A stretch of DNA of 32,243 nucleotides from Gemmatimonadota bacterium (GTDB taxonomy: Bacteria; Gemmatimonadota; Gemmatimonadetes; JACCXV01; JAHWKZ01). This document shows positions 1-32,243 of this stretch, one piece after another. Made by a program: the position numbers and the translations under genes. The notes under the pieces are model-generated. The model made no database searches. It was not told the DNA's origin and saw nothing but the letters and a program-made list of their open reading frames with translations. Position 1 is the stretch's first letter; every line of letters starts with the position of its first letter. The stretch covers positions 1 through 32,243 of the forward strand of contig JAICQP010000011.1 of assembly GCA_025937815.1 (NCBI GenBank), written 5' to 3'.

Positions 1-69
1 ACGGTCGTCGATGCTGTCGTCGGTGCGGGAGCGGGCTACCCGTCAGCGGTAAAAGACCCGCCTCCATGA
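1..69 (+). CDS. possible C-terminal tail of a gene entering from the left
   Basis: Frame 1 is open from the window edge for 22 codons to a TGA at 67-69. Its composition (VVDAVVGAGAG, YPSAV) could be the end of a real protein converging on the UbiB-family gene. It is far too short to identify, and no domain or motif is visible. It could equally be chance open frame in high-GC DNA. Confidence 0.25.
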   Translation, partial: TVVDAVVGAGAGYPSAVKDPPP

Positions 70-88
70 TAACCCAACCGGGGCGCTA

Positions 89-1792
89 CTACAAACGGTT
101 TTCTCCGGGGCGGGAAGGGGAGGCCGATCTCTTTTCGCGCCGATCCCCGAGCAGGATGCTTCCGACCAGCGCCAGGCCGCCGAAAGCCGCGCCGAGGAAA
201 CACAGGATCGCGAGGCCGGGATATCCCAGGATCGTGAACGTCGTGCGCACCTGCATGAGGAGCGCGGCGCCGACGATCAAGGCGGCGAGCACGAGGCCCA
301 TCGCGATGCGGTTGGCCACCTTCTGGAACCCCTCCACGATGGTTCGCTCGTCGATCGCCTCGACCTTGATGGCGAGCTCGTTCTCGGCGACCCGATCGAG
401 GATCTTGTTGGCGCGCGCCGGCAGACGCTGGACGAAGTCGAAGATCTCCAGCGCCGCGTTGGAGATGTTCCCCGGCGAGAACTCCCTTCGCATGCGCCTC
501 GCCAGGAGCTCCGCGGCGTTCTCACGGATCGAGGCGTTCGGATCGAAGTCGGGCGCCAGCGCGCGCCCCACCGCGTCGAGGTTCAGCAGCGTCTTGCCGA
601 GCATCGTCAGCTCGCTGGGAACCCTGACGCCCGCGCTTCCGGCGATGTGGGCGATCTCCATGACGATCGAGCCGACTTCGATGTCCTCCACCCGGGCGCC
701 GTGGTAGCGCTGGACCAGGTCTTCGACGCGGCGCCGGTATTCCGACGGGTCGTAGAGCTCGTCGACGACCTGCCCGATATCGAGCGCCACCTGCGCCGCT
801 TCCCCACCCTTGCCCTCTCCGACCGCCACCACCAGCCGCAGGAGATCGCTCCGCATGTCGTCCGGAATCCTGCCGACCATGCCGAGATCGATGAGGGCGA
901 CCCGCCCGTCGTCGGTCAAGAAGATGTTGCCGGGATGCGGATCGGCATGGAAGCGGCCGTCCACGAGGATCTGCTTCAGGTACGCCTTGAACAGCTGATC
1001 CGCGAGCCGCTCGCCGTCCATCTCGAGACGCGCCATGGGAGAGATGTCCGTGACCTTGCGTCCGCGCACGAGCTCCATCGTGAGAACGCGGTCGGTCGTG
1101 TAGTCGTGGACCGGCTGCGGTACGTAGAGCAGGTCGAATTCCGCGATCTGCCCGGCGAGCTGCTCGAGGTTCGCTGCCTCGGCCCGGTAGTCCAGCTCGC
1201 GCGCGAGCGAGCCGCCGAACTCGCGGATCATCCCCTCCAGGTGATAGCGCCGGCCCCATTCGGTGTGCTTGTCGAGGAGCGAGGCCACGCTGCCGAGCGC
1301 CTCGAGGTCTTCGCGGATGCGATCGCGGATCCCGGGCCGCTGCACCTTGACCGCCACCAGCCGGCCATCCCGGAGCGCGGCGGCGTGGACCTGGCCGAGC
1401 GAGGCGGAGGCCAGCGGCTCGGCGTCGAAGGTCAGGAACGCCTTGCTGATCCGCACCCCGAGCTCCTCCTCCACCGCCCGCTCGATGACCTCGAAGGGCA
1501 GCGGCTCGACCCGGTCCTGGAGGCGCGCGAGGGCCTCTAGGTAGGGCGGCGGTAGGAGATCGGCGCGGGTGGATAGGATCTGGCCCAGCTTGACGAACGT
1601 GGGCCCCATCGCCTCGAGGTCGTCGGCCAGCTGCTCGGCCCTGGCCGCGGCGTCGCCCTCGAGGACGGGCTCTTCCTTGAGCTCGGGGGCGATCCCGGCC
1701 TGCTCGACGAGGTCGGAGCGCCCGTACTTCCAGAGGAGGCGCGCGATCTCCCCGAAGCGCTCCAGGCGGGCGACCCCTTCGGCCAGCTTCAT
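89..1792 (-). CDS. ABC1/UbiB-family atypical kinase (AarF-like)
   Basis: This is a 567-residue member of the ABC1/ADCK/UbiB protein-kinase-like family, which supports ubiquinone biosynthesis in proteobacteria and has poorly known lipid or quinone-related roles elsewhere. Visible signatures are the KxGQ motif (VKLGQ, residues 67-71), the Ala-rich nucleotide loop (ASASLGQVHAA, 128-138), the conserved Lys in VAVKVQRPG (K149), the catalytic-type HADPHPGN (282-289) and DLG (302-304). Two hydrophobic helices at about 495-550 form the C-terminal membrane anchor typical of the family. The length is usual. It starts at ATG 1792, 10 bp after the stop of the small upstream ORF, so it is probably co-transcribed; no strong Shine-Dalgarno is seen. 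Family assignment is firm. Whether it serves ubiquinone or menaquinone is not shown. Confidence 0.93.
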   Translation of the reverse strand: MKLAEGVARLERFGEIARLLWKYGRSDLVEQAGIAPELKEEPVLEGDAAARAEQLADDLEAMGPTFVKLGQILSTRADLLPPPYLEALARLQDRVEPLPFEVIERAVEEELGVRISKAFLTFDAEPLASASLGQVHAAALRDGRLVAVKVQRPGIRDRIREDLEALGSVASLLDKHTEWGRRYHLEGMIREFGGSLARELDYRAEAANLEQLAGQIAEFDLLYVPQPVHDYTTDRVLTMELVRGRKVTDISPMARLEMDGERLADQLFKAYLKQILVDGRFHADPHPGNIFLTDDGRVALIDLGMVGRIPDDMRSDLLRLVVAVGEGKGGEAAQVALDIGQVVDELYDPSEYRRRVEDLVQRYHGARVEDIEVGSIVMEIAHIAGSAGVRVPSELTMLGKTLLNLDAVGRALAPDFDPNASIRENAAELLARRMRREFSPGNISNAALEIFDFVQRLPARANKILDRVAENELAIKVEAIDERTIVEGFQKVANRIAMGLVLAALIVGAALLMQVRTTFTILGYPGLAILCFLGAAFGGLALVGSILLGDRREKRSASPSRPGENRL

Positions 1793-1802
1793 GTCGGGGG
1801 GA

Positions 1803-2024
1803 CTAGAGTCCCCGGATCATCGCCGCCGCCTGGCGGGCGCGGCTGCGGCGCTCGACGGGGGTCGCCCCGCTCTCGATCCATTCGGCGAGCTCCCGGCGGC
1901 CGGAGAGCGTCAGCCGCTCGTAGGCCTGTTCGATCCGGGCATCGCTGGAGAGGAAGGCCCCCAGCTCGGACGGGACGTGGTGCAGCGGGTGCGGGATCGT
2001 GCGGGTATCGGATATCCCAAGCAT
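1803..2024 (-). CDS. small YdeI/OmpD-associated-like protein
   Basis: This is a 73-residue protein. I chose the second ATG (2024) because GGAGG lies 4 nt before it; the first ATG at 2036 would add four residues. The C-terminal half (SGRRELAEWIESG, then an Arg/Ala-rich helix ending AAAMIRGL) resembles the C-terminal helical segment of the YdeI/OmpD-associated (bacteriocin-protection-like) family, whose members are usually about 190 residues. Only that segment is present, so it is a minimal or truncated relative. The start of the ABC1 kinase gene follows 10 bp downstream. Biochemical function is unknown. Confidence 0.6.
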   Translation of the reverse strand: MLGISDTRTIPHPLHHVPSELGAFLSSDARIEQAYERLTLSGRRELAEWIESGATPVERRSRARQAAAMIRGL

Positions 2025-2121
2025 GCGTCCTCCCATTGGTGGAGTGGACTCCTAGGGTATCCGAACGGGCCAGCGGGTACAGTCAGGCGGCTTACCGAAA
2101 GGGGGGTCGGACCACGCCGAC

Positions 2122-3456
2122 TCAGACCACTCCGAAGGCGAGCATGGCGTCGGCGACCTTCAGGAAGCCCGCCACGTTGGCTCCCCGCACGTAGTCGACC
2201 CAGCCGTCGGACCCGTAGCCGTGCTCGACGCACCGCTCGTGGATCTGCCGCATGATGGCGCGGAGGCGCTCGTCGACCTCCTCGCGGGTCCAGCTCATCC
2301 GCATCGCGTTCTGCGCCATCTCCAGGCCAGAGATCGCGACCCCGCCCGCGTTGGCGGCCTTGCCGGGCGCGTGCGACACCCGGGCGGCCTCGAACACCTT
2401 CGAGGCCTCGTACGTCACCGGCATGTTCGCCCCCTCGCTGACCAGCCGGCACCCGTTGGCGATCAGCGTCCGCGCGTCGTCGACGTCCAGCTCGTTCTGG
2501 GTGGCGCAGGGGAAAGCCAGGTCGCAGGGCACCGACCACGGCGTCTCGCGCGCGTGGAAGGCGGCACCCCACTCGCGGGCGTACTCCTCGAGACCGCCGT
2601 GCCGCACGGTCTTGAGCTCCTCCACCCAGCGCACCTTCTCGAGCGTCATCCCCCCCGGGTCGTGCACGAAGCCGTGGCGGTCCGACAGCGTGACCACGCG
2701 CGCGCCCATCTCGATCAGCTTCTCGGCCGTGTACTGGGCCACGTTCCCGGATCCCGAGATCGTGCACGTCTTGCCCTCCAGCACCTCGTCGGCGCGGGCC
2801 AGGATCTCGCGCGCGAAGTAGACGCAGCCGTAGCCCGTGGCCTCGGTGCGCAGCGGGCTCCCGCCGTAGGCGGGACCCTTGCCGGTCAGCGCCCCGCTCC
2901 ACTCGTTCTGGATGCGCTTGTACTGTCCGAAGAGGTACCCGACCTCCCGGGATCCGACGCCGATGTCGCCGGCGGGGATGTCGACGTCCTTGCCGATGTA
3001 GCGGGCCAGACCCGTCATGAACGATTGGCAGAAGCGCATGACTTCGTCGTCCGAGCGGCCCTTCGGGTCGAAGTCGGCGCCGCCCTTGCCGCCGCCCATG
3101 GGGAGAGTCGTCAGGCTGTTCTTGAAGGTCTGCTCGAAGCCGAGGAACTTGAGGATCGAGAGGTTCACGCTGGGATCGAAGCGCAGCCCGCCCTTGTACG
3201 GGCCGATCGCGTTGTTGAACTGGACCCGGTAGCCGCGATTGACCTGGATCGCCCCGTCGTCGTCTTCCCAGACCACCCGGAACATGATCACGCGGTCGGG
3301 CTCGACCATGCGCTCGAGAATGCGCGCCCGGACGTAGCGCTCGTCCGCCGTCACCACCGGCAGGACCTTCTCGACGAACTCACGGACGGCCTGATGGAAC
3401 TCGGGCTCCCCCGGGTTCCTTCGCGTGACGTCGGACATGAACCCGTCGAGATCCAT
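2122..3456 (-). CDS. gdhA: NADP-type glutamate dehydrogenase
   Basis: It catalyses reversible reductive amination of 2-oxoglutarate with ammonium to glutamate in the cytosol. At 444 residues it matches the hexameric GdhA class (E. coli 447) along its whole length. The start at ATG 3456 gives MDLDGFMSDV, aligning with the E. coli N-terminus, whereas an upstream in-frame start at 3567 would add a non-homologous Pro/Gly-rich stretch. Visible elements are GPYKGGLRFDPSVN (85-98), the active-site Lys in PMGGGKGG (K124), the dinucleotide-binding SGSGNVAQY and the conserved CATQNELDVD and GKAANAGGVA blocks. The gene follows the first zinc-ribbon paralogue by 67 bp on the same strand. NADPH preference is inferred from subfamily similarity. 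Confidence 0.97.
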   Translation of the reverse strand: MDLDGFMSDVTRRNPGEPEFHQAVREFVEKVLPVVTADERYVRARILERMVEPDRVIMFRVVWEDDDGAIQVNRGYRVQFNNAIGPYKGGLRFDPSVNLSILKFLGFEQTFKNSLTTLPMGGGKGGADFDPKGRSDDEVMRFCQSFMTGLARYIGKDVDIPAGDIGVGSREVGYLFGQYKRIQNEWSGALTGKGPAYGGSPLRTEATGYGCVYFAREILARADEVLEGKTCTISGSGNVAQYTAEKLIEMGARVVTLSDRHGFVHDPGGMTLEKVRWVEELKTVRHGGLEEYAREWGAAFHARETPWSVPCDLAFPCATQNELDVDDARTLIANGCRLVSEGANMPVTYEASKVFEAARVSHAPGKAANAGGVAISGLEMAQNAMRMSWTREEVDERLRAIMRQIHERCVEHGYGSDGWVDYVRGANVAGFLKVADAMLAFGVV

Positions 3457-3523
3457 GACCGGGGAACTTACACCCGGCCCGCCGCTCTCCGGAAGCGCGC
3501 CGGTCCCCCGCCTCCCGACTCCG

Positions 3524-4255
3524 TCACTCGTCCAGCCGGTCCATCCCGCAGACATGGTCGAGCGCATGGAAGCCGGGCACGTAGTGGAGCGCGCCCTCCT
3601 CTTCGTCGTACCAGTTGCACTGGAGGCGGCGCTCGAACAGGAGGCTGCCGCAGCCCGCGCACTCGTTGTCGTTCTCGCACAGGCAGCAGACGGGGAGCAC
3701 GAGGGGCTCGGCGCTTCCGCGGGGGTCGAGGCAGGCGCCCCGCCACTCGCCGCACTCCGGGCACCGCTCGAGGCCTTTGGGCACCCCCTCCTCGCTCTCC
3801 CCCGCCAGCGCCGCGGCCTCCTCCGGGGAGGGAGACCAGCCCCCGCGGGCCGGGTCGCACCAGATCGTCCGCTGTCCCTGGCGGCAGGCGTATTCGCGCA
3901 GCCGCTGGGCGCGTTCCGCCACCCCGGAGTCGGACGGCAGGATCTCGCACGGCACCAGCTTGCCCACCGCGACCGCGACCTCGCGCGGCTCGGCGCGGGC
4001 CGGCAGCACCGAGCCGTCGGTCCGGAGCCACAGGCAGCTGTCGGGAGTCAGGAGGAAGTAGGTCGGCAGGCGGTTCGCCTCCGCCTGGCGGAAGGCCACG
4101 TTGAGCTGGCTGTAGAGCGGCCACTCGCGGGACAGGAGCAGGATGTGGAACAGCTCGGGCTCGATCCGCGTGGCGAGATACGGCGCGGCGTCGAAGGCGG
4201 GAAGCAATAGGCTCAGGCCGACGGGCGGGCTGTCGCTCCGATGGCTGGGGATCAC
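3524..4255 (-). CDS. unknown Cys-rich (zinc-ribbon) protein, paralogue 1
   Basis: This 243-residue protein belongs to a family I do not recognise. The GTG start at 4255 is supported by GAGGAG just upstream. An N-terminal block (FDAAPYLATRIE, 21-32) is followed by a probable alpha/beta region. The C-terminal third is Cys-rich: CPECGEW (165-171), C175, CCLC (190-193), CAGC (199-202), C213 and C236. This looks like one or two treble-clef or zinc-ribbon sites. It is clearly paralogous to the protein encoded at 5492-6205: both share FDxAPYLATR, RCxECGEW, the CLDP/LVPV/YVPG blocks and the Cys pattern. No signal peptide or membrane segment is seen. A perfect 8-bp inverted repeat (4269-4293) lies immediately before its ribosome-binding site. 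Function is unknown; metal binding is inferred from Cys spacing only. Confidence 0.85.
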   Translation of the reverse strand: MIPSHRSDSPPVGLSLLLPAFDAAPYLATRIEPELFHILLLSREWPLYSQLNVAFRQAEANRLPTYFLLTPDSCLWLRTDGSVLPARAEPREVAVAVGKLVPCEILPSDSGVAERAQRLREYACRQGQRTIWCDPARGGWSPSPEEAAALAGESEEGVPKGLERCPECGEWRGACLDPRGSAEPLVLPVCCLCENDNECAGCGSLLFERRLQCNWYDEEEGALHYVPGFHALDHVCGMDRLDE

Positions 4256-4268
4256 AGGGCTCCTCGGC

Positions 4269-4293
4269 GCGGGGGTCCGTTTCGAACCCCCGC
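4269..4293 (-). promoter_or_regulatory. stem-loop directly upstream of a ribosome-binding site
   Basis: A perfect 8-bp inverted repeat (GCGGGGGT at 4269-4276, ACCCCCGC at 4286-4293) with a 9-nt loop ends 3 nt before the GAGGAG ribosome-binding site of the 4255 gene. It lies in the 119-bp gap after the outer-membrane protein gene. No U-tract follows, so it may be a translational control hairpin or a weak factor-dependent terminator. Confidence 0.4.
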
Positions 4294-4305
4294 ACCTTGG
4301 GAGCC

Positions 4306-4359
4306 GGGCGTCACCCGGGCGTCACTTCCGGGGCGTGTCGGCCGCGCTGGGCGTCACCC
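4306..4359. repeat. three short direct repeats, gggcgtcac(cc)
   Basis: The 11-mer gggcgtcaccc occurs at 4306-4316 and 4349-4359, with a 10-base variant (gggcgtcact) at 4317-4326. All are in the same orientation, in the short gap upstream of the zinc-ribbon paralogue 1. They could be operator half-sites, but short GC-rich repeats also arise by chance. Confidence 0.35.
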
Positions 4360-4374
4360 GCGCGGTCGTCGAGC

Positions 4375-5064
4375 TCAGAACGTGTAGGCCAGTCCCGCGA
4401 GGAGCCGGAGCACGCCCAGGGTCGACGGCTCGTCGAACGTGTCGCCGCCGATCCGGTAGGCGCTCTTGCCGTCGAACGGGTTCCCGATCGTCGACCGGTC
4501 GATCTCGACCTTGAACCCCATGCGCGGCGACGCCGCGAAGCGCATCCCGATCCCGGTGGACGCGCCGAACCGCACCTGCGTCTCCTCTTCGGCCCCGATC
4601 TCGCCGCCGGCGTTCTCGTCGAGCGCCCAAACGCCGAGGTTGACGCCCAGAAGCAGGTAGGGCGAGATCGGCGAGTCACGGGCCATGATGTGGCGCACGA
4701 TCGCGAGCTGCGCGAGCACCAGGTTCACGTCGGCCAGGCCCTCCTCGTCGAGGTCGTCCGAGTCGTCCCCGGAGTCGTCCTGGAACTCGATCTCCGTGCC
4801 GGACCAGTCGGCGCTGAACCGCACCTCCGAGAAGTCCCACTTCGAGAGGGCGATCGACCCGCCGATCGTGGGCGAGGTCTTCGCGACGAGCTCGCGCTCG
4901 CCGCCGTCCGCCCGCTGCTCGAGGAATTCCGTGAAGATCGATCCGCCAGCGTGGGCTCCGACCGTGACTTCCAGCGGCCTCTGCGCATGCCCCGGCGCCG
5001 CGCTCGTCGCCGACACGGCCAGCGCGACCGCCCCGGGGACGATCCACGACCATGCTCTGCTCAT
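4375..5064 (-). CDS. small outer-membrane beta-barrel protein
   Basis: This is a 229-residue precursor starting at ATG 5064, chosen because AGGAGG lies 3 nt before it and because the resulting N-terminus (MSRAWSWIVPGAVALAVS...) is a standard signal peptide ending near GHAQ. The mature part alternates short amphipathic strands and Gly-rich turns and ends in LAYTF. A terminal aromatic Phe is the usual BAM recognition signal of outer-membrane barrels. An acidic loop (roughly DDSGDDSDDLDEE) probably faces outward and may bind cations. The size fits an 8-stranded barrel of the OmpW/OmpA-barrel or porin-family type. No substrate can be inferred. It lies between the CRM-domain ORF and zinc-ribbon paralogue 1 on the same strand. 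Confidence 0.8.
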   Translation of the reverse strand: MSRAWSWIVPGAVALAVSATSAAPGHAQRPLEVTVGAHAGGSIFTEFLEQRADGGERELVAKTSPTIGGSIALSKWDFSEVRFSADWSGTEIEFQDDSGDDSDDLDEEGLADVNLVLAQLAIVRHIMARDSPISPYLLLGVNLGVWALDENAGGEIGAEEETQVRFGASTGIGMRFAASPRMGFKVEIDRSTIGNPFDGKSAYRIGGDTFDEPSTLGVLRLLAGLAYTF

Positions 5065-5089
5065 ATGCCTCCTGAAGGGTGTGTCCACC

Positions 5090-5107
5090 GCGCTCCTCGT
5101 GGAGCGC
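5090..5107 (-). other. 7-bp stem-loop between the CRM ORF and the OMP gene
   Basis: GCGCTCC (5090-5096) and GGAGCGC (5101-5107) form a perfect 7-bp stem with a 4-nt loop. It lies in the 5' leader of the outer-membrane protein gene, without a following T-run. It may act as a leader structure or a processing site. Confidence 0.35.
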
Positions 5108-5161
5108 TGAACGAATCTGGCGCAAGGGCCGGCGAATCCGCCATACCATTTCGAGGGTGGG

Positions 5162-5401
5162 TCAGTCGGGAGGGAGGTCGACCTTCCGCCGGGCCGGATC
5201 CGGATTGCGGCGGTAGAGGATCGCGATGCGGCCGACCTGCCCGGCGAGATCGGAGGCGGTTCGCGCGGCGATCGCGGCCGCCGCCCGGGCGCGCTGCTCC
5301 CGGTCGCCGGGGAGCCGGATCTTGATCAGCTCGCGCGCCTCGAGCGCGTCGTCGACCTCGCGCACGACCGCGTCGGTCACGCCGGCGCGGCCGACGAGCA
5401 C
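5162..5401 (-). CDS. CRM-domain (YhbY-like) RNA-binding protein, N-terminally short
   Basis: The 79-residue product carries the core of the CRS1-YhbY (CRM) RNA-binding fold: the GxxG loop in VLVGRAGVT, then the helix VVREVDDALEARELIKIRL, the helix AARTASDLAGQVGRIAILYRR and a basic tail. YhbY proteins associate with pre-50S ribosomal particles. GTG 5401 has GGAG 6 nt upstream, but homology continues before it: the in-frame codons just upstream read LEPA, matching the usual L-x-P-V preceding VLVGKAG. The first helix of the domain (typically LTxKQRRxLRxLAH) is missing in every frame. The reading frame is open back to the TGA of the preceding gene at 5492-5494. It may therefore be a truncated or decaying copy, or start at a non-standard codon. 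Confidence 0.7.
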   Translation of the reverse strand: MLVGRAGVTDAVVREVDDALEARELIKIRLPGDREQRARAAAAIAARTASDLAGQVGRIAILYRRNPDPARRKVDLPPD

Positions 5402-5491
5402 CGCCGGCTCCAGGGGTGCGCCAGACTCCGGAGCCGGCTCCTCTGTCGGCTCGAGAGCGGACTCAACCGCGCCGCGCCCGCCCGGCGACGG

Positions 5492-6205
5492 TCACGCGTC
5501 CGCGCAGCGATGGCCGAGCGCTAGCCTGCCCGGCACGTAGCGCAGCGTTCCCGCCGCCTCGTCCCACCAGCACCCGTGGATCGTGCGCTCGGCGAACGGC
5601 TCGTCGCAACGCGCGCAGCAGGTGGTGTTCAGGCAGCGGCAGTAGACGGGGACCAGGGCCGGCGGACCGTCCGCGACCGGGTCCAGGCACCAGCCGGTCC
5701 ATTCGCCGCACTCCTCGCAGCGGCCGAGTCCCGTCGGGATCCCCTCGGGATTCCGTCCCGCGAACTCCTCGATCTCCTCGGGGCTCGCCATGCGCCCGCC
5801 TTTCAGGCGGTCGGGAGCTGGAGACTCCTCGACCTGCGATGCCCACAGCGCCGCCAGGCGCTCGAGCCGCTCGAGCATCTCCTCCGAACCGGGAATCTCC
5901 GCGCACGGCTCGAGCTCGTGGACCGCGATGCGCGTGTCGACCGGCTGCGTGCGTCCCGGCTGGATCCTGCCGTTCCGCTCGAGCGAGACGCAGGAGTCGT
6001 CGTCCAGGACGAGCACGGACTGCAGCCCGTTCCGCGTCGATTGGAGGAACGCGAAATCGAGCAGCTCGTGGATCGGCGCGCGCGGCAGGAGCGTGACGTT
6101 GCAGAGGTCGGTCTCCAGCCGCGTGGCGAGATACGGGGCGCCGTCGAAGGGCGGCACCGAGTGGGACAGGTTGACGCGTGGTTCGCTGTGAGAGATGGCA
6201 CCCAT
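5492..6205 (-). CDS. unknown Cys-rich (zinc-ribbon) protein, paralogue 2, riboswitch-controlled
   Basis: This 237-residue protein is paralogous to the one encoded at 3524-4255. ATG 6205 is preceded by AAAGGA at a 7-nt distance. Shared blocks are PPFDGAPYLATRLE (18-31), the helical segment SPEEIEEFAGRNPEG, RCEECGEWTGWCLDP (162-176), LVPVYC (184-189) and YVPG. Cys positions are 163, 166, 173, 189, 191, 196, 197, 200, 212 and 234. No signal peptide, membrane segment or known enzyme motif is visible. It is the first gene downstream of a SAM-I riboswitch plus terminator, which would tie its expression to low S-adenosylmethionine. That makes a role in sulfur/methionine metabolism or methylation possible but unproven. 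The leader between terminator and start is long (235 nt) and structured. Confidence 0.85.
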   Translation of the reverse strand: MGAISHSEPRVNLSHSVPPFDGAPYLATRLETDLCNVTLLPRAPIHELLDFAFLQSTRNGLQSVLVLDDDSCVSLERNGRIQPGRTQPVDTRIAVHELEPCAEIPGSEEMLERLERLAALWASQVEESPAPDRLKGGRMASPEEIEEFAGRNPEGIPTGLGRCEECGEWTGWCLDPVADGPPALVPVYCRCLNTTCCARCDEPFAERTIHGCWWDEAAGTLRYVPGRLALGHRCADA

Positions 6206-6440
6206 GGTTTCGTCCTTTCGCTCGCGGGTACGAGGCACCTCCCACGCGCATGGCTCCGGGCGCTGCCCGGGCGACGTTGCCACCGCTGCATCCGGACGGA
6301 TGCGTGGACGGACGGTTGGCGCACGGGTCGTCGAGTCGCGTCTCTCGCCGTGCTCTCCATGCCGGCAGCGGAGGTGCGGAGCTGCCGTGATGCCTTTCCG
6401 ATCGAGGAGCAGCGGAGGGGCGCGCTTCGCCGCGGGAGCG
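6206..6440 (-). other. long structured leader between riboswitch terminator and zinc-ribbon gene
   Basis: This 235-nt stretch has no convincing gene. It holds two perfect inverted repeats: GCATCCG/CGGATGC (6288-6303, 2-nt spacer) and CCGGGC/GCCCGG (6256-6270, 3-nt loop). The ribosome-binding site AAAGGA lies at 6213-6218. The hairpins could add post-transcriptional control. Confidence 0.4.
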
Positions 6441-6464
6441 AAAACCCCTCGCGGGAACGAGGGG
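6441..6464 (-). terminator. intrinsic terminator of the SAM riboswitch expression platform
   Basis: Read on the minus strand, a perfect 7-bp stem CCCCTCG/CGAGGGG with a 6-nt loop is followed at once by TTTT. It lies 28 nt after the 3' P1 strand of the S-box aptamer. The segment GGGACGAG (6481-6488) can pair with CTCGTTCCC in the 5' arm and loop of the terminator with one bulged base, which would serve as an antiterminator. This arrangement implies transcription is stopped when SAM is bound. Confidence 0.82.
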
Positions 6465-6492
6465 CCCAGGCCGTTGGTTGCTCGTCCCGAGC

Positions 6493-6593
6493 CGTATCGT
6501 CCGATGATCCGGTCTGGCCTGGCACCTTGGCGGCGATCACCAGGTTGCCGTGCGCGTCGCAGGGCCAGTTCCCTCGGCGCAGCTCTCGATACG
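6493..6593 (-). ncRNA. SAM-I (S-box) riboswitch aptamer
   Basis: On the minus strand, P1 is CGTATC (6588-6593) pairing with GATACG (6493-6498). It encloses, in order, the S-box conserved elements: GAGAG after P1; P2 TGCGC/GCGCA around the core GAGGGAACTGGCCC; CGGCAACC; a P3 hairpin CCTGG/CCAAGG; GGTGCCA; a short P4 (CCG/CGG); then GGAC directly before the closing P1 strand. These match the SAM-I consensus in sequence and order. SAM-I riboswitches sense S-adenosylmethionine and normally control methionine, cysteine or SAM synthesis and transport genes. Here the next gene is the unknown zinc-ribbon paralogue 2. The plus-strand nuclease gene starts on the other side, so its promoter may overlap this region. 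Confidence 0.9.
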
Positions 6594-6685
6594 CGTCCCA
6601 ATCTGCGGCGCTCCCGCGTGCCAGTCAAACGATTCGCGCCGCGCGATCGTGTCGGCGGTCGGGACTAGGGTATCTTGAAGGCCTC

Positions 6686-7804
6686 ATGCTCCGCATCCTG
6701 CACCTCGCCGACGTCCATATCGGGGCGTCCATGTCCGCGTTCGGCGATGTTGCCGAGGCCCGCCGGCGGAGCGTGCTCGACGCGTTCCGTCAGCTGCCCG
6801 AGCTCGCGAGCCGGGTGGACGCGCACGCGGTTCTCGTCGCCGGGGACGTCTTCGACCGGCCCGAGCCGGACCCGGAGTCCCGCGCCGCGGTGGCCGAGAC
6901 GTTCGCGCGGATGGTCGAAGACGGGCGGCCGGTCTTCGTCGTGCCGGGGAACCACGACTCGTCCACGCTCCTGCGACACCCGTGGGCGGAGCCGCTCGGC
7001 GGGGCGCGCGTCTTCCTGGGACCGACGTTCGAGCGGCAGTCGGTGGAGACCGCCGGCGGCCCGCTCCACGTTTACGGGCTGGCGTACGACCTGGGACGGG
7101 AGGACGCGCCGCTGTCGACCTATGCGCGCGCCGATCTGCCGGGCGTTCACGTGGTCCTCCTCCACGGCTCCGTCGACTTCTCCCCCCACTGGAAGATCGG
7201 CAGGAACGCGCTGCGGCTCCCGATCGAGGCCCTGGCCGCGCTCGACTGCGACTACGTCGCGCTCGGGGACTATCACGGCTTCCGCCCCCCGGAGCGCTTT
7301 CGCGAGGGCGTGCCCGCCTGCTATCCCGGCTCGTTCGCGGCGGTCGACGTCTCCGAGACGGGGCCGCGGGGGTACGTCGTGGCCGAGCTCGAGCCAGGGG
7401 GCGCGCCGCGCGTCCTCCACCACCCTTCCGCCGTCCCGCACCTGGTCGACGTCGGCGACGTGGACGTGGGGGGGGCCGCCGACCAGGAGGAGGTCATGCG
7501 GCGGATCGCCGAGCGGGCCGCTCCGGGGACGCTCCCCCTCGTCCGACTGACGGGCGTCCCGGACTTCCCCCTCGACCCCGACGTGATCGCCCACCGGCTC
7601 GTCGAGCGATTCGGGTACGGGCGCGTGATCGACGGGTCGACCTACTACGCCAACGCCCGGCTCGACCGGATCGCGGAGGAGGACACGGTCGCCGCCCACG
7701 TCGTGCGACTCGCGCGCCAGCGCATCGAGGCGGCGGCGGACGACGACAAAGCGGTAGTCGAGCGCGCGCTCCGGATCGCGCTGCACTCCCTGGAGGTGAC
7801 GTGA
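6686..7804 (+). CDS. SbcD-like metallophosphoesterase (DNA repair exonuclease)
   Basis: This 372-residue calcineurin-like phosphoesterase of the SbcD/Mre11/YhaO type probably acts as a Mn-dependent DNA nuclease working with the ATPase encoded next. All dimetal motifs are visible: DVH (9-11), GD in VAGDVFD (53-54), GNHD (88-91), LHG in VVLLHGSVD, and GDYHG. A smaller C-terminal capping region follows, as in SbcD. ATG 6686 begins exactly at the conserved MLRILHLADVHIG; upstream in-frame sequence is non-homologous. The stop TGA overlaps the GTG of the next gene, so the pair is translationally coupled. It is closer to the B. subtilis YhaO branch than to classical SbcD, judging by the partner's membrane segment. 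Confidence 0.92.
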   Translation: MLRILHLADVHIGASMSAFGDVAEARRRSVLDAFRQLPELASRVDAHAVLVAGDVFDRPEPDPESRAAVAETFARMVEDGRPVFVVPGNHDSSTLLRHPWAEPLGGARVFLGPTFERQSVETAGGPLHVYGLAYDLGREDAPLSTYARADLPGVHVVLLHGSVDFSPHWKIGRNALRLPIEALAALDCDYVALGDYHGFRPPERFREGVPACYPGSFAAVDVSETGPRGYVVAELEPGGAPRVLHHPSAVPHLVDVGDVDVGGAADQEEVMRRIAERAAPGTLPLVRLTGVPDFPLDPDVIAHRLVERFGYGRVIDGSTYYANARLDRIAEEDTVAAHVVRLARQRIEAAADDDKAVVERALRIALHSLEVT

Positions 7805-10062
7805 GCTCGGGGGTGCGCTTCCTCAAGGCGAACTTCGAGTACGGCTGTCACGTCGGCGAGGGGTTCGAGCTCCCGGGCGGGGAGTCGCCGATCGTGATCG
7901 CCGGGCCGAACGGCTCGGGGAAGACGACGCTGATCGAGGCGCTCGTCCGGACGCTGTTCGGGTTCGACCGGCGCTCCATGGGAGACCGCGACCGGCTCGC
8001 CGCGCGCGCGCCGTGGGTCGGTCGCCGCTGCCGCGCGAGCGTCGAGGTCCGGGGGGCCGATGGGGGGCGCTGGCGCGTCCGGCGCGATTTCGACGACGGC
8101 AGCGTGGAGGTCGAGTCGCTGGACAGCGGCGAGCGATGGTCGGGGGACGGGAACCCCGCCGCCGGAAACCAGGAGGCCCAGGAGTATCGCCGCCGGCTGG
8201 CCGCGCTGTTCGGCCTGGCGGACATCGAGCTCTACGAGAGCACGGCCTGCATCTCCCAGGGCCAGCTCCTCGATACGCGCCTGCGCGAAGAGCTCCTGCA
8301 GGTCGAATCGGGGGGATACGGCAACGTCGAGGACGCGCTGGCGCGGGTGGCAAAGGCGCATGACGCGCTGACCGCCCGGCCGATCGACGGCGAGGGTCGG
8401 TCGAAGCCCAAGCCCCGGAAGCTCGAGACCGCCGACATCGAGATCGAGCGGCTGGTGTCGCGGATCAAGGCCGCGGACGCCGTGCTGAACTGGCGCGCGC
8501 CACTCGAGCAGGAGCTCCACGCGCTGCAGGCGCGCGAGCGCGAGCTGGATGCCGCGGTCCTGCGCCTCGAAACGGCGCTGGGTCCGTTGAACGGCCGCCG
8601 CGCGCTCGAGGCGCGGATCGAGGCGCAGCGCGAGCGCCAGGCCGCGATCGAGAAGGCGCGTCACCGGCTCGAGCGCGCCGTGCGTCAGCTGCGCGCGATC
8701 GAGGACGCGGTCGCGATCCCGGTCGAGGAGCGCTACCCGCCCGACTTCCTCGAGCGACTCGGCCGGCTCGAGTGGATCTGGAACCGGCAGACCGAGCTCA
8801 GGGTCGCGCGGGACACCCTGGAGGCCGAGCCGCGGCTGGCCGACGTGCCGCGTCCCTGGCTCGCGCTCGCCGTCGCCGCCGCGATCGCGGGAATCGGCGG
8901 GATCGGCGCGGCGCTCTTCGGCTCCGCCGCCGTTGCATTCGGGGGCGTGGCGCTCGCGCTGGTGGCCGGGACGGCGCTCATGCTGCACCGGGCCGGCCGG
9001 CTCCGGCGCCGCGACGAGACCCTGCGCAGGAAGCGCGTGGTGTACGAGGAGCTCGACCGCGTCGCCGAGGAGCTCGAGAAGGAGCTGGTGGGGATCCCCC
9101 GCGGCCGCACGCTGTCGATCGCCACGCTCGACGAGCGCCGCCGCGCGTTCGAGGCGCAGCGGCAGGCCGTCGAGAAGCTCGGCGCCGCGCGCGCAGTCCT
9201 CGAGGAGGAGCTGACCGACGCTTCCCGCACGCTCCCCGGGGGGAGCTCCGCGGAGGAGGTCCTGTCGCTGTGCGCGGAAGCGTCCGAGCAGATCCGCACC
9301 GACATCGCGCGCGCTCAGATCGAGATGCGGGAGCTGGCCGGGATCGACCTGCCGCCGGACGTCGACCCCACGCCGGAGTCGGTCGAAGCGGCGCTCGCCG
9401 CCCGCCGCGCCGAGCGACGCCGGCTCGCCGAGGAGGCGCGGGTCGCCGAGACGCGGCTGCTCCAGGAAGGGACGGGACAGGAGAGCGCCGTCGCCCTGCG
9501 CGACGAGCTCCTGGCCGCCGAGGAGGCGCGCGTGGCCATCGATCGCGAGGCCCGGGTGCACGAGGCCGCGCACGCGCTGATCCGCGACGCGTACGCGGAG
9601 TTCCGCGAGCACGACCAGGACCGGCTGGTGGCCGCGGTGTCGCGAGCGATGGAGCGGCTGACGGGCGGCGCCGTCGGGCCGCTGGAAGCGCCAGGCTCGC
9701 TGGCCGAAGCGGCGGTCCGGCTCCACGGCAGGCGGGTCGAGCTCAGGAGCCCGCCCCTCAGCTACGGAGAGCTGCACGCCGCGCTCGTCGCGGTCCGCCT
9801 CGGGGCCAGCGACTTCCACGCCCGGTCCGGCGTCCGCCCCCCGATGATCGTCGACGAGCCCTTCGCCTACCTCGACATCGATCGCGCCCGCGAGCTGTGG
9901 TCGCTCTTGTGCGCGGCGGCACGCGAGCGGCAGGTGATCGTCGTCACGCAGGAGACGCTCACGCTGGACGCGCTCGGCGTCACGCCCGACATCCGGCTCG
10001 AGCGCCGGGTCACGCGAGCCGCTCCCCCAGCAGATACGTCTCCATCCGTCCCCGTCCCTTGA
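7801..10062 (+). CDS. YhaN/SbcC-like coiled-coil ATPase with membrane hairpin
   Basis: This 753-residue SMC/Rad50-type ATPase starts at GTG 7801 (GGAGG 6 nt upstream), overlapping the nuclease stop as GTGA. The N-terminal half-site has Walker A GPNGSGKT (35-42) and ISQGQLL as the Q-loop region. A central Arg/Glu/Ala-rich coiled coil is interrupted at about 350-400 by two hydrophobic stretches (ALAVAAAIAGIGGIGAAL; GVALALVAGTALML) that look like a transmembrane hairpin. The C-terminal half-site has a SYGELHAALVAVRLG signature-like region and Walker B with D-loop in MIVDEPFAYLD (about 682-692). Membrane insertion in the coiled coil is the feature of the YhaN branch rather than SbcC. The ATPase presumably tethers the nuclease to the inner membrane. 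Its 3' end overlaps the convergent cyclase gene by 53 bp. Confidence 0.88.
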   Translation: MSSGVRFLKANFEYGCHVGEGFELPGGESPIVIAGPNGSGKTTLIEALVRTLFGFDRRSMGDRDRLAARAPWVGRRCRASVEVRGADGGRWRVRRDFDDGSVEVESLDSGERWSGDGNPAAGNQEAQEYRRRLAALFGLADIELYESTACISQGQLLDTRLREELLQVESGGYGNVEDALARVAKAHDALTARPIDGEGRSKPKPRKLETADIEIERLVSRIKAADAVLNWRAPLEQELHALQARERELDAAVLRLETALGPLNGRRALEARIEAQRERQAAIEKARHRLERAVRQLRAIEDAVAIPVEERYPPDFLERLGRLEWIWNRQTELRVARDTLEAEPRLADVPRPWLALAVAAAIAGIGGIGAALFGSAAVAFGGVALALVAGTALMLHRAGRLRRRDETLRRKRVVYEELDRVAEELEKELVGIPRGRTLSIATLDERRRAFEAQRQAVEKLGAARAVLEEELTDASRTLPGGSSAEEVLSLCAEASEQIRTDIARAQIEMRELAGIDLPPDVDPTPESVEAALAARRAERRRLAEEARVAETRLLQEGTGQESAVALRDELLAAEEARVAIDREARVHEAAHALIRDAYAEFREHDQDRLVAAVSRAMERLTGGAVGPLEAPGSLAEAAVRLHGRRVELRSPPLSYGELHAALVAVRLGASDFHARSGVRPPMIVDEPFAYLDIDRARELWSLLCAAARERQVIVVTQETLTLDALGVTPDIRLERRVTRAAPPADTSPSVPVP

Positions 10063-11260
10063 CCTCGATCGCGCCGCGCGCCGTCAGCGCGTAGCGCGCG
10101 CGGAGCCGCTCGCCCGCTCGGGCCGTCACCTGGATGGCGCCCGCCACGCCGTGGCTCTCCATCCGGCTCGCCATCGTGACGGGGTCTCCCCACAGATCGT
10201 AGATGAATTTCCGCTCGCCGATCACGCCGGCGACCACCGGGCCGGTGTCGATCCCGACGCGGAGAGCGACGGGCCTCGCCGCCCCGGAGGCGCGGGCCGC
10301 TGCGACCGCCAGCATCTCGACCGCCGCGTCGGCGATCCGCTCGAGGTGGTCGGCGCGCGGGAGGGGCACGCCGCAGACCGCCATGTACGCGTCCCCGATC
10401 GTCTTGATCTTCTCCAGCCCGTGCCGCTCCGCCACCTGGTCGAAGGCCGTGAAGAGATCGTTAAGGAGGGTCACCAGGTCCTCCGGCGCCATCCCCGCCG
10501 ACAGCTCGGTGAAGCCGACCAGATCCGCGAAGAGGACCGAGGCTTCGGGGAACCGGTCGGCGATCGGCGCCGGGTCGGTCTTGAGCCGCTCCGCGATCGG
10601 TGCCGGCAGGACGTTCAGGAGCAGCCGCTCGCTCCGCTCCCGCTCGCGCTCGAGGCCGAGCCGGGCCAGGAACCCGTCGCGCGCATAGCGCTCCAGGTTC
10701 CAGCACGCGAAACCGCCGATCAGCATGCAGGTGGCGAGAAAGAGGGCCGCGATCGACGGGCTGTCGTACGCGTGGACCCCGCGGCTCAGCACGGCCGCGT
10801 ACGCCGCCAGCATGACGAGCGTCGCGGCCAGCGCGACCGGGAAGCGGATCCGGAACAGCGTGAAGGTGCCGACGACCGCGAGGCCGATGCCGGGATAGAA
10901 CGGCACCTCCATCCGGTTCCCGACGGTGGCCATCATGGCCAGCATGCCGAGTGCGGCCGCCAGCCCCCCGAGCGCCAGGACCTCCGAGTGGATCCTCTCG
11001 AAGACTGGATGCCACGTGAGGGCCAGATTGACGGCCAGGACGGTCACGACCGCGAGCCGCAGCGGCCACACCTCGCCTACCGTGCCGCTCCGCATGTCCA
11101 GCACGAGATAGCCGACATAGAGGGCGATCACGAGGATCGTCGTCGCGCGCGCGGCGCGGATCGAGGAGCGGGCGTACTCGGCGCGGAACTCGGTCTCGAG
11201 CCCGTCGTCGGAGAACCGCAGCGCGAGCGGCTGCGCCGGGCTGTCCGCGCCCGCTCTCAC
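10010..11260 (-). CDS. six-TM class III adenylate/guanylate cyclase, downstream copy
   Basis: This 416-residue membrane cyclase starts with GTG 11260, overlapping the stop of its tandem paralogue as GTGA. About six hydrophobic segments (40-190) are followed by a charged signalling helix (ERERERSERLLLNVLPAPIAERL, 204-226) and one catalytic domain (about 240-412). Metal-binding Asp are D246 (FADLVGFT) and D290 (KTIGDAYM). The purine-specifying pair K286 and D355 indicates ATP, i.e. cAMP synthesis. The transition-state Arg is present (R366), but the usual Asn seven residues after D355 is Thr (T362). It would function as a homodimer like Rv1625c, or as a heterodimer with the adjacent copy. Its 3' end overlaps the convergent ATPase gene. 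Confidence 0.92.
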   Translation of the reverse strand: MRAGADSPAQPLALRFSDDGLETEFRAEYARSSIRAARATTILVIALYVGYLVLDMRSGTVGEVWPLRLAVVTVLAVNLALTWHPVFERIHSEVLALGGLAAALGMLAMMATVGNRMEVPFYPGIGLAVVGTFTLFRIRFPVALAATLVMLAAYAAVLSRGVHAYDSPSIAALFLATCMLIGGFACWNLERYARDGFLARLGLERERERSERLLLNVLPAPIAERLKTDPAPIADRFPEASVLFADLVGFTELSAGMAPEDLVTLLNDLFTAFDQVAERHGLEKIKTIGDAYMAVCGVPLPRADHLERIADAAVEMLAVAAARASGAARPVALRVGIDTGPVVAGVIGERKFIYDLWGDPVTMASRMESHGVAGAIQVTARAGERLRARYALTARGAIEVKGRGRMETYLLGERLA

Positions 11261-12486
11261 GATGCCTGTCGCCGTCCCCGGAGCAGCCAGGTCCGCATCA
11301 TCCCCCGGCCTTTGACTTCGATCTCGCCGCGCGGGGCGAAGTCGTAGCGGTCCGCCAGGCGGTCGCGAACCGCCTCCGTCACCTGGATCTCCCCCGGAAC
11401 ACCGTGCGACTCCATCCGGCTCGCCGTCGTCACCGCGTCGCCCCACAGGTCGTAGATGAACTTGCTCTCGCCGATCACCCCGGCCACGACCGGGCCGGTC
11501 TCGATGCCGATCCGGAGCGGCAGGGTGGACTCTGCGCGCATGTCGAGCGCCAGCTCCGCGATCCGCTCCGCGTGATCGGGCGCGGCCTCCGGAAGGCCCG
11601 CGACCGCCATGTACGCATCGCCGATCGTCTTGATCTTCTCGACCCCGTGGCGGCGCGCGAGCTGGTCGAAGCCGGTGAAGACCGCGTTCAGCATCGTCAC
11701 CAGCTCGTCGGCGGGCATGCGCGTGGACATCGCCGTGAAGCCCGCGATGTCGGCGAACAGGATCGTGGCCTCGGCGTGGTGGTCGGCGATCGGACCCTCG
11801 CTCTCCTTGAGCCGCTCGGCGATCGGCGCGGGCAGGATGTTGAGGAGCAGCCGCTCGCTCCGCTCGCGCTCGCGCGCCGCCTCGCGCTCGTAGAGGAAGC
11901 CGCGCCGCGCGTACCGCTCGATCGTGTACGCGGCCATGAGCCCGATGACGAACGCGGAGCCGAGCGCGATCCAGCCCCCGATCACGCGATCGAGCGTGAG
12001 GTCCTCTGTCAGGGACAGCGTGACCGGCCAGGCGGCGGAGAACACCGCCGAGAGGAGGAGCAGTGCCGGGAAGGCGAGTCGCAACAGGGTGTCCGCGCCC
12101 AGGACTACGAGCACGAGGCCGACCCAGCGCAGTTCGACCCAGGGACCTCCTATGGCGATCAACACGCACATGCCGATGCCCCCGACGAGAGCCGCGGCCC
12201 AAAGGACGCGCCCCCGGACGCGCGGCCAGAAGGGCGCGAAGGTCAGGCCGAACGAGACGAGGAACACGGCCGCGACGGCCGCCCTCACCGACCACGCGCT
12301 GACGGCCAGGTCCGGGTCCGCCCACCGGTCGACGAGAATGAACGCGAGGAACAGGACGCTCCCGATCAGGAGCGTCACCCGCACCTGGCGCGTAGCGGAG
12401 GCCCGGTACTGCTCGCGGAACCGCGCCTCCAGCGCGGCATCGTCGAAGCGGAGCGTGATGGGATGGATGCGGACCGGGTGGGTCAT
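11257..12486 (-). CDS. six-TM class III adenylate/guanylate cyclase, upstream copy
   Basis: This is a 409-residue tandem paralogue of the downstream cyclase with the same plan: an N-terminal cytoplasmic stretch, about six TM segments (38-190), a signalling helix ending LLLNILPAPIAERL, then a catalytic domain (about 240-405). Catalytic residues are D246, K286, D290, D346 and R357. The Asn expected at D346+7 is Thr (T353), the same change as in the downstream copy. The KFIYDLWGD block is identical in the two copies, so they arose by duplication. The gene begins at ATG 12486 with no strong ribosome-binding site. The 126-bp gap upstream carries the terminator of the lipoprotein gene, so a separate promoter is likely needed. 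Confidence 0.92.
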   Translation of the reverse strand: MTHPVRIHPITLRFDDAALEARFREQYRASATRQVRVTLLIGSVLFLAFILVDRWADPDLAVSAWSVRAAVAAVFLVSFGLTFAPFWPRVRGRVLWAAALVGGIGMCVLIAIGGPWVELRWVGLVLVVLGADTLLRLAFPALLLLSAVFSAAWPVTLSLTEDLTLDRVIGGWIALGSAFVIGLMAAYTIERYARRGFLYEREAARERERSERLLLNILPAPIAERLKESEGPIADHHAEATILFADIAGFTAMSTRMPADELVTMLNAVFTGFDQLARRHGVEKIKTIGDAYMAVAGLPEAAPDHAERIAELALDMRAESTLPLRIGIETGPVVAGVIGESKFIYDLWGDAVTTASRMESHGVPGEIQVTEAVRDRLADRYDFAPRGEIEVKGRGMMRTWLLRGRRQAS

Positions 12487-12547
12487 CGGCGGGAATGTGG
12501 CCCCGCGTCACCCGCACGCAAGGTGTGGATCGACGGCGCGGTCGCTG

Positions 12548-12580
12548 AAAAAAAGGCGGGGTCGGCCATGGGCCGACCCC
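12548..12580 (-). terminator. intrinsic terminator of the Ig-domain lipoprotein gene
   Basis: On the minus strand a perfect 10-bp stem (GGGGTCGGCC/GGCCGACCCC, 12558-12580, 3-nt loop) is followed, after CCGCC-type bases, by a run of seven T (12548-12554). It lies 33 bp beyond the lipoprotein stop codon, so it should separate that gene from the cyclase pair downstream. Confidence 0.85.
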
Positions 12581-12612
12581 ACCCTGATCGATCGGTTGCT
12601 ATGCCCGGCGGA

Positions 12613-13863
12613 TCAGTCGCCCGCGGAGCACGTGTACGCGAGGGTCCCCGACACGCTGCTGGCGAAGCCCTCCGTCCCCAGGTACTGAACCTGCGCCTCA
12701 TGGGATCCGAACGGAACCCGATCGGTCCCGCAGACGAACGTGCGAGTCGCCACCCCGTCCACGACCGCGACGATCGGAGCCCCCGGACCGCTCACGGGAT
12801 TCGTGGCATAGAACGCGACGTTGCCGCCCGTCGGCTCCGGATCCACCTCGGCCCGCAGCGTGATCGTCTGGCCCGCGACGAACGTCGTCGTCCCCTCGAC
12901 GATCGAGAGCGCCGTCTCGGTCGGAAGCGTTCCGGCCACCTCGGTGGCGTGCGGGCTGAACGACGTGATCGCGCCGCCCGTTCGGAGGCCGGCGGCCACC
13001 ACCCGACCGGGGCTCAGGAAATCCACGACCGTTTCGAGGATGGGGTTCGACCACAGGCCCACCTCGGTCCCGCTGCTCGCGGTCGAGCAGTCGAGGAACG
13101 TGATGTCCACCTGGGGAAGCCGCTCCCAGACCCCGTTCTCGAAGTGGACGACGTACAGGCTGTCCGGATCGACGCCTTCGGGGATCCCGTTGGGGTCGTC
13201 CGAGTCCAGCGTGCAGACGCCGGCCACCGGCTGATCGTCTTCGGCGGACAGGGTCAAGCTCCCACTCGGCGAGGTGTTCGAGAAGACGATGCCTTCCGGA
13301 TAGGTCGAGATGTCGTAGACCAGTCCGAACAGAGGCGGCTTGACCTCCATGTTGGGCAGCGGAGTGAAGAGGAGCACGAAGGGGACGTCGACCAGATCGC
13401 CGGGAATCTTGGCTCCGGCGAACTCGTTGCTGTTCGTGGCCTCGCCCTGGCAATCGACATTCGGGATGCAGGTCGTAGCGCCCTGGGCTTCGGGCACCAG
13501 CCCCACGTATTCGAGGATCATCGCGACGAGCTCGCCCGTTCCGTCGGCGCTCTCCCACTTTCCTTCCTGGAAGTGCTTGAGGATGAAGTCGATCAGCGTC
13601 CGCGCCTTCGCCTGGGCATCGGCCGGCTTCTTCGGGTACACCTTGACGATCGTCTGGAACTGGCTCTTGGCGGACTTCCCGAGCGTTGGGTCGGTAATCA
13701 CCTCGTCGATCTTGGCCAGCACATCCTGGGCCGAGACGGACGGCTGGAGCGAGCGTTGGGCTTCCGTGGGGAACATTCCATCCCCCACCTGGCACCCGTA
13801 GGCCAGTGCCGCCAGCGCGATCAGGCATACCACGCCGACGATTGGACGCTTTCCGTTAGACAT
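12613..13863 (-). CDS. lipoprotein with C-terminal Ig-like domain
   Basis: This 416-residue precursor starts at ATG 13863 with GGAGG 7 nt upstream. The N-terminus is a lipoprotein signal with the lipobox LAYGC (C24), so it is exported and lipid-anchored. A region of about 300 residues without recognised enzyme motifs contains several Cys pairs (for example TTCIPNVDCQGE). It ends near SFSPHATEVAG, a form often seen in secreted proteins of Gemmatimonadota-like bacteria. The last roughly 90 residues (TALSIVEGTTTFVAGQTITL..., then PTGGNVAFYA) match a bacterial Ig-like beta-sandwich (Big_5/Ig3-type). The role is probably structural or adhesive at the cell surface; the ligand is unknown. It is divergent to the cyclase gene at 14006. 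Confidence 0.8.
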   Translation of the reverse strand: MSNGKRPIVGVVCLIALAALAYGCQVGDGMFPTEAQRSLQPSVSAQDVLAKIDEVITDPTLGKSAKSQFQTIVKVYPKKPADAQAKARTLIDFILKHFQEGKWESADGTGELVAMILEYVGLVPEAQGATTCIPNVDCQGEATNSNEFAGAKIPGDLVDVPFVLLFTPLPNMEVKPPLFGLVYDISTYPEGIVFSNTSPSGSLTLSAEDDQPVAGVCTLDSDDPNGIPEGVDPDSLYVVHFENGVWERLPQVDITFLDCSTASSGTEVGLWSNPILETVVDFLSPGRVVAAGLRTGGAITSFSPHATEVAGTLPTETALSIVEGTTTFVAGQTITLRAEVDPEPTGGNVAFYATNPVSGPGAPIVAVVDGVATRTFVCGTDRVPFGSHEAQVQYLGTEGFASSVSGTLAYTCSAGD

Positions 13864-13934
13864 TCAACAACCTCCACAGGGATCGGGGGGGCCGGCCGGG
13901 GCCGGGAATTCCGGGAGCCCGCTCGCGCGGGGCG

Positions 13935-13995
13935 CGAAGAGAATACTACTATACCCGATTCAGGAACAGGTATCGGTCTGTGTTTCGTATTAGAA
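13935..13995. promoter_or_regulatory. AT-rich divergent promoter region
   Basis: The 142-bp gap between the divergent starts at 13863 (minus) and 14006 (plus) contains the lowest-GC patch of the neighbourhood. On the minus strand TATAGT (13948-13953) is a good -10 candidate, but the matching -35 is poor. No confident plus-strand promoter was found. The assignment rests on gene layout and base composition. Confidence 0.35.
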
Positions 13996-14005
13996 AGGCG
14001 CTTCT

Positions 14006-17000
14006 GTGAGCTTCTGCACCGAATGCGGAGCCCGCCTGCCCGAAGCGGCGAAGTTCTGTCCGGAGTGCGGGACGAAGGCCGCGGTCGCCGCGCCAGCGCC
14101 CCCCGCGCCCGAGCCCGAGCCCACCGTATCCGTACCGCCCCTGCCGGCCGAGCTTCGCGAAAAGTTCGACTCCGTACGATCCGAGCTCCAGGGGGAGCGC
14201 CGGGAGGTCGTCGTCCTGTTCGCCGACCTCAAGGGCTATACGTCGATGTCGGAGGGACTGGACCCCGAGGAGGTCACGATCCTGATGAACCGGCTCCTGC
14301 GGGAGCTGGCAGCGGCCGTCTACGAGTACGAGGGCTACGTCGACAAGTTCATCGGCGACGCCGTGATGGCCCTCTTCGGCGCGCCCCTGGCCCACGAAGA
14401 CGACCCGCAGCGGGGCGTGCTGGCCGGCCTTCGCATGCTGGAGGTCGTCCAGGCGCACAACGAGAAGTCCGCGTACGACCTCGCCCTCCGGGTCGGCATA
14501 AACCTCGGGGAAGTCGTCGCCGCGCACATGGGGTCCGAGATGAACCTTCAGTACACGGTGGTGGGAGATACCGTCAACGTCGCCTCGCGCCTGGAGGGGG
14601 CGGCCGAGCCCAACACCGTTCTCGTCAGCGAGGCCGTGTGGAAGCGGGTCCGCCGGAGCTTCGACGGCGCCGAGGTTCCGCCGCTCACGCTGAAGGGCAA
14701 GGCCGAGCCGATCCGCGGATGGCGGGTCGCGGGAGTGCGCAAGGAGCGCCGCGGACGCGAAGAGACGCCCTTCGTCAATCGCGAGGTCGAGATGGCGCGA
14801 CTCACGGCCGCGCTCGAACGCGCCGAGTCCCACGAGCTCGGCGCGATCGTGATCCTGGCGGACGCCGGCGTCGGAAAGAGCCGGCTTGTGCGGGAGGCGC
14901 TGGCTGGCGCCTCCGGGAACACGCGTGTGCTGCGCCTTCAATTCAGCCCCGTTCGTCTGCCGGGCTATCGTTCTCCCGCCGTCGAGCTGTTCGGGCAGCT
15001 GGTCGGCGGTGGGATGGAGGAGGCGCGCGCGCTCCTGGGCGACGAGGCCGAGAAGCACGCGCAGGGTCTGGCCGGGCTCGCGGCGCTGGCGGATCCGGAA
15101 TGGGGAGAGAATGCCACGCCGCACGACGTCGATCCGGCGACGGCTCGACAGAACCGCTGGCTGGCGGTAGCGGCGCTGTTGCGCGCCGTCGACCGGCTGT
15201 CACCCGTCGTGCTATCGATCGAGAACGTGCACTGGGCGGACGAGGCGGCGCGAGAGTTCCTCGCTTTCGTGCTGTCCCCCGACGCGCAGGTGCATGTGGG
15301 AGCGCTCCTCACCGCGCGCGCCACCGATCTCACCTGGCTGCCCGAGACCGTGGAGCGTATGCCGATCGGCCCGCTGGAGCAGGACGCCGCGGAATCCATG
15401 CTCGGCGCCCTGGTCGAGGACCTGCCGCCGGAGGAGCGGCGGGAGCTCATCCGTCGCAGCGCGGGCAACCCGCTGTTCATCGAGGAGCTGGCACGGGCGC
15501 TCGCCGAAACGGGGGGAACGGGCAGAGCAGTCCCCAGCATGCTCCAGGGCCTGATCATGTCGCGCATCGACAGGCTGGAGCCAGCGTACCAGCACCTTCT
15601 TCAAATGGCTTCGGTGCTGGGCCTCCAGTTCCCGCTGCCCCTCCTCGGCAGCATGTACATGCTGGAGTCGGAGTCTATCGGGTTCGAAGCCGCGCTGTCG
15701 GGCCTCGAGGAGCGGGGCTTTCTCGAGCGGCAGGGGGGCCTGGGCGGGTTCCTGCACGCGCTCGTCCAGGAAGTCGCGTATGGCGGACTCCTCGTTCGGG
15801 TCCGACGCGTACTTCACGAATCCGCGGCCCGGCTGGGGGAGGAGCAGTTCCATGATCGCCGCGAAGCCGAGGCGGCTTTCTTCGCTCATCACTACTGGCA
15901 TGCGGATCTGCCGGCCGAGGCCGCTCCCCACCTGTGGGTCGCCGGCCGGGCGGCGGCGGGGGGATGGAACCTGCCGGCGGCCGAGCAGTTCCTGCGACGC
16001 GCTGCCGAGGCGTTCGAGAAGAGCGATCGAGCCCTCGAACCCGAGGATGCCGCGCGTTTCGAGGAAACCACGGGCAATGTGCTGCTTCATCGTGGTGCGC
16101 TGGAGGAGGCGGAGAGTTGGTTCAGTCGCCTGGAAGCGCGAGGCCGAGCTGCGGCAGTCGCCGAATGGGAGGCCCGGGGCATCGAATACCAGGGTCGAAT
16201 CGCGTGGTATCGCGGCCGCCTCGACGTCGCACAGGATCTGTTCGAGCGCGGGCTTACGATCATCACCGACGATTCCCCACGCGTGTTCGCCGATCTCCAC
16301 AACGACCTCGGCGCTGTGTTCTACTATCGTCACGACTTCGATCGCGCGTTCGCCTGCCACTCCACGTCTCTGAAGTTCCGGCGCGAGCTCGACGATCGGC
16401 TGGGGATAGCGAAGAGCCTCTCCAACATCGGAAACATCCTTCTGCATCTGAAGGAGGACTTCGATGGGGCGGAGGAGCACTACCGCCAGGCGCACGAGAC
16501 CGCGGTCGAAATCGGGGATCGGCAGATGCAGTACTCCGCGCTCAACAACCTAGGCCTGGTCGAGCTGGCGCGTGGGGACTGGAAGGCGGCACTGGCCACC
16601 TTCGAGCGCGCGATGTCGATTCTGTCCGAGATCGGCTGGTCGTACGCGCGGTTCGTGACGCTCCAGAATCAAGCATGGTGCGAGATGGAGCTCGGCCGTC
16701 TGGCCGATGCGCTTCGCCATCTCCAGCTCTGTTACGAGAAGGGCGAAGCCGTCCTGGAACCGGTGAACCGTGTGCGGACCCGCTCGTTTCTGTTCGACGT
16801 CTGGCTCCATATAGGCGCTCTAGATCGCGCGCGGGAGATGCTGGAGTCCTCTCGGGCGATGGTCGACGAATTGAAGCTGGTTGAAGAAGAGGAGGAGGTC
16901 CGGCTGCGCGAAGCGAGGTGGCTGTCCGAGAACGGACGCTGGGCCGAGGCCGCCGAAAAGTTCGCACGCACGGAGGAGGAGGCCTCGCGCCAGCACGCGA

Positions 17001-17422
17001 CGGCGGTGGAGCTGATCGCGCGCGCGCACGGCTGTCGCGCCCGTGCACGGGCCGGGCTTCCGGACCTCGGGGCGTGCGAGGTCGCGCGTGCGGGAGCCAA
17101 CCGGCCGCTGGCGGCCCTCGTCCGCTTTCTCCTCGTGGACGCGGCCTTCGCGCGCGATCCCCAGGCCACGCTCGAGACCGAGCTGACGTCCGTCCTGGAG
17201 CTGTCCGAGTCGCTCGCGATGGAGCCCCTGGTGCTGTCCTGTGCGAGCCGGCTGGGCTCCCTGCGCCACGCGCTGGGCGACGCCGAAGGAGCTCGTGTGG
17301 CGTTCGAGCGCGCCGCCGCCGCCGCCGACACGCTTGCCAGTGGCCTGCCCGCTGACCTGCGCGAGGTCTTCGAGGCCCGCCCCGACGTCGCCGACCTGCG
17401 CCAGCGGCTCGCTCCGGCCTGA
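14006..17422 (+). CDS. zinc ribbon / class III cyclase / AAA ATPase / TPR multidomain regulator
   Basis: This is a 1138-residue soluble protein. GTG 14006 has AGAAAGG at about 8 nt. Domains in order: a double-CxxC zinc ribbon (C4, C7, C18, C21); a Pro-rich linker; a class III cyclase domain (about 65-245) with metal Asp D74 and D118, K114, T184 in place of the purine-specifying Asp (class IIIb style), N191 and R195; an STAND/AAA NTPase with Walker A-like ADAGVGKS (285-292) and Walker B IENVHWADE; then about ten TPR-like helical repeats to the C-terminus. The plan matches the widespread cyclase-AAA-TPR signalling proteins. It probably makes cAMP in response to a ligand or protein bound by the ATPase/TPR part. 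All catalytic residues are present. Confidence 0.93.
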   Translation: MSFCTECGARLPEAAKFCPECGTKAAVAAPAPPAPEPEPTVSVPPLPAELREKFDSVRSELQGERREVVVLFADLKGYTSMSEGLDPEEVTILMNRLLRELAAAVYEYEGYVDKFIGDAVMALFGAPLAHEDDPQRGVLAGLRMLEVVQAHNEKSAYDLALRVGINLGEVVAAHMGSEMNLQYTVVGDTVNVASRLEGAAEPNTVLVSEAVWKRVRRSFDGAEVPPLTLKGKAEPIRGWRVAGVRKERRGREETPFVNREVEMARLTAALERAESHELGAIVILADAGVGKSRLVREALAGASGNTRVLRLQFSPVRLPGYRSPAVELFGQLVGGGMEEARALLGDEAEKHAQGLAGLAALADPEWGENATPHDVDPATARQNRWLAVAALLRAVDRLSPVVLSIENVHWADEAAREFLAFVLSPDAQVHVGALLTARATDLTWLPETVERMPIGPLEQDAAESMLGALVEDLPPEERRELIRRSAGNPLFIEELARALAETGGTGRAVPSMLQGLIMSRIDRLEPAYQHLLQMASVLGLQFPLPLLGSMYMLESESIGFEAALSGLEERGFLERQGGLGGFLHALVQEVAYGGLLVRVRRVLHESAARLGEEQFHDRREAEAAFFAHHYWHADLPAEAAPHLWVAGRAAAGGWNLPAAEQFLRRAAEAFEKSDRALEPEDAARFEETTGNVLLHRGALEEAESWFSRLEARGRAAAVAEWEARGIEYQGRIAWYRGRLDVAQDLFERGLTIITDDSPRVFADLHNDLGAVFYYRHDFDRAFACHSTSLKFRRELDDRLGIAKSLSNIGNILLHLKEDFDGAEEHYRQAHETAVEIGDRQMQYSALNNLGLVELARGDWKAALATFERAMSILSEIGWSYARFVTLQNQAWCEMELGRLADALRHLQLCYEKGEAVLEPVNRVRTRSFLFDVWLHIGALDRAREMLESSRAMVDELKLVEEEEEVRLREARWLSENGRWAEAAEKFARTEEEASRQHATAVELIARAHGCRARARAGLPDLGACEVARAGANRPLAALVRFLLVDAAFARDPQATLETELTSVLELSESLAMEPLVLSCASRLGSLRHALGDAEGARVAFERAAAAADTLASGLPADLREVFEARPDVADLRQRLAPA

Positions 17423-17548
17423 CACTGTCCGAGGCCTGACAACGCGCTACCTGCCATCGACCTACCGTGCGGGCGTCCGTTTGGACGGCGTGGAGGCCCC
17501 GGTCGTCTTTTCGAAGTGAACGAATCGGGGGACGGAGAAGGAGGGTCG

Positions 17549-18919
17549 ATGGACGGACGCATGGATCGACGCCGCTTCCTGGCCGGCGCCGGGGCCGTGA
17601 CGGCCGGGGCGCTGGCGTGCGGGGCGGCGGGACTGGACTTCGCGAACCGGGCCCGGCAGCTGGTCGCCGACGACGGGGGCGGGCGTCCGTTCGATCCCGG
17701 GGACTGGGGCTCGGTGCGGGAGAGCTTCAGCCTCTCCCCCGACGTCGTCCACATGGGCGCCCTGTACATCGCCAGCAATCCCGCCCCTGTCCGGGACGCC
17801 ATCGCCAACCACCGCATGGGCCTCGACCGCGATCCCGTCCCCTATCTCCAGCGCAACGAGCGCGCGCTCACCTACGCGGCCCTCGAGGCCGCCGGGCGCT
17901 ACATGGACGCCGACTCGGACGATCTGGCGCTGACCGACAGCACGACGATGGGCCTGGGGCTCCTCTACACCGGACTCCGCCTCGAGCCCGGACAGGAGAT
18001 CCTGACCACCGAGCACGACTACTACGTCACCCATGAGGCCACGCGCCTGGCGGCCGAGCGGACCGGGGCGACGGTGCGGAGGATCCGGCTCCACGATCCC
18101 GAGGACCTTACGCGCCAGGGTATCGACGTCGACGGCGACCGGATCGCGGAGCGGATCGCGCGCGAGATCCGTCCGGCGACGCGGGTCGTCGCCCTGACCT
18201 GGGTCCATTCCAGCACCGGCCTCAAGCTCCCGCTGGAACAGATCGCGGCAGCCGTGCGCGAGCGGACGGGCGATCGGCCTCAGCAGGACAGGCCGCTCCT
18301 GTGCGTGGACGGCGTGCACGGGTTCGGGGTCGAGGACATCGGCATGGGCGACACGGGCTTCGACTTCTTCGTCGCCGGCTGCCACAAGTGGCTCTTCGGT
18401 CCACGCGGCACGGGCGTCGTCTGGGGCCGGGGAGAAGAGGCATGGTCGCTCGTTCGCCCCACGATCCCGAGCTTCCTCGACTCCTCGCTGTGGACCGCGT
18501 GGGCGCGCGGCGCTCCGCCGGGCGGGGAGACCACGGCGCACCGCGCGACGCCGGGCGGCTTCAAGGCATTCGAGCATCGCTGGGCGCTCGAGCAGGCGTT
18601 CGACTTCCTGCGCGAGATCGGCAAGGACCGGGTCGCCGGGCGCACCCACGAGCTGGCGCGGCGACTGAAGGAGGGGCTGATCGAGGTCCCCCGCGTTCAG
18701 CTCATCACGCCGCTCCCGGAGACCGTCTCTTCGGGGATCGTCTGCTTCGATGTCGAGGGGATGTCGGCGGCCACCGCCGTCGGCCTGCTGGGGGCCCGGG
18801 GGATCGTCGCCACAGTCACCCCGTACGCGACGACCTACGCGCGGCTGGCGCCCAGCATCCTCAACTCGCCCGCCGAAGTCGACGCCGCCATCGCCGCCGT
18901 TCGCGAAATCGCCGCCTGA
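17549..18919 (+). CDS. Tat-exported class V aminotransferase-fold PLP enzyme
   Basis: This 456-residue protein starts at ATG 17549, with AAGGAGG about 5 nt upstream; an in-frame start at 17516 is less likely. The N-terminus DRRRFLAGAGAVTAGALACG is a twin-arginine signal, possibly lipidated at LACG. The rest is a class V aminotransferase (NifS/isopenicillin-N-epimerase-like): the PLP-binding Asp in CVDGVHGFG, and the Schiff-base Lys in AGCHKWLFGPRGTG (K280). This family includes cysteine desulfurases, kynureninase-like enzymes and epimerases. Tat export would fit folding with PLP in the cytoplasm before secretion. The substrate is unknown. The gap to the preceding cyclase gene is 126 bp and contains a short CGTCC/GGACG stem-loop (17474-17487) without a T-run. 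Confidence 0.88.
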   Translation: MDGRMDRRRFLAGAGAVTAGALACGAAGLDFANRARQLVADDGGGRPFDPGDWGSVRESFSLSPDVVHMGALYIASNPAPVRDAIANHRMGLDRDPVPYLQRNERALTYAALEAAGRYMDADSDDLALTDSTTMGLGLLYTGLRLEPGQEILTTEHDYYVTHEATRLAAERTGATVRRIRLHDPEDLTRQGIDVDGDRIAERIAREIRPATRVVALTWVHSSTGLKLPLEQIAAAVRERTGDRPQQDRPLLCVDGVHGFGVEDIGMGDTGFDFFVAGCHKWLFGPRGTGVVWGRGEEAWSLVRPTIPSFLDSSLWTAWARGAPPGGETTAHRATPGGFKAFEHRWALEQAFDFLREIGKDRVAGRTHELARRLKEGLIEVPRVQLITPLPETVSSGIVCFDVEGMSAATAVGLLGARGIVATVTPYATTYARLAPSILNSPAEVDAAIAAVREIAA

Positions 18920-18975
18920 TACACGACGGGCGCCGGGGGAGACTGAGCGGCTAGAGAAAGAGGAGCAGGACCCAA

Positions 18976-19040
18976 GGCGTGGCGAATCCCACGCCGCAGG
19001 AAAGGCGACGCAGCGCAACGCCGCAGACGAGGCGTTTTCA
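18976..19040 (+). repeat. 65-bp dispersed repeat, copy 1
   Basis: This segment is about 80% identical by eye to 25856-25920, in the same orientation. It starts with a hairpin (GGCGTGG/CCACGCC, 18976-18995) and ends with GCAGACGAGGCGTTTTCA. It lies 9 bp from the stop codon of the minus-strand methyltransferase gene, in the 130-bp gap between that gene and the convergent aminotransferase gene. No protein is encoded. Its nature is unknown; it could be a REP/MITE-like element or a shared 3'-end RNA structure. Confidence 0.7.
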
Positions 19041-19049
19041 CCGTCCTGC

Positions 19050-19673
19050 CTAAGCGGCGGAGGCGATGCCGAGGTATTGCCATGCTGTAGGCTTCCACCC
19101 CGACACATAACCCGTATCCAGCTCCTCGATCCGGAACCCCGCGGCTTTGAGGATCGCCAGCGGATCGCGGTCCAGGTGGCATCCGCCGGCGACCCGGCGC
19201 CATACCGGAGTGATCCGCTCCTGCCAGCGCCGGACGGACGGGTCCGGAGAGCGTCCGTGCTCGGCGAAAAGGAGCCGTCCGTCGGGGGCCAGCGTCCGCC
19301 TCGCCTCCAGCAGCGCGCCCACGGGATCGGGCACGGTGCACAGCGTGTAGGTCACGACCAGCGTGTCCACGGAAGCGTCGGGGAGCGCCAGCCCGGGCTC
19401 GTCGGCGGGCCGGACGAAGAAGCGGACCGGGAAGGCCGTCTCGCCGGCGCGGCTCGCGGCCATCCGGTAGAGTTCGGGGGAAGGATCGACGCCCCACACG
19501 AGATCGACCTTGTCGGGGTCGTAGAGCGGCAGGTTCCGCCCCGAGCCGATCCCCAGCTCGAGCACCTTGCCGCGGGCTCGCGGCACGATCCGCTCGCGCT
19601 GCTCGGTGATGGCTCCAAGGCCGCAGCTCCAGTCGATGAGCCGCGGGAGCACCAGCTGGTCGTATAGCCTCAT
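19050..19673 (-). CDS. class I SAM-dependent methyltransferase (UbiE/Methyltransf_11 type)
   Basis: This is a 207-residue enzyme. ATG 19673 overlaps the stop of the upstream hydratase gene (ATGA) and has GGAGG 5 nt upstream. Motif I is VLELGIGSGRNLPLY (37-51), the acidic end of the second strand is GVDPSPEL (61-68), and the post-motif region DTLVVTYTLCTVPDP is typical of UbiE-like enzymes. The protein ends in WQYLGIASAA. The methyl acceptor (lipid, small molecule or quinone) cannot be told. It is the last gene of the AtuA/hydratase cluster. Its stop codon is followed 9 bp later by repeat copy 1. Confidence 0.9.
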   Translation of the reverse strand: MRLYDQLVLPRLIDWSCGLGAITEQRERIVPRARGKVLELGIGSGRNLPLYDPDKVDLVWGVDPSPELYRMAASRAGETAFPVRFFVRPADEPGLALPDASVDTLVVTYTLCTVPDPVGALLEARRTLAPDGRLLFAEHGRSPDPSVRRWQERITPVWRRVAGGCHLDRDPLAILKAAGFRIEELDTGYVSGWKPTAWQYLGIASAA

Positions 19674-20461
19674 TGCGCCTCCGATGCCGCCGCGCCCCGT
19701 CGTGCCAGGAAGGCCCGGACGCCTGCGCGGCAGTCTTCTGTGCTGCGCGCTTCCGCGTTCACCTGCGCGCCCCGCTCTATGCCCTCCGCGAACGTCAGCT
19801 CGTCCAGATCGTATAGAAGTCGCTTGGTGAGGGCCATGGAAGTCCGCGAGCGGGTCGCCAGGTCGACGGTGAACGCGAGTGAGTCGTCGGCGAACGTGTG
19901 GCGCGAGAACACCGCGTGCACGAGCCCTTGTTCCAGCGCCTCGCGCGCTCCGATGCGCTGGCCGGATGCCACGAGCGCGAACGCCCGCTTCTCGCCCACC
20001 GCCCGGACCAGCATCGTCATGACCATGGCGGGAACGAAGCCGATATGGATCTCCGGGTACCCGAAGTTCGCGTCGTCGGCGGCCACCACGACGTCGCACG
20101 CCGTCGCGAGTCCGGCGCCGCCGGCCAGGGCGTTCCCCTGCACAGCCGCGACGATCGCCTTGGGGAGCCTGCGCATGTGGAGGAACAGCCGGCCCATCAC
20201 GAGCGCGTCCTCTTCCAGCTCGCCGCGGGACATGTCGAGCGTGGCCTCGATGTGCGCCAGGTCCGCGCCGGCGCAGAAGTCGCGCCCCTCGGCGGCGAGC
20301 AGGATCGCCGCGACGCGCTCGTCCGCCTCCGCTGCGGCCAGCGCCTCCTCGAGATCGGCGATCGTATCCGGATCGAGCGCGTTTCGTTTCTCGGGGCGGG
20401 CCAGCGTGACGAGCGCTACCGCGTCCTCCGCCCGCACCTCGTACCGCACGCGACCGCTCAT
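19670..20461 (-). CDS. enoyl-CoA hydratase/isomerase family protein
   Basis: At 263 residues it is the usual crotonase length. The oxyanion-hole segments DFCAGADLAHI and GNALAGGAGLATACDVVVA are present, followed by the acidic active-site region FGYPEIHIGFVPAM. It starts at ATG 20461, overlapping the AtuA C-domain stop by four bases. In acyclic-terpene (Atu) and leucine (Liu) degradation clusters, the hydratase next to AtuA is a methylglutaconyl- or isohexenylglutaconyl-CoA hydratase. The neighbourhood suggests the same kind of branched acyl-CoA substrate here, but no carboxylase or ligase gene is in the window to confirm it. Confidence 0.92.
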   Translation of the reverse strand: MSGRVRYEVRAEDAVALVTLARPEKRNALDPDTIADLEEALAAAEADERVAAILLAAEGRDFCAGADLAHIEATLDMSRGELEEDALVMGRLFLHMRRLPKAIVAAVQGNALAGGAGLATACDVVVAADDANFGYPEIHIGFVPAMVMTMLVRAVGEKRAFALVASGQRIGAREALEQGLVHAVFSRHTFADDSLAFTVDLATRSRTSMALTKRLLYDLDELTFAEGIERGAQVNAEARSTEDCRAGVRAFLARRGAAASEAQ

Positions 20462-20826
20462 CGGCCCGCCCTGCCCGTGGCCGTATCCAGCGATGCGAGA
20501 ACGTCGGCCGGGACGTCGATCTCCGCGCGCAGCAGCGCGGTCGAGTACACCTTGCCCTGCGCGTCGGTCATGAGGCTCACGGTGCCGCCACCGCCGAGCG
20601 CGCCGTGGAGGAGGAAGTTGAGCGCCTCGAGGTTGTGGAGCTCGAAGCGTTCGACAGGGCCGTCGATCATGCCCGCGAAGTGCTCCGCCACACGCTCGGC
20701 GGTGAGCTCGCGCTCGAGGAGCGCGTACGCTTGCGCGCTGTACGCTATCACTCCCACGTTCGCCGTGTCGCCCTTGTCGCCCGAGCGTGCATGGGCGAGA
20801 TGCCGCAGCTGGACCCGCGTGGTCAT
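20458..20826 (-). CDS. AtuA C-terminal-domain protein (stand-alone)
   Basis: This 122-residue protein begins at ATG 20826 with RHLAHARSGDKGDTANVGVIAYS, the signature of the C-terminal ferredoxin-like domain found fused to the DUF1446 domain in acyclic-terpene-utilisation protein AtuA. Here it is a separate gene; its N-terminal partner is encoded at 22379-23755, with a glycosyltransferase gene between. The stop overlaps the start of the hydratase gene. Its biochemical role is undefined in the family. It probably forms a complex with the N-terminal domain protein. Confidence 0.85.
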   Translation of the reverse strand: MTTRVQLRHLAHARSGDKGDTANVGVIAYSAQAYALLERELTAERVAEHFAGMIDGPVERFELHNLEALNFLLHGALGGGGTVSLMTDAQGKVYSTALLRAEIDVPADVLASLDTATGRAGR

Positions 20827-20872
20827 CGGACTCAACGGTAACGATCGCGGCCGGCGCCGGCGAATCCGTCGG

Positions 20873-22369
20873 TCATGGCGGGGGCGCGTGGATCTTCGTC
20901 GTCCCGGGGGCGAATTCGATCGCGACCGCGCCGCGCTCCCGAATGGCCCGGACCAGGGCCTGCCTGTCGACCCGCGCGCCGTAGGCGGCCTCCAGCCGAG
21001 GCGTGAGATCCTCGACCGGGGGCTGGTAACGCCCGCGGGTTGACCCCAACCCGGGAACCAGCGGCGCCTGGTTCGGCCCCGAGACGAGGAGCCAGGTCCG
21101 CGGCGGTAGCGAGCCATCGGGACGCCTGGGAAACCGGGGGCCGACCGACTCTACGGGCAGCCCGTACCATCTTCCGATCGCCCTGAGATACGGCCGCGCG
21201 AAGACGACGACATCGCCGGGACGGGTTTCCGGGAGCAGGGTACGGGCGAGCGTTCCGGCCGCGAACATCCCGGGCAGCGGCCCCGTGGGGGCCGCGGCCC
21301 GGATCCCTGTCACGGCGAGGAGCGCCGCTCCCGCGACGACCCCGGCGCGCAATCCCCTGCCGGGCAGGAGAGCGAGCGCCGCCAGCCCGATCGAGATCGC
21401 CAGCCGCCAGGGGATCAGATACCGGTCCACCCCGAAGGGCCGCCCCGGCGCTCCCGCCATGACAGCGGCGAGCGTCAGGCCGGCCACCGCGGCGACCGCC
21501 AGGCCGAGCGGGGCGGAGCGGCGCGCGAGGAGAGCGATCCCGGCGAGGCCCGCGAGCGTGAGGAGCGGAGCGGCGAACCCGATCGGCCAATGGTCCGCCG
21601 CTCGCTCGATGACGAATCGCGCCGCTTGCCACCCATCGAGCATTCCGGACGTGGCGACCGGCCGGAGGGTGCCCATCGGGAATGGTTCGCCTAGGCCCAC
21701 GGACCGGCCCAGTCGGACGACCTGCCCGAGCGAACCGGCGAGCGGCAGGAGCGCGGCCAGGCCAGCGAACCGGGCCCCCCATCGCCACGCCACGGTTCCC
21801 AGGACCGCTGCGGCGAGGGCGAAGCCGAGATAGTGAGTCCAGGTCGCCGCCAGGAGGATCGCACCCAGTCCGAGCCAGGGGCCGGCGCTTCGCTCGCCCC
21901 TCGAGCCGATCTCGTCCATCCGCCACAGCGCCGCGAGAACCAGGAGGGCCAGCAGCCCGTACATCCGGGCCAGGCTCGACAGGACGACCAGCACCGGATC
22001 GAACGCGACCAGGGCCGCGAGGAGAAGCCCCACCCCGACCCGATTCCCGAGGAGCCACGCCGCTGGAACGCAGAGGATCCCCGCGATCACGGACGGCAAT
22101 CGAAGGCTCCAGACGCTCTCCCCGAACGCCTCGAGGGAGAGGCGAACGAGGAGAAACGAAAGCGGCGGGTGATCCGGGTGATGGTGCCAGAGGAGGAAGT
22201 CCCAGAGCGTCGCGCCGGACGTGCGCCATGTCAGTCCTTCGTCCCCGATGAGAGGCCGCGCGTCGACCAGCCAGACGCGAATGGCCGCCCCGGCGAGCGT
22301 CGTCGCCCCGAGCGCGAGGACGGCGCGCGTGCGACGGGTGGGCGCTGGCGCGTCGTCGCCGTGGGCCAC
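20873..22369 (-). CDS. GT39/ArnT-like multi-TM glycosyltransferase
   Basis: This is a 498-residue integral membrane protein. GTG 22369 has GAGG at about 5 nt and lies 9 bp after the AtuA N-domain stop. After a first TM helix comes LIGDEGLTW (D43/E44), the acidic pair at the start of the first periplasmic loop in polyprenyl-phosphate-dependent GT-C enzymes (PMT/ArnT/GT39/GT83). Then WHHHPDHPPLSFLLVRLSL and about 10 further hydrophobic segments follow, with a C-terminal soluble domain containing a strand GDVVVFARPYL. Such enzymes move a sugar from a lipid-phosphate donor to protein or lipid on the periplasmic side. Donor and acceptor are unknown. Its position inside a catabolic cluster is unusual. 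Confidence 0.82.
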   Translation of the reverse strand: MAHGDDAPAPTRRTRAVLALGATTLAGAAIRVWLVDARPLIGDEGLTWRTSGATLWDFLLWHHHPDHPPLSFLLVRLSLEAFGESVWSLRLPSVIAGILCVPAAWLLGNRVGVGLLLAALVAFDPVLVVLSSLARMYGLLALLVLAALWRMDEIGSRGERSAGPWLGLGAILLAATWTHYLGFALAAAVLGTVAWRWGARFAGLAALLPLAGSLGQVVRLGRSVGLGEPFPMGTLRPVATSGMLDGWQAARFVIERAADHWPIGFAAPLLTLAGLAGIALLARRSAPLGLAVAAVAGLTLAAVMAGAPGRPFGVDRYLIPWRLAISIGLAALALLPGRGLRAGVVAGAALLAVTGIRAAAPTGPLPGMFAAGTLARTLLPETRPGDVVVFARPYLRAIGRWYGLPVESVGPRFPRRPDGSLPPRTWLLVSGPNQAPLVPGLGSTRGRYQPPVEDLTPRLEAAYGARVDRQALVRAIRERGAVAIEFAPGTTKIHAPPP

Positions 22370-22378
22370 GCGCGATCC

Positions 22379-23755
22379 TCAGGCCTCCACGACTTCGACC
22401 TCGATGCCGGGCTCGATCGCGGACCGGTCGATGAGCGCCGGCCAGTACGCGACGATGTCCTGCACGCGCGGCCGCCCGCCGGCGAAGCCGGTCACGCTGG
22501 GCGGGCCCGACAGGATGAGCGGCGCGATCTCGCGCGTGAAGCGCTCCACCGGCGCCTTCTCCGCGCTCTTGACCGCCACCCGGAGCTCGACCTCGGGCAG
22601 GTCCTCGGGGGGCGGACCCGCGAGCGGTCCGTGGGTGGCGTTCCAGCCCACGTACTCGGTGCGGATCTCGTCGAACGACAGGCCCAGGCGGTCGAGCCGC
22701 GCGCGCAGGACCGCGTCGGCCTTCTGCGCCTTGGCTACCGCGTCCGGCCAGGCGTAGACCAGCGTGCCGACCGCCTTGAAGCCCGCGCGGTAGCTGATCG
22801 AGACCTTGAGCATGTCGGTGCGCGGCCGCCCCTTCACGCCGTGGACGCGCACCCGATCCGGCCCGTCCGCCTCGAGCCGGATCGTGGTGAAGTCCGCGAT
22901 CCCGTCGGGGGTGATGTATTCCCTCGGGTCTCCCATCTCGTACAGGACCTGCTCCTTCACGATCGCCGGCGTGATGCGGCCACCGGTTCCGTCGTGCTTG
23001 GTGAGGACGAACGGGCCCTCGGGGGTGGCTTCCACGATCGGGTAGCCCACGTCGGCGAGATCGGGGATCGTCTCCCAGTCGATCATGCAGTTTCCGCCCG
23101 AGGCCTGCGCGCCGCACTCGTTGATGTGCCCCGCAACGATCCCGTGGGCGATCCGGTCCCAGTCGTCCCAGCTCCAGCCGAAGGCGTGGATCATGGGCGC
23201 GTAGGTGAGCGCGGTGTCGGTCGAGCGCCCGGTGACGATGACGTCCGCGCCGCGCGCCAGCGCCTCCACGATCGGCGCCGCGCCGATGTACGCGTTGGCG
23301 CTCTCAACCAGGTCGAGGACTTCCGAGAGCGGCCGGCCGTCGTCCATGTTCGCCAGCTCGTGGCCGGCGGCGATCAGGTCCGGCAGCCGCTCCAGGATGT
23401 CGTCCCCCGTCACGGTGCCGATTCGCGCCCGGTCCGCGACCCCCGCCGCGCGCGCGGCCTCGACCAGCCCTTCGCGGCAGCCGGCGATGTTGACTCCCCC
23501 GGCGTTCGAGATGACCCGGATCCCCTTCTCGACGATGTCGGGGAAGATCTCCTCGAGGAGCGGCACGAAGTCGCGCGCGTATCCCTGCGAGGGGTCGCGG
23601 GCCTTCTGCTTCTGGAGGATCGACATCGTCACCTCGGCCAGGTAGTCCAGCATGAGGAAGTCGATGGGCCCCCGCCGGACCTGTTCGATCGGCGCGTCGA
23701 GGCGGTCCCCCCAGAACCCCTGGCCGCAGGCGATCCGGAGCGCGCGCCTGCTCAC
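22379..23755 (-). CDS. AtuA N-terminal-domain (DUF1446) protein
   Basis: This 458-residue protein starts at GTG 23755, overlapping the upstream cyclase stop (GTGA). Conserved blocks are [16 protein letters not shown] near the N-terminus, then [45 protein letters not shown] and [10 protein letters not shown], all characteristic of DUF1446/AtuA, a protein needed for citronellol/geraniol degradation in Pseudomonas. The AtuA C-terminal domain is absent here and encoded separately at 20458-20826. The catalytic activity of AtuA has not been defined, so only a role in acyl-CoA or terpene-type catabolism is suggested. Confidence 0.9.
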
Positions 23756-25740
23756 GGGCCGGGCAGCCACGTCGCCCGATCGGGCTGGGGCACGCGGTCC
23801 AGGCCGATCCGCTCCACGAGCGCCTGGAAGCGGGGGTCGTCCCGCAGCGGGTCCAGGTGGGGCGAGCGGGGAAGCCGGATCAGGTACCAGTCGTTCTCGG
23901 CGACCGCGCGGTCGAGCATCTCCAGGGCGCCTTCCCGGTCCCCCCTCCAGATGCGGCTCCACCCGACGAACGAGAGCGGCCACCCGGAGTCCTCCCCTAT
24001 CGCCCTCAACGCCTCGAGGTACGGCGCCACGTCGCCTTCCGTCAGGGCGCGTCGCGCCGCGTCCGCCCGCGCGCGGTCGAGGTAGCCGAGCCATTCGAAC
24101 TCCCCGATCGCCTCGGCGTACCGCTTCGTGATCACGCTGATCTCCATGAGCTTGTAATGAGGGGCGCGGAAGGATGGATCCAGGTCGAGCGCCTCCCGGT
24201 AGAGGCGTGTCGCCTCGTCGAACTCGCGCGCCATGAGGTGGACGTTCCCGGCCTCGGTGATCACGACGAGCGACAGCGGATCGAGCTCGCGCGCATGGGC
24301 GATCTGCTCGAACGCTTCGTCGAACCGGCCCATGGCGGCCAGGTAGTGTGCGTACCATTGCCGGGCGTTGGCGTCGCCGGGGTTGCATTCCAGGGCGCAG
24401 CGGAAGCTCGCCTCGGCCCCCGTCCAATCCCGCTGGTAGATGCGGATCATCCCCTGCGCGGCGCACGCTTCGGCGCAGCCCGGGTCGAGCTCGAGCGCCC
24501 GCGCGATCTCCGCCACGGCACGTTTTGTGTCGACCTCGCCGGCCTCGCGTCCCCAATGGAGCTGGAGCACGCACGCGCTGGCCATACCCGCGTGCGCCGG
24601 CGCGTACCCGGGGTCCGCCGCGATCGATCGCTCGAAGTGGTCGATCGCGCGTCCCAGGTCCACCGTCGTCCGGCGGTTGAGGAACCAAAGGCCCCGCAGA
24701 TACTCCTGGTACCCCGGCACGCTCGTCGGCGCGGCCGCGAGCCGGGCCTTCTCACCCGGCGACAGCTTGACCTTGAGCGCGTCGACGATCCGCTCGGCGA
24801 CGTCGGTCTGGATCGCGAAGATGTCCTCCAGGTCGCGGTCGTACTTCTCCGCCCACAGGTGCCCGTCGGTCGCCGCGTCGACGAGCTGCGCCGTGATGCG
24901 GACCCGGGAGCCGGCATGGCGCACGCTGCCCTCGAGGATCGAAGCCACGCCGAGCTCGCGGCCGATCTCGCGCACGCCGGCGCTCGACCCCTTGTAGCGC
25001 ATGACGGAGGTGCGGCTGATCACCTTGAGACCCTCTACCCGGGCGAGCGACGTGAGGATCTCCTCCGTCACGCCGTCGGAGAAATACTCGTCGCTCGCGT
25101 CACGGGAGAGATTCGCGAACGGAAGCACGGCGATCGACCTGTCGACCACCCGATCCGCGGGTCCCGTGACGGAGGGGGCCTCCTCCCTGTCCGCCGCTCG
25201 AACGCGAAAGACCTGCAGCGGCTGGCCGTACCCCTTGAGCGAACGCGCCCCGAGCGGGTCGAACCGGAAGCCCCGTCCGTGGCGCAGCGCGCGCGCCGCA
25301 TCTTCGCTGACCACGATGTCGCCGGGGTCGGCTACGGCCTGGATCCGCGCGGCGAGGTTGACCCCGTCCCCGTAGACGTCGCCATCCGGCGCCCCCGCAA
25401 CCTCTCCGACGTGGAGTCCGATCCTCAATTCGGTTGCTGCCGGCGAGCCGGGCGGCGGGAACGCCCCGCGAAGCGCGAACGCGGCCTCGAGAGCGGCTCG
25501 GGCGCTGGCAAACTCGGCCAGGGCTCCGTCGCCCAGGAACTTGACCACGCGCCCGCGCCCCTCCACCGCCGCGCGCATCGCTCGCTGGAACTCCGCCACG
25601 GCGGCGAGCGCTGCGTCCTCGTCGTTGTCGGCGAGCCGGGTGAAGCCGACGATGTCCGCGAACCAGACGGCAGCGAGCCGGCGGTCGAGACCGCCACCGG
25701 TCTCGCCGGTGGCGTTCGGGGGGCGATGTGGAGGCATCAC
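23752..25740 (-). CDS. class III cyclase / TolB-like / TPR regulator
   Basis: This is a 662-residue protein. The GTG at 25740 is followed by ATG 25737, so either may be the start; no clear ribosome-binding site is seen. Domains: a class III cyclase (about 20-185) with metal Asp D29 and D71, K67, D121, N128 and R132 all present; a TolB/FlgO-like domain beginning [14 protein letters not shown] (201-214); then a TPR array to about 600. No TM segment is visible. The cyclase-TolB-TPR plan is common in Acidobacteriota, Gemmatimonadota and rhizobia as putative signalling proteins. It heads the AtuA/glycosyltransferase/hydratase gene string, with a GTGA overlap to the next gene. Intact catalytic residues suggest it is an active cAMP-forming enzyme. 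Confidence 0.9.
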
Positions 25741-25855
25741 CGCGAAGCTAACGACCCCACCCGACCCCGTCCCCCCGCCGTTGGAGGGGGCCCCGCGAGA
25801 AAGAGAGGGCCAGTCGTCGACGGACAGCCACGGGCGCGCGACGAGGCTCTTCCGA

Positions 25856-25920
25856 GGCGTGGTGGATTCCCACGCCGCAGGAAGAACGAGGAGCCCAACG
25901 CAGCAGACGAGTCGTTTTCA
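25856..25920 (+). repeat. 65-bp dispersed repeat, copy 2
   Basis: This is the second copy of the element at 18976-19040. It has the same opening hairpin (GGCGTGG/CCACGCC, 25856-25876) and the same closing GCAGACGAGTCGTTTTCA. It lies 5 bp from the stop codon of the minus-strand molybdoprotein gene, again at the 3' end of an unrelated gene. The rest of the 185-bp gap (25741-25925) shows no gene. Confidence 0.7.
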
Positions 25921-25925
25921 GCGAC

Positions 25926-26624
25926 CTACAAAGCTGCGTACCAGTCGTAGCCCTTGTCTTCCCAGTACCCCCCCGTCGACTCCGGCACGAACCGCACGCC
26001 CGTCAGGTACTTCACGCTCTTGTACCCGTACTTGAGGTTCGAGTACAGCCGCGCGGGCGCGCCGTGACCGGGGGCCAGCCACGAGCCGTTGAGGCCGATC
26101 GCGATCAGAGTCTGCGGGTGGAGCGCGCTCTCCCTGTCCCAGCTCGACCAGTAGCCGGCATCGAAGGAGCGGAAGTCGACGAATCCGGCCGCGGTGTCGG
26201 CCCCCGCCACGCGCGCGATCTCGGCCAGCCGCACGCCCGTCCACGCGGCCACCGCCGTCCACCCCTCGATGCAGTAGTGGCGGAGGCGAAGTGTCACGCG
26301 CGGCATCGCGGCGAGGTCGGAGAGGGAGAGCGAGAGCGGCCGCCGCACCATGCCCGAGACCTCGAGTCGCCAGACCGCGGGATCGACCCGCGGCATCATC
26401 GGGCTGATGAAGTACTGCGGGAACGAGGGACTCTCGCTCCCGGCCGGCTCGATCCGCACGTGCGGCCCGCCGGGAGGGGCGAGCGCCCGCTGGAGCCAGC
26501 GGTTGGGACGGTCCCAGGCACGTAGGAGCGGCCACAGCGGCCCGCCGTCCCAGCCGCAGCCGGCGGCCGTGAATCCGGCCGCCGTCAGCGCCGCCCGCTT
26601 CAGGAAATCACGCCTGTCTGACAT
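25926..26624 (-). CDS. Tat-exported molybdopterin-binding oxidoreductase (sulfite-oxidase fold)
   Basis: This 232-residue protein starts at ATG 26624 (GGAAGG upstream). The N-terminus RRDFLKRAALTAAGFTAAGC combines a twin-arginine motif with a lipobox-like AAGC (C23). The sulfite-oxidase/YedY-type domain shows the molybdenum-ligating Cys in RHYCIEGW (C118), followed by WTGVRLAEI, then SFDAGYWSSWD and the conserved ending KYLTGVRFV...GYWEDKGYDWY. Family members reduce or oxidise small S- or N-oxides in the periplasm and often work with a membrane cytochrome b. A cytochrome b fragment of the right type is encoded on the same strand at the right edge, but 5 kb away. Substrate unknown. Confidence 0.9.
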   Translation of the reverse strand: MSDRRDFLKRAALTAAGFTAAGCGWDGGPLWPLLRAWDRPNRWLQRALAPPGGPHVRIEPAGSESPSFPQYFISPMMPRVDPAVWRLEVSGMVRRPLSLSLSDLAAMPRVTLRLRHYCIEGWTAVAAWTGVRLAEIARVAGADTAAGFVDFRSFDAGYWSSWDRESALHPQTLIAIGLNGSWLAPGHGAPARLYSNLKYGYKSVKYLTGVRFVPESTGGYWEDKGYDWYAAL

Positions 26625-26662
26625 GTGCCTTCCAATGCGGGATCTCATTCTATTCTGCGAGT

Positions 26663-27217
26663 CTAGGGAGTGGAGGCGTCCTCCGCGTCGGCCATCGGGC
26701 CGTCGCTGTTCCAGATGTCCAGCACGGTCACCCACTGCCCGTCGCGATTCTCGTGGATGGACGTCCACTTGCCAGTGTCGTCGAACGGCTGGCCGTCCAC
26801 GGTGTTCGTGCTCGTGAACGTACCGTAGCCGTACGCGAGGTCGCCCGAGGCGGATACCTCGACGCCGTCGGTCACGATGTCGATCGCGGTGAACGGCGCC
26901 GCCGTCATCATCTCGACGAACCCTGACTCGATCTCCGCGCGACCGGACATCATCGGCGCACCGGGTGCGAGGACCACGGCGTCCTCGGCATAGATGGCTG
27001 CCAGGGCGGCTCCGTCGTTCGTCAGGGCGGTGGTCTCCCACGCATCCCCGAAGTCGTCGAGCGCCTGCCGAACGGCGGCGGGGTCGACCGCGGAGGCCTC
27101 TTCGGTGGATCCCGCTTCCGTTGTGGATCCTGTTTCGGTGGCCGGCTCCTGCTGACAGCCGGCGATCAGTGCGACGGCCACGGCGGCCGCGAACAGCGGC
27201 ATCGCGTGCTTCGGCAT
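26663..27217 (-). CDS. SnoaL/DUF4440-like lipoprotein
   Basis: This is a 184-residue precursor from ATG 27217 (GGAG 8 nt upstream). The signal peptide with lipobox LIAGC is followed by a Thr/Glu-rich linker (TETGSTTEAGSTEEAS). A SnoaL-like cone fold follows, seen in the helix RQALDDFGDAWETTALTNDG, AAIYAEDAVVLAPGAPMMSG and the ending WVTVLDIWNSD. Such domains bind small hydrophobic ligands or act as isomerase-like enzymes; no catalytic residue set is diagnostic here. Surface or periplasmic location is inferred. It is 38 bp upstream of the molybdoprotein gene on the same strand, so the two may be co-transcribed, and divergent to the formate dehydrogenase operon. Confidence 0.82.
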   Translation of the reverse strand: MPKHAMPLFAAAVAVALIAGCQQEPATETGSTTEAGSTEEASAVDPAAVRQALDDFGDAWETTALTNDGAALAAIYAEDAVVLAPGAPMMSGRAEIESGFVEMMTAAPFTAIDIVTDGVEVSASGDLAYGYGTFTSTNTVDGQPFDDTGKWTSIHENRDGQWVTVLDIWNSDGPMADAEDASTP

Positions 27218-27264
27218 GCTCGAGTCTCCAGGTACGGGTGAGGATTCGGGTAAGGGGACGAGAT

Positions 27265-27294
27265 ATTGTATCCGAACTCCGGCTGGCGTAGCAA
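27265..27294 (-). promoter_or_regulatory. candidate sigma70 promoter for the SnoaL-like lipoprotein
   Basis: On the minus strand TTGCTA (27289-27294) and TACAAT (27265-27270) are separated by 18 bp. The -10 ends 48 bp before the ATG at 27217. The match is moderate but sits in a locally AT-richer divergent gap (27218-27355), as expected for a promoter. Confidence 0.45.
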
Positions 27295-27355
27295 ATACCT
27301 TCGTGTTGCTTCCCCGGCGAATGCCGCGGTAGACTGGCGAGGAAAAGGAGGCGCA

Positions 27356-29263
27356 ATGAAGAACCGTCACGCGCGGCTCACGCGACCCCTCGTCCGCGAA
27401 GACGGCCGGCTCCGGCCGGCGTCCTGGGACGAGGCGCTCGAACGGGCCGCCGACGGGTTCCGGCGGGTGACGGCGGAGCATGGGCCGAGCTCCTTCGGGC
27501 TATTCAGCTGCTCGAAGACGACGAACGAGCTCAATTACCTGACCCAGAAGTTCGCTCGCTCCGTCATCGGCTCGAACAACGTCGACAGCTGCAACCGCAC
27601 CTGACACGCTCCCAGCGTCGTCGGTCTGGCGACGGTATTCGGAGCGGGGGGTGGAACCAGCTCGTACCAGGAGATCGAGGAGACGGACGTCATCCTCCTG
27701 TGGGGGTCGAACGCCCGCGAGACGCACCCGATCTTCTTCCATCACCTCCTGAAGGGCGTCCGGAACGGGGCCGAGCTGTTCGTCATCGATCCCCGCCGGA
27801 CGAGCTCCGCGAAGTGGGCCCACCAATGGCTGGCGATCGACGTCGGATCGGACATCGCGCTGGCCAACGCGGTCGCCCGGGAGATCATCCACGCGGGCCT
27901 CGAGAACCGGACATTCATCGAGCGCGCGACGACCGGCTTCGACGAGTACCGCGAGTCGGTGGAGCCGTGGACGCTCGAGCGCGGGGCGGAAGTCACGGGC
28001 GTCGCGCCGGAGGAGATCCGACGGCTCGCCCACGCCTATGCCCGGGCCGGCAGGGCCCAGATCTGCTGGACCCTGGGTATCACCGAGCACCACAACGCCG
28101 CGGACAACGTCTTCGCGCTCATCAACCTGGGACTCCTGACCGGGCATGTCGGCCGCTACGGGTCGGGCCTCTGCCCGCTGCGGGGGCAGAACAACGTCCA
28201 GGGCGGCGGCGACATGGGCGCGATCCCGAACAAGCTGCCCGGCTTCCAGGACGTCGAAGCCGCAGTGGCGAGGGAGAAGTTCGAACGGGCGTGGGGTGTG
28301 AAGATCCCAGCCCGCCGGGGGTGGCACATCAGCCAGATGTTCGAGGCGATGGAGGAGGGGAAGCTGAGGACGCTTTTCGTCGTGGGGGAGAATCCGGCGC
28401 AGTCGGAGGCCGACGCCACCAAGACCCGCCGGATTCTCGAGGGTCTCGAGCACATGGTCGTCCAGGACATCTTCGCCACCGCGACGGCACAGATGGCCGA
28501 CGTCGTCCTTCCGGCGGCGGCCGGCTGGGCCGAGACCGAAGGCACGGTGACGAGCAGCGAGCGGCGGGTCCAGCGCGTGCGGAAGGCGCTCGATCCGCCG
28601 GGCGAAGCCAGAGACGACCTGCTCATCCTCGCCGATCTCGCCCGGCGGCTCGGCCACGAGTGGGGCGCGCCCACCGCGGAAGCGGTGTGGGACGAGCTGC
28701 GGTCGCTCTCGCCGATGCACGCCGGGATGAGCTACTCCCGGCTCGACGAGATGGGCGGGATCCAGTGGCCGTGCCCAGACGAGACGCACCCCGGCACGCT
28801 GTTCCTGCACGGGCGCCTGTGGGAGGAGCCGCGGGAAGGGCCCCCGGCCCCGTTCGTCCCGGTCGAGTACGCGCCGCCGGTCGACGAGCTGACGGACGAG
28901 TATCCGATCCGGCTGACGACCGGGCGCTGTCTGGACTCGTTCAACACCGGCGTCCAGACCGCGCGATACACGGCCCCTATCCGCCGCGGCGGCTGCGTCG
29001 AGCTCTCGCCCGAGGACGCGGAGACCCTCGAGGTCGCCGACGGCCAGCGGGTGCGAGTGACGTCGAGGCGCGGCTCGGTCGAGGGGCCGGTGCGGATCGA
29101 TCCGGGCCTCCGGCCCGGGCTCGCGTTCATGACCCTCCACTTCCCGGACGAGGTCGACACGAACCTGCTGACGATCGACGCCTGGGATCCGAAATCGGGA
29201 ACGGCCGAGTTCAAGGCCAGCGCGGTCCGGATCGAGAAGCTCGAGCCGGCCCTCGCCGGCTGA
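27356..29263 (+). CDS. fdhA: selenocysteine formate dehydrogenase catalytic subunit, lacking N-terminal Fe-S domain
   Basis: This 635-codon gene is read through an in-frame TGA (27602-27604), which I assign to selenocysteine at residue 83. ATG 27356 has AAGGAGG 5 nt upstream. It is the molybdenum/tungsten bis-MGD catalytic part of formate dehydrogenase. The context NVDSCNRT-U-HAPSV aligns with E. coli FdhF around Sec140-His141. LRGQNNVQGGGDMG places Arg276 exactly 193 residues after Sec, the same distance as Sec140 to Arg333 in FdhF. Downstream MGD-binding blocks and the C-terminal beta-barrel domain (LTDEYPIRLTTGR...) are complete. The N-terminal [4Fe-4S] domain with its CxxCxxxC motif is missing; the protein starts at RLTRPLVREDG. 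That domain is encoded at the end of the operon. It oxidises formate to CO2, presumably passing electrons to NAD+ via the downstream subunits. Confidence 0.95.
27605..27645 (+). promoter_or_regulatory. bacterial SECIS element
   Basis: Directly after the TGA, a hairpin forms with lower stem GCTCC (27608-27612)/GGAGC (27641-27645) and upper stem CGTCG (27616-27620)/CGACG (27630-27634). A bulged U and a C-G pair close the apical loop GGUCU (27623-27627). Eighteen nucleotides lie between the UGA and GGUCU, the same as in E. coli fdhF. SelB recognises this loop to insert selenocysteine. Confidence 0.92.
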
Positions 29264-29273
29264 GGGTCGCGCG

Positions 29274-31085
29274 GTGGACCTGAAGCTCATGGCGGCCGCG
29301 CCGGGCGCGGCCGAGCGCGAGGCCGTGGACGCCTTTCTGGCGTCGCTCGCCGAGCCCGCCGGCGAGATGCCGCCCCCCCGCCATCTCCTGCTGCCCGCGC
29401 TCCACGCCCTCGTCGACGCGATCGGCTGGGTCAGCGAGGGCGGGCTCAACCACGTCTGCGAGCGGTTCGGGATCCCGCCTGCCGAGGCCTACGGCGTGGC
29501 CAGCTTCTACGCGCTCTTGCCGACGGAGCCGCGTGCGCCGGTCGTCATCCACGCGTGCGACGACATCGTCTGCCGAATGGCGGGAGCGCACCGGGTCGCG
29601 GCCGTCCTCGAGGAGGTGCTCGGCCCCGCCGGCGGGACCGACGCCGTCACGTGGCTTCCGAGCCCCTGCGTCGGGGCGTGCGACCGGGCGCCGGCCGCGT
29701 TCGTCCAGCGCTCCAACGCGGAGAACGCGACCGTCGACAGCCTCGCGCCGGGACTGCCCGTGGAGCGCCTGCTGGCGGATCTCGCGGGCCGGGAGGGAAC
29801 CGACCTTGCCCTTCCGCTGCGGTCCGGTAGCGTCCGGATCCCGCAGGTCGAAGACGGCGCCCAGGGCCTTCGCCTCCTCCGCCGCATCGGCCGCGTCGAT
29901 CCCGCGAGCCTCGACGACTACCAGGCGGCCGGCGGATACGATGCCCTTCGCCGGGCGATCGACCTGGGCCCGGCCGGCGTCATCCGCGAGGTCACCGACT
30001 CGCGTCTGATGGGCCGCGGCGGCGCGGCCTTTCCCGCGGGCCGCAAGTGGTCCGCCGTGGCCTCCGCGCCTGCCCGACCCCACTTCCTGATCTGCAACGC
30101 CGACGAATCCGAGCCGGGGACGTTCAAGGACCGGGCCCTCATGGAGGAAGACCCGTTCGCGCTCATCGAGGCGATGACGATCGCCGGCTTCGCCACCGGC
30201 TGCGAGAAATCCTATCTCTACGTGCGAGGCGAGTATCCGGTCGCCACCGCCCGCCTCGATCATGCGATCCGCGAATGCAGGCATCAGGGCCTCCTCGGGG
30301 CGAACGTCATGGGAGCCGGCTTCGACTTCGACATCGAAATCCGTCGCGGCGGGGGGGCGTATATCTGCGGCGAGGAGACTGCGCTGTTCAACTCGATCGA
30401 GGGGTTTCGCGGCGAGCCGCGCAACAAGCCGCCGTTCCCGACGGACCGCGGTCTCTTCGGCAAGCCGACCGTAGTCAACAACGTCGAGACGCTGGTCAAT
30501 GTCCTGGACATCGTCCTCGAGGGCGGGCCCGCGTTCGCCACGCTGGGTACCGAGGGGTCGACCGGGACCAAGCTCTTCTGCGTTTCGGGAAGCGTTACGC
30601 GGCCGGGGCTCTACGAGGTCACGTTCGGCACGACGCTTCGCCAGCTCCTCGACCTCGCCGGCGGCGTGACGAGCGGCCGTCGGATGAAGGCGGTGCTCCT
30701 CGGCGGAGCAGCCGGGACCTTCGTCACACCCGAGCGGCTCGACCTTCCGCTGACCTTCGAGGCCACGCGCGAGGCCGGAGCCGCGCTCGGCTCGGGGGTG
30801 GTCGTCGTCTTCGACGACACCGTCGATCTCGCAGACATTCTGCTCAGGATCGCGGCCTTCTTCCGCCACGAGTCGTGCGGCCAGTGCGTTCCCTGTCGGG
30901 TGGGGACGGTCCGGCAGGAAGAAGCGCTCGAGCGACTGGTCGCCGGCGGGAACGAAGCCGCGCTTCTGGAAGAGATCGCCCGCGGCATGGGCGACGCGTC
31001 GATCTGTGGGCTCGGGCACACGGCGGGGCTCGCGGTCCGCTCGGCGCTCGGCCTGGGTCTGATCGGAAACGGAGGCCCCCGGTGA
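29274..31085 (+). CDS. NuoE-NuoF fusion, diaphorase subunit of NAD-dependent formate dehydrogenase
   Basis: This 603-residue fusion starts at GTG 29274 (GAGGG upstream), 10 bp after the catalytic gene. Residues 1-165 are a NuoE-like thioredoxin fold with a [2Fe-2S] site (C95, C100, C132, C136). Residues about 195-600 are NuoF-like: the FMN/NADH-binding GRGGAAFPAGRKW (247-259), GGGAYICGEETAL (359-371) and the [4Fe-4S] set ESCGQCVPC (C535, C538, C541) plus C578. In FdsB-type formate dehydrogenases and HoxF hydrogenases this unit transfers electrons to NAD+. E and F are separate proteins in many FDHs (FdsG, FdsB); here they are one chain, as in HoxF. Its stop overlaps the next gene's GTG. Confidence 0.95.
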   Translation: MDLKLMAAAPGAAEREAVDAFLASLAEPAGEMPPPRHLLLPALHALVDAIGWVSEGGLNHVCERFGIPPAEAYGVASFYALLPTEPRAPVVIHACDDIVCRMAGAHRVAAVLEEVLGPAGGTDAVTWLPSPCVGACDRAPAAFVQRSNAENATVDSLAPGLPVERLLADLAGREGTDLALPLRSGSVRIPQVEDGAQGLRLLRRIGRVDPASLDDYQAAGGYDALRRAIDLGPAGVIREVTDSRLMGRGGAAFPAGRKWSAVASAPARPHFLICNADESEPGTFKDRALMEEDPFALIEAMTIAGFATGCEKSYLYVRGEYPVATARLDHAIRECRHQGLLGANVMGAGFDFDIEIRRGGGAYICGEETALFNSIEGFRGEPRNKPPFPTDRGLFGKPTVVNNVETLVNVLDIVLEGGPAFATLGTEGSTGTKLFCVSGSVTRPGLYEVTFGTTLRQLLDLAGGVTSGRRMKAVLLGGAAGTFVTPERLDLPLTFEATREAGAALGSGVVVVFDDTVDLADILLRIAAFFRHESCGQCVPCRVGTVRQEEALERLVAGGNEAALLEEIARGMGDASICGLGHTAGLAVRSALGLGLIGNGGPR

Positions 31086-32026
31086 GCGCGGCGCTCGAAG
31101 CGAACGGCCGGACCGTGGCTCTAACGATCGACGGGCGGGACGTCGCGGTTCCAGAGGGCGCGACGCTGCTGATGGCATGCCGCGCGGCGGAGATCGCCAC
31201 TCCGACACTCTGCTTCCTCGAGACGCTGGCGCCGGTCAACACGTGTCGGGTATGCGTCGTCGAAGTCGAGGGCTCGCGCGCCCTGGTTCCCGCCTGCTCG
31301 CGACCGGCGGAACCCGGAATGGTCGTGTCCACCGACAGCGAGCGCGTCCGGCACAGCCGGAAGATGGTCCTCGAGTTCCTCGCGTCTTCGGTCGACATGT
31401 CGCTCGCCGGCACTGAGATCCACGGATGGATGGAGACGTACGGAGCGAACCCCGGTCGGTACGGGCCTGTAGCCGAGAGCGTGGCGCAGCCTCCGAAGGT
31501 GCAGGACGATCTCTACGTCCGCGACTATTCGAAGTGCATCCTGTGCTACAAGTGCGTTCAGGCGTGCGGCGTCGAGGCCCAGAACACGTTCGCGATCGCC
31601 GTCGCGGGCCGCGGGTTCGACGCCCGCATCTCGACCGAGTTCGACGTCACGCTGCCCGACTCGGCATGCGTGTATTGCGGAAATTGCATCGGCGTGTGCC
31701 CCACCGGCGCCCTGATCTTCAAGACCGAGTTCGACATGCGCCGGCAGGGGACATGGGACGAGTCACGCCAGTCCGTGACCCGTACTGTGTGCGCCTACTG
31801 CGGGGTGGGCTGCAACCTCGACCTGCACGTCCAGGACAACCGTATCGTCAAGGTAACCTCGCCCCTCGACCACGACGTCACGAGCGGCCACCTGTGCATC
31901 AAGGGACGCTTCGGCTGGCAGCACGTGCAGGCGGGCCTCGACGATCCGGCCGGTCCGGCGCCGGCTCCCGATACGGCCCCAGGATCATCGAGCGGGTCGC
32001 CTCCCGATCGACGACCAGCGTCATGA
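31082..32026 (+). CDS. Fe-S subunit: detached N-terminal region of formate dehydrogenase alpha (HoxU/NuoG-like)
   Basis: This 314-residue protein starts with GTG 31082 in a GTGA overlap. Domains: a plant-type [2Fe-2S] ferredoxin (C44, C55, C58, C72); two [4Fe-4S] motifs CxxCxxCxxxC at 152-162 and 196-206; then the formate-dehydrogenase [4Fe-4S] domain (C237, C240, C244, C272) with K274 in LCIKGRFG, equivalent to E. coli FdhF Lys44. The His/Cys cluster present between the first two domains in NuoG is absent. Homology to FDH alpha stops right after GRFGWQHVQ and resumes at the N-terminus of the protein encoded at 27356. The tail (285-314) is Pro/Ser-rich. The two polypeptides must assemble to build one alpha subunit. 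The 3' end overlaps the convergent cytochrome b gene by 128 bp. Confidence 0.93.
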   Translation: MSAALEANGRTVALTIDGRDVAVPEGATLLMACRAAEIATPTLCFLETLAPVNTCRVCVVEVEGSRALVPACSRPAEPGMVVSTDSERVRHSRKMVLEFLASSVDMSLAGTEIHGWMETYGANPGRYGPVAESVAQPPKVQDDLYVRDYSKCILCYKCVQACGVEAQNTFAIAVAGRGFDARISTEFDVTLPDSACVYCGNCIGVCPTGALIFKTEFDMRRQGTWDESRQSVTRTVCAYCGVGCNLDLHVQDNRIVKVTSPLDHDVTSGHLCIKGRFGWQHVQAGLDDPAGPAPAPDTAPGSSSGSPPDRRPAS

Positions 32027-32243
32027 ACAGGTGCCCCAGCGTGAAGCCCACGAACGCCCAGACGACCAGGAAGTGCCAGAAGCGCGCCCACACGTAGCCG
32101 CCCATCCAGCCGGCCAGAGGTAGCGAGACCGGCTTCCATATCGCGAAGCCGGTCGCCACCGCGAGGACCCCCAGTGCGAACGTCCCCGTGTAGGCCAGCT
32201 TCTGAAGACCGTTGTAGACCTCGTACTCCGGCTTCTCCCGACG
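31899..32243 (-). CDS. cytochrome b/b561-like membrane subunit, C-terminal part (runs off the right edge)
   Basis: About 115 codons lie in the window. Reading from the edge, ...EKPEYEVYNGLQKLAYTGTFALGVLAVATGF is a TM helix, then IWKPV...GGYVWARFWHFLVVWAFVGFTLGHLFMTLVV is a second TM helix with His residues placed as haem ligands. A Pro/Arg-rich cytoplasmic tail ends in SRSVP. This is the C-terminal half of a cytochrome b561/PhsC/FDH-gamma-type di-haem subunit that passes electrons to or from a periplasmic or membrane-bound molybdoenzyme. The start lies outside the window. It may serve the Tat-exported molybdoprotein encoded at 25926-26624 (same strand). The formate dehydrogenase beside it looks soluble and NAD-linked. 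Confidence 0.85.
   Translation of the reverse strand, partial: RREKPEYEVYNGLQKLAYTGTFALGVLAVATGFAIWKPVSLPLAGWMGGYVWARFWHFLVVWAFVGFTLGHLFMTLVVDREATRSMILGPYREPAPDRPDRRGPPARAASRSVP

Follow-up and report, generated by a model that had tools for sequence, protein, structure and literature searches.

Described SAM riboswitches and tandem arrangements

Regulation of methionine and SAM genes is the textbook role of SAM riboswitches. In SAM-I aptamers, the residues described as highly conserved or SAM-contacting are A6, U7, G11, A12, the G/A pairs of the k-turn, G43, C44, A45, C47, G56, U57, G58, C59, A61, A87, and U88, and the SAM-II core is an H-type pseudoknot with conserved U10 to U12, U20 to C23, and G42 to A47 (PMC3764141). 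The spermidine riboswitch of Gram-positive bacteria is a SAM-I variant that is found before polyamine genes and is changed in J1/2 and in the P3 internal loop (PMC10853860). For the SAM-II/SAM-V tandem of Pelagibacter, the proposed roles are transcriptional control by the first aptamer and translational control by the second (PMC11508383).

The leader described here lies in a 32,243-nucleotide stretch of bacterial DNA (referred to below as the window). Like the Pelagibacter leader, it carries what appear to be two successive SAM aptamers that differ in kind. However, the aptamers and the bacteria are different ones: the second position (slot 2) is occupied by a SAM-I-like variant, and the genes involved are orphans.

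A SAM-I aptamer and terminator in the leader of an orphan gene

An Infernal search of the minus strand with the RF00162 model returned a significant match at positions 6595 to 6491, which covers the full model (1 to 108) and scores 47.2 bits, above the gathering score of 44.4. With an E value of 5.6e-8 in the window and 1.2e-9 over the whole genome, the latter ruling out a chance match, this is the sole SAM-I match that a genome-wide RF00162 search found in the source genome. All the S-box elements that a sequence-only reading of the window had listed in order on this strand are present, namely, P1 (CGTATC/GATACG), GAGGGAACTGGCCC, CGGCAACC, and GGTGCCA. The L2-J3/4 pseudoknot pairs (CUGG/CCAG), and the contact and conserved residues are intact when the RF00162 alignment is read by eye against the published list (PMC3764141). 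The element, which occupies slot 1 of the leader, thus resembles the family in all these respects and in having a terminator downstream; it differs in that the regulated gene appears to be an orphan zinc-ribbon gene.

The 7-bp terminator with TTTT noted in the same reading was confirmed as an intrinsic-terminator-like hairpin (CCCCTCG/CGAGGGG) at positions 6464 to 6441 of the minus strand; its U-tract is short, and it is not listed by a simple terminator scan that requires at least 5 T's. When the growing transcript is folded, SAM-free structures put aptamer and linker sequence on the 5' arm of the terminator, and with a bonus on P1 these competing structures vanish and the aptamer is favored; the completed terminator is favored with or without P1. 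The predicted folding thus fits an OFF switch but falls short of proof, because the terminator dominates once complete.

The leader region is bounded by a divergent sbcD-like gene on the plus strand (positions 6686 to 7804; Metallophos, E value of 2.3e-13). This orientation rules out an operon with sbcD and places the SAM-I aptamer in the 5' leader of the minus-strand gene at positions 5492 to 6205, which encodes the orphan zinc-ribbon protein P0001, is preceded by the Shine-Dalgarno sequence GAAAGGA (positions 6213 to 6219), and is presumed to be the regulated gene, transcribed from a putative promoter upstream of both RNAs. A single genome of the same genus was compared (G001); its sbcD locus lacks both RNAs and P0001. 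A 23-bit RF00162-like match on another contig of that genome (C138) runs antisense to a coding repeat gene and was taken as chance.

P0001 has no match in Pfam or PADLOC and weak matches only in PHROG, in agreement with the earlier view that it belongs to no recognized family. Its relatives are the paralogue P0002, encoded on the minus strand at positions 3524 to 4255 (42% identity), a partial gene in G234 (28%), and a gene in G368 (31%). Upstream of the paralogue, searches with Rfam and the variant model described below matched neither SAM-I nor the variant RNA, so the earlier statement that it lacks a riboswitch stands. Apparent relatives in L030 (a RadA-like zinc finger) and L033 to L035 were short segment matches and were dropped. 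Structure prediction for P0001 gave a mean pLDDT of 47 and no useful PDB match, and no match to this protein was found in plasmids or phages; any function assigned to it would be conjectural. Directly downstream lies a minus-strand yhbY gene (positions 5162 to 5460; CRS1_YhbY, E value of 8.6e-17) that is split between two reading frames: the N-terminal portion is out of frame with what follows, and the frame changes near a C-run. This split is either an assembly error or a broken gene.

A SAM-I-like variant next to the Shine-Dalgarno sequence

A second structured RNA (positions 6243 to 6363, minus strand) lies downstream of the terminator, just ahead of the Shine-Dalgarno sequence and start codon of 5492-6205; the sequence-only reading had overlooked it, and it is the more novel of the two in this leader. 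It scores 106.5 bits with a covariance model of its own (R1), and covariation is seen across 25 aligned sequences. The window copy has no match in Rfam and stays below the RF00162 gathering cutoff of 44.4, which two of its relatives pass by no more than 1 bit (44.8 bits in L026 and 45.4 bits in L085); weak RF00162 matches in the class, at 30 to 45 bits, share the same motif.

The variant has the same four-way junction as SAM-I, comprising P1, P2 with its k-turn, P3, and P4, along with the L2-J3/4 pseudoknot and most of the contact residues. In the 25-sequence alignment, G11, A12, C44, A45, U57, and G58 are invariant, U7 and U88 are kept in 24 and 23 sequences, respectively, and C47 is also kept. 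It differs from SAM-I in the inversion of G43-C59 to C-G in P3 and of C8-G86 to G-C in P1, in a GAG/CUC P2b, in the replacement of A46 by a variable bulge of 0 to 2 nucleotides, and in A61, which is mostly C. Judged from the retained residues, SAM is the most likely ligand of this SAM-I-like variant; the changes at A46 and A61 are evidence against that assignment.

A further difference is the addition of a P0 hairpin (GGCAGC/GCTGCC; positions 6364 to 6386, minus strand), which recurs and covaries in relatives, and of a long-range helix that joins the P0 loop to the nucleotides immediately 3' of P1. In the window, the loop GCACCTCC (positions 6377 to 6370) is a perfect 8-bp complement of GGAGGTGC (positions 6242 to 6235). 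Within the open-access literature, the element at 6243-6363 is apparently an undescribed SAM-I variant. It is like the spermidine riboswitch in being a rare SAM-I variant that precedes genes unlike those of SAM-I. Its P3 internal loop is changed; in contrast to that riboswitch, it retains G11 and A12 in J1/2, and no polyamine gene is seen among the first genes behind elements of its type.

Distribution and covariation of the variant

Among 394 genomes of the class, a first covariance model, built from six sequences, found the variant in 27, which represent 18 genera. A later model was run on 395 genomes sampled from the phylum and found it in 31, every one a member of the same class. These counts are lower bounds, as only a few candidates were scored in each genome by the class searches; the genomes are mostly fragmented. 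There is one copy per genome, rarely two; two motif patterns found none in viral contigs. In G433, two variant leaders lie about 1.3 kb apart on contig 128 (L141), each ahead of a different orphan gene, one of which resembles a family in G246 and G351. In G406, an RNA whose features fall between those of SAM-I and the variant has its P1 near the start codon (L145, positions 1531 to 1627, plus strand).

In the alignment of 25 sequences, 97% of the cells are paired and 13 of 28 pairs are changed on both sides, counts that lean toward the structure to which the alignment was fitted. On each of five measures, all 500 shuffles fell short of the alignment, and pairing dropped to less than 40% when the partner was shifted by a single column. 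A MAFFT alignment of six sequences, not fitted to the structure, agrees, with 94.6% paired and double changes in 10 pairs. The L2-J3/4 pseudoknot, which lies outside the model, has double changes in 3 of its 4 pairs. The helix between the P0 loop and its 3' partner also covaries between genomes (CCGUCUC/GAGACGG, GCGCCUC/GAGGCGC, ACGUUCC/GGAACGU, and CUGUCCC/GGGACAG), and swapped partners fell below the observed mean in all 300 trials.

A SAM-II-like element in slot 1 of relatives

Upstream of P0, roughly half of the leaders with the variant (13 aligned sequences and one in G406) have an extra element, a SAM-II-like pseudoknot. Its two helices, P1 (GCGCGG/CCGCGC) and ACUUGACGG/CCGUC-U-AAGU, show covariation, and GAUUU, CUUG, and CUAA are invariant; this motif was found nowhere else in 1.63 Mb of searched sequence, counting both strands. 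Terminators follow 3' of the element (examples of the pair upstream of the variant are L090 1346-1455, L099 1349-1458, and L105 1668-1777), and in several members there is an antiterminator whose 5' arm overlaps a pseudoknot strand. Likeness to SAM-II includes the H-type pseudoknot, GAUUU in L1, UUG, and C-U-AA with a bulged U, so that U10 to U12, U20, U21, G22, C43, U44, A45, and A46 are kept; the differences are that A47 is mostly G, that C23-G42 is replaced by A-U or U-A, and that L3 often has a hairpin. Membership in SAM-II is not claimed, because cmscan returned no RF00521 match, even at permissive E values. In the window, slot 1 holds SAM-I and its terminator, not the SAM-II-like element, and the source genome is the only one among the variant leaders with SAM-I in that position. 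Upstream of a variant in G225, a terminator hairpin is preceded by what may be a compact pseudoknot, ACTTGGTCC/GGACC-T-AAAG (L106, about positions 1730 to 1800, minus strand); the pseudoknot is perhaps closer to SAM-II, and cmscan gave no match.

Genes behind the variant and behind canonical SAM-I

In about 22 of 27 leaders, the start codon follows the variant by 26 to 37 nucleotides (usually about 30), and GAAAGG is conserved ahead of it in most of them. The first genes behind the variant are mostly orphans, with no Pfam match in 15 of the 20 scanned. The others encode SNF2-SWIM helicases (G241 and G225), MoxR-type AAA ATPases (G378 and G225), and one SMP-30/strictosidine-synthase-like protein. 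Proteins resembling P0001 are encoded behind the variant leader in G000 and, as the second gene, in G368; weaker resemblance is seen in G020 and G218 (hhalign E value of 9e-5, probability of 59%). The two variant leaders of G225 (L129 and L133) precede a MoxR-type ATPase gene and an SNF2-SWIM helicase gene, which possibly form one system; PADLOC yielded generic SNF2 helicase similarity only and no assignment to a defense system.

The SNF2-SWIM proteins encoded downstream of the variant are 63% identical between G241 and G225, and the same family is found behind canonical SAM-I in G007 (77% over 71 residues), which argues for a signal common to both RNAs. That SAM-I (L077, positions 12738 to 12841, minus strand; 70.6 bits) lies outside methionine genes, ahead of the SNF2 helicase gene, and the 3' strand of its P1, GATAGG, overlaps the Shine-Dalgarno sequence AGGAGG. 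The presence of the variant before many orphan genes across the class points to SAM-linked control outside methionine metabolism.

The expectation that SAM-I nearly always controls methionine genes, voiced in the sequence-only reading, is true of this class: metX, metY, or aspartokinase genes come next in 40 of the 42 canonical loci checked, the remaining two being the G007 locus and one at a contig end. The gene downstream of 6595-6491 does not belong to methionine or SAM metabolism; that context is usual and not a requirement of the aptamer family. The metX gene of the source genome, located by TIGR01392 (PF00561 proved too broad for this search), is on another contig (C80) and has no riboswitch. 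In G005, from the same order, a 54-bit RF00162 match (L025, positions 631 to 718, minus strand) lies before a gene for a small CxxC protein, with the 3' strand of P1 running into GGAGGTGA. In metX leaders of the class (L002, L003, and L021), GGAGTTGGC-like stretches downstream of the aptamers complement the aptamer sequence GCCAACTCC and are a possible expression platform.

A two-stage model and its alternatives

In our preferred reading, to which we assign a probability of roughly 60%, the 5492-6205 mRNA carries two SAM-type sensors in series and is expressed when SAM is low. At high SAM, P1 of the SAM-I aptamer would form, the terminator arm would be freed, and transcription would stop. Transcripts that escape would carry the variant aptamer, enclosed by the long-range helix between the P0 loop and the stretch adjacent to the Shine-Dalgarno sequence, and binding of a ligand, most likely SAM, would hinder the initiation of translation. 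The net outcome would be a two-stage, SAM-dependent OFF switch that leaves 5492-6205 on at low SAM. A succession of a transcriptional and a translational step has likewise been proposed for the SAM-II/SAM-V tandem, which offers a precedent (PMC11508383). The argument for the translational step is one of spacing, as no conserved pairing that would hide the Shine-Dalgarno sequence was found.

The alternatives concern mainly what the variant senses and whether the SAM-I element still serves this gene. The variant could respond to SAH, another SAM-related compound, or an unrelated metabolite, making the leader a two-input gate for SAM and a further ligand. The altered neighbors of the binding site (the A46 bulge, the inverted G43-C59 and C8-G86 pairs, and C for A61), the precedent of SAM-I variants that read spermidine (PMC10853860), and the alterations of the SAM-II-like element at A47 and C23-G42 speak for such a gate; with the SAM-touching residues G11, C44-G58, A45-U57, U7, and U88 kept and the same SNF2-SWIM family behind canonical SAM-I, we regard it as unlikely on balance. 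The sequence-only reading had left two options for SAM-I itself, a new member of the SAM regulon or a riboswitch left behind after gene loss. The former gains support from an apparently intact aptamer in the 5492-6205 leader, where a terminator comes next and a SAM-I-like element then stands just ahead of the Shine-Dalgarno sequence. The latter, by which SAM-I would be a relict or bystander of a lost or moved methionine gene and 5492-6205 would not be SAM regulated, could draw on the methionine-pathway genes at 40 of 42 loci, on a score that is low (47 bits versus 68 to 88 bits in most relatives), and on the lack of SAM-I at metX. Yet all listed contact residues are still there, as are the pseudoknot and the terminator; the leader is linked to the same gene by its second element, the window shows no methionine genes adjoining SAM-I, and metX is present elsewhere in the genome; a relict is therefore improbable and was not supported.

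Two further explanations depart from cis regulation. If the variant elements were attC-like recombination or mobility sites of gene cassettes that merely resemble aptamers, their sporadic occurrence, one or two per genome, before unrelated genes and the two copies some 1.3 kb apart in G433 would be accounted for. Integron attC sites, however, have RYYYAAC/GTTRRRY boxes at the 3' end of a cassette, whereas the variant has a fixed place 5' of the Shine-Dalgarno sequence and start codon, conserves the SAM-I junction, k-turn, and contact residues, and shares its leaders with terminators and SAM-II-like elements, all of which makes such an origin highly improbable. The terminated leader RNA might instead act in trans, as small RNAs derived from SAM riboswitches have been described (PMC9373788), an idea that we find scarcely credible given the cis element beside the Shine-Dalgarno sequence.

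Returning to the two-sensor reading, a broader proposal, tentative and in our estimate short of even odds, is that the variant represents a new SAM-I-derived riboswitch class, with P0, two pseudoknots, and possibly an altered ligand, that forms a modular tandem with a SAM-I or SAM-II-like aptamer and governs orphan accessory genes, including those for zinc-ribbon proteins, SNF2-SWIM helicases, and MoxR ATPases, in one bacterial class. SAM-type aptamers would then stand two in series, with the first slot exchangeable in type, ahead of accessory genes of unassigned role. If confirmed, this would add a riboswitch variant represented by at least 25 examples and a new tandem architecture, and it would provide a handle on the function of these orphan gene families, whose products would be wanted when SAM is scarce.

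Follow-up and report, generated by a model that had tools for sequence, protein, structure and literature searches.

Two decayed copies of a palindromic repeat

Two segments of a 32,243-nt stretch of Gemmatimonadota DNA (hereafter, the window) lie just behind the stop codons of unrelated minus-strand genes and resemble one another, which raises the question of what kind of element would come to occupy such a position twice. A first-pass annotation saw in them a 65-bp dispersed repeat, about 80% identical and either REP/MITE-like or a shared terminator or RNA-stability element. The identity is borne out (55 of 66 aligned columns), the 18-mer GCAGACGAGNCGTTTTCA has two occurrences with 0 mismatches (chance expectation 0.11 with up to 3 mismatches allowed), and gene calls and Pfam do place the segments behind the stops of a methyltransferase and an Oxidored_molyb ORF (Table 1). 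Both segments represent decayed copies of a palindromic repeat widespread in bacteria, the unit of which is a ~120-nt imperfect palindrome folding as a hairpin. What had been delimited as a 65-bp unit is a real repeat but not its full extent, since 65 bp correspond to the apical hairpin and one arm of the palindrome; of the second arm, copy 1 has lost most, and copy 2 keeps a decayed version. The GGCGTGG/CCACGCC hairpin, thought to be terminal, turns out to be the apex, and the 5–9 bp given as the distance to the stop, while rightly conveying its proximity, disappear once the hairpin base is taken as the end point, the element then beginning at the stop codon. The first base of copy 1 adjoins its TAG, and the TAG next to copy 2 extends over the first stem position in the model. 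Copy 1 matches covariance model R1 at 18936-19048 (33.8 bits, E 0.001) with a predicted fold of -42.5 kcal/mol, and its outermost 7 bp (GCAGGAC/GTCCTGC) remain complementary.

Table 1. Repeat copies in the window and their neighboring genes
Feature	Positions	Strand	Remarks
Aminotransferase class V ORF	17516..18919	+	Pfam Aminotran_5 1e-28; convergent, other side of copy 1; start uncertain
Copy 1	18965..19049	-	Shortened; 5' arm and apical hairpin intact, 3' arm mostly gone
First-pass segment, copy 1	18976..19040	-	Apical hairpin and 5' arm
Stop codon TAG, methyltransferase gene	19050..19052	-	Adjoins copy 1 hairpin base
Methyltransferase ORF	19050..20099	-	Pfam Methyltransf_11/23; upstream (in sense) of copy 1; start uncertain, placed at 19673 by gene caller
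Nucleotide cyclase / TPR gene	23752..25737	-	Pfam Guanylate_cyc, TPR on ORF 23752-25740; co-directional, downstream of copy 2
Copy 2	25810..25928	-	Full-length R1 match, 73.9 bits; outer 3' arm decayed
First-pass segment, copy 2	25856..25920	-	Apical hairpin and 5' arm
Stop codon TAG, Oxidored_molyb gene	25926..25928	-	Overlaps copy 2 first stem position
Molybdopterin-binding oxidoreductase ORF	25926..27356	-	Pfam Oxidored_molyb 3.6e-31; upstream (in sense) of copy 2; start uncertain

The genomes compared are fragmented MAGs, that from which the window comes (the source genome) being 94% complete. A profile-based count in the latter gives 72 places, in line with a dispersed palindromic repeat (73 covariance-model rows after strand merging, including an overlapping opposite-strand pair at C59). 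Of the 30 first loci, 23 went into the model, the truncated or partial ones being omitted: L001 and L017 (the copies in the window), L004, L005, L015, L025, and L029. The partial matches L025 (C58:616-657) and L029 (C53:2446-2484) are absent from the rows. Predicted folds of the 30 first copies with their flanks fall at about -50 to -86 kcal/mol.

The arms vary in sequence from copy to copy, and their complementarity is kept. Compensatory change in the stem, a test suggested along with the original observation, is evident from a covariation score of 0.390 (0.126 when shuffled), with double changes in 29 of 36 pairs, and an independent set gives 0.408 (0.115 when shuffled). One antisense duplicate in alignment A3 is kept in the first score and omitted from the G·G and wobble counts; two in alignment A4 are kept in the second score and omitted from the wobble counts. 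Conversion of whole hairpins could be another source of such coordinated arm changes. A G·G mismatch is conserved in 89 of 97 rows, and the internal loop is flanked mostly by ATCT on both sides.

At one-sided changes, a structural RNA would be expected to tolerate G·U more readily than A·C. The outer stem, read on the sense strand, does not favor G·U (G·U vs A·C 23 vs 46, 9 vs 24, and 34 vs 54 in three sets) and gives no sign that pairing of the sense-strand RNA is selected there; in the first set, the inner stem does have more G·U than A·C, 24 to 5.

Stop-codon register and turnover of sites

The suspected 3'-end preference proves to be strong. Among the 63 source-genome copies scoring above 60 bits (of 73 rows), the upstream neighbor presents a stop in sense for 53, a start for 6, and is not callable for 4, which puts 53 of the 59 callable copies in sense behind a stop. 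In 50 of these 53 the stop lies between -11 and +12 nt relative to model position 1. Where both neighbors are called, 47 of 50 sense copies lie within 12 nt of the stop, as compared with 15.5 expected from uniform placement in the same spacers and a maximum of 29 among 20,000 simulated runs. Spacers with the element are co-directional in 48 cases, convergent in 15, and divergent in 0, as against 93, 9, and 18 for spacers without it, and no element was found inside a called gene of the source genome. (Gene calls come from a custom caller whose output was compared with Pfam for ten ORFs of the window.) In the congener G001, with 39 of its 45 matches examined, 34 copies have a stop and 5 a start upstream, 30 of the 34 stops being in register; in G028, with 14 of 32 matches examined, there are 10 stops, 3 starts, and 1 neighbor not callable, with 7 of the 10 stops in register. 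Divergent spacers hold 1 of these 39 copies and 1 of these 14. Twenty further class-level loci, hand-picked from the list of class carriers, have a stop upstream in 19, 15 of them within -11..+10.

Relatives carry the element patchily. It is present in 21 of 295 genomes of the class, the source genome included (E 1e-5), copy numbers in class genomes being lower bounds because 12 candidates were scored per genome. Two genomes of one genus, G234 and G282, alike have it behind ribonucleotide reductase. The core is also present in Desulfobacterota, Chitinivibrionales, and Bacteroidales MAGs; in this distant-carrier set, 73 of 115 loci were scored with the model (L082, with E 8.6e-5 in a separate scoring, lies outside those 73). 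Orientation there is about even: of 114 copies, 48 have a stop upstream and 58 a start, 7 are not callable, and 1 lies inside a called gene, with 15 of the 114 in divergent spacers. By hand count, 22 of the 48 sense-stop copies have a stop whose end lies exactly 18 or 20 nt ahead of ATCTGC, which places it at the edge of the element. Carriage as phage or plasmid cargo was considered and rejected, the Smithella copy L109 having no match in phage and plasmid records and the core pattern none in viral contigs.

Within the genus, some sites are retained and others turn over. Twenty-one source-genome sites are occupied in G001, among them C95 (matched by one flank only) and window copy 2 (at C55:7770-7907); L211, whose contig in the G001 bin is 99% identical to the source genome, is omitted from these counts. 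Alignment A3 used 20 of the 21 pairs, window copy 2 being absent as its locus is outside the A3 sources. The element at shared sites is 78% identical between the two genomes (59% when shuffled), and the 35 nt on its 3' side are at the random level (57.7% vs 56.0%). Four informative non-shared sites are empty, or hold a shrunken element, in one genome or the other; for window copy 1, the syntenic G001 site lacks the element. The degenerate copy at C139:784 is not recognizable in G001, and at C240:11990 the G001 contig ends. Inner hairpin modules have been swapped at orthologous sites, the inner region being 0.743 similar among non-orthologous copies and 0.769 among orthologous ones.

Known element classes and closest relatives

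The earlier REP/MITE-or-terminator reading is partly supported. A REP/REPIN system with a RAYT finds no backing: the search for a RAYT in the source genome returned 0 Y1 transposase (PF01797) matches, the same profile giving matches in 5 of 14 control genomes, and the element measures ~120 nt against 20–40 bp for a REP. An IS630-type MITE was likewise rejected, with 0 DDE_3 (PF13358) matches in the source genome and a control positive in 3 of 14 genomes. An integron attC carries the core boxes RYYYAAC and GTTRRRY, which stand at either end of 0 of 60 source-genome and 0 of 38 G001 copies; with these end boxes missing in 98 of 98 copies and no above-cut-off integrase in the source genome (4 partial matches to TIGR02249, none over the cut-off, with a control that itself gives below-cut-off matches in 14 of 14 genomes), this candidate was also set aside. 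No mobilizing enzyme thus emerged among the three families searched. A usual intrinsic terminator does not fit either, T-runs behind the element being no higher than background: TTTT occurs within 20 nt 3' of the stem in 2 of 59 source-genome and 2 of 38 G001 copies, the backgrounds being 1.5% and 1.1%. Some terminator or RNA-stability function may nonetheless apply. Finally, a known Rfam RNA family was rejected, with no match at the element in the window (gathering threshold), 5 source-genome loci (E 1), or 7 other loci (E 0.1). A weak MIR1888 match in L062 falls away from the element.

An attC is an imperfect palindrome behind a stop codon, in fixed orientation, with sequence-free paired arms and conserved unpaired bases. 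The present repeat has in common with it the palindrome behind a stop, the fixed orientation (in Gemmatimonadota), the variable paired arms, and the conserved unpaired bases; it differs in lacking end boxes, in being dispersed at syntenic chromosomal genes, and in having no integron integrase over cut-off.

Close by description are YPAL/RU-2 and ERIC/RU-1 of enterobacteria, which the available text of their account describes as dispersed 127-168 bp repeats with long stem-loops that affect or are co-expressed with upstream genes, YPAL having occupied and empty sites and target-site duplications being TA for ERIC and 3-26 bp for YPAL (PMC2229807). Our repeat is of the same kind: its palindrome falls in the ~100-170 bp range, its many intergenic copies are dispersed, and sites occupied in one relative are empty in another. 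It differs from what that text describes in its hosts, its copy-specific arms, and its stop-codon register in sense. Identical 3- to 6-mers beside the ends are no commoner than in re-paired flanks (59 source-genome and 38 G001 copies), and with no target-site duplication of that length found, we class the repeat as of the ERIC/YPAL kind and not as a member of either.

The GTAG/CGTC REP families, as far as the available text goes, are palindromic, biased to 3' ends, and placed between co-directional or convergent ORFs, and their ends can provide a stop codon (PMC3733652). Palindromy, 3'-end bias, and (here in the source genome) placement between co-directional or convergent ORFs are common to both; a single ~120-nt palindrome here stands against 20-40 bp there, and a Y1 transposase was not found here. 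A “short RNA element” of Geobacter metallireducens is described in the accessible portion of its account as multicopy and intergenic, with 24 copies (Gmet_R1005 = GSU0160.1), one of them between dapAB and dapL, and the center GRCGTAGCGCTGCTACGCC (PMC2700814). The apex of the Geobacteraceae copy L062 matches RCGTAGCGNTGCTACGCC and, compared by eye, shares 17 of 19 positions with that center; the 24-copy family is likely the same family, an earlier partial sighting; that portion mentions neither stop register nor covariation. No name for the family was found in Rfam or in literature searches on the core sequences, on Gemmatimonadetes palindromic repeats, or of a more general kind.

Mobile DNA, transcript end, or both

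The reading we favor, at a probability of roughly 0.5, is of an old, ERIC- and YPAL-like repeat subject to turnover as DNA and retained as a transcribed 3'-end hairpin behind stop codons; it probably began as mobile DNA long ago and has been kept where genes end. Turnover at the DNA level would comprise presence or absence, deletion of the center, and exchange between copies, with retention in Gemmatimonadota mainly directly behind stops. There the element would be expected in the transcript of the upstream gene, folding as one long hairpin, which may serve the 3' end by blocking exonucleases, by offering a processing site, or by acting as a non-canonical terminator that sets the message apart from its neighbor. 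Speaking against a pure RNA role are an outer stem in which G·U is not favored, the lack of a U-tract, and the even orientation in distant carriers.

It is possible, if doubtful, that we are dealing with a purely DNA-level, non-autonomous mobile element without host function, whose folded single strand is recognized by a 3'-end-targeting recombinase with an attC-, IS200-, or REP-like logic. Patchiness across phyla, occupied/empty polymorphism at syntenic sites, the conserved G·G mismatch, the ATCT mostly present on both sides of the internal loop, the missing sense-RNA wobble preference, and the distant carriers, with both orientations and a stop often at the element edge, would all suit such an element. 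However, the arms differ among copies, unlike the products of a single-master burst; many sites are common to two species despite a randomized adjacent spacer; Y1_Tnp and DDE_3 were not found in the source genome, nor 3- to 6-bp target-site duplications beside the copies compared; and orientation and register in Gemmatimonadota have no obvious DNA-level cause. More speculative is the proposal that these cross-phylum, stop-anchored palindromes, each with its own self-complementary arms around a shared core, keep their fold as single-stranded DNA, since a sense-strand surplus of A·C relative to G·U amounts, on the opposite strand, to a surplus of G·T relative to A·C; they would then be recombination sites for a hairpin-recognizing enzyme or a new gene-end mark kept stably at housekeeping genes.

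A purely functional, vertically inherited 3'-UTR RNA that was never mobile, its covariation due to RNA selection, could explain the register, the sense orientation, the element's absence from divergent spacers in the source genome, covariation in both sets, and the shared ribonucleotide reductase site, but it is improbable given the unfavored G·U in the outer stem, turnover within the genus, the few carriers in the class, and even orientation in distant carriers. Least probable of all is an inert element whose arms are matched by template-switch (quasi-palindrome) correction and gene conversion between copies rather than by selection: swapped inner modules, near-equal inner-region similarities, and unfavored G·U are compatible with it, yet correction should remove the G·G mismatch, and mere tolerance of position explains neither register nor orientation.

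Bacterial palindromic repeats are often taken as debris. In the Gemmatimonadota genomes examined, this one has a near-fixed stop-codon register and one prevailing orientation, its arms stay complementary yet change locus by locus, and copies persist at orthologous genes beside randomized spacer. With occupied and empty orthologous pairs in hand, the effect of such repeats on mRNA 3' ends, an old question, becomes directly testable.

The repeat unit and its stem

The first-pass annotation described two window segments of 65 bp (18976-19040 and 25856-25920) as about 80% identical, and this similarity is real, with 55 of 66 aligned columns identical and a shared 18-mer that occurs twice in the window vs 0.11 times expected. 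The unit itself is larger. An 87-base query gave 41 matches in the genome holding the window (2.89 Mb, 264 contigs, 94% complete), and alignment of 30 of these shows that the 65 bp comprise the apex and one arm of an imperfect palindrome of ~120 nt, whose consensus on the sense strand (that of the upstream gene) is GG-N-CG-N-TGAAAACGG-NN-CATCTGC..CGTTGCGCTCCTCG..TTCCTGCGGCGTGGG(loop)CCACGCCTCGGAA..CTCGTCGCGCGCCTTGCATCTG-NN-CCGTTTTGA-N-CG-N-CC. The proposed dispersed repeat is borne out by a covariance model built from 23 full-length own copies: its 85 matches reduce to 73 rows on merging strands, and since two rows at contig C59 cover the same stretch from opposite strands, the total is 72 places (weakest E 0.07). 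Seven copies lie within ~120 nt of contig ends (C172, C26, C154, C101, C4, C108, C150); the repeat possibly interrupts the assembly, in which case more copies may exist than were counted. At loci L004 (G000:C17) and L010 (G000:C108), both in this genome, one gene end precedes two distinct element versions, one truncated and adjoining an apparent tRNA gene (by eye); they may represent a duplicate locus or a strain mixture.

Compensatory stem changes, the test proposed with the first reading, are present. Pairing is kept in 92.9% of 3493 pair cells, 29 of 36 stem pairs have changes on both sides, and the covariation score is 0.390 vs 0.126 for shuffles and ≤0.085 for slid structures, figures that lean towards the model to which the alignment was fitted. 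An independent set from other class members agrees (0.408 vs 0.115). Of the 97 alignment rows, 89 carry a G·G mismatch at columns 10/241. Eight copies in the congener G001 (L225, L230, L232, L237, L238, L239, L240, L241) have a small GCACCC..GGGTGC-type palindrome nested in one arm, mostly near the CATCTGC/GCATCTG loop.

Window features and sites of turnover
Feature	Position	State	Counterpart in other genome
Copy 1	window 18965-19049	most of 3' arm gone; 7-bp outermost stem kept	absent in G001
Copy 2	window 25810-25928	3' arm decayed	
Own copy	C21:25580		absent in G001
Own copy	C141:19177		short remnant in G001
G001 copy	C246:16002		own 42-nt mini-hairpin with its own complementary arms
SAM riboswitch RF00162	window 6491-6595, minus	47.2 bits, above gathering	
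Two long direct repeats, ~1.2 kb apart	window 10123-11890	142 nt at 82%, 300 nt at 75%; in adjacent genes 10010-11260 and 11257-12486, which are probably tandem paralogues	

Position behind stop codons

With genes called by a home-made caller, the 5' neighbour is a sense stop for 53 of the 63 own copies that score above 60 bits (6 a start, 4 uncalled), and 50 of these 53 stops fall within -11 to +12 nt of model position 1; at -11, the stop codon is the TGA within TGAAAA. Uniform placement in spacers would put 15.5 of 50 own copies within 12 nt of a stop, vs 47 found, and none of 63 spacers with an element is divergent vs 18 of 120 without. The 3'-end preference read from two copies holds across the genome. 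G001, matched through an identical contig to 'Gemmatimonadetes bacterium OFB_bin.31' (JAICNR01), which places the window in the same genus, gives 34 stops and 5 starts among 39 of 45 matches examined (register 30/34); G028, from another family, gives 10 stops, 3 starts and 1 uncalled among 14 of 32 (register 7/10). Each has one copy in a divergent spacer. Among 20 hand-chosen loci in other genomes of the class, 19 follow a sense stop, 15 in register.

Turnover, and RNA- or DNA-level pairing

Excluding one contaminating contig, the examined G001 copies include an element at the site corresponding to 21 own copies, with flanks 72-89% identical. Elements at shared sites are 78% identical vs 59% when shuffled, and identity over the 35 nt beyond their 3' end is at chance level (57.7% vs 56.0%). 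Across 314 outer-stem cells in 20 such pairs, 237 show no change, 43 have both partners altered but still paired, 7 have both altered and no longer paired, and 27 have changed on one side (22 broken, 5 kept); ~13 double changes of any kind are expected under independence (hand calculation). Wholesale swaps of inner hairpin types at some sites point to exchange between copies, and whole-hairpin conversion could be the source of part of the coordinated arm changes. Four further own mini-hairpins keep the outer stem with most of the core gone. No target-site duplication was detected: next to the ends of own and G001 copies, identical 3- to 6-mers do not exceed their frequency in re-paired flanks. 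L211 (G001:C199) lies on a contig of the G001 bin 99% identical to the own genome; its 5' arm is replaced, giving poorer arm pairing.

Under selection on the sense RNA, one-sided departures from pairing are expected to be G·U, not A·C. The outer stem has G·U 23 vs A·C 46 in the first set, and 9 vs 24 and 34 vs 54 in two others; part of this A·C excess comes from pairs adjoining the internal loop, and without three loop-proximal pairs the first set stands at 20 vs 23 (hand count). As G·U does not exceed A·C in any of the three sets, nothing in the outer stem indicates selection on the sense RNA; this weakens a pure RNA reading and favours folding, correction or conversion at the DNA level. Below the apical stem, seven pairs show G·U 24 vs A·C 5 in the first set, all 24 at one pair (22 U·G, 2 G·U); the rest of the stem shows no such difference in the other sets. 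T-runs 3' of own and G001 copies are at background level.

Distribution and affinities

Carriers, own genome included, number 9 of 41 genomes at E 0.01 and 21 of 295 genomes of the class at E 1e-5, the latter with few candidates scored per genome. The core DNA pattern occurs in at least 115 stretches in named genomes; among the 80 matches listed, 61 titles (hand count) are of Deltaproteobacteria/Desulfobacterota kind, including Smithella, Syntrophaceae and Geobacteraceae, the remainder being Gemmatimonadetes, Chitinivibrionales, Bacteroidales or unplaced. A model from the own genome only matches at full length in 73/73 of the core-pattern loci given (E 1e-5), these being preselected by that pattern and L082, a weaker earlier match, left out. 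Outer arms in core-pattern loci look lineage-shared. They show no preferred orientation (48 behind a stop, 58 behind a start, 7 uncalled, 1 inside a called gene; n=114), with 15 in divergent spacers, and for 22 of the 48 behind a stop, that stop sits precisely at the edge of the element. In Desulfobacterota loci such as L063 and L069, the 3' arm is followed by a GACTTTTTACGA-form sequence, which repeats the 5' outer arm in inverted orientation and lengthens the outer terminal repeat.

Between them, four papers (PMC2229807, PMC1590033, PMC3733652, PMC2700814) describe 3'-end bias of stem-loops, the supply of stops by REP ends (PMC3733652), YPAL and ERIC (PMC2229807), and a Geobacter family (PMC2700814) that may be identical to this one. 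The repeats form a phylogenetically widespread palindromic family, of the ERIC/YPAL kind but unusual in its register to stop codons; the element most likely undergoes turnover at the DNA level and is retained as a putative 3'-end hairpin.

What the first reader, a model, noticed from the sequence alone, without database searches (positions are those of the whole stretch)
27356..32026. Formate dehydrogenase alpha subunit split in two and permuted in gene order
The catalytic gene (27356-29263) begins exactly where the bis-MGD domain begins. The missing N-terminal part ([2Fe-2S], two [4Fe-4S] and the FDH [4Fe-4S] domain with the catalytic-site Lys) is the last gene of the operon (31082-32026), after the NuoE-NuoF fusion. 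Homology breaks between GRFGWQHVQ and RLTRPLVREDG, adjacent positions in normal alpha subunits. Each part has its own start signal. The electron path from the Mo site to the proximal cluster must cross a protein interface that is intramolecular in known enzymes.
Basis: partly seen in the sequence, partly recalled or inferred. Interest (0 to 1): 0.8.

Follow-up and report, generated by a model that had tools for sequence, protein, structure and literature searches.

The report
Formate dehydrogenase split into two genes
In bacteria from at least ten phyla, the main subunit of a selenium-containing formate-oxidising enzyme is made as two separate proteins from rearranged genes, so electrons leaving the metal centre must hop between two proteins at a step that lies inside a single chain in the studied relatives.

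Summary
The catalytic gene (27356-29263) starts where the bis-MGD domain starts, 5-6 residues before the conserved RLTRPLV. The missing N-terminal Fe-S part is the third gene (31082-32026), after a NuoE-NuoF fusion. An in-frame TGA (27602-27604) is a selenocysteine codon with a SECIS hairpin; selA, selB and tRNA-Sec are in the genome. The same Cat > NuoEF > N order occurs in 79 of 93 loci examined. Twelve of the others are consistent with contig-end truncation, one is cut inside NuoEF, and one carries Cat elsewhere. No split-clade member is fused. Loci span at least ten phyla. Cat and N each form one clade (SH-aLRT 100 and 99), so one old split followed by wide spread fits best. Fused relatives have NuoEF > N-Cat, so the split order is a cyclic rotation of that operon. 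All Fe-S ligands and the relay lysine are invariant in the aligned N proteins, and Sec/Cys, His and Arg in the aligned Cat proteins. Most likely it is a three-chain NAD-dependent Sec-FDH with the cofactor set of Methylorubrum FDH1. The cross-interface electron step is inferred, not shown. I found no description in the open-access papers searched.

The parts
27356..29263 (+). Cat: bis-MGD catalytic subunit of formate dehydrogenase without the N-terminal Fe-S domains; Sec83, His84, Arg276
   Evidence: TIGR01591 columns 49-672; Pfam Molybdopterin and Molydop_binding; model pLDDT 88, TM 0.93 to E. coli FdhF 1fdi
27602..27604 (+). in-frame TGA, selenocysteine codon
   Evidence: TGA in 75 of 76 loci where the site is readable, TGT in L145; selA, selB and tRNA-Sec in the genome
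27602..27646 (+). SECIS-type hairpin, apical loop GGUCU at +22 to +26 from the TGA
   Evidence: loop invariant in 70 of 70 distinct sequences, stem 97-100% paired over six pairs; same offset as in E. coli fdhF
29274..31085 (+). NuoE-NuoF fusion: [2Fe-2S] thioredoxin-like domain, FMN/NAD domain, SLBB, NADH_4Fe-4S
   Evidence: Pfam/NCBIfam
31082..32026 (+). N: detached N-terminal part, [2Fe-2S] (C44, C55, C58, C72), two [4Fe-4S] (C152-C162, C196-C206), FDH [4Fe-4S] (C237, C240, C244, C272) and K274
   Evidence: Pfam Fer2_4, Fer4, Molybdop_Fe4S4; ligands and K274 invariant in 27 aligned sequences
31082..31085 (+). GTGA overlap of N start with NuoEF stop (probable translational coupling)
   Evidence: sequence; median gaps in relatives 5 and 4 bases

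Best explanation
This is a cytoplasmic NAD-dependent Mo/W formate dehydrogenase whose alpha subunit is made as two polypeptides. Cat binds the metal-bis-MGD with Sec83 and oxidises formate (or reduces CO2). N docks on Cat where its own N-terminal domain used to be, placing its FDH [4Fe-4S] cluster and Lys274 next to the proximal pterin. Electrons pass Cat > N (FDH [4Fe-4S], two [4Fe-4S], [2Fe-2S]) > NuoEF ([4Fe-4S], FMN) > NAD. The layout arose once, by fission at the domain border plus rotation of a NuoEF > N-Cat operon (tandem duplication with loss of the outer parts would do it), then spread across phyla, with horizontal transfer likely. Shown: gene anatomy, conservation, single-clade pattern, Sec signals. 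Inferred: the complex, the electron path, the direction of reaction, the route of rotation.
For: Order Cat > NuoEF > N in 79 of 93 loci, none fused. Phyla: Actinomycetota 25, Acidobacteriota 24, Chloroflexota 11 and seven others among the 80 named loci. Split rows are one side of one branch in the Cat tree (SH-aLRT 100) and in the N tree (99). Fused relatives carry NuoEF > N-Cat with NuoE and NuoF also fused (L068). Cluster ligands and K274 are invariant in N; Sec/Cys83, His84 and Arg276 in Cat. Cat folds alone at pLDDT 88 and matches FdhF and MeFDH1 at TM 0.93-0.94. SECIS and Sec machinery. Neighbours FdhD in 11 loci, formate-THF ligase in 10, FolD in 5. In one genome Cat lies beside a selD-like frame on another contig from NuoEF-N, which suggests the pieces work in trans. 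MeFDH1 has the same cofactor set in two chains (PMC13397495).
Against: No structure of the complex and no activity data. The isolated N model is poor (pLDDT 62). FdhD, the usual FDH maturation factor, was found neither in this genome nor in the second genome of the genus, though it is in all six other relatives tested. Both are incomplete drafts. The Cat-N distance correlation of 0.77 is also expected from plain co-inheritance.
Confidence: 0.85

Rival explanations
1. Cat works without the N piece as an FDH lacking its own Fe-S cluster, and N only serves the NuoEF diaphorase, its FDH [4Fe-4S] domain being a remnant.
For: Some MopB enzymes do lack the N-terminal cluster (PMC10100899). In one genome Cat is unlinked from NuoEF-N.
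Against: All four Cys of the FDH cluster and K274 are invariant in the aligned N proteins, which a remnant would not keep. The three genes stay adjacent in 79 loci.
Confidence: 0.07
2. Misassembly or binning artefact in a draft genome.
For: The window is a whole contig of a draft MAG in 264 contigs.
Against: Same order in a second genome of the genus (L051), in long contigs, and in loci of many phyla from independent projects, including two records titled chromosome (L125, L135).
Confidence: 0.01
3. The two parts are joined after translation (split-intein-like trans-splicing) or by recoding, so the mature enzyme is a normal fused alpha subunit.
For: None beyond the exact complementarity of the two parts.
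Against: N tails beyond the domain are mostly 0-20 residues and Cat heads only 5-10 residues, with no room for an intein. NuoEF lies between them, so frameshifting cannot join them.
Confidence: 0.02
4. Cat and N did not come from fission of one fused gene: an FdhF-like catalytic gene lost its cluster domain while a HoxU/NuoG-like protein gained one. This concerns origin only and is compatible with the mechanism given above.
For: By sequence Cat is nearest to FdhF of HDCR and archaeal FdhA, N to FdsA.
Against: Both parts end at the same adjacent position, and Cat and N show matching clade structure against the fused set. The trees were not rooted and contain few distant fused forms.
Confidence: 0.2

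Closest known systems
Methylorubrum extorquens FDH1 (Fdh1A/Fdh1B, PDB 7VW6, 8J83)
   Same: NAD-linked; same set of one [2Fe-2S], three [4Fe-4S] and metal-bis-MGD in the alpha part, and an NAD-reducing beta subunit with FMN, [4Fe-4S] and [2Fe-2S] in one chain; Cat TM 0.94
   Different: alpha is one chain; Cys instead of Sec; about 36% identity in Cat
FdsABG(D) of Rhodobacter capsulatus (PDB 6TG9)
   Same: N and Cat align to consecutive parts of FdsA
   Different: one alpha chain, four [4Fe-4S] (the split N lacks one), NuoE-like and NuoF-like subunits separate, Cys
FdhF of E. coli FHL and of HDCR
   Same: best sequence and fold match of Cat; same Sec-His and SECIS position as E. coli fdhF
   Different: FdhF carries its own [4Fe-4S] domain in the same chain; no NAD module
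Formylmethanofuran dehydrogenase FwdB/FwdD
   Same: a MopB enzyme with one domain on a separate subunit (own knowledge, not tested)
   Different: there the C-terminal dinucleotide-binding domain is detached, not the Fe-S domain
HoxU of bidirectional hydrogenase
   Same: a stand-alone NuoG-like Fe-S subunit next to a NuoE/F module; N matches the HoxU model over residues 12-215
   Different: N also carries the molybdoenzyme [4Fe-4S] domain with its lysine

Membership tests
Cytoplasmic NAD-dependent Mo/W formate dehydrogenase | MopB catalytic domain with Sec/Cys-His and Arg at the metal | tested here: met
   Sec83/Cys, His84, Arg276 invariant; TIGR01591 665.7 bits against a cut-off of 666.25, missing only the first 48 columns
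Cytoplasmic NAD-dependent Mo/W formate dehydrogenase | proximal [4Fe-4S] with four Cys and a relay Lys | tested here: met
   C237, C240, C244, C272 and K274 invariant, but on a separate protein
Cytoplasmic NAD-dependent Mo/W formate dehydrogenase | NAD/FMN module of NuoE/NuoF type | tested here: met
Cytoplasmic NAD-dependent Mo/W formate dehydrogenase | cluster domain and metal domain in one alpha polypeptide | tested here: not met
   separate genes in all loci of the clade where both are present
Cytoplasmic NAD-dependent Mo/W formate dehydrogenase | formate:NAD oxidoreductase activity | not testable with these tools
   needs purified enzyme
Bacterial selenoproteins | TGA with downstream SECIS and selA, selB, selC in the genome | tested here: met
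Nqo3/NuoG of complex I | part of the nuo operon, degenerate Mo domain | tested here: not met
   the genome has a separate NuoG-type frame on contig 22; Cat keeps the active-site residues

The most novel reading that the evidence does not exclude
A widespread, undescribed three-chain class of selenocysteine formate dehydrogenase in which the proximal [4Fe-4S] cluster and its relay lysine sit on a separate, possibly reversibly docking subunit, so the Mo-to-cluster electron step is made across a protein interface and the catalytic chain could be uncoupled from its wire or exchanged.
Probability: 0.6. Interest if true: 0.7.

Novelty: new variant of a known kind. Interest (0 to 1): 0.58.

Why it matters
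Metal-dependent formate dehydrogenases are studied for CO2 reduction, and in the NAD-linked enzymes reviewed the proximal cluster is on the catalytic chain. A natural enzyme with the cluster on a separate subunit gives a direct test of whether metal-site chemistry and electron wiring can be separated, a smaller catalytic chain to engineer, and a worked case of gene fission by operon rotation. Cat and N are also likely to be overlooked or annotated as unrelated fragments in genomes: the TGA truncates Cat, and the whole-alpha TIGR01591 model falls just under its cut-off.

Tried and rejected
I first read L139 as a natural Cat-NuoEF fusion because the match ran through, but translation shows a stop between them, so it is not a fusion. 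L089 has about 2.4 kb between Cat and NuoEF, with ambiguous bases in it, and may be a scaffolding join. L083 appeared to lack Cat; the gene is on another contig beside a selD-like frame. A heterodimer model was not attempted: the structure tool takes one natural chain, and a concatenated N+Cat would be a changed sequence. The isolated N model was too weak to say anything about docking. Literature searches found no description of a split or permuted FDH. Plasmid records hold only distant relatives of N, at 36-37% identity in the listed rows.

Full report
CHECK OF THE OBSERVATION. The catalytic gene reads through an in-frame TGA at 27602-27604, which the finding text does not mention. By profile, Cat covers columns 49-672 of the FDH alpha model TIGR01591 and the last gene covers columns 1-50. 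On one fused solved chain (6tg9_A) they cover 307-931 and 21-302, so nothing of note is missing or duplicated. In the window, N starts with a GTG that overlaps the NuoEF stop codon. The only other Molybdop_Fe4S4 domains of the genome lie elsewhere: one in the NuoG locus and two in other large oxidoreductase frames.

RELATIVES. A search of 149 related genomes gave a clear set with over 60% identity to Cat, one TGA at the active site (the closest genome has two, the second being the stop), and a start at the same place. These names come from record titles, and most are MAGs. Of 93 loci, 79 have all three genes in the order Cat > NuoEF > N. Of the other fourteen, twelve are consistent with truncation at a contig end, judged from contig coordinates rather than checked one by one. 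One (L057) has NuoEF cut short and lacks N in the stretch. One (L083) has NuoEF-N without Cat; its genome carries Cat on another contig beside a selD-like frame, and only one NuoEF. If the binning is right, the pieces work in trans there. In 27 of 72 loci an in-frame stop lies within 20 codons upstream of the conserved RLT, which rules out an attached Fe-S domain. Median gaps between genes are 5 and 4 bases. In an even draw of 395 genomes of the phylum, 20 passed a strict threshold for N; this is a lower bound, since a variable insert splits many matches and G053, a known carrier, is missed.

EVOLUTION. With 42 split and 34 other Cat sequences the split set is one side of one branch (SH-aLRT 100), and likewise N (46 split, 25 fused; 99). 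Both trees are quick searches, unrooted, with long branches, so one origin is favoured but not proved. A fused relative (L068) has the order NuoEF > N-Cat, already with NuoE and NuoF fused. Cat > NuoEF > N is a rotation of this order. Tandem duplication followed by loss of the outer parts would produce it in few steps; this is inference.

SELENOCYSTEINE. The TGA is present in 75 of 76 loci where the position can be read; L145 has TGT. Downstream, a hairpin with loop GGUCU at +22 to +26 is invariant in 70 distinct sequences. Six stem pairs are 97-100% standard, with changes that keep pairing (U-A/U-G, U-G/C-G, and C-G to G-C in two sequences). Sliding the 3' side by one or two bases drops pairing to 18-33%; sliding by three bases leaves 69-81%, a codon-period effect. 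The Cys variant has GGC instead of the invariant GGT. E. coli fdhF has the same loop at the same offset. selA, selB (its match ends near a contig edge) and tRNA-Sec are in the genome.

MECHANISM. Invariant in the 27 aligned N sequences are the Cys of one [2Fe-2S], two [4Fe-4S] and the FDH [4Fe-4S], plus K274. The NuoG-type His/Cys cluster is absent, giving the same cofactor set that a review describes for Methylorubrum FDH1 (PMC13397495). Cat is predicted to fold well alone (pLDDT 88) and matches fused FDHs at TM 0.93-0.94. FdhD, formate-THF ligase and FolD are recurrent neighbours, which suggests a role in oxidising formate from folate-bound C1 units, or the reverse. The most economical reading is a three-chain NAD-linked FDH in which the first electron step from the metal site crosses a protein interface. 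The complex itself, its activity and the direction are not shown.

NOVELTY. I found no paper describing a split or permuted FDH alpha subunit, but only open-licence papers were searched. The chemistry and the modules are known; the gene layout and the separate cluster subunit are the new part.

Noticed in passing
genome G000 and G001 (same genus): FdhD, normally needed for FDH maturation, was found in neither genome, while all six other relatives tested have it, mostly close to the operon. Gap in the drafts or a real loss.
   Followed up: partly
L145:2858-4750: A member with TGT (Cys) in place of the Sec codon and without the strict SECIS loop; a convenient selenium-free form for expression.
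   Followed up: partly
L172 and L083: Cat sits beside a selD-like frame on a 3.4 kb contig, while NuoEF-N is on another contig of the same MAG.
   Followed up: partly
window 31899-32243, strand -: A minus-strand frame, cytochrome b-like by eye, runs off the contig end and overlaps the low-complexity tail of N.
   Followed up: no
window 25926-27356, strand -: A Tat-signal, sulfite-oxidase-like molybdoenzyme frame lies just upstream on the other strand (reading, not tested).
   Followed up: no
window 6491-6595, strand -: SAM riboswitch, 47.2 bits against a gathering score of 44.4.
   Followed up: no
L089:1827-4115: About 2.4 kb, with a sugar-dehydrogenase-like frame and two N bases, lies between Cat and NuoEF; insertion or scaffolding join.
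   Followed up: partly
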